64,000 bases of DNA, taken from NCBI RefSeq assembly GCF_014189535.1, contig NZ_CP050304.1, forward strand, positions 1-64,000, written 5' to 3'. Origin of the DNA: Rhizobium lusitanum (GTDB lineage Bacteria; Pseudomonadota; Alphaproteobacteria; Rhizobiales; Rhizobiaceae). The first letter of the stretch is position 1. Every line of letters begins with the position of its first letter. A program made the position numbers and the translations under genes. Below the pieces are notes generated by a model. The model saw only the letters and a list, made by a program, of their open reading frames with translations. It was not told the DNA's origin and did no database searches. This document shows positions 1 to 64,000 of the stretch, one piece after another.

Positions 1-138
1 GGGCCGCCTTAGAGCGAGTGCTCTGCCTAGATTTGAACGCCGTTAGCACCCGACAACGCGCAAATACCGACTAAAGATTCCGGCATCGTAAACTTAACGG
101 CAACGAGGACAGACCATGACGCCGGCCGAGTTCGTCGG

Positions 139-840
139 TCATGCTCGGGCGATTTTCGCCCACAGGTTCATCGCCGCTGAACGCAATTCGCGATGATGGC
201 CGGAGGAGATGTCGTGGCGGGGGATGTGGAACAGGTTGGCGATAGGATCGTGGATGGAGACGAAACGCTGAAGATGTCGCCTCGACTTGAAGCGTTTCAT
301 AATCCGCTCTCGCCGCCGGATCGGCTGATGGGAATTCTCCGCCCGATTGTTCAAGCCCTTGTGCGAGCGATGCTCGACACCCGGCATGATCTCTCGCTTT
401 GCGGAGTCGTAGGATCGAAGCTTGTCGGTGATCATCACCCGCGGCGATCGTCCCTGGCCCTTCAAGAGCTTGCGCATCAGACGCTTGGCCGCCTTGGCAT
501 TGCGGCGGCTTTGCACAAGAACCTCCAGGACGAAACCGTTCTGATCCACAGCGCGCCAGAGCCAGTGCTTCTTGCCACGGATCAAAACGACGGCCTCAAC
601 GAGATGCCACTTGTCGCCGAGCCGACCGGATGAGCGGCTGCGGATCTCGTTGGCGAAGGCACGTCCGAATTTCTCCGCCCAAAGCCGGACCGTTTGATGC
701 GAGACAACGACCCCACGGGCAGCCAGCAAGTCCTCGACCATTCGCAGGCTGAGCGGAAACCGAAAATAGAGCCATACGGCGTGGGCGATGATCTCGGCGG
801 GAAAGCGATGGCGGCGATATAGTGGATCAGGGCGTGTCAT
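139..840 (-). CDS. IS6-family transposase, copy A, first catalytic Asp replaced
   Basis: This 233-residue protein is a DDE transposase of the IS6/IS26 family. It has the N-terminal HRFP...AHAVWLYFRFPLSLR segment and the integrase-like core with WRAVDQNG, ITDKLRSY and the NNRAEN block. The family's first catalytic residue lies in WHLDE; here the sequence is WHLVE, so residue 81 is Val (GTT, one base from GAT). The second Asp (D139) and the Glu (about E168) remain. A related copy at 12506 keeps the Asp. I infer that this copy is catalytically dead and could move only in trans. The element sits on the 3' end of a LysR gene. I could not assign its terminal repeats. Confidence 0.88.
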   Translation of the reverse strand: MTRPDPLYRRHRFPAEIIAHAVWLYFRFPLSLRMVEDLLAARGVVVSHQTVRLWAEKFGRAFANEIRSRSSGRLGDKWHLVEAVVLIRGKKHWLWRAVDQNGFVLEVLVQSRRNAKAAKRLMRKLLKGQGRSPRVMITDKLRSYDSAKREIMPGVEHRSHKGLNNRAENSHQPIRRRERIMKRFKSRRHLQRFVSIHDPIANLFHIPRHDISSGHHRELRSAAMNLWAKIARA

Positions 841-1613
841 AGCCTGTCATCGCACATCGAGTTCCACATTCCATTAAGTTGACGATGCCGATCGGCATCT
901 CCGACGAAACAGGGCAGTTTGGTCATGCCGATCCCCTGCCTTGCCGCAGCGATCTGCGCGTCGGCGTCCGGCGTCCTGAACGGAACCCCTGTGGCGCGAA
1001 ACTCCCCTTTGTCGACCCAGTCCGGAACAGCCTGACCGCCGATGACGATGGGCCGGATTGGATCCGGCGCACCCGCACGCCACGCGGCCAGTCTATCGCG
1101 GGACATATAAACACCCGCGAGCAGATCCGGACCTTTCAGGCCATGAAGATTGAGCGGCAGGGTCTTGCGATCGGAGACCATCCGGATCACCACATCCGCC
1201 TCCCGGTTGGTCAGATTCACGACCTCGCCGGTCGATACGATCTCCATCTCGATGTCCGGATGCAGACGCGCAAAATCTGCGAGATCCGGCATGAGCAGGT
1301 GTGTCGCAAGGAACGGTGGCAGCGTCACCCGCAGAAGCCCGCGTACGCTCTGATCGCGCCCGAAGACGCGCGTCTCCAGTTGGTGCGACGAGGCTTCCAT
1401 CTGGTTCGCGAACTCGAGAACCTCCTCGCCCGCAGCCGTCAGGCGGTAGCCCGAAGGCAGCTTTTCGAACATCTGCGCTGCGAGCCGCTCCTCGAGTTGA
1501 GCGACACGTCGCAGCACGGTCGAGTGGTTCACTCCGAGACGCTGCGCGGCAGCTCGTACTGAGCCGCCGCGCGCGACGGCGAGAAAATAGCGAACGTCAT
1601 CCCAGTCGATCAT
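837..1613 (-). pseudogene. LysR-family regulator, 3' end cut by IS6 insertion
   Basis: A LysR-type transcriptional regulator with the winged-helix domain at residues 1-60 (MIDWDDVRYFLAVARGGSVR, then the helix containing RLGVNHSTVLRRV) and most of the substrate-binding domain. I place the start at the ATG of MIDW rather than at an upstream alternative, because family members begin there. Relatives run to about 290-300 residues. This frame gives 258 and ends in a non-family tail (NGMWNSMCDDRL) abutting the IS6 transposase start, so the C-terminal 30-40 residues are lost. It diverges from the SDR genes at 1884, which it probably once controlled. Confidence 0.8.
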
Positions 1614-1883
1614 GGTGCAATCCGGCACCACGGGGTGCGCCTCCAAAGCCCTAACTCATCGTACAGCAGTTCGGGCGGTCATGGTAACACAGGTCGACGG
1701 GCGCGTCCCAATTCCGAACGGCGGAACCTTATCGTCTCGCTTGGCGTTGCAGCCCTACTGGATCGATTTCGCACCACCGATGTGCGCACCTCCTCACTCA
1801 ACGCCTGACCTCGGCGGACCCATATTGTGGGTCTCGGGGGCGTCCCCTCAATACCAAGGCGAAAGCCTGGAAGGATCCATGAC

Positions 1884-2618
1884 ATGACCAGACTGAATGG
1901 AAAGACCGCCGTCATCACGGGCGGCGCCACCGGCATCGGCCGCGCCGCAGCAAAGCGCTTCATCGAGGAGGGCGCCTTCGTCTTTATCTATGGCCGCCGG
2001 CAGCAGGCGCTCGACGCCGCTGTGGTCGAACTAGGACCCAACGCGCGCGCGGTGAAGGGCTCGGTCTCGGATGAGGCTGACCTTGATCGCCTCTATGCGG
2101 CGGTGAAGGCCGAGCGCGGAACGCTCGACATCGTCTTCGCCAATGCTGGGGCAGGAAGCCCGCTTCCTCTCGGCCAGATCACCGCCAAGCACATCGACGA
2201 CACTTTCGACACCAACGTGAAGGGCACGATCTTCACGGTCCAGAAGGCGCTATCACTGATGGGCCCGGGCGGTTCGATCATCCTGACGGGATCGAGCGCC
2301 GGGACCACCGGCGCCCCGGCATTCACTGCCTACAGCGCCAGCAAGGCAGCCGTGCGCAATTTCGCACGGACCTGGGCGGAGGATCTGAAGGGTACCGGTA
2401 TCCGGGTCAACGTGCTGTCGCCCGGCGCGACGGCGACCGAACTTGCGAAGGAAGCACTCGGTGAGGAGGGCCAGAAGGCCTACGGCGCAATGACGCCGCT
2501 CCAGCGCATGGCCGATCCGGCGGAGATCGCGGCCGCGGCCGCTTTTCTAGCGTCTGACGACAGCAGCTTCATGACCGCCAGCGAGGTCGCCGTCGACGGC
2601 GGGCTAGCCCAACTCTGA
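1884..2618 (+). CDS. SDR-family NAD(P)-dependent oxidoreductase
   Basis: A 244-residue classical short-chain dehydrogenase/reductase. It has the cofactor motif TGGATGIG at residues 12-19, the structural NAGAG motif, a catalytic Ser in TGSSAG, the YSASK Tyr/Lys pair, and the C-terminal AVDGG. Length is normal for the family (about 250). I chose the ATG at MTRLNGK, which is preceded by GGAAGGATCC, over the upstream in-frame start because SDRs begin a few residues before the Rossmann strand. The substrate cannot be told from the sequence. It is the first gene of a same-strand series and is divergent from a LysR gene. Confidence 0.9.
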   Translation: MTRLNGKTAVITGGATGIGRAAAKRFIEEGAFVFIYGRRQQALDAAVVELGPNARAVKGSVSDEADLDRLYAAVKAERGTLDIVFANAGAGSPLPLGQITAKHIDDTFDTNVKGTIFTVQKALSLMGPGGSIILTGSSAGTTGAPAFTAYSASKAAVRNFARTWAEDLKGTGIRVNVLSPGATATELAKEALGEEGQKAYGAMTPLQRMADPAEIAAAAAFLASDDSSFMTASEVAVDGGLAQL

Positions 2619-2665
2619 CCCGGCGCGATCCCGCGCCTGGGCAACACAACGAAGGATAGAAAATC

Positions 2666-3418
2666 ATGAAAAAACTTGAAGGCAAAGTCGCAGTCATCAC
2701 GGGCGGAAGCAGCGGGATCGGCTTAGCCACAGCCAAGCGTTTCGTGGAGGAGGGTGCGCACGTCGTGATCATCGGGCGACGCGAGAAAGTCTTACAAGAG
2801 GCCGCGGCCCTTATCGGGAGAAACGTGACAACAGTCGTGGGCGACGTCTCGCGCCTGGAAGATCTGGACCGGCTCTATGACGTGGTGAAAGAAAAACACG
2901 GTCACATCGACATTCTCTTCGCAAACGCGGGCGCAGGGACAATCGCGCCGCTCGCGGCAGCGACTGAGGCCCATTTTGACCAGACCTTCGATGTGAACGT
3001 GAAGGGGTTGTTTTTTACGGTGCAGAAGGCTCTTCCCCTCTTCAAAGACGGCGGTTCTATCATTTTGAACTCTTCGGTCTCGAATGTGATGGGGCTGCCA
3101 GCGTTCAGCGCCTACGCAGCAAGCAAGGCGGCTGTTCGCAGCTTCTCACGGTCCTGGACCCAGGAGCTGAAGGATCGCAATATCCGCGTCAATACGATGA
3201 GCCCCGGCGCGATCGAGACTCCCGCCCTCGCGACAACGACCGGCCTCACCGCTGAGCAAGCCGAGGAGGCGGTCGCCCAGTTTGCGTCACAGATCCCAAT
3301 GGGTCGCAGGGGCAAGCCAGAGGAAATCGCGGCTGCGCTCACGTTCCTCGCCTCCGATGAAAGCTCCTACATCACCGGTATAGACCTCGCCGTCGATGGC
3401 GGTTGGGCGCAGGTCTGA
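2666..3418 (+). CDS. SDR-family oxidoreductase, second copy
   Basis: A 250-residue short-chain dehydrogenase, clearly paralogous to the gene 47 bp upstream. It shows TGGSSGIG near the N-terminus, NAGAG, a Ser in LNSSVS, YAASK, and the C-terminal AVDGGWAQ. Its ATG follows the ribosome-binding stretch GAAGGATAG. The pair presumably arose by tandem duplication and is likely co-transcribed. Substrate unknown. Confidence 0.9.
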   Translation: MKKLEGKVAVITGGSSGIGLATAKRFVEEGAHVVIIGRREKVLQEAAALIGRNVTTVVGDVSRLEDLDRLYDVVKEKHGHIDILFANAGAGTIAPLAAATEAHFDQTFDVNVKGLFFTVQKALPLFKDGGSIILNSSVSNVMGLPAFSAYAASKAAVRSFSRSWTQELKDRNIRVNTMSPGAIETPALATTTGLTAEQAEEAVAQFASQIPMGRRGKPEEIAAALTFLASDESSYITGIDLAVDGGWAQV

Positions 3419-3449
3419 ACCGGCATAAACACAGGATCGGAGAAGCATT

Positions 3450-4051
3450 ATGAGCTACGCAATTATTGGCTTCGGCAAGATCGGCCACGCTCTTGCCAAG
3501 GCGTTTGCCCGCAAGGGCATTGAAGTGACCGTTGCTACCACGCGTGACCCGGAAAGTTTTGCAGCCGACGCGGCCGCGATCGGGCCCAAGGTCATTGCCA
3601 AAACGCTGGCGGAAGCTGTCAAGGCGGACGTCATCTTCTTGGCAGTCCGGTTCGAGGCACACGCCGATGTCGCAAAGGCGCTTCCCACCTGGCAGGGGAA
3701 GACGATCGTCGATGTCACCAACGCCTACGGCGTTCCCCGGAGGAGCTGGGAGGACAGCCGTCTTCCAAATTCGTCGCGCAAGCCTTCCGTCGTGCAAGGC
3801 TGGTCAAGGGTTTCAACCACTTGGGCGCTGCCGTTCTTGCCCAAGATCCAGCCCTGCATGGTGGCAGACGAGTCGTGTTCCTGGCGAGCGACGATGACGA
3901 CGCCGCAGCGCAAATTGGTACACTCGCAGAAAATCTCGGTTTCGCGCCGATCAAGCTTGGCGGGCTGTCGGAAGGAGGGTTGCTGGTCCAGGCGCGCGGA
4001 AAGAGCTGGGGTCATCTGATCTTCAAGGATCTGGTCAAGTTCGACGGATAA
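3450..4051 (+). pseudogene. NADP-binding oxidoreductase of F420-reductase type, single-base frame break
   Basis: The first about 96 codons encode a Rossmann N-terminus (MSYAIIGFGKIGHALAKAF) as in NADPH:F420 reductase (NpdG)-like and related oxidoreductases. At about 3737-3742 (GTTCCCCGGAGG) the frame is lost. The remainder (EELGGQPSSKFVAQAF to LIFKDLVKFDG) continues in the -1 frame to the stop at 4051. One missing C would restore a 200-residue protein of normal length. It is either a real deletion or a homopolymer sequencing error. Family assignment rests on the N-terminal fold and the VDVTNAYG segment. Confidence 0.78.
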
Positions 4052-4131
4052 AACGACAGCCCCACCGACAGGACCACGATGTACGGACCGGATCGAGCGC
4101 GATCCGATCCCAGCGAAATGGAGACATTCCC

Positions 4132-4545
4132 ATGAGTATTGAAAAAAACATCCAGATCGTGAAGGACTTCTTCGCCGCGATAGGCCGCGGCGACAGACAG
4201 GCTCTGTTGGCGCTGGTTGCCGAAGACATCAAGTGGATCGTTCCGGGCGAGGACTGGCCGCTGGCCGGCACCTACCGGGGGCACGCGGGACTGGCAGATT
4301 TGCTGGACACGGCATCCAGGTCGATGGAAACCTCCACGGAACCCCAGGAGTTTGTCGCACAAGGAGACCGGGTTCTCGTCGTCGGCTTCGCCAGGGGGAA
4401 GGTCAAAGCAACGAACAAGCCGTTCGAGGACGACTGGATCTTCGCCATCACGGTCCGGGACGGCAGACTGACCAGAATCCAGGAATACATCGACACGCAA
4501 GCGTTGGCACGCGCCGCGCAGATGGACGCGTCCGGGGCCGTATAG
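4132..4545 (+). CDS. NTF2-like / SnoaL-type protein
   Basis: A 137-residue protein of the nuclear transport factor 2 superfamily (ketosteroid-isomerase-like, SnoaL group). It has an N-terminal helix NIQIVKDFFAAIGRGD, the LVAEDIKWIVPG strand, YRGHAGL, and a C-terminal TRIQEYIDTQAL strand. Such proteins are small alpha+beta cones acting as isomerases, hydratases or ligand binders; the substrate is not predictable. It lies 80 bp downstream of the broken oxidoreductase, in the same direction, within the SDR cluster. Confidence 0.8.
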   Translation: MSIEKNIQIVKDFFAAIGRGDRQALLALVAEDIKWIVPGEDWPLAGTYRGHAGLADLLDTASRSMETSTEPQEFVAQGDRVLVVGFARGKVKATNKPFEDDWIFAITVRDGRLTRIQEYIDTQALARAAQMDASGAV

Positions 4546-4651
4546 CGCAGGCCTTCTGCAACCATCGGCTTTCGCCGAAGGTGAATGAGCCGCGGATCGC
4601 CGTCTCGCGTGCCGCGCGCTCGTCGAATACCCAACCGTAAAGGAGATTTCG

Positions 4652-5272
4652 ATGTACGACCAATCCAAACTATCCGAGTTGATCCGGTTCGCACGCATTG
4701 ATGCGGGTACCACCGTCATCGACGTTTATCCAGGCGACGGCGACTGGACGCGCTTGTTCTCCGACGTCGTTGGACCCGAAGGTCGAGTCACCAGCTTCGT
4801 GCCGGCCGAAGTCGCGCACTTCAAGAACGATCCGGTCGGCCTCATGCGAACGCTCGCGCAAGAGCCAGGCCGGGAAAACGTCGAAGCCGTCTCAGCGGAC
4901 CTCGTGGCAATGCCGGAGATCACGCGGCCAGCGGATGTCCTGTGGCTGCACCTGTTCTACCACGATCTCCACACCGCGCTGATGCAGGCCAGGGGCGCGA
5001 CGGCGGGCGACTTCAATCGAGCTGTCTACGAGCGGCTGAAGCCCGGTGGGTTCTACGTCATCGTCGATCACGCCGCCGCCGCCGGAGCCGGCACAGGTGA
5101 TGCCCAGTCATTGCATCGCATCGACCCTGCCTCCGTGCGCGAGGAGGTGGAGGCTGCCGGCTTCGTACTGGATGCGGAAAGCACCCTGCTCGCGAACAGG
5201 AACGATCCACACGCGATCAAGGTCTTCGATCCCTTGATCAAGGGTGAGACCGATCGCTTCGCATACTGCTAG
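4652..5272 (+). CDS. Predicted class I SAM-dependent methyltransferase-like protein
   Basis: A 206-residue Rossmann-type protein resembling the predicted methyltransferases of COG4798. It begins with an N-terminal helix, then TTVIDVYPGDGDWTRLFSDVVGPEGRV as a modified SAM motif I, ADVLWLHLFYHDLH, and RLKPGGFYVIVDHAAA as the post-motif strand. Related proteins are often exported, but no signal peptide is visible here. The ATG follows AAAGGAGATTTCG, a strong ribosome-binding site. Target unknown. Probably co-transcribed with the NTF2-like gene. Confidence 0.75.
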   Translation: MYDQSKLSELIRFARIDAGTTVIDVYPGDGDWTRLFSDVVGPEGRVTSFVPAEVAHFKNDPVGLMRTLAQEPGRENVEAVSADLVAMPEITRPADVLWLHLFYHDLHTALMQARGATAGDFNRAVYERLKPGGFYVIVDHAAAAGAGTGDAQSLHRIDPASVREEVEAAGFVLDAESTLLANRNDPHAIKVFDPLIKGETDRFAYC

Positions 5273-5291
5273 TTCACAGGGGACATCGGAC

Positions 5292-5765
5292 ATGTACACA
5301 TTGAAGCCTGGTATAAAGAAAGACCCTGTTCGGCGTTGGGCTTTGCCTGACCGCATCTTCTTCGGAAATGGCGCGTGTGCCATTCTCGCCGGAGTGTTTT
5401 TGAAGGAGGCACCCCTTCCCGGATTTTATGCCGAGCGTATTATCCCTGGTGAAGGCTTTGCAGGAAACCATATCTTCGTAACTGACGGCGTCGTCGCCTT
5501 TGACTACCACGGCTACACACTGCGGAACCGACTGCTGACCTACCACACAAATGGTTGGGCGAACCGATCTGCAGAGGGATGGAATTGTTGTCTCGAAAGG
5601 GTCGGCTTTGATCTGCTCGACAGGCGCGATCTCAATGACAACAAGATGATTGGGCCAGATCAATATCTTCATGACCCGATAGCCCGTGCCAGGACGTATC
5701 TTCACCGGGTGAACCATGCTGATGCGAGCGCCCGCGCACGCGCCAAATTCGGCTCAGCGATTTAA
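5292..5765 (+). CDS. Hypothetical protein, 157 aa
   Basis: I do not recognise a named domain. The protein starts MYTLKPGIKKDPVRRWALPDRIFFGNGACAILAG and contains the aromatic-rich stretch FDYHGYTLRNRLLTYH. The start at 5292 follows CAGGGGACATCGG, 19 bp after the methyltransferase stop, which argues for translation in the same operon. It has no signal peptide or membrane span, and a basic C-terminus. It looks like a soluble cytoplasmic protein. Confidence 0.6.
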   Translation: MYTLKPGIKKDPVRRWALPDRIFFGNGACAILAGVFLKEAPLPGFYAERIIPGEGFAGNHIFVTDGVVAFDYHGYTLRNRLLTYHTNGWANRSAEGWNCCLERVGFDLLDRRDLNDNKMIGPDQYLHDPIARARTYLHRVNHADASARARAKFGSAI

Positions 5766-6107
5766 GCAACAAAGCTGGATTTTTGGGCCGCGCTACATGG
5801 CGCTGAGTGTTGCGAAATCTGCAAAGCAACAATGCAACAAACCTGGTCAAATGACGGTTGCAACACCTCGTCCGCAACGAACTCCGCTGAGAGCCCTGAC
5901 GATGGGGGAGTTTTATCCACTCACTCACCCAGCTTCATGGCCGAAACCGCACTCTTTGGAACTCAGAGACCACATTAAGGTTCGATCATGAATAACTCAA
6001 TTGGACTACCAAACCCAAGCGCTTCGTATTGAGTTTGCATTAAGATGTAACCCGGATAATCTGCGGACAGACCAAGGATCCGGCCCCACGCTTATTTACA
6101 GCCCGTC
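5766..6107 (+). other. Intergenic region without a recognised gene
   Basis: A gap of about 340 bp between the end of the SDR cluster and the 3' end of the GcvA-like gene. I see only short unconvincing open frames, no strong hairpin and no promoter I would defend. Confidence 0.5.
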
Positions 6108-7072
6108 TTATGTCACAGCGTCGAATTCGCTGGCTTCAAGCTCCATTCGAGAAAGATTATATGACTGTGCTGATCGCTCCGCGAGCAGCCAATCCCGGAA
6201 AATACTGATTTTGGGCTCCTGCACCACACCCAGGGGTGTGACCAAGTAGTAAGCTCCGAAACCGTGAAGAGCATAAGAAGACGGGCATATCAAACGTCCT
6301 CCAGCAATTGCATCATCCACAAGAGGTTCGCTGACAAGTGCTACTCCATCGCCACCTATGGCGGCCTGCACCGCCAGATAAGCGTGATCGAAATAAAGAC
6401 CCTGTGTTGGACAGCCTGATTGAAGTGCGTTCTGAGCAATAAACCACTCAGGCCAACCTGGCTTCGAACCATCGTGGATCAGCGTTTGTTTCTCCAACTT
6501 GAAATCGGCTCTGCTTCTACCATTCAATAATTTTGGACTGCATACCATGAGTCGACGATCGTCGAAGAGTAGTTCAGCGGTTGTGCCCGGCCAATGACCT
6601 GTTCCGTAACGAATGGCCAGGTCGAAATCTTCTTTTTGAAATCTACAAACCGCGGGGCTGTCGATACCTTGACATCGAGCCACTCATGCATCTCCCGAAA
6701 TCGCGGCAGCCTCGGTACCAACCAATTGGTTGCGAAGGAATGCATGGTCGAGAGAGACAGCGTTTCCCTGGCCGTCCCAGTCGTGAGTTGACGGGTTGTC
6801 GCCGAAACGCGATCGAATGCGTTCGTGACGCTGTTGAAATAGGCCGCACCAGCCTCTGTCAGTTTGAGCGGCCGGCTACTACGAACGAACAGCGGTATCT
6901 TCAGCCACTCCTCCAGCAAACGGATTTGGTGGCTGATCGCAGAGGTGGTGACGTTCAATTCTTCCGCGGCATTGCTGAAATTGCGGTATCGAGCAGCTGC
7001 CTCGAAGGCCCTCAGTGCGCTCAAAGATGGAAGAATTCGCTTGTGCGTCGCCTCAACCAATATTGAATCCAA
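6108..7072 (-). pseudogene. GcvA-like LysR regulator with a one-base frame break
   Basis: The N-terminal part has the LysR helix-turn-helix (LSALRAFEAAARYRNFSNAA, TTSAISHQIRLLEE). The C-terminal part (QKEDFDLAIRYGTGHWPG through GVVQEPKISIFRDWL) is the effector domain typical of GcvA-like LysR proteins. The two halves lie in different frames that meet at about 6630. There the minus strand reads TTC then five As then GAAGAT; a sixth A would restore DFKKEDFDLAIRYG and a protein of about 320 residues. The first codon appears to be TTG at 7072. It diverges from the hydrolase at 7252 and is the obvious candidate regulator of that cluster. Confidence 0.8.
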
Positions 7073-7251
7073 TTCAATGTCTCATTGAGCGTTATTACCT
7101 TTTGTATACCGCACTTTTGAACGAAAATGACATCGAATTAATGACAGCACAGGGCCGGCTCAGACCACAAGCACGCGGGTGGATGCAAATAATGAAATAT
7201 CCATCCAAGCGTAACATCACTATTTGACGGAATTACCTCAAAGGCACCCCG

Positions 7252-7965
7252 ATGAAAATTCATGTCTACGGAAAGCCGCAAACCATAGGACCGGAGCTGG
7301 ATGATTACTTCCGGCCCGATCGCAGTGTTGTAATCTCCATTGATATGCACCTTAGCCATCTGGGCGATTCCGATGACTGCCCCTCACCTGCTCCAAGGGC
7401 TGCAGAAATCATAGAGCCCATTAATCAGTTTCATGCGCACGCGCGGGCATTAAACATTCCAATCATCCACGTTCGAACCGTCCTTAGACGAAAGGGTGTC
7501 GATGATGTAAACGGCATCAGCGCTTCGTGGCGTCGGACATGGCCTTTTTATGCTGGCGAAAATCCACACAGCGCCAATCATGCCGTCGAAGGTTCGAAAT
7601 GGGTCGAATTCGTCACGAATGTGGACCCCGATGACCTTATCATCAACACAAAAAAGCGCCTGTCGATCTTCTATCCCACTGATCTGGATTTCCTTTTGCG
7701 GAACTTGCGAAAGGAAATCGTCGTTCTGAATGGCGGCTTCACGGATTGCTGCGTTTTGAACGCCGCATTTGATGCCAGCAACCACAACTATCGCGTCTTA
7801 GTTGCGAAGGATTTGGTGAAGGGTACGAACGACGAACTGGAAGGTGCGGCACTTACAATGATCTCGCTCAATCTCGGTCTCGTTGTCGATTCTTCCGATC
7901 TGCTGGAAAAATGGCACGGCGAAGGTGTTGATAGTTCTGCTAACCTCGAGAAGAGCGGTCTATGA
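7252..7965 (+). CDS. Isochorismatase-like cysteine hydrolase
   Basis: A 237-residue isochorismatase-superfamily protein. The likely catalytic triad is Asp31 (SIDMH), Lys135 (NTKKRLS) and Cys167 (GGFTDCCVLN, the family's C-V position). Members hydrolyse amides or enol ethers, for example N-carbamoyl compounds, nicotinamide, maleamate or isochorismate; the substrate here is unknown. It has an N-terminal extension of about 25 residues before the first strand. The stop overlaps the start of the next gene (ATGA), so translation is coupled. First gene of the putative small-molecule cluster. Confidence 0.88.
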   Translation: MKIHVYGKPQTIGPELDDYFRPDRSVVISIDMHLSHLGDSDDCPSPAPRAAEIIEPINQFHAHARALNIPIIHVRTVLRRKGVDDVNGISASWRRTWPFYAGENPHSANHAVEGSKWVEFVTNVDPDDLIINTKKRLSIFYPTDLDFLLRNLRKEIVVLNGGFTDCCVLNAAFDASNHNYRVLVAKDLVKGTNDELEGAALTMISLNLGLVVDSSDLLEKWHGEGVDSSANLEKSGL

Positions 7966-8627
7966 AAAGCGCAATGACCTTCCCTGTCGAATGTCGCTAC
8001 AACGTCGTCGGCGGGCAGCAGAATCCTGAGCAAGAGTATCGTGGCACTGTCGCGTTTTCACCTGATGGTGAAGCATGGCGGATAAGATGGGAACTGGAGA
8101 CCAGTACCCAGAGACCAAAAATATTCCACGGAACTGGGTTTCCGGTGGGTGACGATTTCTATGCCAGTCGATACGAATTTGCGTCGGTTCCGGATGACGA
8201 CGATTACCCCGGTGTTGTCGTCTACGACGTTCAAAATTTTGGCCGGTTGCCTGCGCAGTGGTATCATCCCACACTAAATGGAAAGAAAGGCGTTGGCCTA
8301 TCAACGGACGGGCCCAGCGACACCCTGCCGGGCATTTACCGTGCGGAGTATCGATCCACATTGGAAGAGTTCGATCCTCTCCTGAAAGAAATTTTCGCGA
8401 GAAACGCACATCTTGAATTCGATTGGCGTAACTCTGAGGGCAGCATCTATATAGGCGTCGGCGAGAGGATTGGTGACCGTCTGGCTGCGGCATGGTCCAA
8501 GCCGAGGCAGAGTTTGGAAATGCTTCGCTACCCTCTTCTTCGTGAAGGGACGGCTGCAACGGCGGGCGCCTGGATGAAGTATGGCGCGCCTGTTCGCGGC
8601 CACGAGAGACTGACGGTGGCAGACTAG
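7962..8627 (+). CDS. Orphan protein coupled to the hydrolase, 221 aa
   Basis: I do not recognise this family. Its ATG overlaps the hydrolase stop. It looks soluble and beta-rich: alternating strands such as YRGTVAFSPDGEAWRIRWEL, DFYASRYEF, YPGVVVYDV and GIYRAEYRS, followed by a helical C-terminus. There is no signal peptide or Cys cluster. The beta pattern suggests a barrel or lipocalin-like fold, but that is only an impression. Tight coupling to the hydrolase suggests a shared step, perhaps substrate binding. Confidence 0.7.
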   Translation: MKSAMTFPVECRYNVVGGQQNPEQEYRGTVAFSPDGEAWRIRWELETSTQRPKIFHGTGFPVGDDFYASRYEFASVPDDDDYPGVVVYDVQNFGRLPAQWYHPTLNGKKGVGLSTDGPSDTLPGIYRAEYRSTLEEFDPLLKEIFARNAHLEFDWRNSEGSIYIGVGERIGDRLAAAWSKPRQSLEMLRYPLLREGTAATAGAWMKYGAPVRGHERLTVAD

Positions 8628-8754
8628 CAGGGTCGTCTCATCGCTCTCCACCTTGACGTGATGTCTTACGCTTGGGTTCGCGCTTAACACTCCTTCATCT
8701 CAGTTTTGCTGGCTCGCAGAAAGCTGAAATCAAGCTTTTGTGGAATACGGGTCT

Positions 8755-9615
8755 ATGAACAAGTGGTACTTCTCCTATCCAATCATGGCGATCATAATTT
8801 GGACTGGGAGCCCAATCGCCGCAAAACTTTCAGTCAATACCGTTGATCCGGTTCATATTGCCTTCCTGCGGTGGCTCATTGCGTTCCTAATACTGACACC
8901 GTTCGTCTTGCCCTCGTTCTTGGCCGAACGGAGAAAAATCTATCCCAACCTCCCGCGCCTGGCCGTGCTGGGACTTCTCGGCATGGTCATCTATCAGTCC
9001 CTGGCGTACTTTGCCGCACCTTTCACCACAGCGACAAATATCGGTCTTTTGAACGCAACTATTCCGATATTTTCGATTATCGTCGAGACGGCAATTTTCC
9101 GGCGGTCGCCTTCACTGAAGGCTATCCTCGGATGCGTGATCGCTTTCTGCGGTGTTATCGTCTTGGTGTCGCGCGGGAACCTTTCCGGTTTGTATGGTCT
9201 TCATATCAATTTCGGCGATTTTCTAATCTTGCTGTCATGTCTTTCCTACGCAACATATAGTGTTCTGATAGGCAAGACCGCTCGCGATATCTCACCTTGG
9301 CACTCTCTGTATGCTCAGATCGGATTTGCAGTTGGCTTCCTGCTCCCCGGCTTCATGATGTCTGATGCGCTTCATCTCAATTTGAAAGGCGCATACATCA
9401 TCCTTTATGTCGGTATACCTGCATCAATTCTGGCGCCATACTTCTGGATGCAGGGGGTCCGTCATCTCGGTTCATCCAGAACGAGCGCGTTCCTCAACGT
9501 TGTCCCGATAACGACCCTTCTGGCTGCAGTCGTCCTTCTTGGAGAGCCCTTGGCAGCGTTTCAGATCATTGGCGGTCTTCTCGCTCTCGCGGGTGTGATC
9601 CTTTCTCAATTGTAA
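8755..9615 (+). CDS. EamA/DMT-superfamily membrane transporter
   Basis: A drug/metabolite-type transporter of about 286 residues, with ten predicted membrane segments arranged as two EamA repeats. The first repeat begins FSYPIMAIIIWTGSPIAAKL, and the second covers SCLSYATYSVLIGK to the C-terminal LLALAGVILSQL. EamA proteins export amino acids, nucleobases or other small metabolites. I chose the ATG at 8755; a GTG at 8740 would add five residues. Its position between tailoring-type enzymes suggests export of the cluster's product. Confidence 0.88.
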   Translation: MNKWYFSYPIMAIIIWTGSPIAAKLSVNTVDPVHIAFLRWLIAFLILTPFVLPSFLAERRKIYPNLPRLAVLGLLGMVIYQSLAYFAAPFTTATNIGLLNATIPIFSIIVETAIFRRSPSLKAILGCVIAFCGVIVLVSRGNLSGLYGLHINFGDFLILLSCLSYATYSVLIGKTARDISPWHSLYAQIGFAVGFLLPGFMMSDALHLNLKGAYIILYVGIPASILAPYFWMQGVRHLGSSRTSAFLNVVPITTLLAAVVLLGEPLAAFQIIGGLLALAGVILSQL

Positions 9616-9824
9616 GAGCGGACGGTACCATCGATTCCGTCTTCACTGTCGGAATGGTTCAAAAGCAGCGATGTGGTTGCTTGTATGAATTTAATTCAAT
9701 TCATTGTTGAAAATTGCTGCCACGACTTCCCGTTTGAAACGGCTATCCTCCTCTCAATTGACTGGCAGGAGGACGAGTTTACTCGGTCCGAGATTGATCT
9801 CTGCAAACGACAGGAGCCGCAGCG

Positions 9825-10718
9825 ATGACTTCACGTGAGCGCCAGTATGCATACGAAAAGGAAAACCAAATCAAAGCCGATTTCGACGACGTATACAACC
9901 GTGCGATGCCGGCAGCCTATTATCGGCGAATGAGAGACGTTTCCTATTCTATTCCAGAGCATGCCGTACCGTTTTTTGTCTCTCTCTTGGATAGGCGTAA
10001 ACACTTGGGTCGCAACCGAGGCCCTTCCCGGGTCCTTGATATCGGCTGCTCATATGGGGTTCTTGCAGCCCTCTTGAAATATCAATTGTCGTTGGATTCT
10101 CTATACAGCCACTACGGCTCATATGACCATCAGTTGCTGTCGCGAGACCAGGCCCTCGATGTCGATCGGCGGTTCTTCCGAAACCAATTGCCACGACGAA
10201 ACGTTCAGATGATCGGACTTGATAAAGCGGCCCAGGCTATTGAATATGCCACGCAGGCAGGTCTTCTGGATCAGGGCATTAGCTGTGACTACGAGGTGGT
10301 GAACGATCCCACGATGATGCCATCGATCGCTCCCGTCGACCTGATCATATCAACGGGTTGCGTGGGATATGTCGGACAAAAGACCTTCTCGAACCTTCTG
10401 TCGTCAGTCGGCGGCCCTCTCCCATGGGTGGCTTGCTTCGTTTTAAGAATGTTCGACTACACCCCGATATCGAAAACCCTGGAGGGATTCGGCTACCGGA
10501 CAACACGTCTCGACGGCGTTAGCGTCAAGCAACGCCGCTTCGCCTCAGACGAGGAGAAGAATAACACGATTCGTCGCGTTCAGGCCTTGGGACAGAACCC
10601 CGCGGGCTGGGAAGACACCGGCTTTTTATACGCCGATCTCTTTGTTTCAATTCCCTCCGCCGAGGTTCTCGATGTTTCAGTGCCTCAGATTGCTGGGCTT
10701 GCTGCATCTGCTGCTTGA
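9825..10718 (+). CDS. SAM-dependent class I methyltransferase
   Basis: A 297-residue methyltransferase with an N-terminal helical region (residues 1-65), motif I VLDIGCSYGVLAALL, the acidic loop QMIGLDKAAQAIEYA, and motif IV-like DLIISTGCVGYV. It is longer than minimal class I enzymes because of the N-terminal extension and a C-terminal tail. It looks like a natural-product or small-molecule methyltransferase rather than an RNA or DNA enzyme, since no NPPY or DPPY motif is present. The next gene begins 24 bp downstream. Confidence 0.85.
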   Translation: MTSRERQYAYEKENQIKADFDDVYNRAMPAAYYRRMRDVSYSIPEHAVPFFVSLLDRRKHLGRNRGPSRVLDIGCSYGVLAALLKYQLSLDSLYSHYGSYDHQLLSRDQALDVDRRFFRNQLPRRNVQMIGLDKAAQAIEYATQAGLLDQGISCDYEVVNDPTMMPSIAPVDLIISTGCVGYVGQKTFSNLLSSVGGPLPWVACFVLRMFDYTPISKTLEGFGYRTTRLDGVSVKQRRFASDEEKNNTIRRVQALGQNPAGWEDTGFLYADLFVSIPSAEVLDVSVPQIAGLAASAA

Positions 10719-10742
10719 TAGCGTCAATTGGGAGACGAGAAG

Positions 10743-11513
10743 ATGCTTGATGATTCATCCGTAATCTTAAAAATGGACCGAGATGAAATAATAGGTTCAC
10801 CCAGTTTCCATCAGATATCGAATCTTGGCGTTGTCCAATTCGAACACAGATATGATGCAGGCTTACTGAACTTCATCCTGCAGCGCGCGCTCAACCTCAA
10901 GGAAGAGTATGCCGAAAAAAAGCAGTTAAATCTGAAATATATTCGAGCAGCGCATCTGCTTATTCCGGAAATCCTTGAACTTGTCCATTTGCCAAGCCGG
11001 CTTGCGCGACTGAGCAGCCTTGCGGGTACGAGGATCGAACCTTACCCTCTGTCTGTCATTTCGACCATTGTCACCTTCTCTGGTCCAGAGAAATCGGATG
11101 GAGCGATAAGATGGCACGCTGATGGTGTGCCGGCAACGGAGCTCGTGCCATTGGCAATGGATCAGCTCGAAGGCGGCGAACTGGAATTGTACAAAGGTCC
11201 TTCGGAAGTCGGACTGGCCATGCAATCTCAAGGTTTGTCGATTCCATCGAGTAACATTGCCAAAGTCTCACATCGTTTAGGATACAGCGTTCTTGGCCAA
11301 CTGATGCGGCTCATGCATCGCGTGAGCCCAATATCCAAAGGCTCGCGGATAACGCTAAACATGAACATTCGTTCTGCAGATCGTCCGTATGTCGATGACA
11401 ACAGCATGTGTTATCTTGCTGCAGATAATCCCGACTTCGCGTGGACAGAAGCCTATATCGCAGATGTGCGTGGAAGACAGTTACCGGCGTACCTCGAACG
11501 TCAGTCACGGTAG
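10743..11513 (+). CDS. 2-oxoglutarate/Fe(II) oxygenase-like protein
   Basis: A 256-residue protein with the facial-triad pattern of 2OG-Fe(II) dioxygenases. His125-x-Asp127 lies in IRWHADGVP, a distal His192 in RLMHRVSP, and Arg202, ten residues later in GSRITLNMN, would bind 2-oxoglutarate. The EGGELELY strand fits the double-stranded beta-helix core. I chose the ATG at 10743, preceded by GGGAGACGAG. The closest family is not identifiable by eye, so the hydroxylation or desaturation substrate is open. It is 6 bp from the next gene. Confidence 0.72.
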   Translation: MLDDSSVILKMDRDEIIGSPSFHQISNLGVVQFEHRYDAGLLNFILQRALNLKEEYAEKKQLNLKYIRAAHLLIPEILELVHLPSRLARLSSLAGTRIEPYPLSVISTIVTFSGPEKSDGAIRWHADGVPATELVPLAMDQLEGGELELYKGPSEVGLAMQSQGLSIPSSNIAKVSHRLGYSVLGQLMRLMHRVSPISKGSRITLNMNIRSADRPYVDDNSMCYLAADNPDFAWTEAYIADVRGRQLPAYLERQSR

Positions 11514-11519
11514 GGACTG

Positions 11520-12272
11520 ATGCTCCAACCCTCCGAAAATGAAACCGACTTTATGTTCTTGCCGACAGTGCCGGCAGACTTTGCAAAGAGCTCGGCACAT
11601 ATCGGCTTCGTTATTCTCGCCACCGACAGGGGCATCGAAAATGAGCTCCGTCACATCGTGCCGGATGGCGTTTCATTCCACACTTCGCGTGCCCCGCCCT
11701 ATTCGGAGGTCAGTTCGTCAGAATCGTTGGCTGACATTCGCCGCGCGGCGTCTTTGATGCTTTCCAAGGAACCACTAGAGGCCATTGCGTATGCCTGTTC
11801 GTCAGGGAGCTTCATTCTGGATGAGAGGTTGCTAATTGGCGCGTTGAATTTCGAGCGGCCTGATGTGCTGGCGGTGACCGTGAAACAAGCCGTCATAGCC
11901 GCGATTGGGAATAATCATGTCAGCAAGATCTCTTTGCTGACGCCCTACGACAGAGGTCTTACCGCTTTGATTATCGCAAGTTTGAGAGCGTCAGGTATCA
12001 CGACCGTGAAAGCTGGATTTCTGGAGCTGAAATCGGATGATGAGATCGCGTCTCTTTCACCACGGCGTATTTTGGAAAGCGCTTTGGCTCTGGACTGTCC
12101 TCAGAGTGAAGCCATCGTCATATTGTGTAATGCACTCCAGACATGGAGCGTCGTTCCTGAAATTGCGCACAAGGTTGGAAAACCAGTCATCGGGGGCACA
12201 CAGTCGTTGGTCGAAATGTGCATCAGGTTTGTGCGGCGTAAAGAGAGCCTGTTGATTTCCACGCGGAGCTGA
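11520..12272 (+). CDS. Asp/Glu racemase-superfamily protein, maleate isomerase-like
   Basis: A 250-residue protein resembling maleate cis-trans isomerase and arylmalonate decarboxylase. The N-terminus is IGFVILATDRGIENEL. Cys93 (AYACSSGSF) and Cys203 (VILCNALQTW) match the paired catalytic cysteines of the family, and SLLTPYDRGLT matches the TPY motif. Both cysteines being present argues for isomerase or racemase activity over the single-Cys decarboxylases. The last eight residues lie within an inverted repeat that resembles an IS21 end, so the native C-terminus may have been altered. Confidence 0.82.
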   Translation: MLQPSENETDFMFLPTVPADFAKSSAHIGFVILATDRGIENELRHIVPDGVSFHTSRAPPYSEVSSSESLADIRRAASLMLSKEPLEAIAYACSSGSFILDERLLIGALNFERPDVLAVTVKQAVIAAIGNNHVSKISLLTPYDRGLTALIIASLRASGITTVKAGFLELKSDDEIASLSPRRILESALALDCPQSEAIVILCNALQTWSVVPEIAHKVGKPVIGGTQSLVEMCIRFVRRKESLLISTRS

Positions 12273-12293
12273 GCCGGGTGGAAATCAACAGGC
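12247..12293. repeat. Perfect 16-bp inverted repeat resembling an IS21-type end
   Basis: The arms at 12247-12262 (GCCTGTTGATTTCCAC) and 12278-12293 are exact inverse complements around a 15-bp loop. The left part and loop, through GAGCCGG, match 49201-49229 with only a few differences. That second site is the terminal region of the IS21 element upstream of istA. This could be a rho-independent terminator, although no T-run follows, or a solo IS end. It overlaps the 3' end of the isomerase gene. Confidence 0.65.
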
Positions 12294-12505
12294 AACACCA
12301 AGAGCGCTTGATGAAGGAAGTTTTTTCCTGATAGGCTTAGGCGCTACATGCGCTGGGCCTTTCACAATGCCGAAACTACAAAATCTTGCAGACGCACTCG
12401 GCTCGGCCGTAGCAGCCACATCAGAAGGGAAGAGTGTCCCCGACGGCGATGTCACCTTAACTTGAACTCGGATGCACGGGAGACGTTCTGCCTTGTGGAT
12501 TGATC

Positions 12506-13210
12506 TCAGGCCATGGCTCCGGCCGCAGTTTTCCACTCTGCGATCGCCTGGATGCGATGAACGCAGATTTGGAATGCGGAGCGTTTTGAGCGGGGTGGGA
12601 CGAAGAGGTTACGGACAGCGGAGAAGACAGAGACGAAGCGCTGAAGGCCTCCCAGTGATCGGAAGCCTTGCATCATCCGCTCCCGTTTTCGTAGCGGCAC
12701 AAGAGAATTCTCAGCCCGGTTGTTCAGACCCTTGTGGGATCGGTGTTCTACGTGCGGCATGACCTGTCGCCGGGCTGCTCCATAGGAGCGCAACTTGTCA
12801 GTGATCATCCGCTTCGGTGCGATACCCTGCTTCTTCAGAAGGCGGGTCAACAATCGCCTGGCAGCCTTGGTGTTGCGGCGGTTCTGGACGATTTCGTCAA
12901 GCACATACCCGTCCTGATCGACGGCCCGCCATAGCCAGTGTTTCCTGCCGGCAATGGTGATGACGACCTCGTCCAGATGCCACACATCGTTCCTGCTGGG
13001 CTTCTTGCGGCAAAGGCGCCGCGCATAATCCGGGCCGAACTTCTTTCCCCAGCGGCGGATCGTTTCGTATGAGACAGCAATGCCGCGCTCCAGCAGCAAT
13101 TCCTCGACAAGGCGCAGGCTCAGCGGAAACCGAAAGTAGAGCCAGACCGCGTGGGCGATGATCTGGGGTGGGAAGCGATGGCGCTTGTAGCTGACCGGCG
13201 AAGTGTTCAT
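12506..13210 (-). CDS. IS6-family transposase, copy B, catalytic triad intact
   Basis: A 234-residue IS6/IS26-family DDE transposase, related to copy A. The first Asp is present at residue 80 (VWHLDEVV), the second in MITDKLRSYG, and the Glu in NNRAENS. I place the start at MNTSPVSYKRHRFP, which matches family N-termini, rather than the upstream alternative. It separates the small-molecule cluster from Kelch and metallo-hydrolase fragments and probably truncated the Kelch gene. Element ends not assigned. Confidence 0.9.
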   Translation of the reverse strand: MNTSPVSYKRHRFPPQIIAHAVWLYFRFPLSLRLVEELLLERGIAVSYETIRRWGKKFGPDYARRLCRKKPSRNDVWHLDEVVITIAGRKHWLWRAVDQDGYVLDEIVQNRRNTKAARRLLTRLLKKQGIAPKRMITDKLRSYGAARRQVMPHVEHRSHKGLNNRAENSLVPLRKRERMMQGFRSLGGLQRFVSVFSAVRNLFVPPRSKRSAFQICVHRIQAIAEWKTAAGAMA

Positions 13211-13255
13211 GAAGGTGCGTCTATCGCAGCCGCTCCTCACAAGGCGTTACCGTGA

Positions 13256-13382
13256 CATGGCCCTCCAAAGACGTAGATTTTCCCGTCCAGCGCGACCGTG
13301 GCCGTATGGTGTGCAGGCTCCGGCATGTCCTTCACACGCGACCAGCTGTCGGATTTTTCGTCGTAGACAATGACGGAGCCGT
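13256..13382 (-). pseudogene. Kelch-repeat protein fragment
   Basis: Reading the minus strand gives SVIVYDEKSDSWSRVKDM followed by PEPAHHTATVALDGKIYVFG. This is one Kelch blade (Y-D-x-x-x-x-W ... H-x-x-x-x-x-DGKIYVFGG). It runs straight into the IS6 flank, with no start or stop of its own, so it is a remnant of a larger beta-propeller gene cut by the insertion. Confidence 0.7.
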
Positions 13383-13449
13383 TTCACAGTCATCATCGGC
13401 CTCGATTTCAGCTAAGGATTTCACTTTCGGCTTAGAATTGCAAAAGCCG

Positions 13450-13638
13450 TCAGGAGCCTTGGATAATCGCGAACGGCGTTGTCACGTTGTTTGAAATGTG
13501 GCCGCGTGAGGCCGACACTGCGGTTTTCAGGCAGGCCGTGCACTCACGGCTGTCGATATAACCATCCCGGAGGGCGATCACTTCGATCTCACCCAGTCCA
13601 CATCGAACATAGTTCGTACCGGAAGCCAGTCTCTTCAT
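13450..13638 (-). pseudogene. N-terminal fragment of an MBL-fold metallo-hydrolase
   Basis: The stretch MKRLASGTNYVRCGLGEIEV followed by IALRDGYID matches the N-terminal strands of metallo-beta-lactamase-fold hydrolases (family pattern: G-D-x-E-V-x-x-L-x-D-G). The zinc-binding HxHxDH region is absent. The frame continues in unrelated sequence and stops at 13450. It is a truncated remnant next to the Kelch fragment. Confidence 0.55.
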
Positions 13639-13759
13639 TTTGTCCTCGTTGATCCACGATTGGTGCCTGTCACGTGTTGAATTCCATACGAAACTCACCC
13701 GGGGTCAAAAGGACATGAAACTTAACACCGCACCTATTCTCAAGGGCCTGCGGTAGGCG

Positions 13760-14356
13760 CTAGATCGGAACGCATCGATGGGAGTGCAGCCTTTCGCCCC
13801 GAAGTGGCTTTTGGGTAGCCAGCAACGCTCGATTGAGACTGACGAAGGGGTTGGGATTGTCCAAGCCCACGAAGACCATGTTAAGCGACCAGCCGATCGG
13901 CTCGTTGACCCGTCGCCCGCTGGCTACAACTGCCAACAGGCTATCCGGAATCTCCCGATTAAATTCCGCAAGAATGTCTCTTGGACGCACCACGCTGTAC
14001 GATAGTGGCATATCGACGGCGTAAATGTGTGGCAGTGACAACATTCTGGTCATTGCACCGAAGACAAGCGCGAACGGAGCACTCCGAGACCGCCCGTGGC
14101 TCATGTCGACCGGGCCGCCGGAGATTGCACTGGAATCGGCAACGCGCCGCCTATCCCCGGTCGAGATCATCCAATGGAATGATCGAAAGCTGTCCGGGCT
14201 CGTTTGCGTTTGCGATATGAAGTCGTGAACGGCTCGCGCTTCATCTCTGAAGTCGGGTGGCATAGAGTTCATACCCAAGTGGCCAGTATTCGCAGCTTTT
14301 GCGATTTTCGATAGGAGCATCGCCTCACCCTCACAACAATCTATAATTTCCTTCAA
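13760..14356 (-). CDS. Doubtful hypothetical protein, up to 198 aa
   Basis: A continuous frame on the minus strand. I cannot match its protein to a family (it contains VFGAMTRMLSLPHIYAVDMP and VASGRRVNEPIGWSLNMVFV). It could be a fragment of a real protein, since a proline/glycine-balanced soluble composition is visible, but there is no clear ribosome-binding site. It lies among IS remnants, and the opposite strand is also open in part. I rate it as uncertain. Confidence 0.28.
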   Translation of the reverse strand: MKEIIDCCEGEAMLLSKIAKAANTGHLGMNSMPPDFRDEARAVHDFISQTQTSPDSFRSFHWMISTGDRRRVADSSAISGGPVDMSHGRSRSAPFALVFGAMTRMLSLPHIYAVDMPLSYSVVRPRDILAEFNREIPDSLLAVVASGRRVNEPIGWSLNMVFVGLDNPNPFVSLNRALLATQKPLRGERLHSHRCVPI

Positions 14357-14953
14357 GCATCAAAGGACCGCCATCCAACCGACTTTGCTTTCCATCATGC
14401 CATGCGAGCCTCGTCATTATAAGTTATAAGTTGTTTTGAAGCGGAATAGGAGAGAGGAGACAAGTCAAACGAAGACAAGTTTCAGAGCCCTTGGTCGATC
14501 GGCCAACGCGGGGCCTATCGGAAAGGCCGATGTTCGACCTCGTGGGTGACAAATGTTCGAAGGTATGTAGCAAACGCATCGCGCTGACGTCGCTGACCGA
14601 CCGTGATCTTGGTAATCGCAACATTTGAAGTGCTCTATGGGCTCGCATCAAGGTCGTATGGACGACCGAGGGATTGCCGACGATCACGACGAAGATGACG
14701 TCCAGGCGGCGGCACCTTTCTTGAGCCTTCTCGGCATTCGATTGTCCGAGGCGAACGCCAAAACCTTCGAGCGGTGCCGAGAGTAACCTTCACATCGACT
14801 GACGAGAGCGAGGTCGCCGGCCAGTTTGCGCCTCAGGCTTATAGTTAGCGTTTTAGACGGCAGGGACAAATTCCCCTGCCGTGATAACAGCGATATCTCA
14901 TCCACGGCGGTAGTATTACCTAGCCAACGAGAATGGAGGCTTGGTTCGCCACT
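14357..14953. other. Region without a recognised gene
   Basis: About 600 bp with only short overlapping open frames of unlikely composition. No transposase remnant, RNA gene or strong terminator could be recognised. Confidence 0.45.
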
Positions 14954-15265
14954 TCAGTGATTTTTATTCGGTCCTTTTCCAGTGACGAAGCTGCAGGTTT
15001 TTACCTTGCAGCTCTGATTGTCGCTGGTCGGGACGCTGGAGCTGGTGATCGCTCCCTGTCCGAGGCAAGACATCGAATTCGATACGTAACGATTATACGT
15101 CAGAGCGGCTGGATTGCTTGACGGATACTTCAGGACAATCGAACCTTCGCTGGCGATTTTTTCGTGAATGGACGAACAAGTCAGCGACTTGGAATCATAC
15201 ATCGGTCCGGCCATCGCGTTTGTGGACATCATTGCAATTGCCGCGAGCATAATGATCTTCTTCAT
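14954..15265 (-). CDS. Small secreted Cys-containing hypothetical protein
   Basis: A 103-residue protein with an evident signal peptide, MKKIIMLAAIAMMSTNAMA, and cleavage expected after AMA. The mature part has four cysteines (LTCSS, MSCLG, QSCKV, KTCSF), which could form two disulphides in the periplasm. The start is the ATG at 15265, behind an AAAGGAAAG ribosome-binding site. No family is recognised. It lies downstream of the porin on the same strand but beyond a terminator, so it is probably transcribed separately. Confidence 0.7.
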   Translation of the reverse strand: MKKIIMLAAIAMMSTNAMAGPMYDSKSLTCSSIHEKIASEGSIVLKYPSSNPAALTYNRYVSNSMSCLGQGAITSSSVPTSDNQSCKVKTCSFVTGKGPNKNH

Positions 15266-15410
15266 GGGCTTTCCTTTAATCAGTTCCGACACTTAGCTGT
15301 CACTTGCCGAGCGAGATTAAACGTCCGTTTGTCTCGCGCCGGCTTCCGCATCGCTCTTGCCAGTAGGTGCGGCCTAAACAAAATCTTGATTCGACCTCCG
15401 GCCGGAGAAC

Positions 15411-15439
15411 AAAGCCCCGATATTCCCTCGGGGCTTTTA
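15411..15439. terminator. Intrinsic terminator, bidirectional
   Basis: GCCCCGA and TCGGGGC (15414-15420 and 15428-15434) form a seven-base G/C-rich stem with a 7-base loop. The stem is flanked by T-rich sequence on the plus strand and by A/T on the other. It follows the minus-strand porin by about 40 bp, so it probably ends porin transcription. Confidence 0.75.
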
Positions 15440-15474
15440 TTCTCTGATTGAAGGTCAAGCCAAATCAGATAATA

Positions 15475-16575
15475 TTAGAACGTGCGCTCAAAGCGAAGAA
15501 TACCGGAAACGGTATCGTCCTTGGCATACTCATAGTGAACGTAGGTCAATTCCGGCTCCACCAGTAGGTTCTTGACCGGGTTGAACTTGACGTTCGTGGT
15601 TGCCTCGAAGATCTTCGAATCCGTGTAGGCGAGCTGTGCGTTCCACTTCAGCTTCGAGTTGATCGGAACGCCGACGCCGCCCCAGATCGCCCAATCGCCC
15701 CAGCCGCATTTCGAGCCATTCACAACGCCGGCAGGCGAGGTGCAGGCCGAGACCTTCTGGTTCGAACCGGCATATTGGTTGAGCTTGCTGCCGTCGGTGT
15801 TGTAGCCGCCCATCAGGAAGGCCGTCAGGACACCGAAGTCCGCGTCGATACGAGCCTTGACGGCGCCTTCTTCGACGATGGAGTCGTAACCGCCAACGAC
15901 CTTGAAGCCGAACATGCCAGCTTTGTAGCCAAGACCGGCAACAACGTTCGGAGCGTAGTGGTCAGACTCCGATAGCTGCCAAGCGCCGCCGTAAGCGCTG
16001 GTGGTGGTTCCAGAGTTGCTGTCTTCCACCGAGACAACGCCAGTTAAACCGGTGCCGCTATCGTAGTTGTAGGTCAGCTGGTTGAGTTCGTACGGGCCGT
16101 CATAGACAACGTCGTCGTTGATGACGTCGCCGGCATATCCAACGAACTGGTTGTACTGCGAGTCCGTCTTACCGACAGTGAAGCCGGCAAGGTTGATGTA
16201 GGACCACAAGAGGTTGGTGCTGGTGGAACCGCCGTCGTTCCAGTCCCAGCGGACGATGGTTTCCGTCTTCAAGGGACCGTATTCGGTATCGGTCGCCGTG
16301 TTGACGCTCAGCTCGGCGCGGGTGTGCCACTTTGTGCCGAGGGTGCTGGTACGGTTATAGGGGTCGTACCACTGACCTTCGGTACGAACCTTGCCGCCGA
16401 CCCTGAGACAGGTTTCCGTGCCGGGAAGGAAGAAATAGCCCGCGCCGTAAGCGTCGCAGATGCGAACGTATTCAAGCGGCTCTGGTTCCGCAGCAACAAT
16501 AGCGTCAGCCGCGTGAGCACCGGAAACTGCCGCAAGCGCAGCAGCGGAGCCGAGGAGGAGGCTCTTGATGTTCAT
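15475..16575 (-). CDS. ropA: Outer-membrane porin of the rhizobial Porin_2 family
   Basis: A 366-residue protein of the alphaproteobacterial Porin_2 family. The signal peptide is MNIKSLLLGSAAALAAVSGA (cleavage after AHA). It is followed by the diagnostic EYVRICDAYGAGYFFLPGTE and TCLRVGGKVR, then alternating amphipathic strands, and it ends on a terminal Phe (RFERTF), as outer-membrane barrels do for Bam recognition. It forms a trimeric diffusion channel. The length is typical. The gene stands alone between a terminator and IS remnants. The symbol ropA is used in Rhizobium; orthology to a particular paralogue is not established. Confidence 0.92.
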   Translation of the reverse strand: MNIKSLLLGSAAALAAVSGAHAADAIVAAEPEPLEYVRICDAYGAGYFFLPGTETCLRVGGKVRTEGQWYDPYNRTSTLGTKWHTRAELSVNTATDTEYGPLKTETIVRWDWNDGGSTSTNLLWSYINLAGFTVGKTDSQYNQFVGYAGDVINDDVVYDGPYELNQLTYNYDSGTGLTGVVSVEDSNSGTTTSAYGGAWQLSESDHYAPNVVAGLGYKAGMFGFKVVGGYDSIVEEGAVKARIDADFGVLTAFLMGGYNTDGSKLNQYAGSNQKVSACTSPAGVVNGSKCGWGDWAIWGGVGVPINSKLKWNAQLAYTDSKIFEATTNVKFNPVKNLLVEPELTYVHYEYAKDDTVSGILRFERTF

Positions 16576-17642
16576 TGTAACTCCGTTCTTGATATAAAAG
16601 TGAGCAATGATCGAACTGAAAAGGCTCGTTCGACATTCAAGATTCTGTTTGTAAACCCCAGGCGCACCACTCTCTCAACGCAACCAGAATTGCATCTGCG
16701 GCCTTTCTTTTACAAGGACGCTTCGATATGTGACAACGCGTTACGGGCTTGTGTTGCGTAAACATCGCACCACTACAGAAGCCAGATGCTGTAGATGGGT
16801 CGGCGCTTTGGAGATCGGAACCAGAAGGGTGGCCGCAGCGGGGCATATGCTCGAGACGAAGGCATGGGCGCATCGGTCGTATCGACGCTCGCAGGAGCCA
16901 GATCATTGCGGCAACGAGATAGATGAAGCCTTTGAAGTGAATGGTTCTGCGGTCATAGCGTGTGGCGAAGTGGCGGAAGGGCACCACAATGTCGAGCACG
17001 CGGGCTCACATTCAATGCCAGATTCGATGATAAATAATTATAATTCCAAACCTTAGGACATACAGATGTCCATCGACCAGATGATATTTTTCGAGTTTTC
17101 ATCGGCCACATCTGACGAGCCAAGAACCGAGGCATTTTCCCGTCCTATCAATGTTTTGCACTATTTTCTAAGACAGATTGTGGAATAAGGCCCAGCGACC
17201 TTCGGCATCGTTGTGACGACCTCTTTCTTTACGAAAGGCGAGAAGAAGGAAGGCCAGTCCATCTCGCGCCGCATCGCTCTGCACAACTATGATGCCCTGA
17301 TAGCCATCAGACGTGCCCCTTGGGCTGCCCCTTCGTCGGGTATGCCTCATGGTCTAAGCAAGCCCGACACGTCGCTCCCCAATTTGCGCGAGAATCCCGG
17401 CGCAAGCGACATAAGCTGTCTTTGCGAGACAGCGAAGCTATCACCAATGCATTCTTGAGGCCGTAATCCGTTAAATGATAATATTCCGGCTCAATGCTCC
17501 ACAGAGTCACTGAAGGATGTGCATCCGACGGATCATTCGTGCCCGGCAATTGGACCGGATGACAACTCAATCCAGCGCGGCACTTACGGCACAATCAGGC
17601 AACGATGGCCTCCATCGCTTCCTGGGCTCGCCGGTGGAGCTC
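16576..17642. other. Long gene-poor stretch with one transposase remnant
   Basis: Apart from the IS5-like fragment at 16885-16999, this kilobase holds no open frame with recognisable protein character. The first 50 bp must include the porin promoter and leader. The rest appears to be eroded insertion-sequence or intergenic DNA. Confidence 0.5.
16885..16999 (-). pseudogene. C-terminal remnant of an IS5-group transposase
   Basis: The minus strand reads FRHFATRYDRRTIHFKGFIY then LVAAMIWL, the highly conserved C-terminal block of IS5/IS427-type transposases (usually R-H-x-A-T-R-Y-D ... A-A-x-M-I-W-L-R). No upstream DDE domain is present, so this is a short relic. Confidence 0.72.
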
Positions 17643-18116
17643 TTACATCATTTCCCGGAAAATCTCGCTAAGCCCACTATGTGCAACCTCTCGGCTCGCG
17701 ACTGTGATCGGCACCCATTTTATCTTGCGCATGCCTTTCTCGGGAAAACTCTCTGCTAATTCTTTGACGTGCAGAATATGGACAGCGACTCGATACTGAA
17801 ATGGGGTTCCATCCTTGCGGTAAGTGAATGACCCTACGACCTTCCTTAGAGCCTTACCTTTAACGCCCGCCTCTTCAAACGCTTCCCGCTCCGCTGTGTC
17901 CCTGGACGTTTCGCCGGGCTCGACATGCCCTTTCGGGATGCCCCAGCGTCCGTTACGGTTGCTGCCGACTAGAAGAACCTCGGCCATGTCCTGGCCCTTC
18001 CGCTTGCGCAGGCAGATCGCGCCGGCCTGTTCAATCCGTTTGTTTTGTATTGTGATCTTGTCACGCTCGACGGAGGTGGCCACCCTGGAAACTTCGAGTT
18101 TCATCGTCATGTCCAT
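17643..18116 (-). CDS. Nudix hydrolase
   Basis: A 157-residue Nudix protein. The full Nudix box runs from GHVEPGETSRDTAE to REAFEEAGV, fitting G-x5-E-x7-R-E-U-x-E-E-x-G-U. Upstream is RKRKGQDMAEVLLVGSNRNG, and downstream are the family strands VVGSFTYRKDGTPFQYRVAV. Such enzymes cleave nucleoside diphosphates linked to another moiety; the RWGIPKGHVEPGE arrangement resembles the diphosphoinositol/diadenosine polyphosphate hydrolase group. Start: ATG at 18116; a GTG six bases upstream is possible. Confidence 0.88.
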   Translation of the reverse strand: MDMTMKLEVSRVATSVERDKITIQNKRIEQAGAICLRKRKGQDMAEVLLVGSNRNGRWGIPKGHVEPGETSRDTAEREAFEEAGVKGKALRKVVGSFTYRKDGTPFQYRVAVHILHVKELAESFPEKGMRKIKWVPITVASREVAHSGLSEIFREMM

Positions 18117-18245
18117 GATCACTCAACTCACTCTGCTTTAGAAGAATGAACTTAGATGCCGAGACTTTCACGCCAAGATGGCGTTTTGGTCTTGTTTATG
18201 ACAGTTTGATGACGAATGCTAACCGCCAACGCAAGGAAACATCTC

Positions 18246-18581
18246 ATGAGCGAAAAACGCAAGAAAATCTACCATGCTCTCGTCGATGGCGCGACCGAAG
18301 GCCTATCAAACAAAGCGCTTTACGAATTTGTCGTCAAGAGGTGCCCGAAGACCTCGAGCAAGAAGATCGTCCGCGCGGCACTTCTTGCACTCACTGATCC
18401 CGACGTCACGGATCGAACCGTGCTGGACACCATATACGCGCTTGCCATTAAGCATCGGATGGACGAAATCGGTCAAGGCGACGTAAGCGATGAACAAGAC
18501 GATACACCAGAGGTCGCCCCGTCGGTGAAGTCTTCAAGGAAGCGTGCTGCGTCGTCCGCGTCGCCAAGCGTTTCGCCGTAA
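18246..18581 (+). CDS. Small hypothetical protein, 111 aa
   Basis: The protein begins MSEKRKKIYHALVDGATEG, contains the helical segment LSNKALYEFVVKRCPKTSSKK, and ends in a basic Ser/Ala/Lys tail. I recognise no family. It is helical and basic, as in small nucleic-acid-associated proteins, but nothing shows that directly. The ATG at 18246 sits behind AAGGAAACATCTC, which is a better start than the upstream in-frame ATG. Confidence 0.6.
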   Translation: MSEKRKKIYHALVDGATEGLSNKALYEFVVKRCPKTSSKKIVRAALLALTDPDVTDRTVLDTIYALAIKHRMDEIGQGDVSDEQDDTPEVAPSVKSSRKRAASSASPSVSP

Positions 18582-18644
18582 GACCCATACGACCAACGCC
18601 TTGCTTTTGCCACCCTGAGGACATCCGACCTTTACATTGCCGTA

Positions 18645-19757
18645 GCGTTGGTGCACGGATCCTTCATCGGCGGTGACGTAGTTGGCTCGGGTGGAAACAA
18701 CGCGGCTGACTGAACATGCCTTTCAAACACAACGCCTGCCGCCGTCATCGTATCGGCAAGATGAAATTCAAGGTCACGAACTGGCGGGAGTACGACACAG
18801 GCCTTCGTCGGCGCGGAAGTCTGACGCTGTGGGTGACGCCGGAGGCACTCTCGTCCTGGCAGGCGCCGAAGCGCACGACCCGCGGTGGCCAGCCGCGCTA
18901 CTCCGATCTGGCGATCGAGACTGCCCTGACGCTGGGGCTGGTGTTCGACCTTCGGCTGCGTCAGACGGAAGGTTTCGTTACCTCGGTGCTGAAGTTGATT
19001 GGGCTGGATCTCGTCGTTCCCGATCACACGACCCTGAGCCGTCGTGCAAATAAACCGAGAGCGCCGAACAAGCGGCACTCTGATCGCTTCCCTCAGAAAG
19101 GGCCCGTCCACGTCCTGATCGATAGCACAGGGCTGCAGGTCTACGGCGCTGGCCAATGGCTGGAGGAAAAGCATGGTGTCAAATCCCGCAGGGGTTGGCG
19201 CAAACTGCACCTGGTGCTGGATGCCGACAGCGGCGACATCATTGCACATGTCATGACGGAACAAGGGGCCGGCGACGCCTCGCAGGTGGAGCCGCTGCTC
19301 GACCAGATTGACATGCCGATTGGTCAGTTCACGGCAGATGGCGCCTATGATGGCGATCCGACCTATGACACCATTACCAATCACAGTCCTGACGCGGCGG
19401 TGATCATTCCGCCACGCGCCAATGCGGTGGAACGGAAGGACGCCGATCTCCCCAGTCAACGAGCCCATCATATAGCCGCGATTAACGCCGACGGCCGGAT
19501 GAAGTGGCAGGCCGCGACCAGCTACGGGAAACGATCTCTGGTCGAGACGGCGATCGGTCGCTACAAATCGATCATCGGACGGCGGCTGCGGGCACGTGCA
19601 TTCGCAGCCCAGCAGACGGAAGTCGCCCTCGGCTGCTCTGTCCTCAATCGCATGCTGGCCTGCGCACGCCCGAAATCCGTCCGCTGTAAGATCGTCGCCG
19701 TCTAGCCACCGCATCAAAGACGGAATTCTGCTCTTTCAATGACCCGTGCACCAACGC
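18645..19757 (+). mobile_element. IS5-family (IS903 group) insertion sequence, complete
   Basis: The element has terminal inverted repeats: the left end GCGTTGGTGCACGGATCC and the right end GACCCGTGCACCAACGC are inverse complements over most of 17 bases. It encloses one transposase. The 9-bp target duplication expected of IS903-type elements is not seen (left flank ATTGCCGTA, right flank CCTCCAGCA), suggesting rearrangement after insertion. The right end lies inside a DUF596-like gene. Confidence 0.85.
18716..19705 (+). CDS. IS5-family transposase, IS903 group
   Basis: A 329-residue DDE transposase. The N-terminal KFKVTNWREYDTGLRRRG and LTLWVTPEALSSW are typical of IS903. The catalytic residues appear in VLIDSTGLQVYG (D), ADGAYDGD (D) and LVETAIGRYKSIIG (E), with the DDE C-terminal Y-x2-R-x3-E-like Tyr/Arg/Glu spacing. 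All motifs are intact and the frame is unbroken, so the enzyme is probably active. The C-terminus (LNRMLACARPKSVR) is nearly identical to a fragment at about 44000, which shows a second, now truncated, copy. Confidence 0.93.
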   Translation: MPFKHNACRRHRIGKMKFKVTNWREYDTGLRRRGSLTLWVTPEALSSWQAPKRTTRGGQPRYSDLAIETALTLGLVFDLRLRQTEGFVTSVLKLIGLDLVVPDHTTLSRRANKPRAPNKRHSDRFPQKGPVHVLIDSTGLQVYGAGQWLEEKHGVKSRRGWRKLHLVLDADSGDIIAHVMTEQGAGDASQVEPLLDQIDMPIGQFTADGAYDGDPTYDTITNHSPDAAVIIPPRANAVERKDADLPSQRAHHIAAINADGRMKWQAATSYGKRSLVETAIGRYKSIIGRRLRARAFAAQQTEVALGCSVLNRMLACARPKSVRCKIVAV

Positions 19758-20131
19758 CCTCCAGCAGGGCACTCTTCGCGAAAGAACCATAAGCTTTCTT
19801 CGGCAATTTTTGCATCCTCTGCCATTCTATCGAAATCTTCGATCTGTCTCGCCGTAGATGAACTAGCCGCAGCCCTTCCGAGCACCATTTCGCGGCGGTC
19901 AGCAGGCAAGGCTTGCCCCAAAAGTGAAATCTGCTCAATCGCTGAGCTTTCGAACAACACGCCGTCCCTCGAAAGTTTTATTTTACTACGTGCAAGAAGC
20001 TCTTCAACTATCCCCAAAAAAACCTCACGAGCTTCAGAAAAGCTTTTATAGTCATCACGAACAAACAGCCACAGGCCGTTAAAAGCCCAGAATTCTGATA
20101 GTTCGACAATTTCTTCCCATTGCTTCTTCAT
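19758..20131 (-). pseudogene. DUF596-like protein, 3' end removed by the IS5 element
   Basis: The minus-strand protein starts MKKQWEEIVELSEFWAFNGL and contains FSEAREVFLGIVEELLARSKIKL. This resembles DUF596 proteins, which are small alpha-helical proteins often found beside contact-dependent or secreted toxin genes. The frame runs into the IS5 right inverted repeat and ends inside it (at 19736), so the native C-terminus is missing. My family assignment is by pattern only. If the gene was an immunity gene, its partner is no longer adjacent. Confidence 0.5.
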
Positions 20132-20208
20132 CGTTCGACAGAACCCATCCAGAGCATAGTGAATCGGCGTGATTGGGCGGGCATAGTCGCCTTGTAGGGC
20201 TCTAAGTT

Positions 20209-21387
20209 TTATCGCAAGTGCTTATGAAACATTGACGCGAAAAGTAGAAGAGCGGAGAAAGCAGCCACAGCCGAGGCCACCCGGATAACTGCTTGGAAAT
20301 CGTAGGCTTGCGCTATAATGCCGGTCGCGGGGCCTGCAAGAATACCGCTGACACTCAGAACATTCCAGTAAAGCGCCGTGGCCTGCGCCGGGCGATCGCC
20401 GGAGAAAGATTGCAGGAAACTGATACCGATGCTGGCATAGAGACCATAATACAGCCCCTCCAAGGCAGCGCCCGCCAGCATCTGTGGATAGGTCTGCACA
20501 TAGGACAGCAGCAGGATCGTCACGGTTGCCAACAGCGCCACCACGACAAGTGGCCCTTTCAGACCGAAGCGGGAGATGATCATTGGCGTGGTGAAGATCG
20601 CGAAGACCTCCACGAAGGTCTTCATGCTGAAGGCCGTGCCTGGCGCATAGCCCGGCAGCCCAACTTCCCGTACGTAGAACAGTGGCAGTGCGCTGAATGT
20701 TAGCGAGTGCGCCGAGGACAGACAGAAAACGAACGCGGCCGCCAACCACAGGCCGATGGGCTTTTGGGCAGAAGATGTGTGCACTGATCCGGTCTTGGGG
20801 CGAAGCGTCATATCGCTCGGGATAATCATCCACCACATCAACGCCCAACAGAGTGCCAGTGCCAAGGCGAGCTTGAAGACGGCAGCTTCACCGAAGCGCT
20901 CCGAGAACAGGAACGCCACCGCCGGGCCTATCATCCAGGCGGTTGAGGTAGTGGCACGCAGGTAGGCGTTAGACCGGCCACGCGTGATCTGGCCGCGCTC
21001 TGCCACGACCGCCCCGAGACTGAACATGGTGGATACGGCACTACTGCTCAGGCCGAATCCGAGCACGCCAAAGCTCAAAACGATCCAGAAGGACGGTGAA
21101 ATCGACAAGGCAGTCGCGGCAAGAAGATAACCCGCCAGCGCTACCCCAATCAGCGGAAAAGGCGCAATTCCCGCATCCAGCCAGCGACCAAAAGTGCGGG
21201 TGCAGATTATGCCGAGAACGGTAACGCCACCCGCATAGAGGCTAATTGTCCACGGCGCGCGCCCCAGACCCTCCACAATGTAGTAAGCCATGAACGGCAC
21301 GATCATTGAACTGCAGGTCGTGCCCATGAACAACACAAGCAAGAAGGGGTAAAGTGAGAGGGACCGGCTGCTCATTGTCGCAGTCAT
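20209..21387 (-). CDS. MFS transporter, sugar-efflux (SET) type likely
   Basis: A 392-residue major facilitator protein with 12 predicted membrane helices and a central cytoplasmic loop (residues 190-215). It carries a variant of the MFS loop 2-3 motif (ICTRTFGRWLDAG). The layout, including RAPWTISLYAGGVTVLGII and LALALCWALMWWMI, resembles SetA/SetB-type sugar efflux proteins; substrate uncertain. It lies alone between the disrupted DUF596-like gene and a MITE-like repeat. Confidence 0.82.
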   Translation of the reverse strand: MTATMSSRSLSLYPFLLVLFMGTTCSSMIVPFMAYYIVEGLGRAPWTISLYAGGVTVLGIICTRTFGRWLDAGIAPFPLIGVALAGYLLAATALSISPSFWIVLSFGVLGFGLSSSAVSTMFSLGAVVAERGQITRGRSNAYLRATTSTAWMIGPAVAFLFSERFGEAAVFKLALALALCWALMWWMIIPSDMTLRPKTGSVHTSSAQKPIGLWLAAAFVFCLSSAHSLTFSALPLFYVREVGLPGYAPGTAFSMKTFVEVFAIFTTPMIISRFGLKGPLVVVALLATVTILLLSYVQTYPQMLAGAALEGLYYGLYASIGISFLQSFSGDRPAQATALYWNVLSVSGILAGPATGIIAQAYDFQAVIRVASAVAAFSALLLFASMFHKHLR

Positions 21388-21514
21388 AGAGATGCCTTTC
21401 GAGATGCTGTCGTGGATCTTTCCGCAACGTGCAAATTCAGGTCGATAAGCACGAACTATGACAGCCGTGTAACGGGCTCGTGGTGAAACGATGAAGTAGA
21501 TACTTGGGGTCAGG

Positions 21515-21691
21515 ACAAGATTAGTGCGAAATCGTACGTTTAGCCGAGAAAGCGATGCTTGGGATCGATATTCGATCCCAAAACTGGATCCTAAATAGCA
21601 TTTCGCCCTAAAACTTCATATGCAGCACAGGCGGCAAACTACGGAAAATATGCACAAATTCGGTTAGCGTGCGATTTCGCACTAATCTTGT
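21515..21691. repeat. 177-bp MITE-like element with 24-bp inverted repeats
   Basis: The ends 21515-21538 (ACAAGATTAGTGCGAAATCG then TACG) and 21668-21691 are inverse complements at 23 of 24 positions. Between them lies an additional perfect hairpin at 21559-21581 (TTGGGATCGA, loop TAT, TCGATCCCAA). No coding capacity is present. Long terminal repeats enclosing a short non-coding body are the hallmark of a miniature inverted-repeat transposable element. The right end stops about 20 bp short of the DUF1127 stop codon. The parent transposon is not in the window. Confidence 0.68.
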
Positions 21692-21712
21692 TCCGCCTCC
21701 AAAAACAGCCGC

Positions 21713-21859
21713 TTAGCGAGCGACCGATGCGCGGGCAACGCTGTGAATGTCGGCGCGATCGATACCGAGGTCCTGCAGTTCGCGCGAGCTCATGCGGCCG
21801 AGTTCGGTAACGATCTGACGATACTTGCGCCAAGTGTTGAAAGAGCGTGCTACGTTCAT
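21713..21859 (-). CDS. DUF1127 small basic protein
   Basis: A 48-residue protein, MNVARSFNTWRKYRQIVTEL then GRMSSRELQDLGIDRADI. The second segment is the signature of DUF1127 (YjiS-like), small Arg-rich proteins common in alphaproteobacteria. Some, such as CcaF1 of Rhodobacter, act in RNA metabolism and are encoded beside CCUCCUCCC-motif small RNAs. The start is the ATG at 21859, with GGGGAT upstream. No such small-RNA hairpins follow this copy, unlike the truncated copy at 46515. Confidence 0.88.
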   Translation of the reverse strand: MNVARSFNTWRKYRQIVTELGRMSSRELQDLGIDRADIHSVARASVAR

Positions 21860-22316
21860 GCTGATCCCCTTTCGTGAGGTCTCTTGACGCCAGCGGAGCG
21901 ATAACGCGGGTCGTTGCCTGTTCTTGATCATCACCAACTCACCTACGCTATCAATCGCTCCATAGCGCCGTGAACTCATTCGCCTGAGCGGGATATCCCC
22001 TCTGTCGTGGATCAAGAGGAAGGGTTTGATCCGCGACGCAAGGGTCGTCTATTCGGGTGACGTGGAGGGGTTGTGCGAACAAGAACCAGCCTTGGTATTC
22101 GGCGAATGGCTTTCGAAGCCATCGCCCCCTGGTGATCTTATACAAGCGGTCAAGACAACGATACATGGTCGGCCCGGCCGCCGCCCATCTATATGAATGT
22201 CTTGAAGACGGGGCTACGTCACCCTAATCGTCTAACTCAACCGGAACCAATTGCCGCCCCCGCGATTGTAGTTTTACGGGTCTTGTCAAGAAGATCCGAT
22301 AACATGAGGAAACACA
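21860..22316. other. Divergent intergenic region
   Basis: About 450 bp between the DUF1127 and DUF3309 genes, which diverge. It must hold both promoters. A GGAAC at 22242 has no CGTT at the correct distance, so I do not call an EcfG promoter. No gene seen. Confidence 0.45.
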
Positions 22317-22496
22317 ATGGGAACGATTTTAATAATTGTGATTTTGGTTGTGCTGCTCGGCGGCGGTGGCGGCTACTATGCACACGGCCGGTACGGCGGC
22401 CGGGGTCTCGGCGGAGTACTTGGCCTTGTGCTGATCGTTCTTGTTGTTTTGTGGCTGCTCGGCGGTCTCCACGGCTTTGCCACTGGTCCCGTTTGA
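22317..22496 (+). CDS. DUF3309 small membrane protein
   Basis: A 59-residue protein with two hydrophobic helices (MGTILIIVILVVLL and GGVLGLVLIVLVVLWLL) separated by a Gly/Tyr/Arg linker. This is the arrangement of DUF3309, short stress-associated membrane proteins abundant in rhizobia. It starts after the ribosome-binding sequence TGAGGAAACACA. It is too short for usual gene-calling thresholds but has convincing family character. Confidence 0.8.
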   Translation: MGTILIIVILVVLLGGGGGYYAHGRYGGRGLGGVLGLVLIVLVVLWLLGGLHGFATGPV

Positions 22497-22592
22497 CAAA
22501 GGATGTCGAGTTTCGCGTGATTTTCACCCTGATTTTCATTCGGAAAAATGGGTCGAAAGGATGCGGAACTTAATACCGAGGAGTCTTGTGAC

Positions 22593-22967
22593 ATGAGCAC
22601 TTTGACAGGATCGTGCCTATGCGGACGAGTACGAATTGCGGTTCGAGGACAACCCAAACGCATCGGCATCTGCCACTGCACCGATTGCAGGCGCGAAAGC
22701 GGATCTGCCTTCACCTTCTTCGCTGTTTGGCCATCTGACCACTTCGAGCACAAGGGCGAAACCGGAGAATTTTCCGGACGTCGGTTCTGTCCCGAGTGCG
22801 GATCAAGACTGTTCTCGACAAACGAAACTGAAACCGAGATCAAGCTTGGGATTCTGACCGAGGCGCCAACCTCTCTTGTTCCCACCTACGAGCTCTGGAT
22901 CAAGCGCCGCGAGCCCTGGCTACTCCCGATCAAAGGCGCGGAGCAACATGAGGAGGATCGGCCATGA
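22593..22967 (+). CDS. GFA-family (glutathione-dependent formaldehyde-activating-like) protein
   Basis: A 124-residue zinc protein of the GFA/CENP-V fold. Its metal-binding cysteines appear in GSCLCGRVRIAV, GICHCTDCRRESGSAF and RRFCPECGSRLFS, the standard C-x-C ... C-x-C-x2-C ... C-x2-C layout. Gfa itself catalyses or promotes S-hydroxymethylglutathione formation, but most homologues are uncharacterised. The ATG at 22593 is in the correct place before the first strand. Confidence 0.88.
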   Translation: MSTLTGSCLCGRVRIAVRGQPKRIGICHCTDCRRESGSAFTFFAVWPSDHFEHKGETGEFSGRRFCPECGSRLFSTNETETEIKLGILTEAPTSLVPTYELWIKRREPWLLPIKGAEQHEEDRP

Positions 22968-23151
22968 GCGACCGTCCGACATGGGGTGTCGCCCGGTCCG
23001 CGCTACTCAAGAAGTGCGCGCACACTAATTCCGATCCCGTCTACGGGCAACGGGTCGCCTGGGAGCCATTGCCGCGTTACCGGACAACATCATCCTCACG
23101 GGTGACTTCGGATCATGGGCAAATTGGTGCCGCCTTGCCAGGGAAGACCGG

Positions 23152-24393
23152 TTGACCACGGGGACCGAGAAGCCGGGCCTGCAGATCAAATTGGCCCGCA
23201 CCGAGCGATTGCAGTTCATCGCCTTCTCAGCTGCTTTTCTGCTCAGCATGTTCTTCAGAAGTTATTATGGGGTCCTCGGGCCGCAAATCGCGGCAGACCT
23301 TCGGTTATCCCCTCAGGCCTATGGCGTCGCCGCCGCCGCGTTCTTCATCTCGTTTGGTATTTTGCAAGTGCCGGTCGGTCTTGCATTCGACCGGTTCGGC
23401 GTAAGAGAGGTGATGACCGCACTGAGCGCCGCCGCCGCGGTCGGGATCCTGATTATCGCGACTTGTACATCCCCCGCGCAGCTTTTCGTCGGGCAAGCCG
23501 TTCTTGGGGCCGGATGCGCGCCGATCTTCATGGGAATAGTCTACCACTACGGCAGCGTGTACGACGGCAAGAAGTCTGCAGCGAGGATCGCGACTGTCAG
23601 TGCCGTCGGTTCGCTGGGCGCACTGATATCCGCATCGCCCCTGCTGTGGGTGGCGCAATGTGCCGGGTGGCGCGGCGCCTCGGTAGGCGCCGCTGCCGCG
23701 ACGGCAGTGATCACACTTGCATTATGGCGCACAGTGCCGCACCGAATCGGGGTTTCAGTGAAACCACACGCCGGTGACGAGGACGGCTTCCCAAAGCTCC
23801 TCTATCTTCTTCCGATATTGCTCACGATTTCACTAGGTGGCACTTTCCGTAACGCATGGGCCGCACCCTATCTCTCCGACGTCTTCAAGCTGGACGCCGG
23901 ATCCATGGGTCTGTGGCTAACCGTTATCAGTTTTGTCGGAATTGGTTCTTCGTTCGGCCTTCCGTTGCTTATCAAGCGCGTGAACAACCGCTTGATCGTC
24001 ATCGTTTCAATTGCGCTTGGTTCGCTGGCATCATTCGGGATGGCGGTCTTTCCCGCGGCGAGCGTGATAGGTGCCGTCTCCTTGATGGCACTGCTCTACT
24101 CACTAGGGAACCTCCATCCTCTGCTCATGTCGGAGGCGCAGAGGGTCATTTCACCGGGCCGACAGGGCTTATATCTTGGCATGCTGAACATGGTCGTCTT
24201 TCTCGGGGTAGCGGCGTCGTCTTCGATATTTGGCTGGATTGCCGGGGCACTTGAAGCGCCCGAAAGTTACCGGCTGATCCTGATTATAAGTGGAGCGGCG
24301 ATGGCAATAGGAGTTCTGATCTATATGGGCAAAAGGACATGGAGAGAACGCGAGAGCGGGGCCGTGTCGGCGCAAAAGAATATAGATTCGTGA
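23152..24393 (+). CDS. MFS transporter
   Basis: A 413-residue major facilitator with 12 predicted helices. Helix 1 begins RLQFIAFSAAFLLSMFFRSY, and the loop 2-3 motif is GLAFDRFGVREVM (G-x-x-x-D-R-x-G-x-R). The initiation codon appears to be TTG at 23152, since no ATG lies before helix 1. The substrate is unknown; RSYYGVLGPQIAADLRLSP is reminiscent of organic-acid or nitrate-type MFS N-termini. It stands alone on this strand. Confidence 0.87.
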   Translation: MTTGTEKPGLQIKLARTERLQFIAFSAAFLLSMFFRSYYGVLGPQIAADLRLSPQAYGVAAAAFFISFGILQVPVGLAFDRFGVREVMTALSAAAAVGILIIATCTSPAQLFVGQAVLGAGCAPIFMGIVYHYGSVYDGKKSAARIATVSAVGSLGALISASPLLWVAQCAGWRGASVGAAAATAVITLALWRTVPHRIGVSVKPHAGDEDGFPKLLYLLPILLTISLGGTFRNAWAAPYLSDVFKLDAGSMGLWLTVISFVGIGSSFGLPLLIKRVNNRLIVIVSIALGSLASFGMAVFPAASVIGAVSLMALLYSLGNLHPLLMSEAQRVISPGRQGLYLGMLNMVVFLGVAASSSIFGWIAGALEAPESYRLILIISGAAMAIGVLIYMGKRTWRERESGAVSAQKNIDS

Positions 24394-24441
24394 AAGACCG
24401 TTCGTTTAAAAAACGGAGACAGCAAGCGACATGGCTCGCTG

Positions 24442-25504
<1,063 letters not shown>

Positions 25505-25508
<4 letters not shown>

Positions 25509-25687
25509 CGAACTGGATCTGCGCTTGCGATCGCCTTTATCGCCTGGACCAGATTTGCCGACATTCCTGGCATCGTGATGTGCATTGGCCGAGAGGGACC
25601 ACGAGACATCGGCGCTCTCCTGCCGCCCTCATCGCGACACACATAGCGTTTGTCGGTACTGGTAGCGATCGGTTCGTGCTCGCCCAT
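25505..25687 (-). CDS. Possible small protein coupled to the xth remnant
   Basis: A 60-codon frame whose TGA overlaps the ATG of the exonuclease gene (ATGA). The protein (MGEHEPIATSTDKRYVCRDE and so on) matches nothing I know. Only the overlap supports it. Confidence 0.3.
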
Positions 25688-25888
25688 CGCAAGACTCCTT
25701 CGAGGTTGTTCTACTCACAAAACGCGCGCGCCGGCGAAAAGATGCATGAGAATCAAGGTCCCGATCGCGGCCCGCAACGCGAGCGGCCTCTTTCTCACTA
25801 AGTCATTGAAAAATGATTCCTTTCGACTTGGAACGATTCGCCAGCTCATTCGGTTAGATCGCAGTGGTTGTTCAGGAGTGTCGGCATC

Positions 25889-26716
25889 ATGGTTGCCCCA
25901 AGAGCGAATTGGAAAGGCTTCATCAAGTTCGGAGAGGTCTCCTGTCCAGTGGCGCTATACACGGCAGCATCCTCTTCCGAGCGGATTGCATTCAACACGC
26001 TCAATCGTAAAACCGGAAACCGGGTCAAACGCGAGTTTCTCGATAGCGAGACCGGCGATCCGGTTGAGCGCGACGACCAGGTCAAAGGCTATGAGGTCGA
26101 GAATGGCCAGTTCATCGTCCTTGAACCCGAGGAAGTCGCGGCAGCCGTCCCCGAGAGTGATAAGACGCTGAAAATCGACGCCTACATCCCCTGCTCGCAG
26201 ATCGACACGACTTATTTCGACAAGCCCTACTATTTGGCGCCGGACAAGGCGGGGACGGAAGCCTTCGTGCTTCTGCGCGACGGCATGAAACAGGAAAAGG
26301 TTGCGGCCATTGCCCGGACCATTTTGTTCCGGCGGATGCGCACCGTCCTCATTCGCCCGCACGGCAAAGGCATGATCGCCAACACGCTCAACTTCGATTA
26401 CGAGGTCCGATCATCCGAGACGGCTTTCGATGACATGCCCGACCTAAAGATCGAAGGCGAAATGCTGGAACTCGCGCAACATATCATCGGCACCAAGAAG
26501 GGCAGCTTTGACGCAAGCACATTTGACGATCGCTATGAAGCTGCCGTGGCCGAGCTGGTGAAAGCCAAGATCGAGGGCCGTCCACTGCCGAAGAAGAAGG
26601 CACCAGTTGCCTCGAAGCCCGCCGACCTTCTGCAGGCTCTGCGCGAAAGCGCCGGCCGGGCAGCGAAAGGGGCCAAACCCAAACACGCCGCAGCGCCCAC
26701 ACGCCGGGCCGGCTGA
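25889..26716 (+). CDS. ku: Ku-type DNA end-binding protein, first copy
   Basis: A 275-residue bacterial Ku homologue. The N-terminus APRANWKGFIKFGEVSCPVA is the family hallmark. Next come the beta-barrel core (FLDSETGDPVERDDQVKGYE, FDKPYYLAPD) and a Lys/Ala/Pro-rich C-terminal tail of variable type. Ku forms a homo- or heterodimeric ring on DNA ends and recruits LigD for non-homologous end joining. I chose the ATG at 25889 with AGGAG 12 bp upstream, over an in-frame TTG seven codons earlier. The second ku starts 15 bp after its stop. Confidence 0.95.
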   Translation: MVAPRANWKGFIKFGEVSCPVALYTAASSSERIAFNTLNRKTGNRVKREFLDSETGDPVERDDQVKGYEVENGQFIVLEPEEVAAAVPESDKTLKIDAYIPCSQIDTTYFDKPYYLAPDKAGTEAFVLLRDGMKQEKVAAIARTILFRRMRTVLIRPHGKGMIANTLNFDYEVRSSETAFDDMPDLKIEGEMLELAQHIIGTKKGSFDASTFDDRYEAAVAELVKAKIEGRPLPKKKAPVASKPADLLQALRESAGRAAKGAKPKHAAAPTRRAG

Positions 26717-26731
26717 TCAGAGGAGGTTGCC

Positions 26732-27541
26732 ATGGCAGTTCGTCCTTACTGGAAAGGCTATCTCAAGCTCTCGCTGGTCACCTGTCCGGTCCAGATGATG
26801 CCGGCGACCTCTGAGAACGAGAAGGTCCGTTTCCATACCCTCAATCGCCAGACCCAAAACCGCGTCGTCAGCCAATATGTGGATTCGGTCACTGGCAAAG
26901 CGGTGAAAGAAAAGGACGAAGTCAAAGGCTATCAGCGTGGTGAGGACGAATACGTCATTCTCGAGGATGACGAACTTGAGAATGTCGCGCTGGACAGCAC
27001 CAAGACGATCGACATCTCCACCTTTACGCCGCGCGACAGCATCGAATGGATCTGGCTCGATACGCCCTACTACCTTTCCCCGAACGATCCGGTCGGCCAG
27101 GAAGCCTTCTCCGTCATCCGTGACGCGATGGAAGCCCAGAACATGGTCGGCATCTCCCGGCTGGTCATCACTCGTCGCGAACGCGCCGTGATGCTGGAGC
27201 CACGCGGCAAGGGCATCGTTCTCTGGACTTTGCGATATGGCGACGAGGTCCGGGATGAAGACACCTATTTCGAGGGTATTGGCGATGAACAGGCGGATTC
27301 CGACATGATACAGCTCATCCAGCAACTGATCAAAAAGCAGACCCGGGACTGGACGCCCAAAATGCTCATCGACCCGGTGCAAGACCGGTTGCTTGACATC
27401 ATTGCCATGAAAAAGAAGGCGCTGAAGAAGCCGTCCAAAAGCAAGGCCAAGGCTCCCGCATCACCGGCGCCCAACAATGTCATCAACATCATGGACGCTT
27501 TGAAGAAGTCGCTGGCCGCAGAAACCCGGTCCCGCAAATAG
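26732..27541 (+). CDS. ku: Ku-type DNA end-binding protein, second copy
   Basis: A 269-residue Ku homologue, divergent from the neighbouring copy but with the same core: MAVRPYWKGYLKLSLVTCPV, QYVDSVTGKAVKEKDEVKGY, LDTPYYLSPNDPVGQEAF. The C-terminal tail is Lys-rich (KKKALKKPSKSKAKAPAS), as in DNA-contacting Ku extensions. Tandem ku genes are known in rhizobia, where the products may heterodimerise. Preceded by AGAGGAGG. It converges with the HARP-like gene. Confidence 0.95.
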   Translation: MAVRPYWKGYLKLSLVTCPVQMMPATSENEKVRFHTLNRQTQNRVVSQYVDSVTGKAVKEKDEVKGYQRGEDEYVILEDDELENVALDSTKTIDISTFTPRDSIEWIWLDTPYYLSPNDPVGQEAFSVIRDAMEAQNMVGISRLVITRRERAVMLEPRGKGIVLWTLRYGDEVRDEDTYFEGIGDEQADSDMIQLIQQLIKKQTRDWTPKMLIDPVQDRLLDIIAMKKKALKKPSKSKAKAPASPAPNNVINIMDALKKSLAAETRSRK

Positions 27542-27721
27542 GCGGAAACCAAACCACGGCTTCAGGACGACCATGTTGCGAAATCTCAGCCACGCCAGCG
27601 CCGTGATCCGGCTCGGCCCAATCTTCCGTCGATCGGATGGCCGCACCGTATCGAGCTATGTCCGGTGCTCCTGAAAACAACTGGACCCACAGGACCTATC
27701 TCCAGCAATGCGTGGCACGAT

Positions 27722-28618
27722 CTAAGCGATATCGGCCTCGTTTTCTTCCTTGCGCTGTTGGGCGCGTCGTTTTGATCTGGCCTTTTGCCGCGCGGTACGC
27801 AATTCCTCCAGGGTCGGTAGCCACCAGCCTCGTGCCAATTCTTCCTCTCCAGGAGGCGTTCGTGCCGGCCAGGTCGTCACCAACTCCTCGAGCGAACCGG
27901 CTCGCCACGACGCCCAGACATGTTCCTCATCTTGGCCTGCAGGAAAATAGAACGCGCCGACGGTCCCGGGATCGGCCAACTCGCCGTTTGTACCGGTGAA
28001 GAAAACGACGCCCGAATGCGTGCCGATCGCACGCTCGAACAAAGGAATATTATCAACAGGCACCGGATATCGTTTCAGCCGGCGCTCCCGCAGTTTCGCC
28101 TTCGATACCTCCTCTTCATCCGTGCCCTTTATTGCCTCACGGCGCGCTTTCCTCACCACGGGTTCATTGCGCTCGGCTGCCGCCGCGATCGCCGGCCATC
28201 GTCGGCGCAGTTCATTGTATGATCGGTACGGCACCGTCCACAGCCGATGATCGGGATCCCATCGCGCAAACGGGATTTCTCGGATTTCGGTCACGACATT
28301 GCGCGAATAGGGCGTCCGGATTTGAAAGGCCAAAGGTGCTGCTTCGAGATAGCGGCTGTCGATCGGATCGAATGCGAAGGCGTCCTTCCCCTTTTCGTCG
28401 GCAAAGGCGTCGGCCTGCGCTTCCATTTCGGCGAGCCAGCGTCCGATGCGCCTCTCGGCTGTCCGGCCGGGCACGAACCAGGCCTTCAAACTGTCGCTCC
28501 AGCGTGCACGGGGGAAAGACTCCCGAAAACGCTGCACGGTGATGCGATCGTGAGGCAGGTCGGTCGTTGCGCCAACACGCGCTTCAGTTGGAGAGGTGTC
28601 GTTCGGTTCCTTTTCCAT
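27722..28618 (-). CDS. HARP-repeat protein in the end-joining locus
   Basis: A 298-residue protein with two segments resembling the HARP domain of eukaryotic annealing helicases (SMARCAL1): residues about 26-52 (ITVQRFRESFPRARW then AWFVPG) and, more clearly, about 98-145 (VVTEIREIPFARWDPDHRLW then TVPYRSYNEL). The family pattern is a helix, then A/S-R-x-[WY]-D-x3-[KR]-x-W-x-[FV]-P, then Y-x-x-L. No helicase domain is present. The C-terminal third has unassigned strands and a basic tail rich in Arg/Lys. It begins 55 bp after the ligD stop on the same strand, opposite the ku pair. I infer a DNA-binding or annealing accessory role in end joining. Confidence 0.68.
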   Translation of the reverse strand: MEKEPNDTSPTEARVGATTDLPHDRITVQRFRESFPRARWSDSLKAWFVPGRTAERRIGRWLAEMEAQADAFADEKGKDAFAFDPIDSRYLEAAPLAFQIRTPYSRNVVTEIREIPFARWDPDHRLWTVPYRSYNELRRRWPAIAAAAERNEPVVRKARREAIKGTDEEEVSKAKLRERRLKRYPVPVDNIPLFERAIGTHSGVVFFTGTNGELADPGTVGAFYFPAGQDEEHVWASWRAGSLEELVTTWPARTPPGEEELARGWWLPTLEELRTARQKARSKRRAQQRKEENEADIA

Positions 28619-28673
28619 GGTCCGATAACGCGGCAATGCAGTCAATGTTCTTCTGCTCGTCGCGCTCAACCGA

Positions 28674-31322
28674 TCAAACAGCCCGCTTTGACTTTCCGAG
28701 ACGTTTGATGGCCTGTTCAAGCGACCGCTGGCTATCGCAGTAATCCTGCCATGCCGAGCTTTTCGCAAGAAGCGCAGGGACGGTGCGAACCGTAAATCTC
28801 TTCGGATCGAGACCGGCTTTGACTTGCGTCCATGTCAACGGCATCGACACGGTGGCGCCGGGCCGCGCCCGCGGAGACAACGGAGCGACCGCCGTCGCCA
28901 TACGAGCGTTGCGCAAATAGTCGAGGAAGATTCGGCCCTGACGCTGGCTCTTGGCCATCTTGATCAGATAGAGGTCCGGATTGTCGCGGGCCATTTGCTC
29001 GCAGACATCGTGGGCAAAGCCCTTCGCGATATCCCAGTCGAGTTTTTTGCCCTTCGGCACGGCAAGAGGCGTCACCACATGCAGCCCCTTGCCTCCCGTC
29101 GTCTTGCAGAAGCTCACCAGGCCCAGCTCTTCCAGCCGGTCTCGGATCTCACGGGCGGCCTCGATAACCGTCGAGAATTCGACATAGGGTCCAGGATCGA
29201 GGTCGAACACCAGACGGCCCGGCACTTCCGGCTGACCAGGCTCACAGTTCCATGGATGCAGCTCGACGCCACCGATCTGGACGATGGCGGCCAGACCTTC
29301 GATGCGGTCAATCTGCAGATAGGGCTTCTTGTCGCCGAAGACCGTGACCAGTTCCAGGAGGCTCGATGTCCCCGGCATGGCATGGCGCTGGAAGAACTGT
29401 TCTCCCGCGATTCCATCGGGAGTTCGTATGATCGAACAAGGGCGTCCCTTGATGTGTTCAATCAACCAGGAACCTACGGCCTCGTGATAGCGCGCCAGAT
29501 CAACCTTGGTCACCGGCTCCCCATCGCCGGCATCCGGCCACAGCGGCTTGTCGGGACTGGTGATCATCACGCCCATCACCTCCGCCTTTCCGCCCTTGCG
29601 GAAACGCTTTGTCCCCGGTTGATCCGTCTCTGGATCCGGCACATCGTCTTTCGACGGTGACGCCGGCTTGTCTGCCTCGACCTCGGCGGCGGGCTTGTCT
29701 TCCCGCAAACCTTTGAATGCGGCTTGGCGAACCTGGCCATCGGCCGTCCAGCCGGCAAACTCGATCTCGGCGACGAGCTCGGGCTTGAGCCAGACGATCT
29801 CAGAGCTCTTCTTCGGCGCCCCTATTCCCGTGAACGGGGACTTGGACGTCTCCATGTCCTGAAGCTTTGGGAGCAGCGTCTCGACGGTCTTGGCGCCGTA
29901 GCCCGTGCCGACGCGCCCGACATAGACAAAGTGATCGCCGCGATTGACGCCCACGAGCAAGGATCGGAACTTTCCGTTGGCTTTTGCATAGGCGCCAATG
30001 ACGACCTCATGCCCTGCCCTGCATTTCGATTTCGCCCAGGTCTCCGTGCGGCCGGATTGATAGGGCGCGTCGCTTTGCTTGGAGACAATCCCTTCCAACG
30101 ATAAACGACAGGCAGACCTGAGAACAGCGTCACCACCGGTTTCAAAATGCTCGACGAAGCGTAGATGCGGATCTTCGCCCGCATCCGACAAAAGTGTCGT
30201 CAGCCTGTCCTTTCGTTCTTTAAGCGGGAGTTCGCGTAGATCCTCCTCGCCGACGAACAGGAGGTCGAAGGCAAAGTACACCAGATCGTCTGTCTTTCCT
30301 TCTGACAGCGCCGCCTGCAGCGCCGCAAAATCCGGGGCCCCGCTTTCGTCGAGGGCGCAAACCTCACCATCGATGATGACATCGGGAAGAGCGGAGGCTG
30401 ACTTGGCGATCGCCAGGAATTTGGCTGTCCAATCCAGACCCTTGCGAGTTTTCAGTATGACTTCGCCATTCTCGACCCGCATCTGAATACGATAACCGTC
30501 AAACTTGATCTCGTGGATCCAACCGTCGGCATTGGGCGGGCGCGCTAAAGTTTCGCAGAGCTGCGGCGGAATGAAATCCGGCGTAGCGGATTTCGGCTGC
30601 TTGACGGCCGCGGGCTTTTTCTTGTTCTCCCCTCCCGCTTTGCGTTTCTCGGCGGCGACACCCTCATTGCTGTTCCACACCGCATCTGCCTCAACGTCGC
30701 CATTCTGCAGCATGAATGGCTTCGGCTTCTTGCCTTTTCCGGAGGCGATCGCCGCCATCGTCCTGCCGGACGCCACCGACGTATCGTTTTCGTCGAGGAC
30801 GGACGCTCCGTTCTCCTCGACCGAAAAGTCGTCGCGATGCTTGATCAGCAGCCAATTGGTTCGCTTACCGCCATCCCGGTCGTGACGCATACGCACGAGC
30901 ACGAAGCTGCCGCGTAGCCGCTGGCCCTCCAGCGTGAATTTGAAATCGCCCTTGGCGAGAGCCTCTTCCGGCGTCCTCTTGCCTTCCGGCTCCCAATAGC
31001 CGCGATCCCACAACATCACCGTGCCGCCGCCGTATTGGCCTTTCGGGATCGTACCTTCGAAATCCCCGTAGTCCAGCGGGTGATCTTCCACCTCCACCGC
31101 CAGCCGCTTGTCGTGCGGATCGAGAGAAGGCCCCTTGGTCACCGCCCAGGACTTGAAGACGCCGTCGAGCTCAAGCCTGAGGTCATAGTGCAGGCGGGTG
31201 GCGTCATGCTTCTGAATGACAAACCGCCGGCGGTTCGATGGCTTGACCTCAGCCTCGCCGCTCGGTTCGCCCGTTTTCTTGAAATCGCGTTTGGCACGAT
31301 AGTTCGAAAGATTGCCGGCCAT
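28674..31322 (-). CDS. ligD: ATP-dependent DNA ligase D (multidomain NHEJ enzyme)
   Basis: An 882-residue LigD. The 3'-phosphoesterase domain is at residues about 30-165 ([20 protein letters not shown] and [13 protein letters not shown]). The ATP-dependent ligase domain has nucleotidyl lysine K273 in EIKFDGYR, followed by the OB fold. The primase-like polymerase domain covers about residues 580-880, with FDLDPGP containing the catalytic Asp pair. This PE-LIG-POL order is the rhizobial one. Start: ATG of [14 protein letters not shown]. With the ku genes it provides non-homologous end joining, likely during stress or stationary phase. Confidence 0.96.
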
Positions 31323-31806
31323 GAAGTCCCGATCCTTCCAATCTGACAAGGAACGGAGTCAGCCTTCTGCCGGCTCTGCTTCGTCCGCCATTGGCTATCT
31401 CCTGCAATCAGGATCTAACGCCTTTGGCGGCCAGTAGTTTCCCAGCGTGGATGATCTGGTCGATCGAAACCGGTGATATCGTCATAAGGACTGCTATGTT
31501 CCCTATTTGTTTCGGGTGAGCCCTCAAAATGGGATGCCGAGTCCGCAGCTTTTTTTGCTGAAGCCGAATGCCTTTCGCAAGCTACGATCCACGGCAGCTG
31601 CTGGCATAAACCTGCGCAAACGACTTAGAAGTGTCGCTTGCCCGCTGACCGGCTGACGCAGTCCGTATGGGCTTTCGATCACTGCTCGAATTTTTTCCGC
31701 TACTACCTGCGGAGATGACACTGATTTGATCCTGCACCGAAAAACCACGCACTGCGGACTCCTTTGGCATTGGCATGATCTCAATTCGCCAGTGCGAGGG
31801 TTGGTG
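31323..31806. other. Intergenic region upstream of ligD
   Basis: About 480 bp with no convincing gene. A minus-strand GAAAC-N16-CGTT pair (31424-31448) is one base from the EcfG consensus and might drive ligD, about 100 bp upstream of its start. I consider it suggestive only. Confidence 0.35.
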
Positions 31807-31831
31807 GGAACATAACTCGCACGAAGCTGTT
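31807..31831 (+). promoter_or_regulatory. EcfG-type general stress promoter
   Basis: GGAAC at 31807-31811 is followed after exactly 16 bases by TGTT at 31828-31831, fitting GGAAC-N16-[CT]GTT. The expected start site is about 30 bp upstream of the ATG at 31869. Confidence 0.6.
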
Positions 31832-31868
31832 AAACTCTGAATTGGCAACCAATGCATGGAGCAAGACG

Positions 31869-32078
31869 ATGAAGAACGCGGCACAGGAACTGGTAAAGGA
31901 GTATCAGCGGCTCGGCGGACGCAGGGAGGTGGTTATCGACGACAACGAGCTTTCGACGCGCACATGGGAGCCGGATACGCCGGAAGCCGATGCCTTCTGG
32001 CGAGAAAAAATTGAAAAGTTGAGTCCTGAACGCCGCAACGAAGTGGAATCCTTTCTTCCCTCCATTAATGCCAAATAG
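31869..32078 (+). CDS. Small acidic hypothetical protein, 69 aa
   Basis: The protein MKNAAQELVKEYQRLGGRRE and so on is helical and ends with KIEKLSPERRNEVESFLPSI. No family is recognised, but codon use looks normal, and it sits directly behind an EcfG-type promoter. I therefore think it is a genuine general-stress protein. The ATG at 31869 is preferred to an upstream in-frame ATG because it follows the promoter at a sensible distance. Confidence 0.6.
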   Translation: MKNAAQELVKEYQRLGGRREVVIDDNELSTRTWEPDTPEADAFWREKIEKLSPERRNEVESFLPSINAK

Positions 32079-32240
32079 CCGGATTCTGCACTAGTTGTGG
32101 GTTATCGCGGCCTCAGTTCGGCCTGCGTCTTCAGGCGTTGGCTGAACTCCAAATGATCGATACAGCGAGAATTGTTCCGGCATACCCGCGTTGTGCCCAC
32201 GCACGATACCTTCGTCACCCAATCGAGCGGACGGCATACT

Positions 32241-32471
32241 TTATTTTGGGACGCCGTGTGCTGGACCTTCCTCCTTCACGTCACGCGGTGTGGGCGTGGG
32301 GATCACCCCATGCTCCGGGTCCGTCACGTCCTGTCCTTTCGAACCATCTGCCCCCGTTGCAAGCTCCCCTTTACGGGTCTCACGTCTGGCGTCTCTCACA
32401 CTCTTTGCCTCATCGATGAGGGAGGTGAGTTCCTCTTCCGAGAAGTTGGACAGATCAAAGGTCTTGGTCAT
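32241..32471 (-). CDS. Small hypothetical protein, 76 aa
   Basis: The product MTKTFDLSNFSEEELTSLID followed by EAKSVRDARRE has an N-terminal amphipathic helix and a Pro/Gly/Asp-rich tail. A clear ribosome-binding site, AGGAGACC, precedes the ATG. No family known to me. It overlaps by four bases a less convincing upstream frame (32468-32686). Confidence 0.55.
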   Translation of the reverse strand: MTKTFDLSNFSEEELTSLIDEAKSVRDARRETRKGELATGADGSKGQDVTDPEHGVIPTPTPRDVKEEGPAHGVPK

Positions 32472-32686
32472 GATGGTCTCCTGGATAATTCGCTTCTTCT
32501 AGTTCTGTGGCCCGTCGCGGTTAGGGCGGGCTGGCGTGCTTTTGGTACCCTGCTGATTGTTTTCCGTTCCGGCTCCTCAAGCGTCGCCGTGTCGGCATGA
32601 TCACGCTCGAGAGAAGGACCTGTGTTGGGCAACGGATGCTGTCTATCGAGCATGGAAGGCTCGCTGCAATTTAAGAGCTGTTCCAT
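32468..32686 (-). CDS. Doubtful small open frame, about 60-70 aa
   Basis: A minus-strand frame whose stop overlaps the start of the 76-residue gene (ATGA). The Arg/Pro-rich translation is not protein-like enough to be sure. It may simply be leader sequence. Confidence 0.25.
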   Translation of the reverse strand: MEQLLNCSEPSMLDRQHPLPNTGPSLERDHADTATLEEPERKTISRVPKARQPALTATGHRTRRSELSRRPS

Positions 32687-32739
32687 GGTCAACTAACCGT
32701 CGCTCTGTTTGTTCCCATTGCTTTGACCAAAGCATTAAG

Positions 32740-32764
32740 GGAACTCCTGCCCGCAACCATCGTT
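32740..32764 (+). promoter_or_regulatory. EcfG-type general stress promoter, consensus
   Basis: GGAAC at 32740-32744, 16 bases, then CGTT at 32761-32764: an exact match to the rhizobial EcfG (general stress sigma) consensus. The ATG at 32797 lies about 30 bp downstream, preceded by GACGGAGGATC. Confidence 0.72.
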
Positions 32765-32796
32765 AAGTTATAGAGTCACAGTGACGGAGGATCGTC

Positions 32797-33151
32797 ATGA
32801 ACACCGGAAGCAAAACCGACGTCTATGCCCTCAGTGCTTTTTTTGCAGATGAGAATGATGCCGAGGATGCCCGCCAAGGCGCTAATGGACGCCGGCATAC
32901 CCGAGGATGCCATCACCATGACACCAGGCAACCGACCGGACGTCCCGCCAATCGATCATCTTGGCTTCCTCGATGCCCTAACGGGGATTTTCTTCCATGA
33001 GGAGCAGCGCGCCGCCTATGCGGAGGCGCTTCAGCGCGGCGGAACGCTGGTCATTGTTCAGATAGCGAACGAGGCGCAACACGAGACCGCATTGAACATT
33101 CTCGCCGAGAAAGGTCAGATTGACACCGACGAACGAAAACGGAATGGCTGA
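32797..33151 (+). pseudogene. General stress YflT-like protein with a one-base insertion
   Basis: The first 27 codons give MNTGSKTDVYALSAFFADEN then DAEDARQ. The rest, ALMDAGIPEDAITMTPGNRP through VIVQIANEAQHETALNIL, is in the +1 frame. Removing one A near 32876 (CGCCAAGGCGCT to CGCCAGGCGCT) restores about 117 residues. The pattern of a beta strand, an acidic helix D-A-E-x-A and a second strand fits the YflT/general-stress-17M group. It carries a consensus EcfG promoter. Either a mutation or a sequencing error. Confidence 0.65.
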
Positions 33152-33355
33152 CAGCCACCGGATGGCACTGATCTTGGGCAGTTTGACAGTCCATCAATCT
33201 GGGAAATCCAGTCCTTTCAATTTCGCTCCTTTATCTGGATGATAGCCTCGGAGACGACCGTATTTTCGGAAAAAAGAACCTGCAGATGGATTGGAACCAA
33301 GCCTTTCAATCGACCACTTAATGATCTATATTTTGGTCTGAATAGGAGCGCTTGC

Positions 33356-33637
33356 ATGAAGCTGTCAGAACAAGTCAAGCCGATCAGCTATCTTAAGGCG
33401 CATGCGCCAGAGATCATCCGAACGCTGAAGGACAATCCGCAGCCGGTCATCATTACGCTCCATGGAGAGGCGAAGGCTGTCCTTCAGGACCTCGCCCAAT
33501 ACGAGGAAACGCAGGAGACGATGGCGCTCCTGAAGGTGCTGGCGCTAACCAACCGGCAGGTCGAGGAAGGCAAGCTTCGTCCCGCTGTCGAATCCTTCGC
33601 ACGCATCCGCAAGCGTCTGGCGGATAGCCAATCCTGA
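33356..33637 (+). CDS. Phd/YefM-type antitoxin
   Basis: A 93-residue antitoxin of the Phd/YefM type. The N-terminal DNA-binding part MKLSEQVKPISYLKAHAPEI, then PQPVIITLHGEAKAVLQDL, fits the fold. The C-terminal helical region (residues 50-93) would wrap the toxin. The start at 33356 follows AGGAG. It overlaps the toxin gene by one base (TGATG), the usual coupled order of antitoxin first. It likely represses its own promoter. Confidence 0.85.
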   Translation: MKLSEQVKPISYLKAHAPEIIRTLKDNPQPVIITLHGEAKAVLQDLAQYEETQETMALLKVLALTNRQVEEGKLRPAVESFARIRKRLADSQS

Positions 33638-33960
33638 TGTCGTATCGTGTTCTTTTCGCCGAGGACGCCGAACGAGACATCGAAGACCTCTATCGCTTCA
33701 TCGCCGGCCGCGACGACGTCGAGACCGCCAACCGGATTCTTGCGGAAATCGAAAATGCATGTACCGGCCTTGAAGAATCCCCGGGGCGTGGAAACATTCC
33801 GAAGGAATTGCTCGGTCTCGGAATCTCCGAATACAGAGAGTTGCATCACAAACCGTGGCGACTGATCTATCGGGTCATGGGCGCTGATGTTGTCGTTTAT
33901 TGCGTCGTCGATGGCCGCCGCGACATGCAGGCGTTTCTTGAGCGACGGCTCATCCGGTAG
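33637..33960 (+). CDS. RelE/ParE-family toxin
   Basis: A 107-residue toxin of the RelE/ParE superfamily. Recognisable parts are the N-terminal YRVLFAEDAERDIEDLYRFI, central GISEYRELHHKPWRLIYRV and C-terminal VVYCVVDGRRDMQAFLERRL. It is more like the plasmid-type ParE/RelE subgroup paired with Phd than canonical RelE. Whether it cleaves mRNA or inhibits gyrase cannot be told. It is translationally coupled to the antitoxin, and the pair may stabilise the replicon. Confidence 0.85.
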   Translation: MSYRVLFAEDAERDIEDLYRFIAGRDDVETANRILAEIENACTGLEESPGRGNIPKELLGLGISEYRELHHKPWRLIYRVMGADVVVYCVVDGRRDMQAFLERRLIR

Positions 33961-34080
33961 AGTCTGACCCAACGATGACGCCGGTGTTGTCATGCCAATC
34001 GACACTTGTCAGCGATGTCGCCACGATGATGACCAAATTGAATGATGTTCCGTTCTGGTCCGACTATGAGGACTTTGCGG

Positions 34081-34605
34081 ATGGAATGGATTAATCGCTA
34101 CATCGATCGACCGTTGCTCGATGGCGCAGCCAATGGGTTGCGAGCCTGGCATATTCGTTCCGGACAGCATCCCGAACGGCTAGAGCCGACCTGGCATCTC
34201 GCTATGCTCTCGCTTCTTTTGATTGCCGCTACACATTTTCTTAGCGGCTCTGGGCTTGTCCTCTGCGCTTCATCTCTCGCCATGCTCGCGCTTCCTTCAG
34301 TTTGGAAATTGGTTTCCTTGCTGAGGACGACCAATACCTATGGCCGACGAGAATATGCGCTCCATAGGACGCGCGCCCTCACAAAACGGGAAGCAGAATG
34401 GTCCGTGAGAATGACCGTCCTATTCGTGTCCGCGAGCCTTCCATTTTTCGCAAATACAGACGATTCTGCAGGGATGTTTTTCTTATTGGGAGCAAGTCTT
34501 TGGTTTGTCCTCACTATCCCTGTAAAATTTTATCTTCAGGCCGCCGAACCACCAGCACCCGATGAGGACGATAGATCATTTCAACGCGCCGTTGGGTTTG
34601 GGTGA
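34081..34605 (+). CDS. Hypothetical membrane protein, about 174 aa
   Basis: The protein has an N-terminal soluble part (MEWINRYIDRPLLDGAANGL), then paired hydrophobic segments (HLAMLSLLLIAATHFLSGSG with CASSLAMLALPSVW) and a second pair near residues 120-155, giving four membrane spans. No family is recognised. In-frame ATGs also exist at 34042 and 34066. I prefer 34081, but the start is uncertain. Confidence 0.55.
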   Translation: MEWINRYIDRPLLDGAANGLRAWHIRSGQHPERLEPTWHLAMLSLLLIAATHFLSGSGLVLCASSLAMLALPSVWKLVSLLRTTNTYGRREYALHRTRALTKREAEWSVRMTVLFVSASLPFFANTDDSAGMFFLLGASLWFVLTIPVKFYLQAAEPPAPDEDDRSFQRAVGFG

Positions 34606-34726
34606 CGTACAAGTACCTGCCTTGGGACGTGATCATTGTCGACATTCATTCGTTGGCTGCCTTGAGGGGTCGCCAACTTCGTAGCCAAACATAGAATATC
34701 AAATACAGCACGGTTATGAACGTTCT

Positions 34727-34751
34727 GGAACCAATTTTGATCAGTTCCGTT
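34727..34751 (+). promoter_or_regulatory. EcfG-type general stress promoter, consensus
   Basis: GGAAC at 34727-34731, 16 bases, CGTT at 34748-34751: an exact consensus. The DUF1328 start is 30 bp downstream. Confidence 0.75.
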
Positions 34752-34781
34752 ATCTCTGCACACATCGAAGAGGAGATCACG

Positions 34782-34946
34782 ATGCTTTACTACGCTCTGG
34801 TGTTTTTTGTTGTGGCACTGGTTGCCGGGGTCCTCGGATTTGGGGGCATCGCAGGCGCTTCTGCTTCGATCGCACAAATTCTGTTCTTCATCTTCTTGGT
34901 TCTGTTTGTCGTCTCGCTGGTTATGCGGGTCGTGCGGCGACCGTAA
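34782..34946 (+). CDS. DUF1328 small membrane protein
   Basis: A 54-residue protein, [20 protein letters not shown] then [16 protein letters not shown], which is the DUF1328 (YtjA-like) signature of two membrane helices joined by a Gly/Ala/Ser turn, with a basic C-terminus RVVRRP. Such proteins are commonly induced by general stress. The start at 34782 follows AGAGGAGATCACG, preceded by a consensus EcfG promoter and followed by a terminator, so it is a monocistronic stress gene. Confidence 0.88.
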
Positions 34947-34970
34947 GGACAACTAGCGCCTTTCACAGCA

Positions 34971-34994
34971 ACCCGGCTGAAAGGCCGGGTTTTA
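34971..34994 (+). terminator. Intrinsic terminator of the DUF1328 gene
   Basis: ACCCGGC and GCCGGGT (34971-34977 and 34984-34990) pair around a six-base loop and are followed by TTTTA. Located 25 bp after the stop. Confidence 0.85.
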
Positions 34995-35041
34995 GGTGCC
35001 AGGCCTAAGGAACAAGTCGCAGGCTGCGTAGTTCCAACCCT

Positions 35042-35434
35042 ATGAGACAGAAAGGCACGATCCGGATGGATGTGACGGCAGACTTCGTCTATTGCCGCCT
35101 CCACGGCTCAAAAGAGCTGTATGTCAGCGGTTATGACGACAAGGCTTTGGATATCTGGGCGCAGAGGATCAATGACTGGTCGCATGACCGCGAGCCGGTG
35201 AACGCCAATCGCGTCCTTGAACCGCTGAAACCATCCCGTAGCGGGCGCAACGTCTATGTCTATTTCGACAATGACGTGAAGGTCCGGGCGCCGGCGGACG
35301 CGCGTGCACTTGCCGATCGGCTGGGTTTGGCGGTCCCAGCGATGGAGGCGTCTCCAGGAAAAGAGAAAGCCCGGCCACGCCGCCGGATTGTCGAGGAGGC
35401 TCGCCGGTCTACAGAAGCGGCTTGCCGCCGGTGA
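35042..35434 (+). pseudogene. C-terminal part of a DUF72 (YecE-like) protein
   Basis: The segment VTADFVYCRLHGSKELYVSG, YDDKALDIWAQRINDW and NVYVYFDNDVKVRAPADARA is the C-terminal half of DUF72 TIM-barrel proteins, which are usually about 240-270 residues. The N-terminal two-thirds are missing; the frame starts abruptly behind the DUF1328 terminator. A GGAAC-N16-AGTT sequence at 35009-35033 lies just upstream, but the gap leaves little leader. The 3' end overlaps the opposing SDR fragment. Confidence 0.72.
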
Positions 35435-36000
35435 CGGCAATCGTGGCACCGGAGACATAGCTCGACAGGGGATCGGCGAGCATGACATAGGTCGTTGCAA
35501 GCTCGGCGGGCTGGCCCGGCCGCTTCATCGGCACCTGCTTTCCGAAATTCACGACCGCCTCCTCGGAGACGGGGGAGGGAATGAGCGGCGTCCAGATCGG
35601 ACCGGGTGCTACCGCATTGGCGCGAATACCCTTCTGCGCGAGCAATTGCGCCCGACCGGCTGTGAAATTCTGGATAGCACCCTTGGTGGTGGCATAGGCA
35701 AGCAATGTCGGGTTCGGATTATCCGCATTAATCGAAGCGGTGTTGATGATGGCACTTCCCGGCTTCATGTGCTGAACGGCGGCCTTGGTCAGGTAGAACA
35801 TGGCGTGAATGTTGACCTTGAAGGTCAACTCCCATTCCTGGTCGCTGATATCGCCGATGTCGTGAAAGCTCGCCTGATGAGCAGCATTATTGACGAGAAT
35901 GTCGATACCGCCGAGTTCCGCGACCGCCTTGTCGATAATGGCTCGACAATGCCGCGGGTCCGGCCGGGCAGCCCCAATATCGACGACATTGGGCGACCCC
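35409..36000 (-). pseudogene. SDR oxidoreductase lacking its N-terminal Rossmann part
   Basis: From about residue 92 of the open frame the protein is a typical SDR of the general-stress YdaD/YhxC type: CRAIIDKAVAELGGIDILVN (NNAAHQ), SINADNP, YATTKGAIQNFT, and AVTGGKPLL at the C-terminus. The TGxxxGIG cofactor motif and about 100 N-terminal residues are absent. The frame instead runs into sequence upstream of yciF. It is truncated and certainly inactive as an NAD(P) enzyme. Confidence 0.78.
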
Positions 36001-36060
36001 TGGCGATGATACAACGCCAACTGGATAGTGGGCTTTGACGAGAAGACCGACGGCTGTCGT

Positions 36061-36085
36061 GGAACAAATTGGCAGCGGAGATGTT
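36061..36085 (+). promoter_or_regulatory. EcfG-type general stress promoter
   Basis: GGAAC at 36061-36065, 16 bases, TGTT at 36082-36085. The YciF start is 43 bp downstream with AGGAGGACATC as ribosome-binding site. Spacing is exact and the first -10 base varies. Confidence 0.65.
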
Positions 36086-36128
36086 CTTTATTCGGATTTT
36101 CAACAGCCAGCCGCCATAGGAGGACATC

Positions 36129-36629
36129 ATGGCAAATTCGAAAACCCTGAATGACCTTTTCGTTGATACACTGAAGGATATTTACTACGCCGAGAAGCAG
36201 ATTCTCAAGGCGTTGCCGAAGATGGCGCGCGCCGCCCAGTCGGAAGAAGGCAAGGCAGGCTTCCTGCACCACCGCGACGAAACTCAGGGGCAGGTTGAGC
36301 GTTTGGAACAGGTGTTCGAGATTCTCGGCAAACCGGCACGTGGCAAGACCTGTGAAGCCATCCAGGGGATCATCGCGGAAGCAGACGAAATTACAGACGA
36401 ATTCAAGGGGTCGGCTGCGCTCGACGCCGGCCTGATTTCATCGGCGCAGGCTGTCGAACATTACGAAATCGCGCGCTATGGCACGCTGATTGCCTGGGCC
36501 AAGCAACTTGGCCTGAAAGAAGCTGTGCCGCTTCTCGAGCAGACCCTGAAGGAAGAAGTCGCGACCGACCGGAAGCTGACGCGGCTTGCCGAAACGGCAG
36601 CCAATGCCAAAGCGCAGAAAGCGGCATGA
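36129..36629 (+). CDS. DUF892/YciF-family ferritin-like protein
   Basis: A 166-residue four-helix-bundle protein of the YciF/DUF892 family: KTLNDLFVDTLKDIYYAEKQ, ILKALPKMARAAQSEEGKAG, AVEHYEIARYGTLIAWAKQL. The E-x-x-H type metal ligands sit in these helices, as in ferritin-like folds. YciF proteins are general-stress or osmotic/oxidative stress proteins of uncertain chemistry. Regulation by EcfG is suggested by the upstream promoter. The gene ends before a strong terminator and appears monocistronic. Confidence 0.92.
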   Translation: MANSKTLNDLFVDTLKDIYYAEKQILKALPKMARAAQSEEGKAGFLHHRDETQGQVERLEQVFEILGKPARGKTCEAIQGIIAEADEITDEFKGSAALDAGLISSAQAVEHYEIARYGTLIAWAKQLGLKEAVPLLEQTLKEEVATDRKLTRLAETAANAKAQKAA

Positions 36630-36643
36630 TCGGCATGTCTTTT

Positions 36644-36674
36644 AGAATGGCCGCCCGTCGGGTGGCCATTCTTT
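36644..36674 (+). terminator. Intrinsic terminator after yciF-like gene
   Basis: AGAATGGCC (36644-36652) and GGCCATTCT (36664-36672) form a nine-base stem; the 11-base loop holds a further CCC/GGG pair. A short T-run follows. Confidence 0.8.
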
Positions 36675-36781
36675 GACTGCCCTCGCGTACGGTTTTACCG
36701 GAACCAACAGTGGTAGGTCGTTCTTCAACCAGTGCGTCAGTAGCACCCTGGAGCGATGATGCCCAACAATTGGAAGCAGCA

Positions 36782-37156
36782 ATGAAGACCTTGATCCTGG
36801 CGAGCGCCGTCCTGTTGATGCCAGCCATGGCAGAGGCTCAATCGCCCCCGCTCGAAACCACATGCCAGATCGTTGCCAAGAATTTCCTTCTGACCGATCA
36901 TCTCAACGTCGGCATCATCCAATCCTTTCCCGAATTGAAGCCGCCCGGAGCTCGTTTGACCTATTCTACCAGGACGGGAGCCAGCAAGTCCGATATGAGC
37001 GACAGCTTCGAATGCGAATTCGACAAGGCCGACCCACCTTTCCATCTCACACGATTCTGCGTTTCCGAGGTCTGCTATTCTGCCAGCGATGCGGATGCCG
37101 ACCGGAAGCGGCGCTTCGACGAAATGCGCACCCTGCTCGATCGCATGAATAAATGA
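36782..37156 (+). CDS. Secreted hypothetical protein, 124 aa
   Basis: A signal peptide MKTLILASAVLLMPAMAEA is followed by a mature region with four cysteines (ETTCQIV, FECEFD, RFCVS, EVCYS), probably two disulphides in the periplasm. No family recognised. The ATG at 36782 follows GGAAGCAGC and is the natural start for the signal peptide. It converges with the histidine kinase gene. Confidence 0.68.
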   Translation: MKTLILASAVLLMPAMAEAQSPPLETTCQIVAKNFLLTDHLNVGIIQSFPELKPPGARLTYSTRTGASKSDMSDSFECEFDKADPPFHLTRFCVSEVCYSASDADADRKRRFDEMRTLLDRMNK

Positions 37157-37175
37157 TTGGATGCAGCGGCCACGA

Positions 37176-38633
37176 CTAGGCAACGAGACGATCTGCCTTC
37201 ACCATAAGGCGAACCGACAGACCTTCGCTTTTCCATTCTCGAGAGATCTCACCACTGAGTTGACTGCCGACCGTCGCCTTGGCAAGGATACTGCCAAAAC
37301 CATCGCCGTCGGTTTGCCGGTCGACCGGTGGTCCGCCGCTCTCGGTCCACGTCAGGATAAAGTTCGCCCCCTCCTCGAGGCACACAATATCGATGCGTCC
37401 GTCTGGGTTGGAAAGAGCTCCATATTTCGCTGCGTTGGTTGCAAATTCATGCAACAGCAATGCAAAGCTCGTAACCGCGCTGCCGCCAATAGCAATATCG
37501 GGACCCGTAACGATGGCCCGCGATTGCCGGTTGTCGATGCTGACATCGTAGGGCGCGACAATCGTTCGGATCAGGGCATGTAGCGTGGTCGTCTGCTCGC
37601 TTCGAGAGGCTGCCTCAGACGTGCGAGGGACCGTCAAGGCATGCGCTGACGCCAATGCGTTCAATCGGGCTGAAACAGCGGATGCGAGCTCGCCTGGTGT
37701 CGTTGCAGTTCGCGCGCTTAAAGACACAACACTGCTTGCGATGCTGAACAGATTTTTGACCCGGTGGTCCATCTCCCTGATCAGCAGATGTTGTTGCTCT
37801 TCAGCCCGCCGGCGCTCGGTGATATCGCGCGCGATTTTGGATGCACCAATGACGCGGCCCTCGCGACTTTTGATCGGCGAGACCGATAATGATATTTCGA
37901 CGAGACCACCATCCTTTCGGCGCCGGATCGTTTCGTAATGGTCGATGCGTTCGCCACGGCGGATGCGAGCCAGGATTTCCGGTTCCTCGTTCTGTCGATC
38001 CAGGGGAATAAGCATGCGACCAGACTGGCCAATCGCTTCCTCCGCCGTGTAACCGAATAGACGCTCGGCGCCCCGGTTCCAGCTGACGATTTTGCCGTTC
38101 AAGTCTTTAGCAAGGATCGCATCGTCGGACGACGCAACGATTGCCGCGAACCGTTGGGCCGCCTCCTCCGCAACCGTGCGATCGGTCAGATCGACGAGCA
38201 TGTTGACTGCGCCTTTAAGGTTCCCGGCGGTGTCAAAAATCGGAGTCGGAAATGCGAGGAACGCAACGCGTGTGCCATCCGGGCGCTCGGCAATCGCTTC
38301 AAGTCCCCTGACCGCACATTTCTCTTTCAACGCGATTGCCATGGCGCATTCGTCGTGCGGCAGAGGCGTCCCATCGGGCCAGTAGAGTTTCCAGGAGCCG
38401 CAAAATTCGCTCTCTCCAAGCTTGGGGCTGACACCCCACATCGCAATTGCCGCTTTGTTGCAGAACGTGATCCGGCCGATTGCATCGGTCGTGTAGACAG
38501 CCTCCGGCAATGCTTCGAGAACGTCTTGAAGTGCCAACGGTTGGTGAAGCAAATTTGGTTGCGGCTCTTTTGTCGCGGAAACGTCGACATAGTCGGCGGC
38601 CATGTTATTCTCGTTGGTGGACAGATGGTTCAT
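37176..38633 (-). CDS. PAS-domain HWE-family sensor histidine kinase
   Basis: A kinase of about 485 residues: two PAS domains (about 35-150, starting ALPEAVYTTDAIGRITFCNK; and about 160-285, with AERLFGYTAEEAIGQSG), then an HWE-type kinase core. The phosphoacceptor region is REMDHRVKNLFSIASSVVSL, the N-box LLHEFATNAAKYGAL, and the hallmark W-x-E is in LTWTESGGP. No membrane segment is visible, so it is a soluble sensor. HWE/HisKA2 kinases commonly feed PhyR, the anti-anti-sigma regulator of EcfG. Given the EcfG promoters nearby, that role is an attractive inference. Confidence 0.92.
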   Translation of the reverse strand: MNHLSTNENNMAADYVDVSATKEPQPNLLHQPLALQDVLEALPEAVYTTDAIGRITFCNKAAIAMWGVSPKLGESEFCGSWKLYWPDGTPLPHDECAMAIALKEKCAVRGLEAIAERPDGTRVAFLAFPTPIFDTAGNLKGAVNMLVDLTDRTVAEEAAQRFAAIVASSDDAILAKDLNGKIVSWNRGAERLFGYTAEEAIGQSGRMLIPLDRQNEEPEILARIRRGERIDHYETIRRRKDGGLVEISLSVSPIKSREGRVIGASKIARDITERRRAEEQQHLLIREMDHRVKNLFSIASSVVSLSARTATTPGELASAVSARLNALASAHALTVPRTSEAASRSEQTTTLHALIRTIVAPYDVSIDNRQSRAIVTGPDIAIGGSAVTSFALLLHEFATNAAKYGALSNPDGRIDIVCLEEGANFILTWTESGGPPVDRQTDGDGFGSILAKATVGSQLSGEISREWKSEGLSVRLMVKADRLVA

Positions 38634-38875
38634 CGCGCGTCTCGCCACATCGGCAGTCAGTAGGCCCCCTTAGCGGGCCGAGGGTTAGGGGCAGTCTGTT
38701 TACAATTAACGTATAATCACGCGTTATCGCGGATGGAAATACTAAGACGGCAGGATGCAGATTGGTAGATATAAAAATACCAATGTGGCTAGTATAAGCG
38801 CTCCTTTTTTCGACGGACGGAATCGTTTTTGGGGATGGAGTACGCGCTTACGCAAATACGGTTGCCTCGACACCA

Positions 38876-40378
38876 TCACTTTGAGTTGCCGCGCCTGGTC
38901 GATGCCGTGGCGCCGGTAAAACCACGCTCCCTGGCCCAGATGACGGCGGCGGCTCGCCGGTTCACGCCGATCTTGGCGTAAAGCGATGCGACGTGATTGC
39001 GGATGGTGTTCCTGGACAGACGAAGCGTCTCGCTCATCTCCACGTCGCTTTGCCCGCGACAGATCAGAGCCAGAATCTCCTTCTCACGATCGCTGAGGTC
39101 GAGCAACTGGGCAGAGGGCGCCTTGCCACTCGACACCTGCCGCAATGTCGCGAGACGATCAACGACCGAGCGGCTGAACCAGGAGGTATCGGCCATAACA
39201 CTTTCGATGGCCTCGACCAGTTCTTCCTCGCTGCGCTTGCGTTCGGTGATATCCTGTAGCGACCAGATCACGCATTGCTGATCGTTGATCTCGACGCGCT
39301 CGGCGGAGACGAGACAATCCGCTATCCCGCCATCCTTTTGCTTCATCCGCATCGCCTCACCGCGAACCACTGTAGCATCGGTAAGCTTCTTTTCCACGGC
39401 GCGCCTGGCGGCAATATTGTCCCACAGGTGCAACTCGCTTGCCGTCTTTCCAATGACCTCCTCACCGCCGTAGCCCGTGAGCTGCACGAAAGCATCATTG
39501 ACTTCTGTGAAAACGAAATCGTCGAGACGTGAGATCGCTGCGGCCGCAGGCGAGAGCCTGAACGACTTCGAGAACCGTTCCTCGCTCTGGCGAAGTGCGT
39601 TCTGCGCCTTTCGCCGCGCATCGAGATCGGCGAATGTGAACAACATGCATGGCTCTTCGCCCACCGCGATCGGTTCGCCGGCAACGATCACGAGGCGGTC
39701 GCTACCGTCGGGCAGAGGAAGCAGAGCCTCCCGCTGCCGGATCAGCCTGCCTTCCATAAGTTTCGAAAGGGCATCTTCGCCCGTGTCACAGTTGTCGAAG
39801 AGACCGAGCTGATTGACGGTCTTTCCAATGACCTTTTCCCTGGCATAGTTCGTCATCTCTACGAAACCAGGGTTGACGCGGATGAAACGCAGATCGTCAA
39901 GGCGGCAAATCAAGCCAGGCGCGGGATTGGCATTGAAGGCGCGCTCAAAGCGCTCTTCAGCCTCAAACAGCGGCGTCTCGTCCCGGATCACGAGCGCAAG
40001 GACGTCTGGTCGAGCGCTGGCGTCAACGATGATCAAACTGCGAATTGTGTGAACCCAGACAAGTTCCGGGTCGGAGGCTGGCGATATGTTGACCGTCACC
40101 TCGTCAACCGTCTCCCCGTCGAGCAGGCGCTCTATGGGATATTGACCTTCGTCAAGGAGATGGTTGTTGCGGTAGCGGAGCGTAAAGGCTTTTCGGTAGC
40201 CGGCGACATCGCCGCCAAGCTCCTCGATTGCGGAAACCCTGTGCATTTGAAGCGCGGAACTGTTTGCCCAGGAGATTCCGCCTTTGGGATCAATCAGAAT
40301 GACGCCGTCACTTAAGCTGCCGACGAGTTCCAGTAGTACATTCCGGTTCATATCTGGCGGTTGCGGTTCATCGGTCAT
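38876..40378 (-). CDS. Multi-PAS LuxR-type transcriptional regulator
   Basis: A protein of about 500 residues with three PAS-like modules (about 10-115, 130-245 and 260-385; markers SLSDGVILIDPKGGISWANS, FERAFNANPAPGLICRLDD and SFRLSPAAAAISRLDDFVFT) and a C-terminal LuxR/GerE helix-turn-helix at about 430-490 (LSDREKEILALICRGQSDVE). No receiver or kinase domain is present, so signals are probably sensed directly through the PAS modules. I place the start at MTDEPQPPDMNRN. It lies upstream of the HWE kinase on the same strand with about 240 bp between them. Confidence 0.9.
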   Translation of the reverse strand: MTDEPQPPDMNRNVLLELVGSLSDGVILIDPKGGISWANSSALQMHRVSAIEELGGDVAGYRKAFTLRYRNNHLLDEGQYPIERLLDGETVDEVTVNISPASDPELVWVHTIRSLIIVDASARPDVLALVIRDETPLFEAEERFERAFNANPAPGLICRLDDLRFIRVNPGFVEMTNYAREKVIGKTVNQLGLFDNCDTGEDALSKLMEGRLIRQREALLPLPDGSDRLVIVAGEPIAVGEEPCMLFTFADLDARRKAQNALRQSEERFSKSFRLSPAAAAISRLDDFVFTEVNDAFVQLTGYGGEEVIGKTASELHLWDNIAARRAVEKKLTDATVVRGEAMRMKQKDGGIADCLVSAERVEINDQQCVIWSLQDITERKRSEEELVEAIESVMADTSWFSRSVVDRLATLRQVSSGKAPSAQLLDLSDREKEILALICRGQSDVEMSETLRLSRNTIRNHVASLYAKIGVNRRAAAVIWARERGFTGATASTRRGNSK

Positions 40379-40597
40379 GCAAATCCTCACATCACTTCTC
40401 TTGGATCTAATAGGGACACGTTGGGATAAGAGAGTTGTATTGAGATTTGTTCCGACGAAGCCGACATAAGGGAGTGAAACTCGGCATTGCAACCACTCAT
40501 GCACGATGCCAGTAAGTGAGGGTCAGGACCTTGCTGACCTGCCACTGCGAATTTCCTCCAGAATGGATTAGAGTCCGGCCTATTAAGGGACGGACGA

Positions 40598-40864
40598 ATG
40601 AAGAAGCAGAGATTTACGGAAGAGCAGATTATCGGTGTGCTGAAGGAGCAGGAGGCTGGCGCGAAGGCGGCCGACCTCTGCCGCAAGCACGGGATTTCAG
40701 AAGCAACGTTTTATAACTGGAAGGCCAAATACGGCGGCATGGAAGTCTCCGAGGCGAAGCGGCTGAAAGCGCTTGAGGATGAGAATACCAGGCTAAAGAA
40801 GTTGCTGGCCGAGCAGATGCTGGATGCGGCCGCACTCCGCGAGCTTCTTGCAAAAAAATGGTAA
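40598..40864 (+). CDS. IS3-family transposase OrfA
   Basis: An 88-residue helix-turn-helix protein, [20 protein letters not shown], with [17 protein letters not shown] and a C-terminal leucine-rich coiled coil ([20 protein letters not shown]). It ends in an A7 run (CAAAAAAATGG) overlapping the orfB start, a plausible -1 slippery site for making the OrfAB fusion. Confidence 0.92.
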
Positions 40865-41688
40865 GGCCTGCCGCCAAGCGTGAAGCCGTCACGCATCTGA
40901 AGGCCGTCATGGGTCTTTCGGAACGGCGGGCCTGCCAGATCGTATCCGCCGACCGCAAGACGATCCGCTATCGGTCCAGTCGACCACCGGAAGCAGTATT
41001 GCGGGCAAAGCTGCGTGACCTTGCCAATGAGCGACGACGTTTTGGCTATCGGCGGCTGTTTATCCTTCTTCGCCGAGATGGAGAGCCTTCCGGGGTCAAT
41101 CGCATCTACCGGCTCTATCGCGAGGAAGGTCTTTCCGTTCGAAACCGGAAAGCCAGGCGGCGTGCTGTCGGCACGCGTGCGCCGATCCTCGTCGAAGCAA
41201 AGGTCAATGCCCGCTGGTCGCTGGATTTCGTCCACGACCAGTTCGCCTGTGGCAGACGCTTTCGCGTGCTCAATGTTGTCGATGACGTGACGCGCGAATG
41301 CCTTGCAGCAATCCCCGACACCTCGATCTCCGGCCGTCGTGTCGCACGCGAACTGACGACATTGATAGAACGGCGAGGCAGGCCCGGAATGATTGTCTCC
41401 GACAACGGGACCGAACTCACCTCGAATGCCATCCTCGCTTGGTCGAAGGATCACAAAGTCGAGTGGCACTACATCGCGCCGGGACGACCGATGCAGAACG
41501 GCTACGTCGAGAGCTTCAACGGCCGCATGCGCGACGAGTTGCTCGACGAGAGCTTGTTCTTCGGCCTCGACCACGCCCGCAGCGCCATCGCTGAATGGGT
41601 GGACGATTACAATCATTTCCGGCCGCACTCATCGCTCGCATACCAGACCCCGGCAGACTATGCCGCGATCATCGCCGCAGCCGGATGA
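40858..41688 (+). CDS. IS3-family transposase OrfB
   Basis: A 276-residue rve-type integrase core: [18 protein letters not shown] (HTH_21), [13 protein letters not shown] (D), [12 protein letters not shown] (D) and [16 protein letters not shown] (E), spaced as in the DDE of IS407-group elements. The frame is intact. Its ATG overlaps the 3' end of orfA by 7 bp. Confidence 0.93.
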
Positions 41689-41789
41689 AACTTCAGCGGC
41701 AGGTCAGCCACTTTCTTCACAAAACGGAATATATTTCAATCACCTCACCCTCATCTCGGCGGGGTCATTCTTGGATGCTTTTCCACACT

Positions 41790-42333
41790 CGGAGAAGGTT
41801 GTGCAGCGGTTGATGAAACAGGAGAGCCTGGTCGTTGCCAAACCAAAGCGGCGCCGGTACGGTTCCTATCTTGGGGAGATCAGTCCGGCGCCTGAGAACC
41901 TCATTAATCGCGACTTCCAGGCCGCGGCCCCGAACGAGAAGTGGCTGACCGACATCACCGAGTTCCAGATCCCGGCCGGCAAGGTATACCTGTAGCCCAT
42001 CATCGACTGCTTCGGAGGCCTGGTCATCAGTTGGTCCATCGGAGCGCATCCAGACGCTGAGCTCGTCAACACGATGCTGGATGCGGCCATCCAGACGGTG
42101 GTCGATACGGACGACCGGCCCGTCGTCCACTCCGATCGTGGCGCTCACTATCGTTGGCCAGGCTGGCTCTCGCGGATTGCAGATGCAGAATCTCACTCGC
42201 TCGATGCCTCGCAAGGGGTGCTCACCTGACAACGCGGCATGCGAAGGCTTCTTTGGACGGCTGAAAACGGAGCTGTTCTATCCCCGGGACTGGAAGACCA
42301 CAACCATTGAGCAATTCATTGACGTCGTTGATT
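41790..42333 (+). pseudogene. Degenerate IS3 transposase, relative of the 512-aa element
   Basis: The plus strand reads EKVVQRLMKQESLVVAKPKR, ISPAPENLINRDFQAAAPNE and KWLTDITEFQIPAGKVYL. Then come a TAG at 41994, PIIDCFGGLVISWSIGAHPD and HSDRGAHYRWPGWL, and a further frame loss near 42190. This is the catalytic half of a transposase close to the intact 512-residue one, cut at 42333 by insertion of that very element. An older family member is thus interrupted by a younger one. Confidence 0.88.
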
Positions 42334-43940
42334 GGGGGTGCGGATAAAAAGTTGGACTGCTTCATATGCTAATGCCGAGGCTCTTACGATACTCGACGGG
42401 GCTTAGCGATCCCAGCGATATCTTGATGCGCTTTTCATTGTACCAGCGGATGTAATCATCTACCTCAGCGACGAACTGTTCGATTGTGATGGTCTTCCAA
42501 TCTCGTGGATAAAATAGTTCCGTTTTCAATCGGCCGAAGAAGCCTTCGCATGCGGCGTTATCTTGTGAGCAGCCCTTTCGGGACATCGAGCGAACCAGTT
42601 TCGCTTCGCTGATCCGCGTTAGCCAGCCTGGCCAGCGATAATGGGCTCCGCGATCGGAATGGACGATTGGCCGTTCCTCGCCGTCGGTCACGGTCTCAAT
42701 AGCTGCATCCAGCATAGTATTGACCAGCCCCGCGTCTGGTTGCGTTCCAATCGACCAACTGATGACCATTCCGTCGAAGCAATCGATGATGGGCGAGAGA
42801 TACACCTTCCCGGCTGGGATCTGGAACTCGGTGATGTCTGTCAGCCATTTCTCGTTCGGCGCTTTCGCATGGAAGTCGCGATTGATCAGGTTCTCGGGTG
42901 CCGGACTTATTTCTCCCAAGTATGATCCGAAACGCCGTCGGCGCGGTCTGGCCACGACCAGGTGCTCCTGCTTCATCAAGCGCTGGACAACCTTTTCCGA
43001 GATGATCACGCTCTTCCTGGCCAGTGACGCCTGTAGTCTGCGGTAGCCGTAACAACGACGGTTCGCTTCAAAGATTTCCGCAAGGCTGTGCCGGACGGCG
43101 GCATACTTGTCTGCCAGACACATGCGCGTGCGATGATAAAAGTAGGAGCTTCGCGCAATTTGCAGCTGTGCGAGCAGTTCTGGCAAGCGATAGGTATCTT
43201 TAAGGGCGTCAACCAGCTGTGTCTTTTCCCGATTACTCAGGATCTGCAGATCGACGCCCAGTTCTTTTTTTAGGAGTTCATTGGCCTTCTTCAGGAGGTC
43301 ATGCTCGAGTTGCAACTGGCGAACATCACGTTGGAGGGCTTCAAGCTGTCGCTCGAGTTCCTCGCGTTCCGGCGCCTGCGGGGTGGTTTTGCGGCGTTTC
43401 ATGGATGAAGGAGCCTCATGACCGAGTAGCTGGTCTTTCCAGTTGTACAACGTCGGCCTACAGACGCCCAGCCGGTCAGCCACCTGTTGGGCGCTTTCAT
43501 TTCCACTACATAGTCCGATGACACCAGCTTGCTTCACCGCTGCGGGATAGGCAGGGCGCCACGATCGACCGACCATCGATGTTCGTGTCTCCGGAAAGGC
43601 CTCCCGTACCCATGCGGTCAGAGTTCCTCGACCAGGATAGCCGAGCGCCCTCATCGTCGCAGAGATGCAACGATCATGGGTGCGGTAATGCTCAAGTGCC
43701 GCCTGCTTCTGACTCTCGGAATACTTTGGCGCTCGAGCTACCGGCTGAATACGCAGGTCGAGATGCTGTACGTACTCGCGGTACCAACCCCTCAGCGCAT
43801 TCTTTGTGGGGTAACCCAACTGGCGAATGGTCCCGTTAAGTCGCTTGCCAAGCCTGATATAAAGCTCAACGGCTCGAAGTCTGTCTGCGTAGGAATACAT
43901 GAACTACCTCCTGGTGGTCCAAGTTTTCGTCCGCACCCCC
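42334..43940 (-). mobile_element. 1,607-bp IS3-family element, copy 1
   Basis: The termini are GGGGGTGCGGATAAAAAG at 42334 and the inverse of GGGGGTGCGGACGAAAAC at 43940. Length and encoded protein are identical to copy 2 (49242-50848), in the opposite orientation. The flanks ATT and AGT do not form a target duplication here. Confidence 0.92.
42362..43900 (-). CDS. IS3-family transposase, single 512-aa frame (copy 1)
   Basis: A single-frame IS3 transposase of 512 residues: two N-terminal helix-turn-helix segments (RLGKRLNGTIRQLGYPTKNA; NESAQQVADRLGVCRPTLYN), a coiled coil (EELERQLEALQRDVRQLQLE), HTH_21 (NRRCYGYRRLQASL), and a DDE core with KWLTDITEF (D), VHSDRGAHY (D) and EGFFGRLKTELFY (E). 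Fusion of the usual OrfA and OrfB into one frame is seen in some IS3 subgroups. The protein is identical to copy 2. Confidence 0.94.
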   Translation of the reverse strand: MYSYADRLRAVELYIRLGKRLNGTIRQLGYPTKNALRGWYREYVQHLDLRIQPVARAPKYSESQKQAALEHYRTHDRCISATMRALGYPGRGTLTAWVREAFPETRTSMVGRSWRPAYPAAVKQAGVIGLCSGNESAQQVADRLGVCRPTLYNWKDQLLGHEAPSSMKRRKTTPQAPEREELERQLEALQRDVRQLQLEHDLLKKANELLKKELGVDLQILSNREKTQLVDALKDTYRLPELLAQLQIARSSYFYHRTRMCLADKYAAVRHSLAEIFEANRRCYGYRRLQASLARKSVIISEKVVQRLMKQEHLVVARPRRRRFGSYLGEISPAPENLINRDFHAKAPNEKWLTDITEFQIPAGKVYLSPIIDCFDGMVISWSIGTQPDAGLVNTMLDAAIETVTDGEERPIVHSDRGAHYRWPGWLTRISEAKLVRSMSRKGCSQDNAACEGFFGRLKTELFYPRDWKTITIEQFVAEVDDYIRWYNEKRIKISLGSLSPVEYRKSLGISI

Positions 43941-43949
43941 AGTGGCGCA

Positions 43950-44120
43950 AATCGAGCTGAAACTCAACACACAACAGACGGAGGTCGCCATCGGCTGCGC
44001 CGTCCTCAACCGAATGCTGGCATGCGCACGCCCGAAGTCCGTCCGGCGCAACGCAGCCACCGCATAAACAGCGGTATCAAAGAATGAAGTCCGAAAACTC
44101 TCGGATCCCTGCACCAACGC
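43950..44120 (+). pseudogene. 3' remnant of an IS903-type element with its right inverted repeat
   Basis: The plus strand encodes QQTEVAIGCAVLNRMLACAR then PKSVRRNAATA and stops. This matches the last 30 residues of the transposase at 18716-19705. It is followed at 44103-44120 by GGATCCCTGCACCAACGC, the same right terminal repeat as that element. The rest was lost at the 1,607-bp IS3 copy. Confidence 0.85.
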
Positions 44121-44243
44121 TGCTCGAGACTGGATATGGAGAGCGTTGCCGAACGTATCGGCTTCTCCTCGGCGCGCCAGTTCCGACGCGCGTGGAGCCG
44201 TCTGCACGACACGCCGCCGGGCCGCGCTCGAACGGACCTGTAA
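44121..44243 (+). pseudogene. C-terminal fragment of an AraC-family regulator
   Basis: Directly after the IS903-type end the plus strand reads RLDMESVAERIGFSSARQFR then RAWSRLHDTPPGRART and a stop. This is the second helix-turn-helix of AraC/XylS proteins (S-V-x-x-V-A-x-x-x-G-F-S-S-x-R-x-F-x-R-x-F). The upstream part of the gene is gone, replaced by IS DNA. Confidence 0.75.
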
Positions 44244-44323
44244 ATGCCTTGGAGGACAGCCTCAGGCTCAATATCTCCTGTCGTGTAAATGTTTTGAAGG
44301 GTTGGTAGTAGCTGAGTGCCGTT

Positions 44324-44941
44324 TCAATCTGCCTGCACAGCCCGGAATTTGCGTACCCTGGCATGCGATCCGCAGGTCTTGTCGGAGCACCACCGCCGGT
44401 GACCACCACGAGACTGGTCCAGAAAAAGCCAGCCGCAATTTGGACCTTGGCACGCTCGCACAGGGCGGCGTTCGTCTTGCGACGTTAGCAGCTCGGCGGC
44501 TGACTGAGCGACACGGTTGCAAATCGTATCCAAGTCTTTGGCGTCCGCACGGCGCCACTCGATATTTCCGGCAACGCGGCTCAGTGTTTGTTGCGACAGT
44601 GAACGTCGGGCCATGTCGGCAACGAGATCGAGATCGTCCTGGCTGATCGGGCTTTCATCAACTTCAGACAGGAACATGCGGCATAGCGCCTCCCGCAATT
44701 TCTTGGCCCTACCTAGTTCGTCCGCAGCTGCAGAGGCCGATTTGCCAGCCTTGAAGAGCAAGATGTCGCGCTCCCAGTTGTCGATCAGATCGAGGCGCCG
44801 AGCCCAAGCCACGAGGTCGTCGTAGCTATTCAGGAAATCCGGACCCCAACGCACCCCGCGGCTGTCGACGGTGTTGACGAAGTCGAGCGCCGGATGGCCA
44901 CCAAGAAGGCTGATATCGTTGATCGTCTTTTGCATGTTCAT
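44324..44941 (-). CDS. CGNR zinc-finger transcriptional regulator
   Basis: A 205-residue protein of the CGNR/ABATE family. The N-terminal ABATE-like stress-binding region begins LLGGHPALDFVNTVDSRGVR. The C-terminal zinc finger is RACQGPNCGWLFLDQSRGGH then RRWCSDKTCGSHARVRKF. The four cysteines are in place, but the usual CGNR reads CGSH here. These proteins are thought to be DNA-binding regulators. It diverges from an EamA transporter with about 90 bp between starts, so I infer that it controls that exporter. Confidence 0.88.
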   Translation of the reverse strand: MNMQKTINDISLLGGHPALDFVNTVDSRGVRWGPDFLNSYDDLVAWARRLDLIDNWERDILLFKAGKSASAAADELGRAKKLREALCRMFLSEVDESPISQDDLDLVADMARRSLSQQTLSRVAGNIEWRRADAKDLDTICNRVAQSAAELLTSQDERRPVRACQGPNCGWLFLDQSRGGHRRWCSDKTCGSHARVRKFRAVQAD

Positions 44942-45031
44942 CGCTTCAATATCGTTCTGTGGAACGATTTGGACAAGAGTGAGTTGTAACGATATAAATA
45001 TATATTACCCGTTACATGAATCGGAAACCAC

Positions 45032-45976
45032 ATGCTCGCCGGCGTCAACAAAAATCAGCTACGCTTCCTGATGTTATGCGCAATCTGGGGAAGCACCTGG
45101 ATCGGAACCAAGGCAGGCATCGATGCCGTGCCGCCTCTCCTGTTTGCCGGCACACGATTTACTGCTGCTGGCGTGTTGCTCCTTCTTTACGCCTCGACAA
45201 GAGACGAAAGAGCTAAGTTCAAGATCCAAGACGGCTTTCGTTTCGCCGCCGTCAGCACCCTGATGATCACGCTGTGCTATGGCCCGCTGTTTTGGGGCAT
45301 GCAATATATCGATTCGGGGACTGCTGCCGTTCTGGAAATGTCGCTCACCCCGATCGCGCTCCTCGTTTTCGCGCTCCTTCTCAACGAGGAAAAGTTGGAT
45401 GTGCGAAGGATTCTTGCGATCGCTCTGGGGGTCTCCGGACTGATCGTCCTGTTCTGGCCGACCTCTCCAAATACGAGTTCGCCTACGCCCGAAGCGTTCT
45501 CTCGAGCGAGCCTCTGGGGTGGCCTGGCAGTCGCGTCCGCGGCGTTCACTTACGGCTACGGCTCAGTGCTTGCCCGTCCACTCCTGCGAACCTATCCGGC
45601 CTTGTTCGTCGCAGGCGTGACGACACTCGTCGGCGGCATTGTGCTCCTGATCGCCGCCATGGCTTTTGAGCCGGGGGCTATTTCCGCTCTCTCCGGCAAT
45701 TGGGGCACGGTCGCCTGGCTGGGTTGGTTCTTCCTTGTAATCTTTGGCTCGCTGATCGGCTACACGACCTACATGCGCCTGCTGCGGGACATTGGCGCAT
45801 CCCGCGCCGGCAGTTATGCTTTCGTATCGCCCGTGATCGCCGTCGCCCTGGGCGCTGCTTTCTTCGCAGAACAGGTCACCGTGACGGATGTGATTGGCAT
45901 CATCGTCATGCTGAGTGGCGCCTATCTTGCCATGTCAGGTGTGCCGACGATCCAACCGGCCACCGTCGAAACCTGA
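45032..45976 (+). CDS. EamA-family transporter
   Basis: A 314-residue drug/metabolite transporter with ten predicted helices in two EamA repeats: NQLRFLMLCAIWGSTWIGTK starts the first and GLAVASAAFTYGYGSVLARP the second. The pattern W-G-S-T-W-x-G-x-K is typical of the RhaT/YdcZ-like group. Substrate unknown. The CGNR regulator is divergent. It lies inside the segment bounded by the two identical IS3 copies. Confidence 0.9.
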   Translation: MLAGVNKNQLRFLMLCAIWGSTWIGTKAGIDAVPPLLFAGTRFTAAGVLLLLYASTRDERAKFKIQDGFRFAAVSTLMITLCYGPLFWGMQYIDSGTAAVLEMSLTPIALLVFALLLNEEKLDVRRILAIALGVSGLIVLFWPTSPNTSSPTPEAFSRASLWGGLAVASAAFTYGYGSVLARPLLRTYPALFVAGVTTLVGGIVLLIAAMAFEPGAISALSGNWGTVAWLGWFFLVIFGSLIGYTTYMRLLRDIGASRAGSYAFVSPVIAVALGAAFFAEQVTVTDVIGIIVMLSGAYLAMSGVPTIQPATVET

Positions 45977-46029
45977 ACGCGATTCCGAGTCGGAGAGGAG
46001 AGTTGTACTATGGAATCCGGCTGGCGACA

Positions 46030-46056
46030 CCCGATCAGGACGACGTCCTGATCGGG
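46030..46056. repeat. Perfect 12-bp palindromic repeat after the transporter
   Basis: CCCGATCAGGAC and GTCCTGATCGGG are exact inverse complements around GAC. No T-run follows, so this could be a factor-dependent terminator, a transcript-stabilising hairpin or an operator. It lies about 55 bp after the EamA stop. Confidence 0.6.
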
Positions 46057-46172
46057 CACTAACTGGCGATCTGTTTGGTCCCGACGGTCACCCTTTCGTC
46101 GCTCAACACCGAAGAGAACGGGCAAGAACCACAGCTCGATCTGGGGCTTTGATGTAGCCGGGCCAAAAAACG

Positions 46173-46329
46173 AAAAAGCCTGCCGCGGGAGGAGGTGCGG
46201 CAGGCTTTTCGAAAAGAACCGAACAGCAGCTGGGAGGAGGAGTGCTGCCGTTCCCGCAGGCGACCTTGGGAGGAGGATAAGGCGCCCGCATCATCAAAGC
46301 TCTGCGGGAGGAGGTGCATCGCTTCGATG
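46173..46329 (-). ncRNA. Four tandem CCUCCUCCC ('cuckoo'/CcsR-like, alpha-r14) small-RNA hairpins
   Basis: On the minus strand four consecutive stem-loops each present CCTCCTCCC in the loop. In transcription order they are 46292-46329 (stem CATCGAAGC/GCTTTGATG), 46259-46286 (GGCGCCTT/AAGGTCGCC), 46221-46253 (nine of ten pairs) and 46178-46205 (GCCTGCCGC/GCGGCAGGC followed by a T-run, hence also the terminator). CCUCCUCCC is an anti-Shine-Dalgarno-like motif. It is known from Rhodobacter CcsR1-4 RNAs, encoded downstream of a DUF1127 gene, and from the rhizobial alpha-r14 family. Here too a DUF1127 3' end lies upstream (46515-46559). Confidence 0.82.
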
Positions 46330-46461
46330 AACACCAGAATATCCATTCCATCCGCACATTAAATAGACTTTGTTGCAGTGCAGCCATGCCAGAAGCGCAT
46401 GGCCTCCATCTGAGGGCAAAAATCTCCAGCACAGCACCTCGCGTCGGCCCAGACACAGAAA

Positions 46462-46482
46462 CGCCCGCGTCATCAGCGGGCG
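46462..46482 (-). terminator. Hairpin after the DUF1127 tail
   Basis: CGCCCGC and GCGGGCG pair around a seven-base loop, followed on the minus strand by TTTCTG. It could terminate or attenuate transcription between the DUF1127 tail and the small-RNA array. Confidence 0.6.
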
Positions 46483-46514
46483 TATAGTCATTCGGGTTGG
46501 CTTGGAACAGTCGC

Positions 46515-46559
46515 TCAGCGAGCGACCGATGCGCGGGCAACGCTGTGAATGTCGGCGCG
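46515..46559 (-). pseudogene. 3' tail of a DUF1127 gene
   Basis: The minus strand reads ADIHSVARASVAR and a stop, the same C-terminus as the intact DUF1127 gene at 21713, with near-identical DNA over the stretch. The identity ends abruptly at 46559, where unrelated sequence begins, so the 5' two-thirds and the promoter have been lost. Confidence 0.82.
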
Positions 46560-46589
46560 GTTTCGCCCCGGCCTTTTTTATTGCGTCTA

Positions 46590-46808
46590 TCACGGAAGAG
46601 CACCGGGCCATTCGTTCGATGGCTCTTCCGCCTCTGTCCCTGGACGATCGTCTGCGGGATCGGGATCACGGTCGTGCGCGGCCCGCAAATTGCCGATTTC
46701 CGCTATGATTAAATCGAAGACGTCCTCGTGCTTCGCACCGCTGACGACAATGGTGTCGACGAAGTCTTCGAGCTTCAACCGCAACCCTTCTCTCCAAGTC
46801 TCCGTCAC
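46590..46808 (-). CDS. Small hypothetical protein with GTG start
   Basis: A frame of 72 codons reading TETWREGLRLKLEDFVDTIV then VSGAKHEDVFDLIIAEIGNL and a Pro/Asp/Glu tail. The helical first half looks like a real protein. The GTG start overlaps the stop of the preceding small gene (GTGA), suggesting coupled translation. No family recognised. Confidence 0.5.
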   Translation of the reverse strand: MTETWREGLRLKLEDFVDTIVVSGAKHEDVFDLIIAEIGNLRAAHDRDPDPADDRPGTEAEEPSNEWPGALP

Positions 46809-47017
46809 GTGCGACCCTCCGTCTGCAGTCGGACGCCGCTGCGGAGCAGTCCCCACGTGGGGCAATGGTCCGCCTTCTGCCGAATGGCGGCCGGCCCCTC
46901 GTCCGGTTCGGGATCGGGAAGCGGCTCTCCGCCTGGGATACGGTCCGGATCCGGCTGTGGATGATCAAGAGGCGGCACGGATGGCGGCGGCACGATTGGC
47001 TCGAATGGGACTGACAT
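46805..47017 (-). CDS. Small Pro/Asp-rich hypothetical protein, 70 aa
   Basis: MSVPFEPIVPPPSVPPLDHP and so on, then RIPGGEPLPDPEPDEGPAAI. The proline-rich composition suggests an extended, unstructured peptide. The ATG follows a strong ribosome-binding site (GAGGAGGAACATCAT), and its stop overlaps the next start, so I believe it is expressed. Function unknown. Confidence 0.5.
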   Translation of the reverse strand: MSVPFEPIVPPPSVPPLDHPQPDPDRIPGGEPLPDPEPDEGPAAIRQKADHCPTWGLLRSGVRLQTEGRT

Positions 47018-47442
47018 ATGATGTTCCTCCTCGCCTAAGAAACGTCGTGCTGTTGCACAAGTTCCGCACGTTCAGGAAGGCCTCGGCGATACTGCGGGCT
47101 GGTCCATAATCGAGGATCGATCAGACTATCCTCTGGATTTTCGACGGGGCACCGAGCAGGTTCAATGAACTTTCATTTCTGACGATCATTGAAAAATGCG
47201 GCGGAACCCTGCTGCATGCGTCTGCCAACAGAGACCTCACGACGGATGCCCCGCGCCGGCTTCTCCGATCGGGTTACCCGCGTTCGGCCTTCGTCGAACG
47301 CACCGGTACGAAAAACCAATCCAGTCGCAATGCGAAAGAAAAAATACCGACATGCCACAACTGACAGAGGCCTGGACGCTGTCACCGAGGCGATGCTCGG
47401 GTTATCCCTCTGCTGCTTGAAAGGATACAAGCCGACGGGACT

Positions 47443-47970
47443 GTGCCAGAGCTCGCACAGGAATTGTTCATGAGCCAGGCCGAGGAATACGCTCAACTGG
47501 AGAAGAAGATTGCGGATGTCGAGGCCAAGGTAAAGGCATGGCAGCGTAACGACGAACGCAGCATACGTCTCAACACCATTCCCGGCATTAGCCCAATCGG
47601 TTCGGCTCTTTTGATAATGAAGACACCCGCTCCGGAGCTCTTCAAATCTGGTCGCCAGTTCGCAGCTTGGATAGGGTTGACGCCAAAAGATCACTCGACC
47701 GGCGGCAAGCTGCGGCTCGGTGGTATCACGCGAGCCGGCGATGAAGCTCTGCGGGCCGTCTTGGTGGCTGGAGCAACCGCTGTCATTCATCACGCGCGGC
47801 GATCTGGCAAGGCTTCTCGATGGTTGGCGAAACTGCTCAAGCGCAAGCCGCCTAAACTGGCAGCTGTCGCACTCGCTAACAAGATGGCGCGCATGGCTTG
47901 GAAGCTCATGGTCTCTGGAGAGACATACAGCGCACAATCAGGACCAGCTTTGACGGGATGCGCCGCATGA
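47443..47970 (+). pseudogene. IS110/IS116-family transposase, C-terminal part
   Basis: A 175-residue frame. It has a coiled-coil linker (EYAQLEKKIADVEAKVKAWQ) and the IS116/IS110/IS902 C-terminal domain (TIPGISPIGSALLIMKTPAP; GRQFAAWIGLTPKDHSTGGK; GITRAGDEALRAVLVAGATA), including the conserved serine region. The N-terminal DEDD RuvC-like domain, about 170 residues, is missing, so the enzyme is dead. Confidence 0.85.
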
Positions 47971-48446
47971 AGATTGGGAAGCAAGAACCGGGACATCCTG
48001 ATCTTCACCACGTGTTGGTAATACTACAACTTGCAAGATAATAGCAGATGGTGTGATCGATCGATCCGGGACACAGGACACCCCGGGAATCCCATTGGCC
48101 CCTCAAGGCCGCCTTGATGTTTGGGACCTGTGTTGCGGAAACCATCTTGGCCAGCGTTCATGTGCGAACGCAACAACAGGCCGGACATATGGACGCAAGC
48201 GATCAGATCAAATTATCTCAAACTATCTTGCGAGTCGGGGGCCGTCCACATATGGGATTTGAACCAACGCCCAGGCTATTTCAAAGCATGGACACCGGAT
48301 CGAACTAGTACCTGCGGCGGTTGATCGGCTGGCGCGATCCGGAGACGGCGCCGCTCTAGTCCCACGGATGCGTCATGTCCAAGATTGACATCTATTGCCA
48401 TAAACGATGAGTCGCCCCATACTGTTTAAGTAATGAAAGGACCGCT
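47971..48446. other. Region without a recognised gene
   Basis: About 475 bp between the IS110 remnant and parD. It may include the right end of the IS110 element and the parDE promoter. A GGGATTTGAACC-like stretch at 48252 does not fold into a tRNA. Confidence 0.4.
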
Positions 48447-48710
48447 ATGCCAAACGTCGCGCTTGGAAAACACTACGAGGAATTCGTCAAGAAACAGCTG
48501 GAATCTGGCCGCTACAGCAACGCCAGTGAAGTGGTCCGGGCCGCGCTGCGGCTGTTGGAGGACAGCGATGCAGCCCGCGAACGCTGGCTGAACGAGGAAA
48601 TCCCAGGTCGCTATGATCAGCTGATGGCAGATCCCAAGATCGGGATCCCGTCCGAAACCGTCCGCGCCCGCTTTGAGGCCAAGCGCCGAACTGCGACGAA
48701 CGCCAGATAG
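48447..48710 (+). CDS. parD: ParD-type antitoxin
   Basis: An 87-residue ribbon-helix-helix antitoxin, VALGKHYEEFVKKQLESGRY then SNASEVVRAALRLLED, which is the ParD signature (G-R-Y-x-N-x-S-E-V-V-R-x-A-L-R-L-L-E). The C-terminal half would bind the toxin. The toxin begins 2 bp after its stop. Autoregulation by the RHH domain is expected. Confidence 0.92.
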   Translation: MPNVALGKHYEEFVKKQLESGRYSNASEVVRAALRLLEDSDAARERWLNEEIPGRYDQLMADPKIGIPSETVRARFEAKRRTATNAR

Positions 48711-48712
48711 GC

Positions 48713-49027
48713 ATGGCATATCGCATCATCTATCACCCGCAGGCGGAAGCAGAACTCGACACTCTCTATGCCGATATAGCCATGCAGGCAGGCGACCGCA
48801 TTGCCGGCGATTACGTTGACGGCGTGATCACCTTCATCGAGGGCCTGGAGACGTTTCCGGAGCGAGGTACGGTTCGGGAGAGCCGGACTTCCGGCCTACG
48901 CATCATTGGCTACCGGCACAGCGTCAGCGTGGCGTTCGCGGTGCGCGGCGATGATGTGTTAATCCTCGGCGTGTTCGCACGTGGCCGCGACATCAACGAA
49001 GAAATTCTTGAAGAACGGAACCAATAA
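48713..49027 (+). CDS. parE: ParE-type toxin
   Basis: A 104-residue RelE/ParE-superfamily toxin: YRIIYHPQAEAELDTLYADI, ETFPERGTVRESRTSGLRII, and SVSVAFAVRGDDVLILGVFA. ParE toxins poison DNA gyrase. With parD it makes a complete module, placed within the segment flanked by the two identical IS3 copies and beside the IS21 end. Such a module could stabilise that segment or the whole replicon. Confidence 0.9.
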   Translation: MAYRIIYHPQAEAELDTLYADIAMQAGDRIAGDYVDGVITFIEGLETFPERGTVRESRTSGLRIIGYRHSVSVAFAVRGDDVLILGVFARGRDINEEILEERNQ

Positions 49028-49241
49028 GCGCTCGTCAGGAGCCTTTTATCCTAGGGTGGCGAGGCAAGGGGTTGGTGCGGCCGCAGGCGAGGCTCGGGCC
49101 CCTTGCCGAAGTGAGGGTGCGGGCCGCTTCCCTGGTCAGTCATCTTGTGACGGTCCTCATAAGTAGGCAGGCTCTTTCGCTTTCCCCAATCCGCGATCAG
49201 GTGTTGGTTTCCACGCAGAACTGAGCCGGTTAGGCGCATAA

Positions 49242-50848
49242 GGGGGTGCGGACGAAAACTTGGACCACCAGGAGGTAGTTCATGTATTCCTACGCAGACA
49301 GACTTCGAGCCGTTGAGCTTTATATCAGGCTTGGCAAGCGACTTAACGGGACCATTCGCCAGTTGGGTTACCCCACAAAGAATGCGCTGAGGGGTTGGTA
49401 CCGCGAGTACGTACAGCATCTCGACCTGCGTATTCAGCCGGTAGCTCGAGCGCCAAAGTATTCCGAGAGTCAGAAGCAGGCGGCACTTGAGCATTACCGC
49501 ACCCATGATCGTTGCATCTCTGCGACGATGAGGGCGCTCGGCTATCCTGGTCGAGGAACTCTGACCGCATGGGTACGGGAGGCCTTTCCGGAGACACGAA
49601 CATCGATGGTCGGTCGATCGTGGCGCCCTGCCTATCCCGCAGCGGTGAAGCAAGCTGGTGTCATCGGACTATGTAGTGGAAATGAAAGCGCCCAACAGGT
49701 GGCTGACCGGCTGGGCGTCTGTAGGCCGACGTTGTACAACTGGAAAGACCAGCTACTCGGTCATGAGGCTCCTTCATCCATGAAACGCCGCAAAACCACC
49801 CCGCAGGCGCCGGAACGCGAGGAACTCGAGCGACAGCTTGAAGCCCTCCAACGTGATGTTCGCCAGTTGCAACTCGAGCATGACCTCCTGAAGAAGGCCA
49901 ATGAACTCCTAAAAAAAGAACTGGGCGTCGATCTGCAGATCCTGAGTAATCGGGAAAAGACACAGCTGGTTGACGCCCTTAAAGATACCTATCGCTTGCC
50001 AGAACTGCTCGCACAGCTGCAAATTGCGCGAAGCTCCTACTTTTATCATCGCACGCGCATGTGTCTGGCAGACAAGTATGCCGCCGTCCGGCACAGCCTT
50101 GCGGAAATCTTTGAAGCGAACCGTCGTTGTTACGGCTACCGCAGACTACAGGCGTCACTGGCCAGGAAGAGCGTGATCATCTCGGAAAAGGTTGTCCAGC
50201 GCTTGATGAAGCAGGAGCACCTGGTCGTGGCCAGACCGCGCCGACGGCGTTTCGGATCATACTTGGGAGAAATAAGTCCGGCACCCGAGAACCTGATCAA
50301 TCGCGACTTCCATGCGAAAGCGCCGAACGAGAAATGGCTGACAGACATCACCGAGTTCCAGATCCCAGCCGGGAAGGTGTATCTCTCGCCCATCATCGAT
50401 TGCTTCGACGGAATGGTCATCAGTTGGTCGATTGGAACGCAACCAGACGCGGGGCTGGTCAATACTATGCTGGATGCAGCTATTGAGACCGTGACCGACG
50501 GCGAGGAACGGCCAATCGTCCATTCCGATCGCGGAGCCCATTATCGCTGGCCAGGCTGGCTAACGCGGATCAGCGAAGCGAAACTGGTTCGCTCGATGTC
50601 CCGAAAGGGCTGCTCACAAGATAACGCCGCATGCGAAGGCTTCTTCGGCCGATTGAAAACGGAACTATTTTATCCACGAGATTGGAAGACCATCACAATC
50701 GAACAGTTCGTCGCTGAGGTAGATGATTACATCCGCTGGTACAATGAAAAGCGCATCAAGATATCGCTGGGATCGCTAAGCCCCGTCGAGTATCGTAAGA
50801 GCCTCGGCATTAGCATATGAAGCAGTCCAACTTTTTATCCGCACCCCC
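49242..50848 (+). mobile_element. 1,607-bp IS3-family element, copy 2
   Basis: The same element as 42334-43940, in the opposite orientation. Termini are GGGGGTGCGGACGAAAAC at the left and GTTTTTATCCGCACCCCC-like sequence at the right. A 3-bp target duplication, TAA, flanks it (49239-49241 and 50849-50851), showing simple transposition into the IS21 left end. Confidence 0.95.
49282..50820 (+). CDS. IS3-family transposase, single 512-aa frame (copy 2)
   Basis: Identical in protein sequence to copy 1 (see 42362-43900): N-terminal HTH segments, coiled coil, HTH_21 and DDE core all intact. The start lies behind AGGAGGTAGTTC. Identity of the two copies means recent transposition, and the TAA duplication around this copy suggests it is the younger insertion at an undisturbed site. 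Confidence 0.95.
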   Translation: MYSYADRLRAVELYIRLGKRLNGTIRQLGYPTKNALRGWYREYVQHLDLRIQPVARAPKYSESQKQAALEHYRTHDRCISATMRALGYPGRGTLTAWVREAFPETRTSMVGRSWRPAYPAAVKQAGVIGLCSGNESAQQVADRLGVCRPTLYNWKDQLLGHEAPSSMKRRKTTPQAPEREELERQLEALQRDVRQLQLEHDLLKKANELLKKELGVDLQILSNREKTQLVDALKDTYRLPELLAQLQIARSSYFYHRTRMCLADKYAAVRHSLAEIFEANRRCYGYRRLQASLARKSVIISEKVVQRLMKQEHLVVARPRRRRFGSYLGEISPAPENLINRDFHAKAPNEKWLTDITEFQIPAGKVYLSPIIDCFDGMVISWSIGTQPDAGLVNTMLDAAIETVTDGEERPIVHSDRGAHYRWPGWLTRISEAKLVRSMSRKGCSQDNAACEGFFGRLKTELFYPRDWKTITIEQFVAEVDDYIRWYNEKRIKISLGSLSPVEYRKSLGISI

Positions 50849-50851
50849 TAA

Positions 50852-52021
<1,170 letters not shown>

Positions 52022-52035
52022 CGGGAGAGGATGTC

Positions 52036-52851
52036 ATGAGAATTCTGGCTGTGCTGACTAAAGGCGATACGGTCGTCGGAACCCTGGATGCTGCCGTCTT
52101 GGCGGCAGCATCCGTGGCCTGCTCATCGATCGAAGCGTTGAATGTCATGGTAGACCCGATGCATCTGGTCTCTGCCCCTGAGGAAATCGATATGCAGGAA
52201 CTTCGCGTGCATGACGAAGGCTCTGCGCAACAGCGCGCGGAGGCTATCGAAACTGCTTTTGGCGACTGGAATACGGTTCTGCGACCAGGAGCACCTCCGA
52301 TCGCGTTGCGCACGATCACCGGTGCGGAGGCGGAAACCGTCATGCAGGAGACGACCGAGGATATCGGGCTCGTAGTCCTGTCGCATAACAGGAACATGGA
52401 TGGCGCCGATGCCTTCCACACCGCGCTGTTTACGGCCCGCCGGCCAGTTCTGCTGGTTCCGCCGGGCTGGCGATCGGGAGACCGCAAGCGGTTTTCGCAT
52501 ATCGCCGTCGGCCTCACTGACAGCGAACTGACCCGCCGCGCAATCCAATCGGTCGGAAAATGGTTGGCAGCCGCAGAACGTGTCACCGCACTTTGTGTCA
52601 CAGACGAAAGTGATGCAGAAGCCGCGCTACGCGCCGTGATGCAAGGCTCCGGCGTCAAACCCAACGTCAAGATTCTAGCGCGTTCCAACGAAACGACTGG
52701 CGCGCAGCTTGTGCATGAAGCGGACACGTTGAAAGCGGACGTTCTGGTCACAGGAGCGTTCAGCCACAGCGAGTGGTCGGAATGGCTCACGGGCCATGAG
52801 ACTCGGGAGATCTTGGCAGCGGCCGATCTGCCGCTGTTTTTGATTCACTAG
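52036..52851 (+). CDS. Universal stress protein family, two-domain
   Basis: A 271-residue protein resembling tandem UspA domains. Strands such as MRILAVLTKGDTVVGTLDAA and KRFSHIAVGLTDSELTRRAI begin each half, and ADVLVTGAFSHSEWSEWLTG resembles the UspA nucleotide-loop region, though the usual G-x2-G-x9-G-S is altered to GAFSHSEWSEWLTGHE. The start ATG at 52036 follows GGGAGAGGATG. It lies between an enolase remnant and phosphoglycerate mutase, which suggests an original operon of lower glycolysis with a stress protein. Confidence 0.82.
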   Translation: MRILAVLTKGDTVVGTLDAAVLAAASVACSSIEALNVMVDPMHLVSAPEEIDMQELRVHDEGSAQQRAEAIETAFGDWNTVLRPGAPPIALRTITGAEAETVMQETTEDIGLVVLSHNRNMDGADAFHTALFTARRPVLLVPPGWRSGDRKRFSHIAVGLTDSELTRRAIQSVGKWLAAAERVTALCVTDESDAEAALRAVMQGSGVKPNVKILARSNETTGAQLVHEADTLKADVLVTGAFSHSEWSEWLTGHETREILAAADLPLFLIH

Positions 52852-52911
52852 AAAATCGCAGCGTCGCCCAGAACCAAGCTTTTCGAACGAGACCCCCTGA
52901 TGGAGCACGAC

Positions 52912-53493
52912 ATGAACGGAAAACTTGCACTCGTTCGTCACGGCCAGAGCGAAGGCAATGCACGCAACGTCTTCACGGGGTGGAGTGACCTGCCACTAAT
53001 AGCGGTGGGTATCAAGGAAGCCCATGCTGTCGCACAGCAGCTGACCGTTCTGGGTTTCACATTCGATCTCGTTTATTGCTCCGCTCTCCAAAGAGCCCAG
53101 GAGACGGCGGCAATTATCGTGCAAGACCTCGGGCTACATGTGGATGCCGTCCTCGATGTCTCGCTGAACGAGAGAGACTACGGTGAACTGACCGGCATGA
53201 ACAAGCAGCAAGCGGCAGAACGCTTCGGCGCGGATCAGATTGCTCTGTGGCGTCGCTCTTACCTGGATCGCCCGCCAGGCGGGGAAAGCCTGAAAGACTG
53301 CCGTGACCGGGTGGACCCGTTCTTCGATCGCACGATCAAGCCTCAGCTCGACGCCGGGCGAAATGTGCTCGTCGTCGCACACGGCAACAGCCTGCGGGCG
53401 CTTGTGATGAGCATCGAAAATCTATCTCCTGAAGAGATTCAGAAGTTCGAGATCGCCACAGGCGAGATTGTCATTCCCTATCGCGAGCAGTGA
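52912..53493 (+). CDS. gpmA: 2,3-bisphosphoglycerate-dependent phosphoglycerate mutase
   Basis: A 193-residue histidine phosphatase-superfamily enzyme that interconverts 3- and 2-phosphoglycerate. The phosphoacceptor His is in LVRHGQSEGNARNVFTGWSD, followed by YCSALQRAQETA, LNERDYGELTGMNKQQA and the second His in VVAHGNSLRALVMSIE. It is slightly shorter than rhizobial GpmA (about 210). Start at 52912, preceded by GGAGCACGAC, which fits family N-termini better than the ATG 12 bp upstream. The 3' end overlaps the convergent PAP2 gene by about 20 bp. Confidence 0.92.
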   Translation: MNGKLALVRHGQSEGNARNVFTGWSDLPLIAVGIKEAHAVAQQLTVLGFTFDLVYCSALQRAQETAAIIVQDLGLHVDAVLDVSLNERDYGELTGMNKQQAAERFGADQIALWRRSYLDRPPGGESLKDCRDRVDPFFDRTIKPQLDAGRNVLVVAHGNSLRALVMSIENLSPEEIQKFEIATGEIVIPYREQ

Positions 53494-54217
53494 CGCGAAC
53501 GGGCGTTCCGAGCCGCCTGCCCGCGCCGAGCCAGCAACACAAGACCCATGTTGACCCCGCGCACCAACCTGCGATGACGTCGCTCGGGTAGTGAACACCG
53601 AGATAGAGACGGCATAGTCCGATGGCTATAGTCAGGAAGATCGCAGAGGCAAAAAGGAAGATCTGCCTTCTCCGATCCTTCTCGATGCTGGCCAGAATGG
53701 TGGCGATCGTGAGGTATGTAACCGCCGACATCATCGCATGACCGCTCGGATAGCTGAGATCGTAGACGTTCTGTAGATGCGGCACGGTTGTCGGCCTGGG
53801 TCGAGCAACCCCGAGCTTCAGAATGCTACTGATCACCTGGCCTCCAAGCACCGAAAACAGCAGAAAGGCCGCCGCTATGCGTTGCCTTGCCACCATCATA
53901 TAAAGCGTTGCGAGGATGGTGATGATTGCAAGCACAGTGAGCCCGCCGAGACTGTTGACGTCGCGGACGGCATGAAGGAGCCACGAAGGCCCAAGTGGCA
54001 CGCTGAGGTCGTCCTTGCTGCGCAAACCGAGTAGGACAAGTTCGTCGAACGCTTGGGTCTCGGTCTCCAGCATTTCGCTGGTCAACCGCTCCAGTAAAAG
54101 CCACCCACCGCAGACCAGAACAACCAATGGCAGCCTGTACTTGCGCTGGAAGCGGGCAAGCGACGCCCAAAGTCGTACCACGGACATGCTTTGAGTTTCC
54201 TCTATCCTGGCCTTCAT
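53471..54217 (-). CDS. PAP2-superfamily membrane phosphatase
   Basis: A 248-residue integral membrane phosphatase with about six helices. It carries the PAP2 motifs KLGVARPRP (K-x6-RP), YPSGHAM (PSGH) and RLYLGVHYPSDVIAG (S-R-x5-H-x3-D type). Homologues dephosphorylate undecaprenyl pyrophosphate, phosphatidic acid or similar lipids. Its ATG overlaps the stop of uppP (ATGA), so the two lipid phosphatases are translationally coupled, pointing to a shared role in lipid-carrier recycling. Confidence 0.9.
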   Translation of the reverse strand: MKARIEETQSMSVVRLWASLARFQRKYRLPLVVLVCGGWLLLERLTSEMLETETQAFDELVLLGLRSKDDLSVPLGPSWLLHAVRDVNSLGGLTVLAIITILATLYMMVARQRIAAAFLLFSVLGGQVISSILKLGVARPRPTTVPHLQNVYDLSYPSGHAMMSAVTYLTIATILASIEKDRRRQIFLFASAIFLTIAIGLCRLYLGVHYPSDVIAGWCAGSTWVLCCWLGAGRRLGTPVRVTARDRE

Positions 54218-55000
54218 ACCGTGGTCGCAAAGGCAAGCAGTGCGCTGCCGAACAAGATGCGATACCACGCAAACACCACGAAGCTGTGCGTTCGGATGAA
54301 GCTCAATAGCCATTTGACCGCGACGAACGCGACGACCATGGACGTCACGAATGCGACGCCGAGCAGGCCCCAGCGCTCATCCATGAAACCAATTTTCGAC
54401 TGATCGTAGACTTCGTATACGCTCGCCGCGTACATCGTTGGAATGCCGACGAGGAAGGCGAATTCCGTCGCCGCTGCCCTATCGGTTGTACCTGCAAACA
54501 TAGCCCCGAAAATAGTCGCCGCCGAGCGCGATGTCCCCGGGAAAATTCCTGCAATGACCTGCGCCACGCCTACCAGCACCGCGGCGGTCCATGTGATCTG
54601 TTCCTGCGGCTTCTTCCTACTCGCCCACCATTCAGCGGCCAGTATCCAAACTCCCCCCAAAATGAGAGCATAGGCGACAGGCGCAAGTGTCGTTGGAAGA
54701 GATACCCGCTTTCTTCGCTGCCAGACCGAGAATGACAGTGATACCAAACGCGATGGCGAGCCTTAAGGCGTAAGAGCGGTTCTCCGGCCTCTGCAGGTTC
54801 ATCAGCATTGAACCCAACCGAGCCTGATAGACGATGGTCACCGCCACCATTGTCCCTGCTTGAATCACAGTATTGAACAGGTCCGACCGCTGCCCCAGCC
54901 AATGCTCCGCGATCAGGAGATGCCCTGTGCTGGAGATGGGAAGAAATTCTGTGATCCCCTCGATGATCCCCAGAAGAATGACATTCACGAGTTCCGGCAA
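54214..55000 (-). pseudogene. uppP: Undecaprenyl-diphosphatase UppP/BacA with frame break
   Basis: The first frame (from a TTG at 55000) encodes LLGIIEGITEFLPISSTGHL and three helices. Near 54700 the frame shifts, and the second part encodes LPTTLAPVAYALILGGVWIL, GIFPGTSRSAATIFGAMFAG and the C-terminal helices. Both catalytic motifs (E-F-L-P-I-S-S-T-G-H and P-G-x-S-R-S) exist but in different frames. Removing one base in ATCTCTTCC restores a protein of about 260 residues. The enzyme recycles undecaprenyl pyrophosphate and gives bacitracin tolerance. Confidence 0.85.
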
Positions 55001-55010
55001 TTAAGACCTC

Positions 55011-55925
55011 TCAATGGTTGTTGTCCTCATCGTGCCCGCTCGAGACTTTCGGGATGGCGAGCTCCATCGCCTGCCCGGCGAGATCTGCCCGCAGGCGGTT
55101 GAGCTGATTGAGGCTCTCGACAGTCTCCTGGGGAGCGACCGTTCCAAGGCCGACGAGCAGGGTCTCGAGAAATGCCACGGTTGCGCTGTGAGTGCTGAAG
55201 GCGTCCGGCCGGCCGCGGGGGATCGTGACGATCCGCGCCACACGATCTTTCAGAGCGTCCTGCAGGCTATCGGTGACGAGGATGGTCTGCGCACCAACGC
55301 CTTTTGCATGGGCAAGCAGGACGGATAGCTCTGGATAGACGCGACCATACGCCATGATTACGACAACACTGCCCGATTTGAGTGGCAGTAGATCGTCGGC
55401 GAGCAGGAACCCGGACTTCGTCAGCGCGCGAGAGGCAAAGCCAAGCCTGCGCAGCTGGATACAGAAGTATTCCGCAATCGATGATGAAGGCCCGAGCCCG
55501 AAGACGGCAACTTCTAGCGCGGTGGCCAGCATATGGACAATCGCCTGAAAGTCCTCAAGCAGAACAGAGTCCCGCAGCTTTGCAGCTGCCTCGGCATGTG
55601 CCGCAAAGGTCGTCTCCAACACCTGTTGCAGACTTCCACTGCTTTCATCCAGCGTTTTCGACATCCGCCTTGCGGGAGTAGGCCCAACCTCAAGTTCCGC
55701 CGCTACGGCCTTTCGAAGGCCATCGAGGCCGTCGAAACCCAGAGAACGCGCCGTCCGGATGACCGTTGCGTCACTGGTGCCGATCGACTGCGCCAGTTCG
55801 AGCGCAGACTGGACGAGAACCTGGTGTCTGTTTTCCGCGAAAAATCTCGCGACCCGGTGCTCGGTTCTGCTGAGGTCGGAGCTTTTCGCCGCCACCAACT
55901 CAGAGAACGATGACAACATCTTCAT
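55011..55925 (-). CDS. RpiR/MurR-family regulator with SIS domain
   Basis: A 304-residue transcriptional regulator. The N-terminal HTH_6 domain is at residues about 5-80 (LSRTEHRVARFFAENRHQVL, SIGTSDATVIRTARSLGF). A SIS sugar-phosphate-binding domain follows at about 125-260 (EVAVFGLGPSSSIAEYFCIQ, LKSGSVVVIMAYGRVYPELS, TILVTDSL). RpiR proteins respond to phosphosugars. It is the first gene of the minus-strand set RpiR-uppP-PAP2 (10 bp gap) and diverges from the membrane/phosphatase operon at 55997. Confidence 0.92.
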   Translation of the reverse strand: MKMLSSFSELVAAKSSDLSRTEHRVARFFAENRHQVLVQSALELAQSIGTSDATVIRTARSLGFDGLDGLRKAVAAELEVGPTPARRMSKTLDESSGSLQQVLETTFAAHAEAAAKLRDSVLLEDFQAIVHMLATALEVAVFGLGPSSSIAEYFCIQLRRLGFASRALTKSGFLLADDLLPLKSGSVVVIMAYGRVYPELSVLLAHAKGVGAQTILVTDSLQDALKDRVARIVTIPRGRPDAFSTHSATVAFLETLLVGLGTVAPQETVESLNQLNRLRADLAGQAMELAIPKVSSGHDEDNNH

Positions 55926-55996
55926 AATTCCTCGATTGACTTGTTGTGTTTACTACACGATTAGTTCTCATGTCGCTACCGCTACGGAGTCGAAAA

Positions 55997-56752
55997 ATGG
56001 AAAATCTCACATGGAGTGTCGCGGCACCTGCTGTAGGCGCTGCATTTCTCGCATCCATCGTCGAAGTCGTCGAGGCATTCACCATTATTCTCGCCGTCGG
56101 CACCCTTCGAGGATGGCGGCCCGCGATCGCCGGTACACTCGCGGGGCTAGTCGTGCTTGCGCTTATTGTGATCATCCTTGGCCCGCTTCTCGACCAGGTC
56201 CCGCTGGACGCCCTGCAACTTGTCATCGGCGTCTTGCTCCTTCTGTTTGGATTGGGATGGCTTCGCAAGGCGATCCTCCGTTCGGCCGGTGTGATCGCCC
56301 TTCACGACGAGATCACCGCATTCGCAAACGAGCGCATGACACTTGAGGACGCCGCAAGGCGCCATGCAACGTCGGCAAACTGGCTGGGGGGCATCACCGC
56401 GTTCAAGGCAATGCTGCTTGAGGGGCTGGAAGTGATCTTCATCGTCATTGCGGTGGGCTCCGGCCGAGGTCTCATCGCGCCTGCCGCCATAGGAGCCGGA
56501 ATTGCATGTCTGATCGTGCTTGCGGTCGGTGCAGTCATTCACAAACCGCTCTCACGAGTTCCCGAAAATACCTTGAAGTTCGGCGTCGCGATCATGCTTT
56601 CCAGTTTTGGTGTCTTTTGGACGGGCGAAGGTCTTGGCATCAAGTGGATCGGTCAAGACCTGATGCTGTTCGTTTTCGCCGCAATCTTCCTCGCGACCGG
56701 GATCGTCATGTCCCAGGCGCTCCGGGTGAAAGTAAAGGAGCAGATACAATGA
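55997..56752 (+). CDS. COG4280-type membrane protein with two acidic helix motifs
   Basis: A 251-residue protein with about seven membrane helices. It has an internal repeat: LASIVEVVEAFTIILAVGTL near the N-terminus and AMLLEGLEVIFIVIAVGSGR at the centre. Each places E-x2-E in a membrane helix, reminiscent of the R-E-G-x-E motif of FTR1 iron permeases and of UPF0016 cation exchangers. I therefore suspect cation transport; the family itself is uncharacterised. Start at MENLTWSVAAP. It overlaps the next gene by 4 bp (ATGA). Confidence 0.78.
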   Translation: MENLTWSVAAPAVGAAFLASIVEVVEAFTIILAVGTLRGWRPAIAGTLAGLVVLALIVIILGPLLDQVPLDALQLVIGVLLLLFGLGWLRKAILRSAGVIALHDEITAFANERMTLEDAARRHATSANWLGGITAFKAMLLEGLEVIFIVIAVGSGRGLIAPAAIGAGIACLIVLAVGAVIHKPLSRVPENTLKFGVAIMLSSFGVFWTGEGLGIKWIGQDLMLFVFAAIFLATGIVMSQALRVKVKEQIQ

Positions 56753-56964
56753 CTATCTTCACGGATGTCCTGAAAGAGCTTGTCAGCATGTTTATGGCGG
56801 ACGCGCGCCTGACTGCTGCAGTGCTCATCTTGGTTGCTGCAATATCGCTCTGGCTCAAACTCGCACCCGGCGTCGATACGGTCATTCCAGGCTTCGCACT
56901 TCTGGCTGGATGCATCGTCATCATCATAGCGATCACCACCGCCCATGCGAGGCGGTCCAAATGA
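56749..56964 (+). CDS. Small two-helix membrane protein, 71 aa
   Basis: MTIFTDVLKELVSMFMADAR is followed by two hydrophobic helices (LTAAVLILVAAISLWLKLA; PGFALLAGCIVIIIAITT) and a basic end. No named family. It is coupled at both ends by ATGA overlaps to the COG4280-like gene and the phosphatase gene, so it is presumably a partner subunit or membrane anchor. Confidence 0.78.
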   Translation: MTIFTDVLKELVSMFMADARLTAAVLILVAAISLWLKLAPGVDTVIPGFALLAGCIVIIIAITTAHARRSK

Positions 56965-57545
56965 CACGAAAGTTCAAAGTTGTTTCTTTGGTCAGAAAAA
57001 TGGGCGTTTGCCTCGTCGGCACCCTTTTCCTTGCCGGAGCCTTCCTGGGATACCGTCAGGTTTCGGGCAACTTCCATGCCGTTGTCAAAGGTGAAGTCTA
57101 TAGAGCGGCCCAACCTACTGCGGACCAGGTGACGAGATACGTTCAGGAGAATGGAATACGCTCGATCCTGGATCTGCGTGGCGCTCCCGGTCCGCAGTCA
57201 CCGCGCTTTCAGGCAGAATATGTCACGGCTCAAAAGCTCGGCGTGGCCCATTATGAATTTCGCATGTCTGCTCGCAAACAACTGACCCAGGAAGAAGCCG
57301 CGCAGCTAATCGACATCATGCGCAAAGCAGAAAAGCCTCTCCTGATTCACTGCCAGGCCGGAGCGGACCGCAGTGGGTTGGCGTCAGCTTTGTACCTTGC
57401 TGCAATCGCCAACGAAAGCGAGGGCAAAGCCGAGGGACAGTTATCCTTCTGGTATGGTCACATCTCCCTCCCAATCTCGGAAGCATTCGCAATGGATATG
57501 ACCTGGGAAAAGCTGGAACCCTGGTTAGGCTTTCCCAATTCTTAA
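56961..57545 (+). CDS. Membrane-anchored dual-specificity/tyrosine phosphatase-like protein
   Basis: A 194-residue protein. An N-terminal membrane segment or uncleaved signal (KMGVCLVGTLFLAGAFLG) precedes a DSP-PTPase domain with YRAAQPTADQVTRYVQENGI, ILDLRGAP and the P-loop LIHCQAGADRSGLASALY (H-C-x5-R-[ST]). The topology places the catalytic domain in the periplasm. Substrates could be phosphoproteins, phosphoinositides or other phosphoesters. Translationally coupled to the small membrane protein. Confidence 0.86.
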   Translation: MTRKFKVVSLVRKMGVCLVGTLFLAGAFLGYRQVSGNFHAVVKGEVYRAAQPTADQVTRYVQENGIRSILDLRGAPGPQSPRFQAEYVTAQKLGVAHYEFRMSARKQLTQEEAAQLIDIMRKAEKPLLIHCQAGADRSGLASALYLAAIANESEGKAEGQLSFWYGHISLPISEAFAMDMTWEKLEPWLGFPNS

Positions 57546-57782
57546 ACTGAAATTTCAGGCGGATGCGCAACGGCAAGAACCTTTGAGTCATTGCCATCGC
57601 GCCCCTGCTTCAACCGTAACGGCAGTTGCCCTCCAGCATCCGCGCCATAGACTTCGTGCAAGTCATCGCGACTGGAACAATCGGCTACCAATGAACTCTA
57701 GGGGTCGCTCAGCGTAACAGCAGGCCCTACCCAGACAACAATGCACTGCTGCAGCGCTTGACCACGTCGACCAACAACTTCT

Positions 57783-57971
57783 TCAGATGCTGCCGATCAC
57801 CTCTTGGAGAAGAGCACGCACCTGCCCGGCGACTACAATGAGTTCCTGGTTGTCGATCACCTGCATCAAGGCAACGGGATCGATGGCACTGACCATGACG
57901 CGCTCGCTCTCCAGCGATCGCACGATCGCGTTGCAGGCCAGCATCGCGCCGAGCTTGGTTTCAATCTTCAT
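57783..57971 (-). CDS. Possible small protein, 62 aa
   Basis: MKIETKLGAMLACNAIVRSL and so on to VAGQVRALLQEVIGSI. The hydrophobic-helix periodicity is plausible for a small folded protein. No ribosome-binding site is convincing and no family is known to me. Confidence 0.4.
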   Translation of the reverse strand: MKIETKLGAMLACNAIVRSLESERVMVSAIDPVALMQVIDNQELIVVAGQVRALLQEVIGSI

Positions 57972-58267
57972 CGGCTGTACGCCACATCGCGGTTGAACGC
58001 CTTGAACGGGTTCGAACCGCGGACCCGACCACTATTTAGCGAAGCCATTGATATGAAGATACCTTAGCGATGTAGATGGAAACTGCGCAATCAAGTCTAA
58101 TGTGGGTGGCGGCTCATTTGAAAATGCCTGATCTTCATCGGAAGGTTCCAGCCGCTTCACTTCGGTCATCAATTCATCATCGACCAAGCTCTCGAACCCG
58201 CCGAAGTGTCATCGTTCTCACTGGCTCAGCCACCGCCGCCTCGCTCGGCGCGCAATCCCTGACGGCC

Positions 58268-58432
58268 CTAGCTATGTGAGCTCCACGTCAGGAAGGTCTC
58301 TGGTTTGACGCCATCCGTCCGCGCATTCTCGATGAGCGGTTTGAGGGTGTCGTTGACGAATTCTTCCATAGTCGTGGGCAGCGCAGGACGATCATCGCGG
58401 AAATTTACACGCCCGTCGTTATACCTCCTCAT
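58268..58432 (-). CDS. Possible small protein, 54 aa
   Basis: The minus strand gives MRRYNDGRVNFRDDRPALPT then TMEEFVNDTLKPLIENARTD and a stop. The second half looks like a genuine helix; the start codon lies within the GAGGAGG itself, so the true start may be the internal ATG of MEEFVND. Unknown function. Confidence 0.33.
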   Translation of the reverse strand: MRRYNDGRVNFRDDRPALPTTMEEFVNDTLKPLIENARTDGVKPETFLTWSSHS

Positions 58433-58534
58433 TTAGAACTTTATGGTGCGAAAGTTATGCCAGGTTCATACAGTTCCTGGCCATTCTCACGCTTGATCGA
58501 TCCAGGCTGCCACGACCAGCACCGAACTACGTTT

Positions 58535-59818
58535 CTAGACGGCCATTATCGGGGAAAAACCGCCGCCGGGTGTCCGGAAATTTGTAGTCTGGCCTTGATA
58601 GAGACGGGCGGCCGCGAGCAACACTTGGCCGTCGTAGGTATAAAGCCGCACGTCCATCTTACGCCGCGTGGGTGTGCCGTCGATCTCGATCATGCGCTGT
58701 CCAGGTGAAGCAAAGGCCTGGGCGACATAGCCGCCACGGGCGATCTCGGCCCACACTCCCTTTGTCACCTTGTCCCCACGATAGACCGCTTTGCTGCCGT
58801 GGCCTGAGAGCGGCTTGAAGAACCTGTCCTTTCGGGACTGCCAAAGGGCTTCCGAATTATCAGGCGTAACCAGCGTGGTCTGCGGCACGCTGGCCAGCCG
58901 CGAGCGCATCTCCGCAGAAAGGCCAAATGCTTCGAGCCTCGCCGGATCGGACAGCAGCGTCATATTGCGCTTGTTGGATACAAGCGCGTGATTGTGCGGA
59001 TTGGGCGTGACCACCACGGCGCCATCCTGATAGGCCGCCCTCAACGCAGCATGTTCCGGGCGTTCGAGTGCGAAATCGACTAGTCGGTTGTAGACGAGGT
59101 CAATCTCCTGTCCGTCGAGCCGAAGCCTGCCGTCCTTATATGCCAGCGCGCTGGCATCCCCGACAATCGCTTCAAACCCATGTTTCAGCAAAACATTACG
59201 AGCAAGAACGAATTCCGGATACAGATACTGCTCCTCCGGTTGATCATCAATGATTGCGATCCGTCCTGGCGAACCGGCTTTACGCTGGAGGCGCCATTCA
59301 TTTTTGAACATCGCAACGACGATGGTTTCGAAATCATCGTATCTTGTACCGACTGCCGTTCGGTCGACTTCGGAGCAGCACGCTTTCTGGGCCTTGGCGA
59401 GCACGGCATTGAGAAAGGCACCGCCCGCGTTGGTGTTGACCTCAATGAGCTTCGGACCGTCATCGTCCAGATGAAAATCATAGCCCATCATCGCGCCAAC
59501 GGGACCAAAATCCCGCTGAGCGATTTCGGGAGCCCAGGAGAGAACGGTTTCGCGGTAACCCGGCAGCTTGGCAGTTGCCTCGACGGCCATGACAATAGCC
59601 TGCATCTCGTCAAGCGCCGATGCAGCGAGGAAGACCGGAACATTCGAAAACAAATGCGGCCGAGACGCCATGAAAGTCTCGGAGAACTGAGGCTCGCCGG
59701 CCTCCAGCGACAGCGCAGCCGAAAGTGCTGCCCAGTCGAGGGTAACGCAAAAGCACTTGCGGTTCAGTCGTGCCGCAAGCGACGAACGGCCATCCGCCAC
59801 GGTTGGAGCTGGGGGCAT
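58535..59818 (-). CDS. ATP-grasp-like protein of unknown substrate
   Basis: A 427-residue protein that I read as ATP-grasp type. VGAMMGYDFHLDDDGPKLIE then VNTNAGGAFLN, the lysine-bearing DRFFKPLSGHGSKAVYRGDK, GGYVAQAFASPGQR and KMDVRLYTYDGQVLLAAARL resemble glutathione-synthetase/RimK-like nucleotide and metal-binding strands. The order may be permuted, because an E-x-N-T-N-type metal motif occurs before the lysine. Such ligases join carboxylates to amines or thiols. The start ATG at 59818 was chosen because nothing upstream is protein-like. No operon partner. Confidence 0.68.
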   Translation of the reverse strand: MPPAPTVADGRSSLAARLNRKCFCVTLDWAALSAALSLEAGEPQFSETFMASRPHLFSNVPVFLAASALDEMQAIVMAVEATAKLPGYRETVLSWAPEIAQRDFGPVGAMMGYDFHLDDDGPKLIEVNTNAGGAFLNAVLAKAQKACCSEVDRTAVGTRYDDFETIVVAMFKNEWRLQRKAGSPGRIAIIDDQPEEQYLYPEFVLARNVLLKHGFEAIVGDASALAYKDGRLRLDGQEIDLVYNRLVDFALERPEHAALRAAYQDGAVVVTPNPHNHALVSNKRNMTLLSDPARLEAFGLSAEMRSRLASVPQTTLVTPDNSEALWQSRKDRFFKPLSGHGSKAVYRGDKVTKGVWAEIARGGYVAQAFASPGQRMIEIDGTPTRRKMDVRLYTYDGQVLLAAARLYQGQTTNFRTPGGGFSPIMAV

Positions 59819-59896
59819 GTTAAATCTTTCGCTTGGGCGAGAGGCCCGAGCCAACAGACCCGGCTATCGGCGATAAGACGGTTGATGTGAACCGTT

Positions 59897-60268
59897 TCAC
59901 TTAGCGTTGGTTTTAAGCCACTCGGTCATCTCAGCGATTTCCCTGGTCTGCGCGTCGATAACCTTCTGCGCCATTTCCTTGGCCCAGGCATTCTTACCGT
60001 ATTTGAGCTCTACTTTGCTCATGTCGATGGCGCCCATGTGGTGAGCGATCATGCCACAGACGAAGGCCACGTCGGGGTCCTTGTGCATCATCCCCTGCAT
60101 CATGTCCTTATCCATCTGCATCATGCCGGTCATCATCTTGGAATGGTCGGCGCTCATGTCCGTCGCCATGTCGCTTTTGCAAACCTTCGGAAAACTGCCT
60201 TCCTCGGCGTTAGCGATCGGGGCGGCAAATAGCAGGATGGCGCTTGCGAGCAGGAGGGACTGTTTCAT
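59897..60268 (-). CDS. DUF305 periplasmic Met/His-rich protein
   Basis: A 123-residue protein. The signal peptide MKQSLLLASAILLFAAPIANA is followed by a Met/Asp/His-rich mature region (SKMMTGMMQMDKDMMQGMMH) and the DUF305 core VCGMIAHHMGAIDMSKVELK. DUF305 proteins such as CopM bind copper in the periplasm. It is divergent from the copper ATPase, about 200 bp away, so a role in copper sequestration is likely. The AAAGG ribosome-binding site precedes the ATG. Confidence 0.9.
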   Translation of the reverse strand: MKQSLLLASAILLFAAPIANAEEGSFPKVCKSDMATDMSADHSKMMTGMMQMDKDMMQGMMHKDPDVAFVCGMIAHHMGAIDMSKVELKYGKNAWAKEMAQKVIDAQTREIAEMTEWLKTNAK

Positions 60269-60415
60269 GGGTTTACCTTTCAAGCTGGAACAAACCTCTT
60301 CAAGGAGGGGTTGCGACACCGTGCTCCTTCCAGCGAGGGGAAGGTCAAGGAAAATCGGTACTCATTGCTACGATTTTCGTCCATCGCCGCAGCATGTCTA
60401 TTTTGAAGAAATCGC

Positions 60416-60446
60416 TTGACCTTCCAGTTACGGGAACCGGTACTCT
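60416..60446 (+). promoter_or_regulatory. MerR/CueR-type promoter of the copper ATPase gene
   Basis: The -35 TTGACC (60416-60421) and -10 TACTCT (60441-60446) are 19 bp apart, the over-long spacer typical of MerR-family targets. The spacer holds the dyad ACCTTCCAGTTACGGGAACC, resembling CueR/HmrR boxes. The copA start is about 28 bp further on. Confidence 0.82.
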
Positions 60447-60473
60447 TTTAGATTAACATGAAAGGTACCGCCA

Positions 60474-62972
60474 ATGGCGACCCACGATCACAATCATAGC
60501 ACCGGAGACGCCAATCTCACCGCCAGTCCTCAAGCGGCAGATGCGGTGGTTCGCGACCCGGTCTGCGGCATGACCGTGGATCCGAAAGCAGCCGGGTCAG
60601 TTGTCGAGCACGGTGGCCAAACCTATCATTTTTGCAGCGCGTCTTGCCATGACAAGTTTGTTAAGGCCCCGAAGGACTACCTGACAGCGATTGATCCGGT
60701 CTGTGGCATGAGCGTCGACCGAGCCACCGCACCCCACTTCACTCGCCACAAGAGCAAGGGCTTTTACTTCTGTTCAGATGGCTGCAAGGCCAAATTCGAG
60801 GCAGAGCCAGCCAAATATCTTGGCGATAAGCCCGTTGCCGAGCCGATGAAACCCGGCACGCAGTATACCTGCCCGATGCACCCGCAGATCATCCGCGACA
60901 AGCCCGGTTCATGCCCGATCTGTGGGATGGCTCTTGAGCCCATGGGCGTGCCAACCGGAGATGAGGGGCCAAGTCCCGAGCTTGTGGATTTTACGCGGCG
61001 GCTGTGGATCAGTGCCATACTGTCGTTGCCCTTGCTCATCATCACCATGGGGCCGATGATTGGGCTGCCTTTCCGGGAATGGATCGGCGAACCTCTGGGC
61101 ATATGGCTCGAACTGGCGCTGGCCACACCGGTGGTACTCTGGGCCGCTATCCCGTTTTTCCTTCGCGGCTACGAGTCTGTCGTGAACCGCTCGCCCAACA
61201 TGTGGACGCTGGTCTCACTCGGCGTCGGCGCAGCCTATGGTTACAGCCTTGTGGCGACCCTATTCCCCGGTATTTTCCCCCATACGTTCCGTGACCACGG
61301 CGGAAGTGTCCCGGTGTATTTCGAGGCCGCGGCCGTCATTGTCGCGCTGATTTTCCTTGGGCAGGTGCTTGAGCTTCGGGCGCGCGAGCGCACCGGATCG
61401 GCAATACGCGCGTTGCTCGACCTTGCTCCAAAAACAGCGAGGCGCATCGGAAAGGACGGGTCTGAGGAAGATATCCCGCTCGACCAGGTGCTGGCCGGAG
61501 ACCTGCTGAGGGTCCGCCCGGGCAACAGCATCCCGGTCGATGGGATCGTCACCGAGGGCCGCTCCTCCGTCGACGAATCCATGATCACCGGCGAACCCCT
61601 GCCGGTTGAGGTCACTGAGAGTGCCAAGGTCACTGGCGGAACCATCAATAGGAATGGAACCTTCATCATGCGTGCCGAGCGGATTGGCGCCGACACCATG
61701 CTCTCGAAGATCGTCGAGATGGTCGCCAAGGCCCAACGCTCTCGTGCGCCGATCCAAGGCCTTGCCGATCGAGTGTCATTCTATTTTGTGCCAGCCGTGG
61801 TCCTGGTCGCAGTTGCAGCTTTTGCCACATGGGCGATCATAGGCCCTGAACCCAGCATGATCTATGCAATCGTTTCGGCGGTCTCTGTGCTGATCATCGC
61901 TTGTCCCTGTGCCCTTGGGCTTGCCACACCCATGTCGATCATGACGGCGACCGGGCGTGGCGCCCAGGCCGGCGTGTTAATCAAAGATGCCCAGGCGCTG
62001 GAGCGTTTCGCCAAAGTCGATACCCTTATCGTCGACAAGACCGGGACCCTTACGGAAGGGCGGCCGAAGCTCACTGATATCCTGACCGCTGAAGGCACAA
62101 CCGAGGCAGACCTGCTCGTGCTTGCCGCGAGTTTGGAACAGGGATCGGAGCATCCGCTCGCCGAAGCCATCGTTGAAGGAGCAAAGGAGCGCGGCGCAAC
62201 CCTTCTGGCGACCATTGACTTTCAGGCAATCACCGGAAAGGGCGTGACCGGATTGGTTGACGGCCGGCGCATCGCGCTGGGTAATCAGGCAATGATGGTC
62301 GACCTGGAAGTCGACGTCGGAATACTTGCCAAGCAGGCAGACGCGCTGCGGACCGAAGGCAAGACAGCCATGTACGTCGCAGTTGGTGGCAAGCTCGGCG
62401 GGATCGTCGCAGTCGCCGATCCGATCAAAGCCACCACCAAGGAGGCTATTTTCGCGCTGCGCGAAAGCGGCTTGCGGATCATCATGGCGACCGGCGACAA
62501 CGAACTGACCGCAAAGGCAGTTGCCTCCAAGCTCGGCATCGATGAAGTCCGCGCTAGCGTTCTGCCGGAAGACAAGAAAGCACTCATCGACCAGCTGCAC
62601 GCCGGTGGGGCCAAGGTCGCCATGGCGGGAGACGGTGTGAACGATGCCCCAGCACTAGCGGCGGCCGAGGTCGGCATCGCCATGGGCACAGGTGCTGACG
62701 TCGCGGTGGAAAGTGCTGGTATCACGCTGGTGAAAGGCGATCTCAATGGCATCGTCAGGGCAAGGACACTCGCCCAGGCGACCATACGCAACATCAAGCA
62801 AAACCTGTTTTTTGCCTTCATCTACAACGTGCTTGGCGTGCCGGTCGCTGCCGGGGTCCTTTACCCGGTTTTCGGAACACTGCTATCGCCGATGATCGCG
62901 GCTGCCGCTATGAGCCTGTCCTCCGTGTCCGTCATCGGCAATGCACTGCGCCTGCGCAATTTAAAGCTGTAA
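60474..62972 (+). CDS. copA: Copper-translocating P1B-type ATPase with N-terminal YHS domains
   Basis: An 832-residue Cu(I) efflux ATPase. The N-terminus is His-rich, then has two YHS domains (about 24-66 and 73-117; [24 protein letters not shown]) and a heavy-metal-binding segment ([20 protein letters not shown], about 130-150) in place of the usual HMA domain. The P-type core has TGEPLPV, the CPC motif in [12 protein letters not shown] (about 476), DKTGTLTEG with the phosphorylated Asp (about 520), the HP motif SEHPLAEA and GDGVNDAPA. Rhizobial literature calls such pumps ActP. Induced through the MerR-type promoter upstream; cotranscribed with the regulator. Confidence 0.95.
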
Positions 62973-62990
62973 GCTCAAGGAGGTTTTTCC

Positions 62991-63395
62991 ATGAATATTG
63001 GTGATGCGTCGTTACAGTCCGGCCTGCCACCCAAGACCATTCGCTACTACGAGGATATCGGACTTTTGAAGCCCGGGTGGGCAGAAAACGGCTATCGTGA
63101 CTACTCGGTCAAGGATCTTCATGGGCTGCGGTTTTTGCAGCGTAGCCGGAGCCTGGGGTTTTCGGTAGACGAGTGCCGGCAACTGCTGTCACTCTACAAT
63201 GACAAGGCTCGTGAAAGTGCGGAAGTTAAAGCGATTGCACAGGCCAAATTGGTGGAGATCGACCGGAAGATTGCCGAGCTGGTTGGATTGCGCAGTGCGT
63301 TGCACCACCTTGTAGCAAACTGCCATGGCGACGAGCGGCCGGATTGCCCGATTATCGACCAACTTGCAGGCGAACCAAGTTTTCAGTCGAGCTGA
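62991..63395 (+). CDS. hmrR: Cu(I)-responsive MerR-family regulator (CueR/HmrR)
   Basis: A 134-residue MerR protein. HTH MNIGDASLQSGLPPKTIRYY, wing GYRDYSVKDLHGLRFLQRSR, a long dimerisation helix, and the metal-binding loop CHGDERPDCPI with two cysteines eight residues apart, as in CueR/HmrR. It would activate the copA promoter by untwisting its 19-bp spacer when Cu(I) binds. It starts 18 bp after copA with AAGGAGG, so it is in the same operon and positively autoregulated. Confidence 0.94.
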   Translation: MNIGDASLQSGLPPKTIRYYEDIGLLKPGWAENGYRDYSVKDLHGLRFLQRSRSLGFSVDECRQLLSLYNDKARESAEVKAIAQAKLVEIDRKIAELVGLRSALHHLVANCHGDERPDCPIIDQLAGEPSFQSS

Positions 63396-63452
63396 AACGA
63401 TGCCCCGGTCGAGGCCGAGAAAGTGCTTCTGAAACAGCCTAAAGGAAAATGA

Positions 63453-63485
63453 CGTATCGTTCAGGCGGAAGGCCTGAACGATACG
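63453..63485. repeat. Perfect 14-bp inverted repeat after hmrR
   Basis: CGTATCGTTCAGGC (63453-63466) and GCCTGAACGATACG (63472-63485) pair perfectly around GGAAG. No T-run follows. It may be the transcript end or a stabilising hairpin of the copA-hmrR message, or a transposon remnant. Confidence 0.65.
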
Positions 63486-64000
63486 TGATGACTCAATGCC
63501 GGAGCGGTTCGCTTCCGATGGTTTCAGGCGCGTCGCGCCTGAGACGCCCCCTTGGCATTGTGACCGCCAGCAACCGGGTGTTTTTGCGCTCCGCGCGATA
63601 GCGGCTGTCATTGCCATCTACGGGATCCGGCCGCGGTTGCTCTGGGTTGCTGTTCCTGTGCTCGGCGATGCGGTGATCTCGGCCATAATCATGTCAGCTG
63701 CCGCGGTTGTCGCGCTCTTCAGGGACGTTAATGGCATGCGCAGTCGCGGGGATGGTATGAATCCCGCTGGCCTAAGGGAAACGATACAAAAGGCACGCTA
63801 CCAACTACCGGATCGGCACGACTTCCGCGGATGCCTTATGGCGCGCGAGCAGAACGCGCCTGTGCCATCCTCCCTCGGCCTCCACGTCATCGCGCAAAAC
63901 AAGCTGGCCTCCACGAAGCGTTTGTGCCAGAGCCTCTCTTGGCCCGGCGAAATCAGGCTGTGTCGAGACCACCGGGATCAATGACACGGCGCGGTAGATC
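63486..64000. other. Window end; no certain gene
   Basis: Two weak possibilities only. A plus-strand stretch (about 63580-63740) encodes a hydrophobic ALRAIAAVIAIYGIRPRLLW segment resembling a broken membrane protein. A minus-strand 60-codon frame at 63805-63987 (MSLIPVVSTQPDFAGPREAL and so on) lacks other support. Confidence 0.3.

Follow-up and report, generated by a model that had tools for sequence, protein, structure and literature searches.

Gene content, composition and borders of the locus

In the window (the whole 64,000-nucleotide stretch of DNA analysed), six genes on the + strand diverge from a putative GcvA-type LysR regulator gene (Table 1). An ORF listing places all six as the earlier note had them, with the tight spacing claimed there: ISO and ORP share an ATGA overlap, 24 nt separate the end of MT from the ATG of OX, and RAC starts 6 nt past the end of OX. 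Gaps of 127 nt between ORP and EAM and of 209 nt between EAM and MT are a caveat on single transcription.

Table 1. Features of the locus, with positions in the window
Feature	Position	Strand	Basis or remark
Short repeated element, left side	5906..5976	.	Pieces of about 45–60 bp on rhizobial plasmids
GcvA-type LysR regulator, divergent from cluster	6108..7072	-	Pieces 6524–7072 and 6108–6683
Intergenic, presumed control region between LysR gene and ISO	7073..7251	.	
ISO, isochorismatase-fold cysteine hydrolase	7252..7965	+	PF00857, E 1.9e-26
ORP, orphan protein, unknown fold, weakly LIC10280-like	7962..8627	+	
EAM, EamA/DMT transporter, presumed exporter	8755..9615	+	EamA, E 1.1e-43; alternative start GTG 8740
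MT, class I SAM methyltransferase-like	9825..10718	+	Methyltransferase Pfam models, all below cut-offs, best E 0.0023
OX, Fe(II)/2-oxoglutarate oxygenase-like	10743..11513	+	Start ATG 10743 or TTG 10728
RAC, EutA/maleate isomerase/arylmalonate decarboxylase-like	11520..12272	+	Amdase, E 1.3e-9
Remnant of two facing IS ends	12247..12293	.	20-nt inverted repeat, 7-nt centre; supplies RAC end
IS6-family transposase, right border	12506..13240	-	NF033587, E 3.8e-66

The LysR gene is divided over two reading frames, with the change near 6632–6641 in an A/T run. The first piece matches HTH_1 (E 1.4e-22) and the GcvA model (E 4.7e-50), and the second matches LysR_substrate (E 4.5e-19). The divergent GcvA-type LysR assignment stands, for a gene that is split in this assembly. 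T-N11-A boxes with a good dyad were sought in the intergenic region and none was found.

The GC content of positions 6000–12400 is 51.4 % against 56.8 % for the whole window, and GC3 is 0.50–0.60 in the six genes compared with 0.71, 0.73 and 0.75 in three neighbouring genes; the A/T richness first judged by eye is thus borne out by composition and codon usage. The right border carries the predicted IS6 transposase gene. The IS-end-like repeat is also genuine, being an inverted pair of a 13-mer that occurs in exactly 10 copies in the genome (reversed control, 0). Seven of the eight other copies of the 13-mer were read, and three of these adjoin a gene for a 512-aa transposase. On the left, the region 5772–6500 has matches in 40 plasmid records; the 25 among the matches listed all fall inside the short repeated element. 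A DNA search of plasmids with the locus gave short matches only. The host contig is 332 kb, plasmid-sized, and the locus is present in one of 100 same-genus genomes, namely its own. Because of the GC and GC3 shift, this rarity and the IS elements on the right, the cassette is likely to have been acquired horizontally, in agreement with the earlier note.

Properties of the encoded proteins

Model searches gave matches to the families named from the sequence alone, for MT and OX only below the cut-offs; one catalytic residue is corrected. In ISO, D31 and C167 of the proposed catalytic triad hold, but the lysine is K134 and not K135, as it is K134 that aligns with the lysine of its relatives. Relatives sharing 49–50 % identity are carried by plasmids of Pantoea and Klebsiella, where they neighbour genes for DMT transporters. 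ORP, described as an unknown protein, has no Pfam match and a single weak NCBIfam match, to LIC10280, which at E 2.4e-5 and 24.6 bits stays well under the model's cut-off of 100 bits. A relative (26.6 % by tblastn) occurs in another genome of the class (G556), where 14 kb read around it held no OX, MT, RAC, ISO or EAM; a weaker match in a further genome (G394) had no tblastn support. No relatives of ORP or OX were found in viral contigs. EAM is a clear EamA protein, from the ATG used originally or the alternative GTG, and also matches TIGR00950 (E 4.4e-23, below the cut-off of that model).

MT is matched by methyltransferase models, though below their cut-offs. Its relatives show 35–44 % identity. 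The family is present in 16 of 190 genomes of the class, its own included; its members occur in mixed and unrelated gene contexts, and the MT tree contains no firm clade of OX-linked proteins. On these grounds MT was ruled out as the centre of the cluster. It could not be demonstrated that a Streptomyces methyltransferase adjoining OX belongs to the same family.

RAC matches the EutA model (E 1.3e-33; 116.5 bits, under the equivalog cut-off of 318) and maleate isomerase 2xed (E 7.6e-7). Both expected cysteines, C93 and C203, are present, as they are in the Roseibium homologue (32 % identity). Comparison of the tails reveals that the conserved native C-terminus is missing, replaced by the IS-end repeat. 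The LysR regulator and RAC are probably damaged in this strain, and the locus may therefore not work fully here.

OX carries the signature H130-x-D132...H197...R207 (numbered from TTG 10728). An alignment of 14 OX and OX-like proteins shows no change at any of the four positions, which upholds its description as an oxygenase-like protein with an HxD...H...R motif. Taken alone, OX is under every Pfam and NCBIfam cut-off, that of PF13640 included; 2OG-FeII_Oxy_3 gives E 0.14, and there is no match to PF10014 or to HalD (PF23169) at E up to 1. Of the Pfam models matched by the 14 proteins, HalD is the most frequent (seven at E up to 1). Two homologues (L038 and L002) score 13.2 and 14.4 bits, under its cut-off of 26 bits, which is passed only by two distant OX-like proteins (26.9 and 42.2 bits). 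A 14-row OX profile matches lysine hydroxylase 7jsd over most of the domain (E 4.1e-4); 7jsd was not listed for an 11-row profile without the distant relatives. An AlphaFold prediction for OX, whose family would imply a double-stranded beta-helix, gave a mean pLDDT of 39, and the model was not usable. In BesD-type halogenases the iron-binding Asp is replaced by Gly or Ala. D132 is kept in OX, on which ground a halogenase reading was rejected; with this carboxylate ligand present, halogenation is not expected. In BesD the iron ligands are H140 and H207 (PMC13244439), a spacing of 67 residues equal to that of H130 and H197 in OX. OX is probably related, at a distance, to the BesD-type hydroxylases that act on free amino acids.

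Conservation of the gene set elsewhere

On plasmid NZ_CP045634 of the marine bacterium Roseibium aggregatum, MT, OX and RAC follow one another as they do in the window. ORP (35–37 % identity) lies directly beside an EamA gene, which diverges from a GcvA-type LysR gene (41 %/37 % identity). This copy holds most of the set in rearranged form, which indicates that the gene set is a real unit and answers affirmatively the question, put by the earlier note, of whether the genes are conserved together elsewhere. No isochorismatase gene is present near the Roseibium cluster.

A smaller arrangement, in which OX is flanked by an EamA gene on one side and a divergently oriented LysR gene on the other, was found at eight loci in two other alphaproteobacterial genera (five in g73 and three in g141). 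EamA was supported by Pfam at all eight, and LysR by Pfam at the seven scanned and by tblastn at the eighth (L023). The gene beyond LysR varies where scanned, being a UvrD-type helicase in one case (L019, g73) and an acyl-CoA dehydrogenase in another (L077, g141). The recurrence in two further genera suggests that LysR, OX and EamA form the core. As the five g73 loci represent one event, the independent LysR and EamA contexts number about four; both kinds of gene are common. MT, RAC and ORP are an apparent add-on common to the window and Roseibium, MT alone being found also with Pelagibius.

OX loci are spread over Alphaproteobacteria and Streptomyces, and a predicted small-molecule transporter gene is present at 13 of 13 (EamA at 10, MFS at one and LysE, as annotated, at two), a count that excludes L024, L025, L033–L037 and L039, where the OX-like gene is a distant one. 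A supposed amidinotransferase gene next to that of L024, proposed by eye, had no Pfam support at E 0.001 and was dropped. ISO lies beside none of the 12 other OX genes, around each of which 12–21 kb was read. Such a distribution falls short of showing a pathway of six steps.

Proposed function and comparison with known systems

The gene unit is rare and, judging from open-licence PMC papers, seemingly undescribed; a narrow search of these found no described pathway with this gene set, as the earlier note had supposed. The balance tips slightly towards an acquired cassette that makes and exports a modified amino-acid-like small molecule. The GcvA-type LysR protein, split here, would control the divergent gene set. 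OX, which bears the iron-binding signature, may hydroxylate a free amino acid or close analogue using Fe(II), 2-oxoglutarate and O2. On the strength of family membership, MT might methylate, RAC might racemise or isomerise by means of its two cysteines, and ISO might hydrolyse an amide or similar bond, in whatever order and to whatever extent each participates. EAM would export the product, sparing the cell from poisoning; its family is clear and the outward direction presumed. ORP is given no role. A small-molecule locus, as first suggested, is supported, and export of an amino-acid-like product is plausible.

The same genes could instead be a catabolic or detoxifying operon, in which ISO and RAC degrade a nitrogen compound, OX and MT carry out the first steps, and EAM is an importer or a pump for a toxic intermediate. 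The ISO and RAC superfamilies serve in nicotinate, pyrimidine and ectoine breakdown, relatives of RAC are found beside L-2-amino-thiazoline-4-carboxylate hydrolase in S. meliloti, and LysR control is common in catabolism. However, no equivalog cut-off is reached (RutB, 30.9 against 378 bits; biuret hydrolase, 47.6 against 370; EutA, 116.5 against 318), and these three identities were rejected on score. The six genes include no further enzyme of the nicotinate, pyrimidine or ectoine pathways; within these six there is no match to a nicotinate (NicF) or uracil (RutB) breakdown operon. In addition, the partners that OX keeps most steadily are genes for transporters and LysR proteins and not a catabolic enzyme, and ISO accompanies none of the other OX genes. 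Breakdown is accordingly considered unlikely. A slightly less probable role is resistance or self-protection, with OX and MT modifying an amino-acid antimetabolite of a competitor or plant and EAM expelling it. The minimal LysR-OX-EamA arrangement at eight loci would equally fit the sensing, modification and expulsion of a toxic amino acid, but RAC, MT and ORP would exceed the needs of detoxification, and there is no drug-modification model among the Pfam and NCBIfam matches.

The IS6 element and IS-end remnant at the right border, the split LysR gene and the loss of the native C-terminus of RAC might also be expected of genes collected by chance through IS activity and no longer a working unit. 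This is very improbable: the six + strand genes are all open, ISO, OX and RAC retain every catalytic residue that was checked, and the Roseibium plasmid, which repeats the MT-OX-RAC order with ORP, EamA and GcvA, speaks against a chance grouping.

Within the preferred reading, a production and export cassette, a more specific proposal is offered tentatively. OX may found an undescribed, transporter-paired branch of free-amino-acid oxygenases, and the cassette may represent a natural-product pathway for amino acids that is both mobile and of a new kind. In the Roseibium/Rhizobium version, methylation (at C, N or O) and racemisation through the EutA-like enzyme might be added, giving a methyl hydroxy amino acid, possibly D-configured or beta-substituted, that is secreted and acts as a signal or antimetabolite. 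If true, this would be a compact, testable route to a secreted amino-acid derivative in soil and sea bacteria, and a new oxygenase branch for C–H hydroxylation of free amino acids. Cluster finders mostly seek peptide or polyketide synthases, and the steady transporter pairing would flag such cassettes in other genomes.

Among known systems, OX resembles BesD/HalD and 7jsd in its profile match, in the histidine spacing of BesD and in the HxD of the hydroxylase branch, and differs in that the window protein is itself under all cut-offs and keeps the carboxylate ligand. RAC shares two cysteines and the EutA and 2xed matches with the EutA/maleate isomerase/arylmalonate decarboxylase family, but is far under the EutA cut-off and has lost the conserved C-terminal tail; no ectoine, nicotinate or malonate gene is found among the six. 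The DMT-nitrilase-DMT-isochorismatase group of Pantoea and Klebsiella plasmids (L026 and L027) has the ISO relative directly after a DMT gene, and another nearby DMT is 38 % identical to EAM, but OX, MT, RAC and ORP are absent from the 14.7 kb read of each.

The IDO operon of Bacillus thuringiensis and the Hil operons of Pantoea, Pseudomonas and others encode free-amino-acid hydroxylases; Hil operons have a LysR gene, some IDO/Hil operons have an RhtA exporter, and the product is proposed to be an antimetabolite or signal (PMC3684760). The window cluster is alike in its LysR regulator and RhtA/DMT-type exporter. It lacks the PF10014 dioxygenase, and the HilC short-chain reductase and HilP binding protein are absent among its six genes; in their place the cluster encodes a cysteine hydrolase, an orphan protein, a methyltransferase-like protein and an isomerase with two cysteines.

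Layout and borders of the cluster

The six same-strand genes claimed in the earlier note are present at 7252–12272 on the + strand, in the order ISO-ORP-EAM-MT-OX-RAC (see table), and a GcvA-type LysR gene is divergent from them. ISO and ORP share four bases, and gaps of 24 nt (MT-OX) and 6 nt (OX-RAC) separate the last three genes when OX is taken from ATG 10743. The remaining gaps are 127 nt (ORP-EAM, with EAM taken from ATG 8755) and 209 nt (EAM-MT). The contig is plasmid-sized (332,028 bases), one of five in a genome of 6.94 Mb. It also carries an end-joining repair set at 25868–31349, made up of a LigD gene and a pair of neighbouring Ku genes.

Genes of the cluster and basis of their assignment
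Gene	Predicted product	Coordinates	Strand	Basis
ISO	Cysteine hydrolase (isochorismatase fold)	7252–7965	+	Family score
ORP	Orphan	7962–8627	+	
EAM	EamA transporter	8755–9615	+	Family score
MT	Methyltransferase-like	9825–10718	+	Family score, below cut-off
OX	2OG-oxygenase-like	10743–11513	+ (from ATG 10743)	Catalytic residues; family score below cut-off
RAC	EutA/maleate-isomerase-like	11520–12272	+	Family score

The suggestion that this DNA is richer in A/T than its neighbours holds: GC content is 51.4% in 6000–12400 vs 56.8% window-wide, and GC3 is likewise lower, at 0.50–0.60 for the six cluster genes vs 0.71, 0.73 and 0.75 for three neighbours. The IS6 transposase gene (12506–13240) and the IS-end-like repeat (12247–12293) proposed as bounds were both found, on the right side. 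Among 100 same-genus genomes, OX occurs in this one only. Composition, right-side IS elements and distribution together bear out the proposed transfer, and indicate that the cluster was acquired from elsewhere.

On the left, 5293–5771 matches Sinorhizobium meliloti plasmids (85.8% over 479 bases, best among the matches listed). It is followed at 5906–5976 by a short element, pieces of which (approx. 45–60 bp) are shared with other rhizobial plasmids; there were matches in 40 records, and all 25 listed fall inside that stretch. Since none of the listed plasmid-record matches extends past 5976, the left edge of the island probably lies between 5976 and 6108. The left end of the window (139–840) holds another transposase gene, assigned to DDE_Tnp_IS240 (IS6); its DNA matches the copy at 12506–13240 over only 94 bp (86%).

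The 47-bp element at 12247–12293, into which RAC runs, is built from a 13-mer present twice, the pair facing each other; this 13-mer has exactly 10 genomic copies, vs 0 for a reversed control. Seven of the eight copies outside the element were read (five regions). Three of them border a gene for a 512-aa transposase (two at the ends of a single IS copy on contig C3, and one on C4) and four do not. The transposase contains HTH_21, rve and rve_2 domains and is presumably IS3-type. Its gene also occurs twice in the window (42362–43900 and 49282–50820), in oppositely oriented IS copies with 99.9% identity across 1611 bp. These two copies (42362–50820) enclose approximately 5 kb containing a CGNR/ABATE regulator gene and another EamA transporter gene, an arrangement resembling a composite transposon.

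Two genes appear damaged. The LysR gene is split across two overlapping reading frames in this assembly; the first piece matches GcvA as far as approximately 6632 and the second matches LysR_substrate from approximately 6638, at an A/T run. This is either a true change or an assembly error. A GRL(L/W) tail closes the RAC relatives of Roseibium, P. phymatum and S. meliloti; in the window RAC it is missing, and the IS-end remnant codes for the last residues instead. Former downstream genes may have been lost.

Conservation of the gene set

OX is rare. With the source genome included in the family and class counts given here, it was found in eight of 394 family genomes (E 1e-6; two distant) and five of 385 class genomes (E 1e-10; three distant). 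It was also found in 3 of 12 genomes in the family of genome G421 and in three plasmid records. ORP was found in 1/199 family genomes, 3/385 class genomes and one plasmid record.

Most of the gene set recurs on a Roseibium aggregatum plasmid (NZ_CP045634; locus L003), as expected if it is conserved together: MT, OX and RAC are in window order (identities 38.7%, 56.8% and 31.9%), with an EamA gene then ORP (35%) on the opposite strand, and a GcvA gene diverging from EamA. Directly upstream of the Roseibium MT-OX-RAC (L003, 7072–8882) are genes for an Lrp/AsnC regulator and for argininosuccinate synthase, a context possibly hinting at an arginine- or citrulline-like substrate. In Pelagibius, MT-OX is followed by an MFS transporter gene and a second methyltransferase gene, and no LysR match was seen at the locus. 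On two Streptomyces plasmids, OX (35%) is flanked by a methyltransferase gene, not demonstrably MT, and by the gene for another HxD protein; a LysE-family gene is close by. In two further alphaproteobacterial genera (five and three genomes), OX has a divergent LysR gene on one side and an EamA gene on the other; MT, RAC, ORP and ISO had no match there within the 12–20 kb read. Pfam confirmed EamA in 9/9 genes scanned at these loci and in Roseibium, and LysR in 8/8, Roseibium included; the LysR gene of one locus (L023) rests on tblastn only. Overall, a transporter gene is present at 13/13 OX loci examined, and both LysR and EamA at 10/13. By descent, these 13 represent approximately six contexts, and LysR and EamA occur together in four.

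The other genes have relatives elsewhere. The two cysteines kept in racemases and isomerases of its superfamily are present in RAC (C93 and C203), and in the Roseibium homologue. The MT family occurs in 16/190 class genomes in mixed contexts, and on one Rhizobium and one Mesorhizobium plasmid near formyltetrahydrofolate deformylase genes (purU). In the tree, the three OX-linked MTs are on one side with those plasmid relatives (support 81/92) and cluster together in 24% of the bootstrap trees, so that a single origin is possible. MT relatives in Rhizobium binae (L008, 1–8855) and Mesorhizobium (L010, 6424–10252) lie close to genes for ATP-grasp, CapA and peptidase proteins or to another 2OG-oxygenase gene (DIOX_N), possibly other small-molecule sets. 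On plasmids of Pantoea and Klebsiella, relatives of ISO (49–50%) come immediately after a DMT transporter gene, a hydrolase-transporter pairing without OX. The layout there is near-identical (L026 and L027, 3300–7690): a DMT - nitrilase - DMT - isochorismatase group.

The oxygenase OX

Only G34, S96, H130, D132, G149, G150, H197, G205 and R207 (numbered from TTG 10728) are invariant over 14 OX and OX-like proteins; among them are the iron triad and the arginine position where enzymes of this superfamily are expected to bind 2-oxoglutarate. A profile of the 14 proteins matched the lysine hydroxylase structure 7jsd (and 9oet) at E 4.1e-4, the next match being at 0.11. This match depends partly on distant relatives, since an 11-row profile without them does not list 7jsd at E up to 5. 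HalD (PF23169) was matched by 7/14 of the proteins (E up to 1) and PF10014 by 2/14; only two proteins, both from locus L039, passed the HalD cut-off (26.9 and 42.2 bits). In that locus, three distant OX-like genes lie in one stretch (7209–13363), the two above the cut-off among them, and, judged by eye, their neighbours resemble FAD oxidoreductase, trimethylamine methyltransferase, creatinase-type peptidase and LysE exporter genes. An AlphaFold prediction for OX gave no usable model.

In PMC13244439, 7JSD is named a lysine hydroxylase, a BesD-family lysine hydroxylase is described, and the BesD iron ligands are H140 and H207, 67 residues apart, as are H130 and H197 in OX. Since D132 is kept, hydroxylation by OX is more likely than halogenation.

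Proposed function and precedent

Sequence analysis establishes the gene families, the catalytic residues, co-conservation and the acquisition of the cluster; the substrate, order of steps, export direction and role of the product are matters that we infer. LysR would sense a metabolite and switch on the divergent genes, and OX would hydroxylate a free compound resembling an amino acid. MT and RAC could then tailor the product, EAM would export it, and ISO might cleave off an amide or salvage a by-product.

A narrow search of open-licence PMC literature found no paper describing such a gene set. The nearest precedent is the IDO/Hil operons (PMC3684760), in which a free-amino-acid hydroxylase gene is accompanied by a LysR gene or an RhtA exporter gene. 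The present cluster differs in lacking a PF10014 enzyme, a reductase and a binding protein, and thus does not belong to the same operon family. A cassette of free-amino-acid oxygenase and transporter is of a kind already known; what is new here is its combination with different tailoring enzymes.
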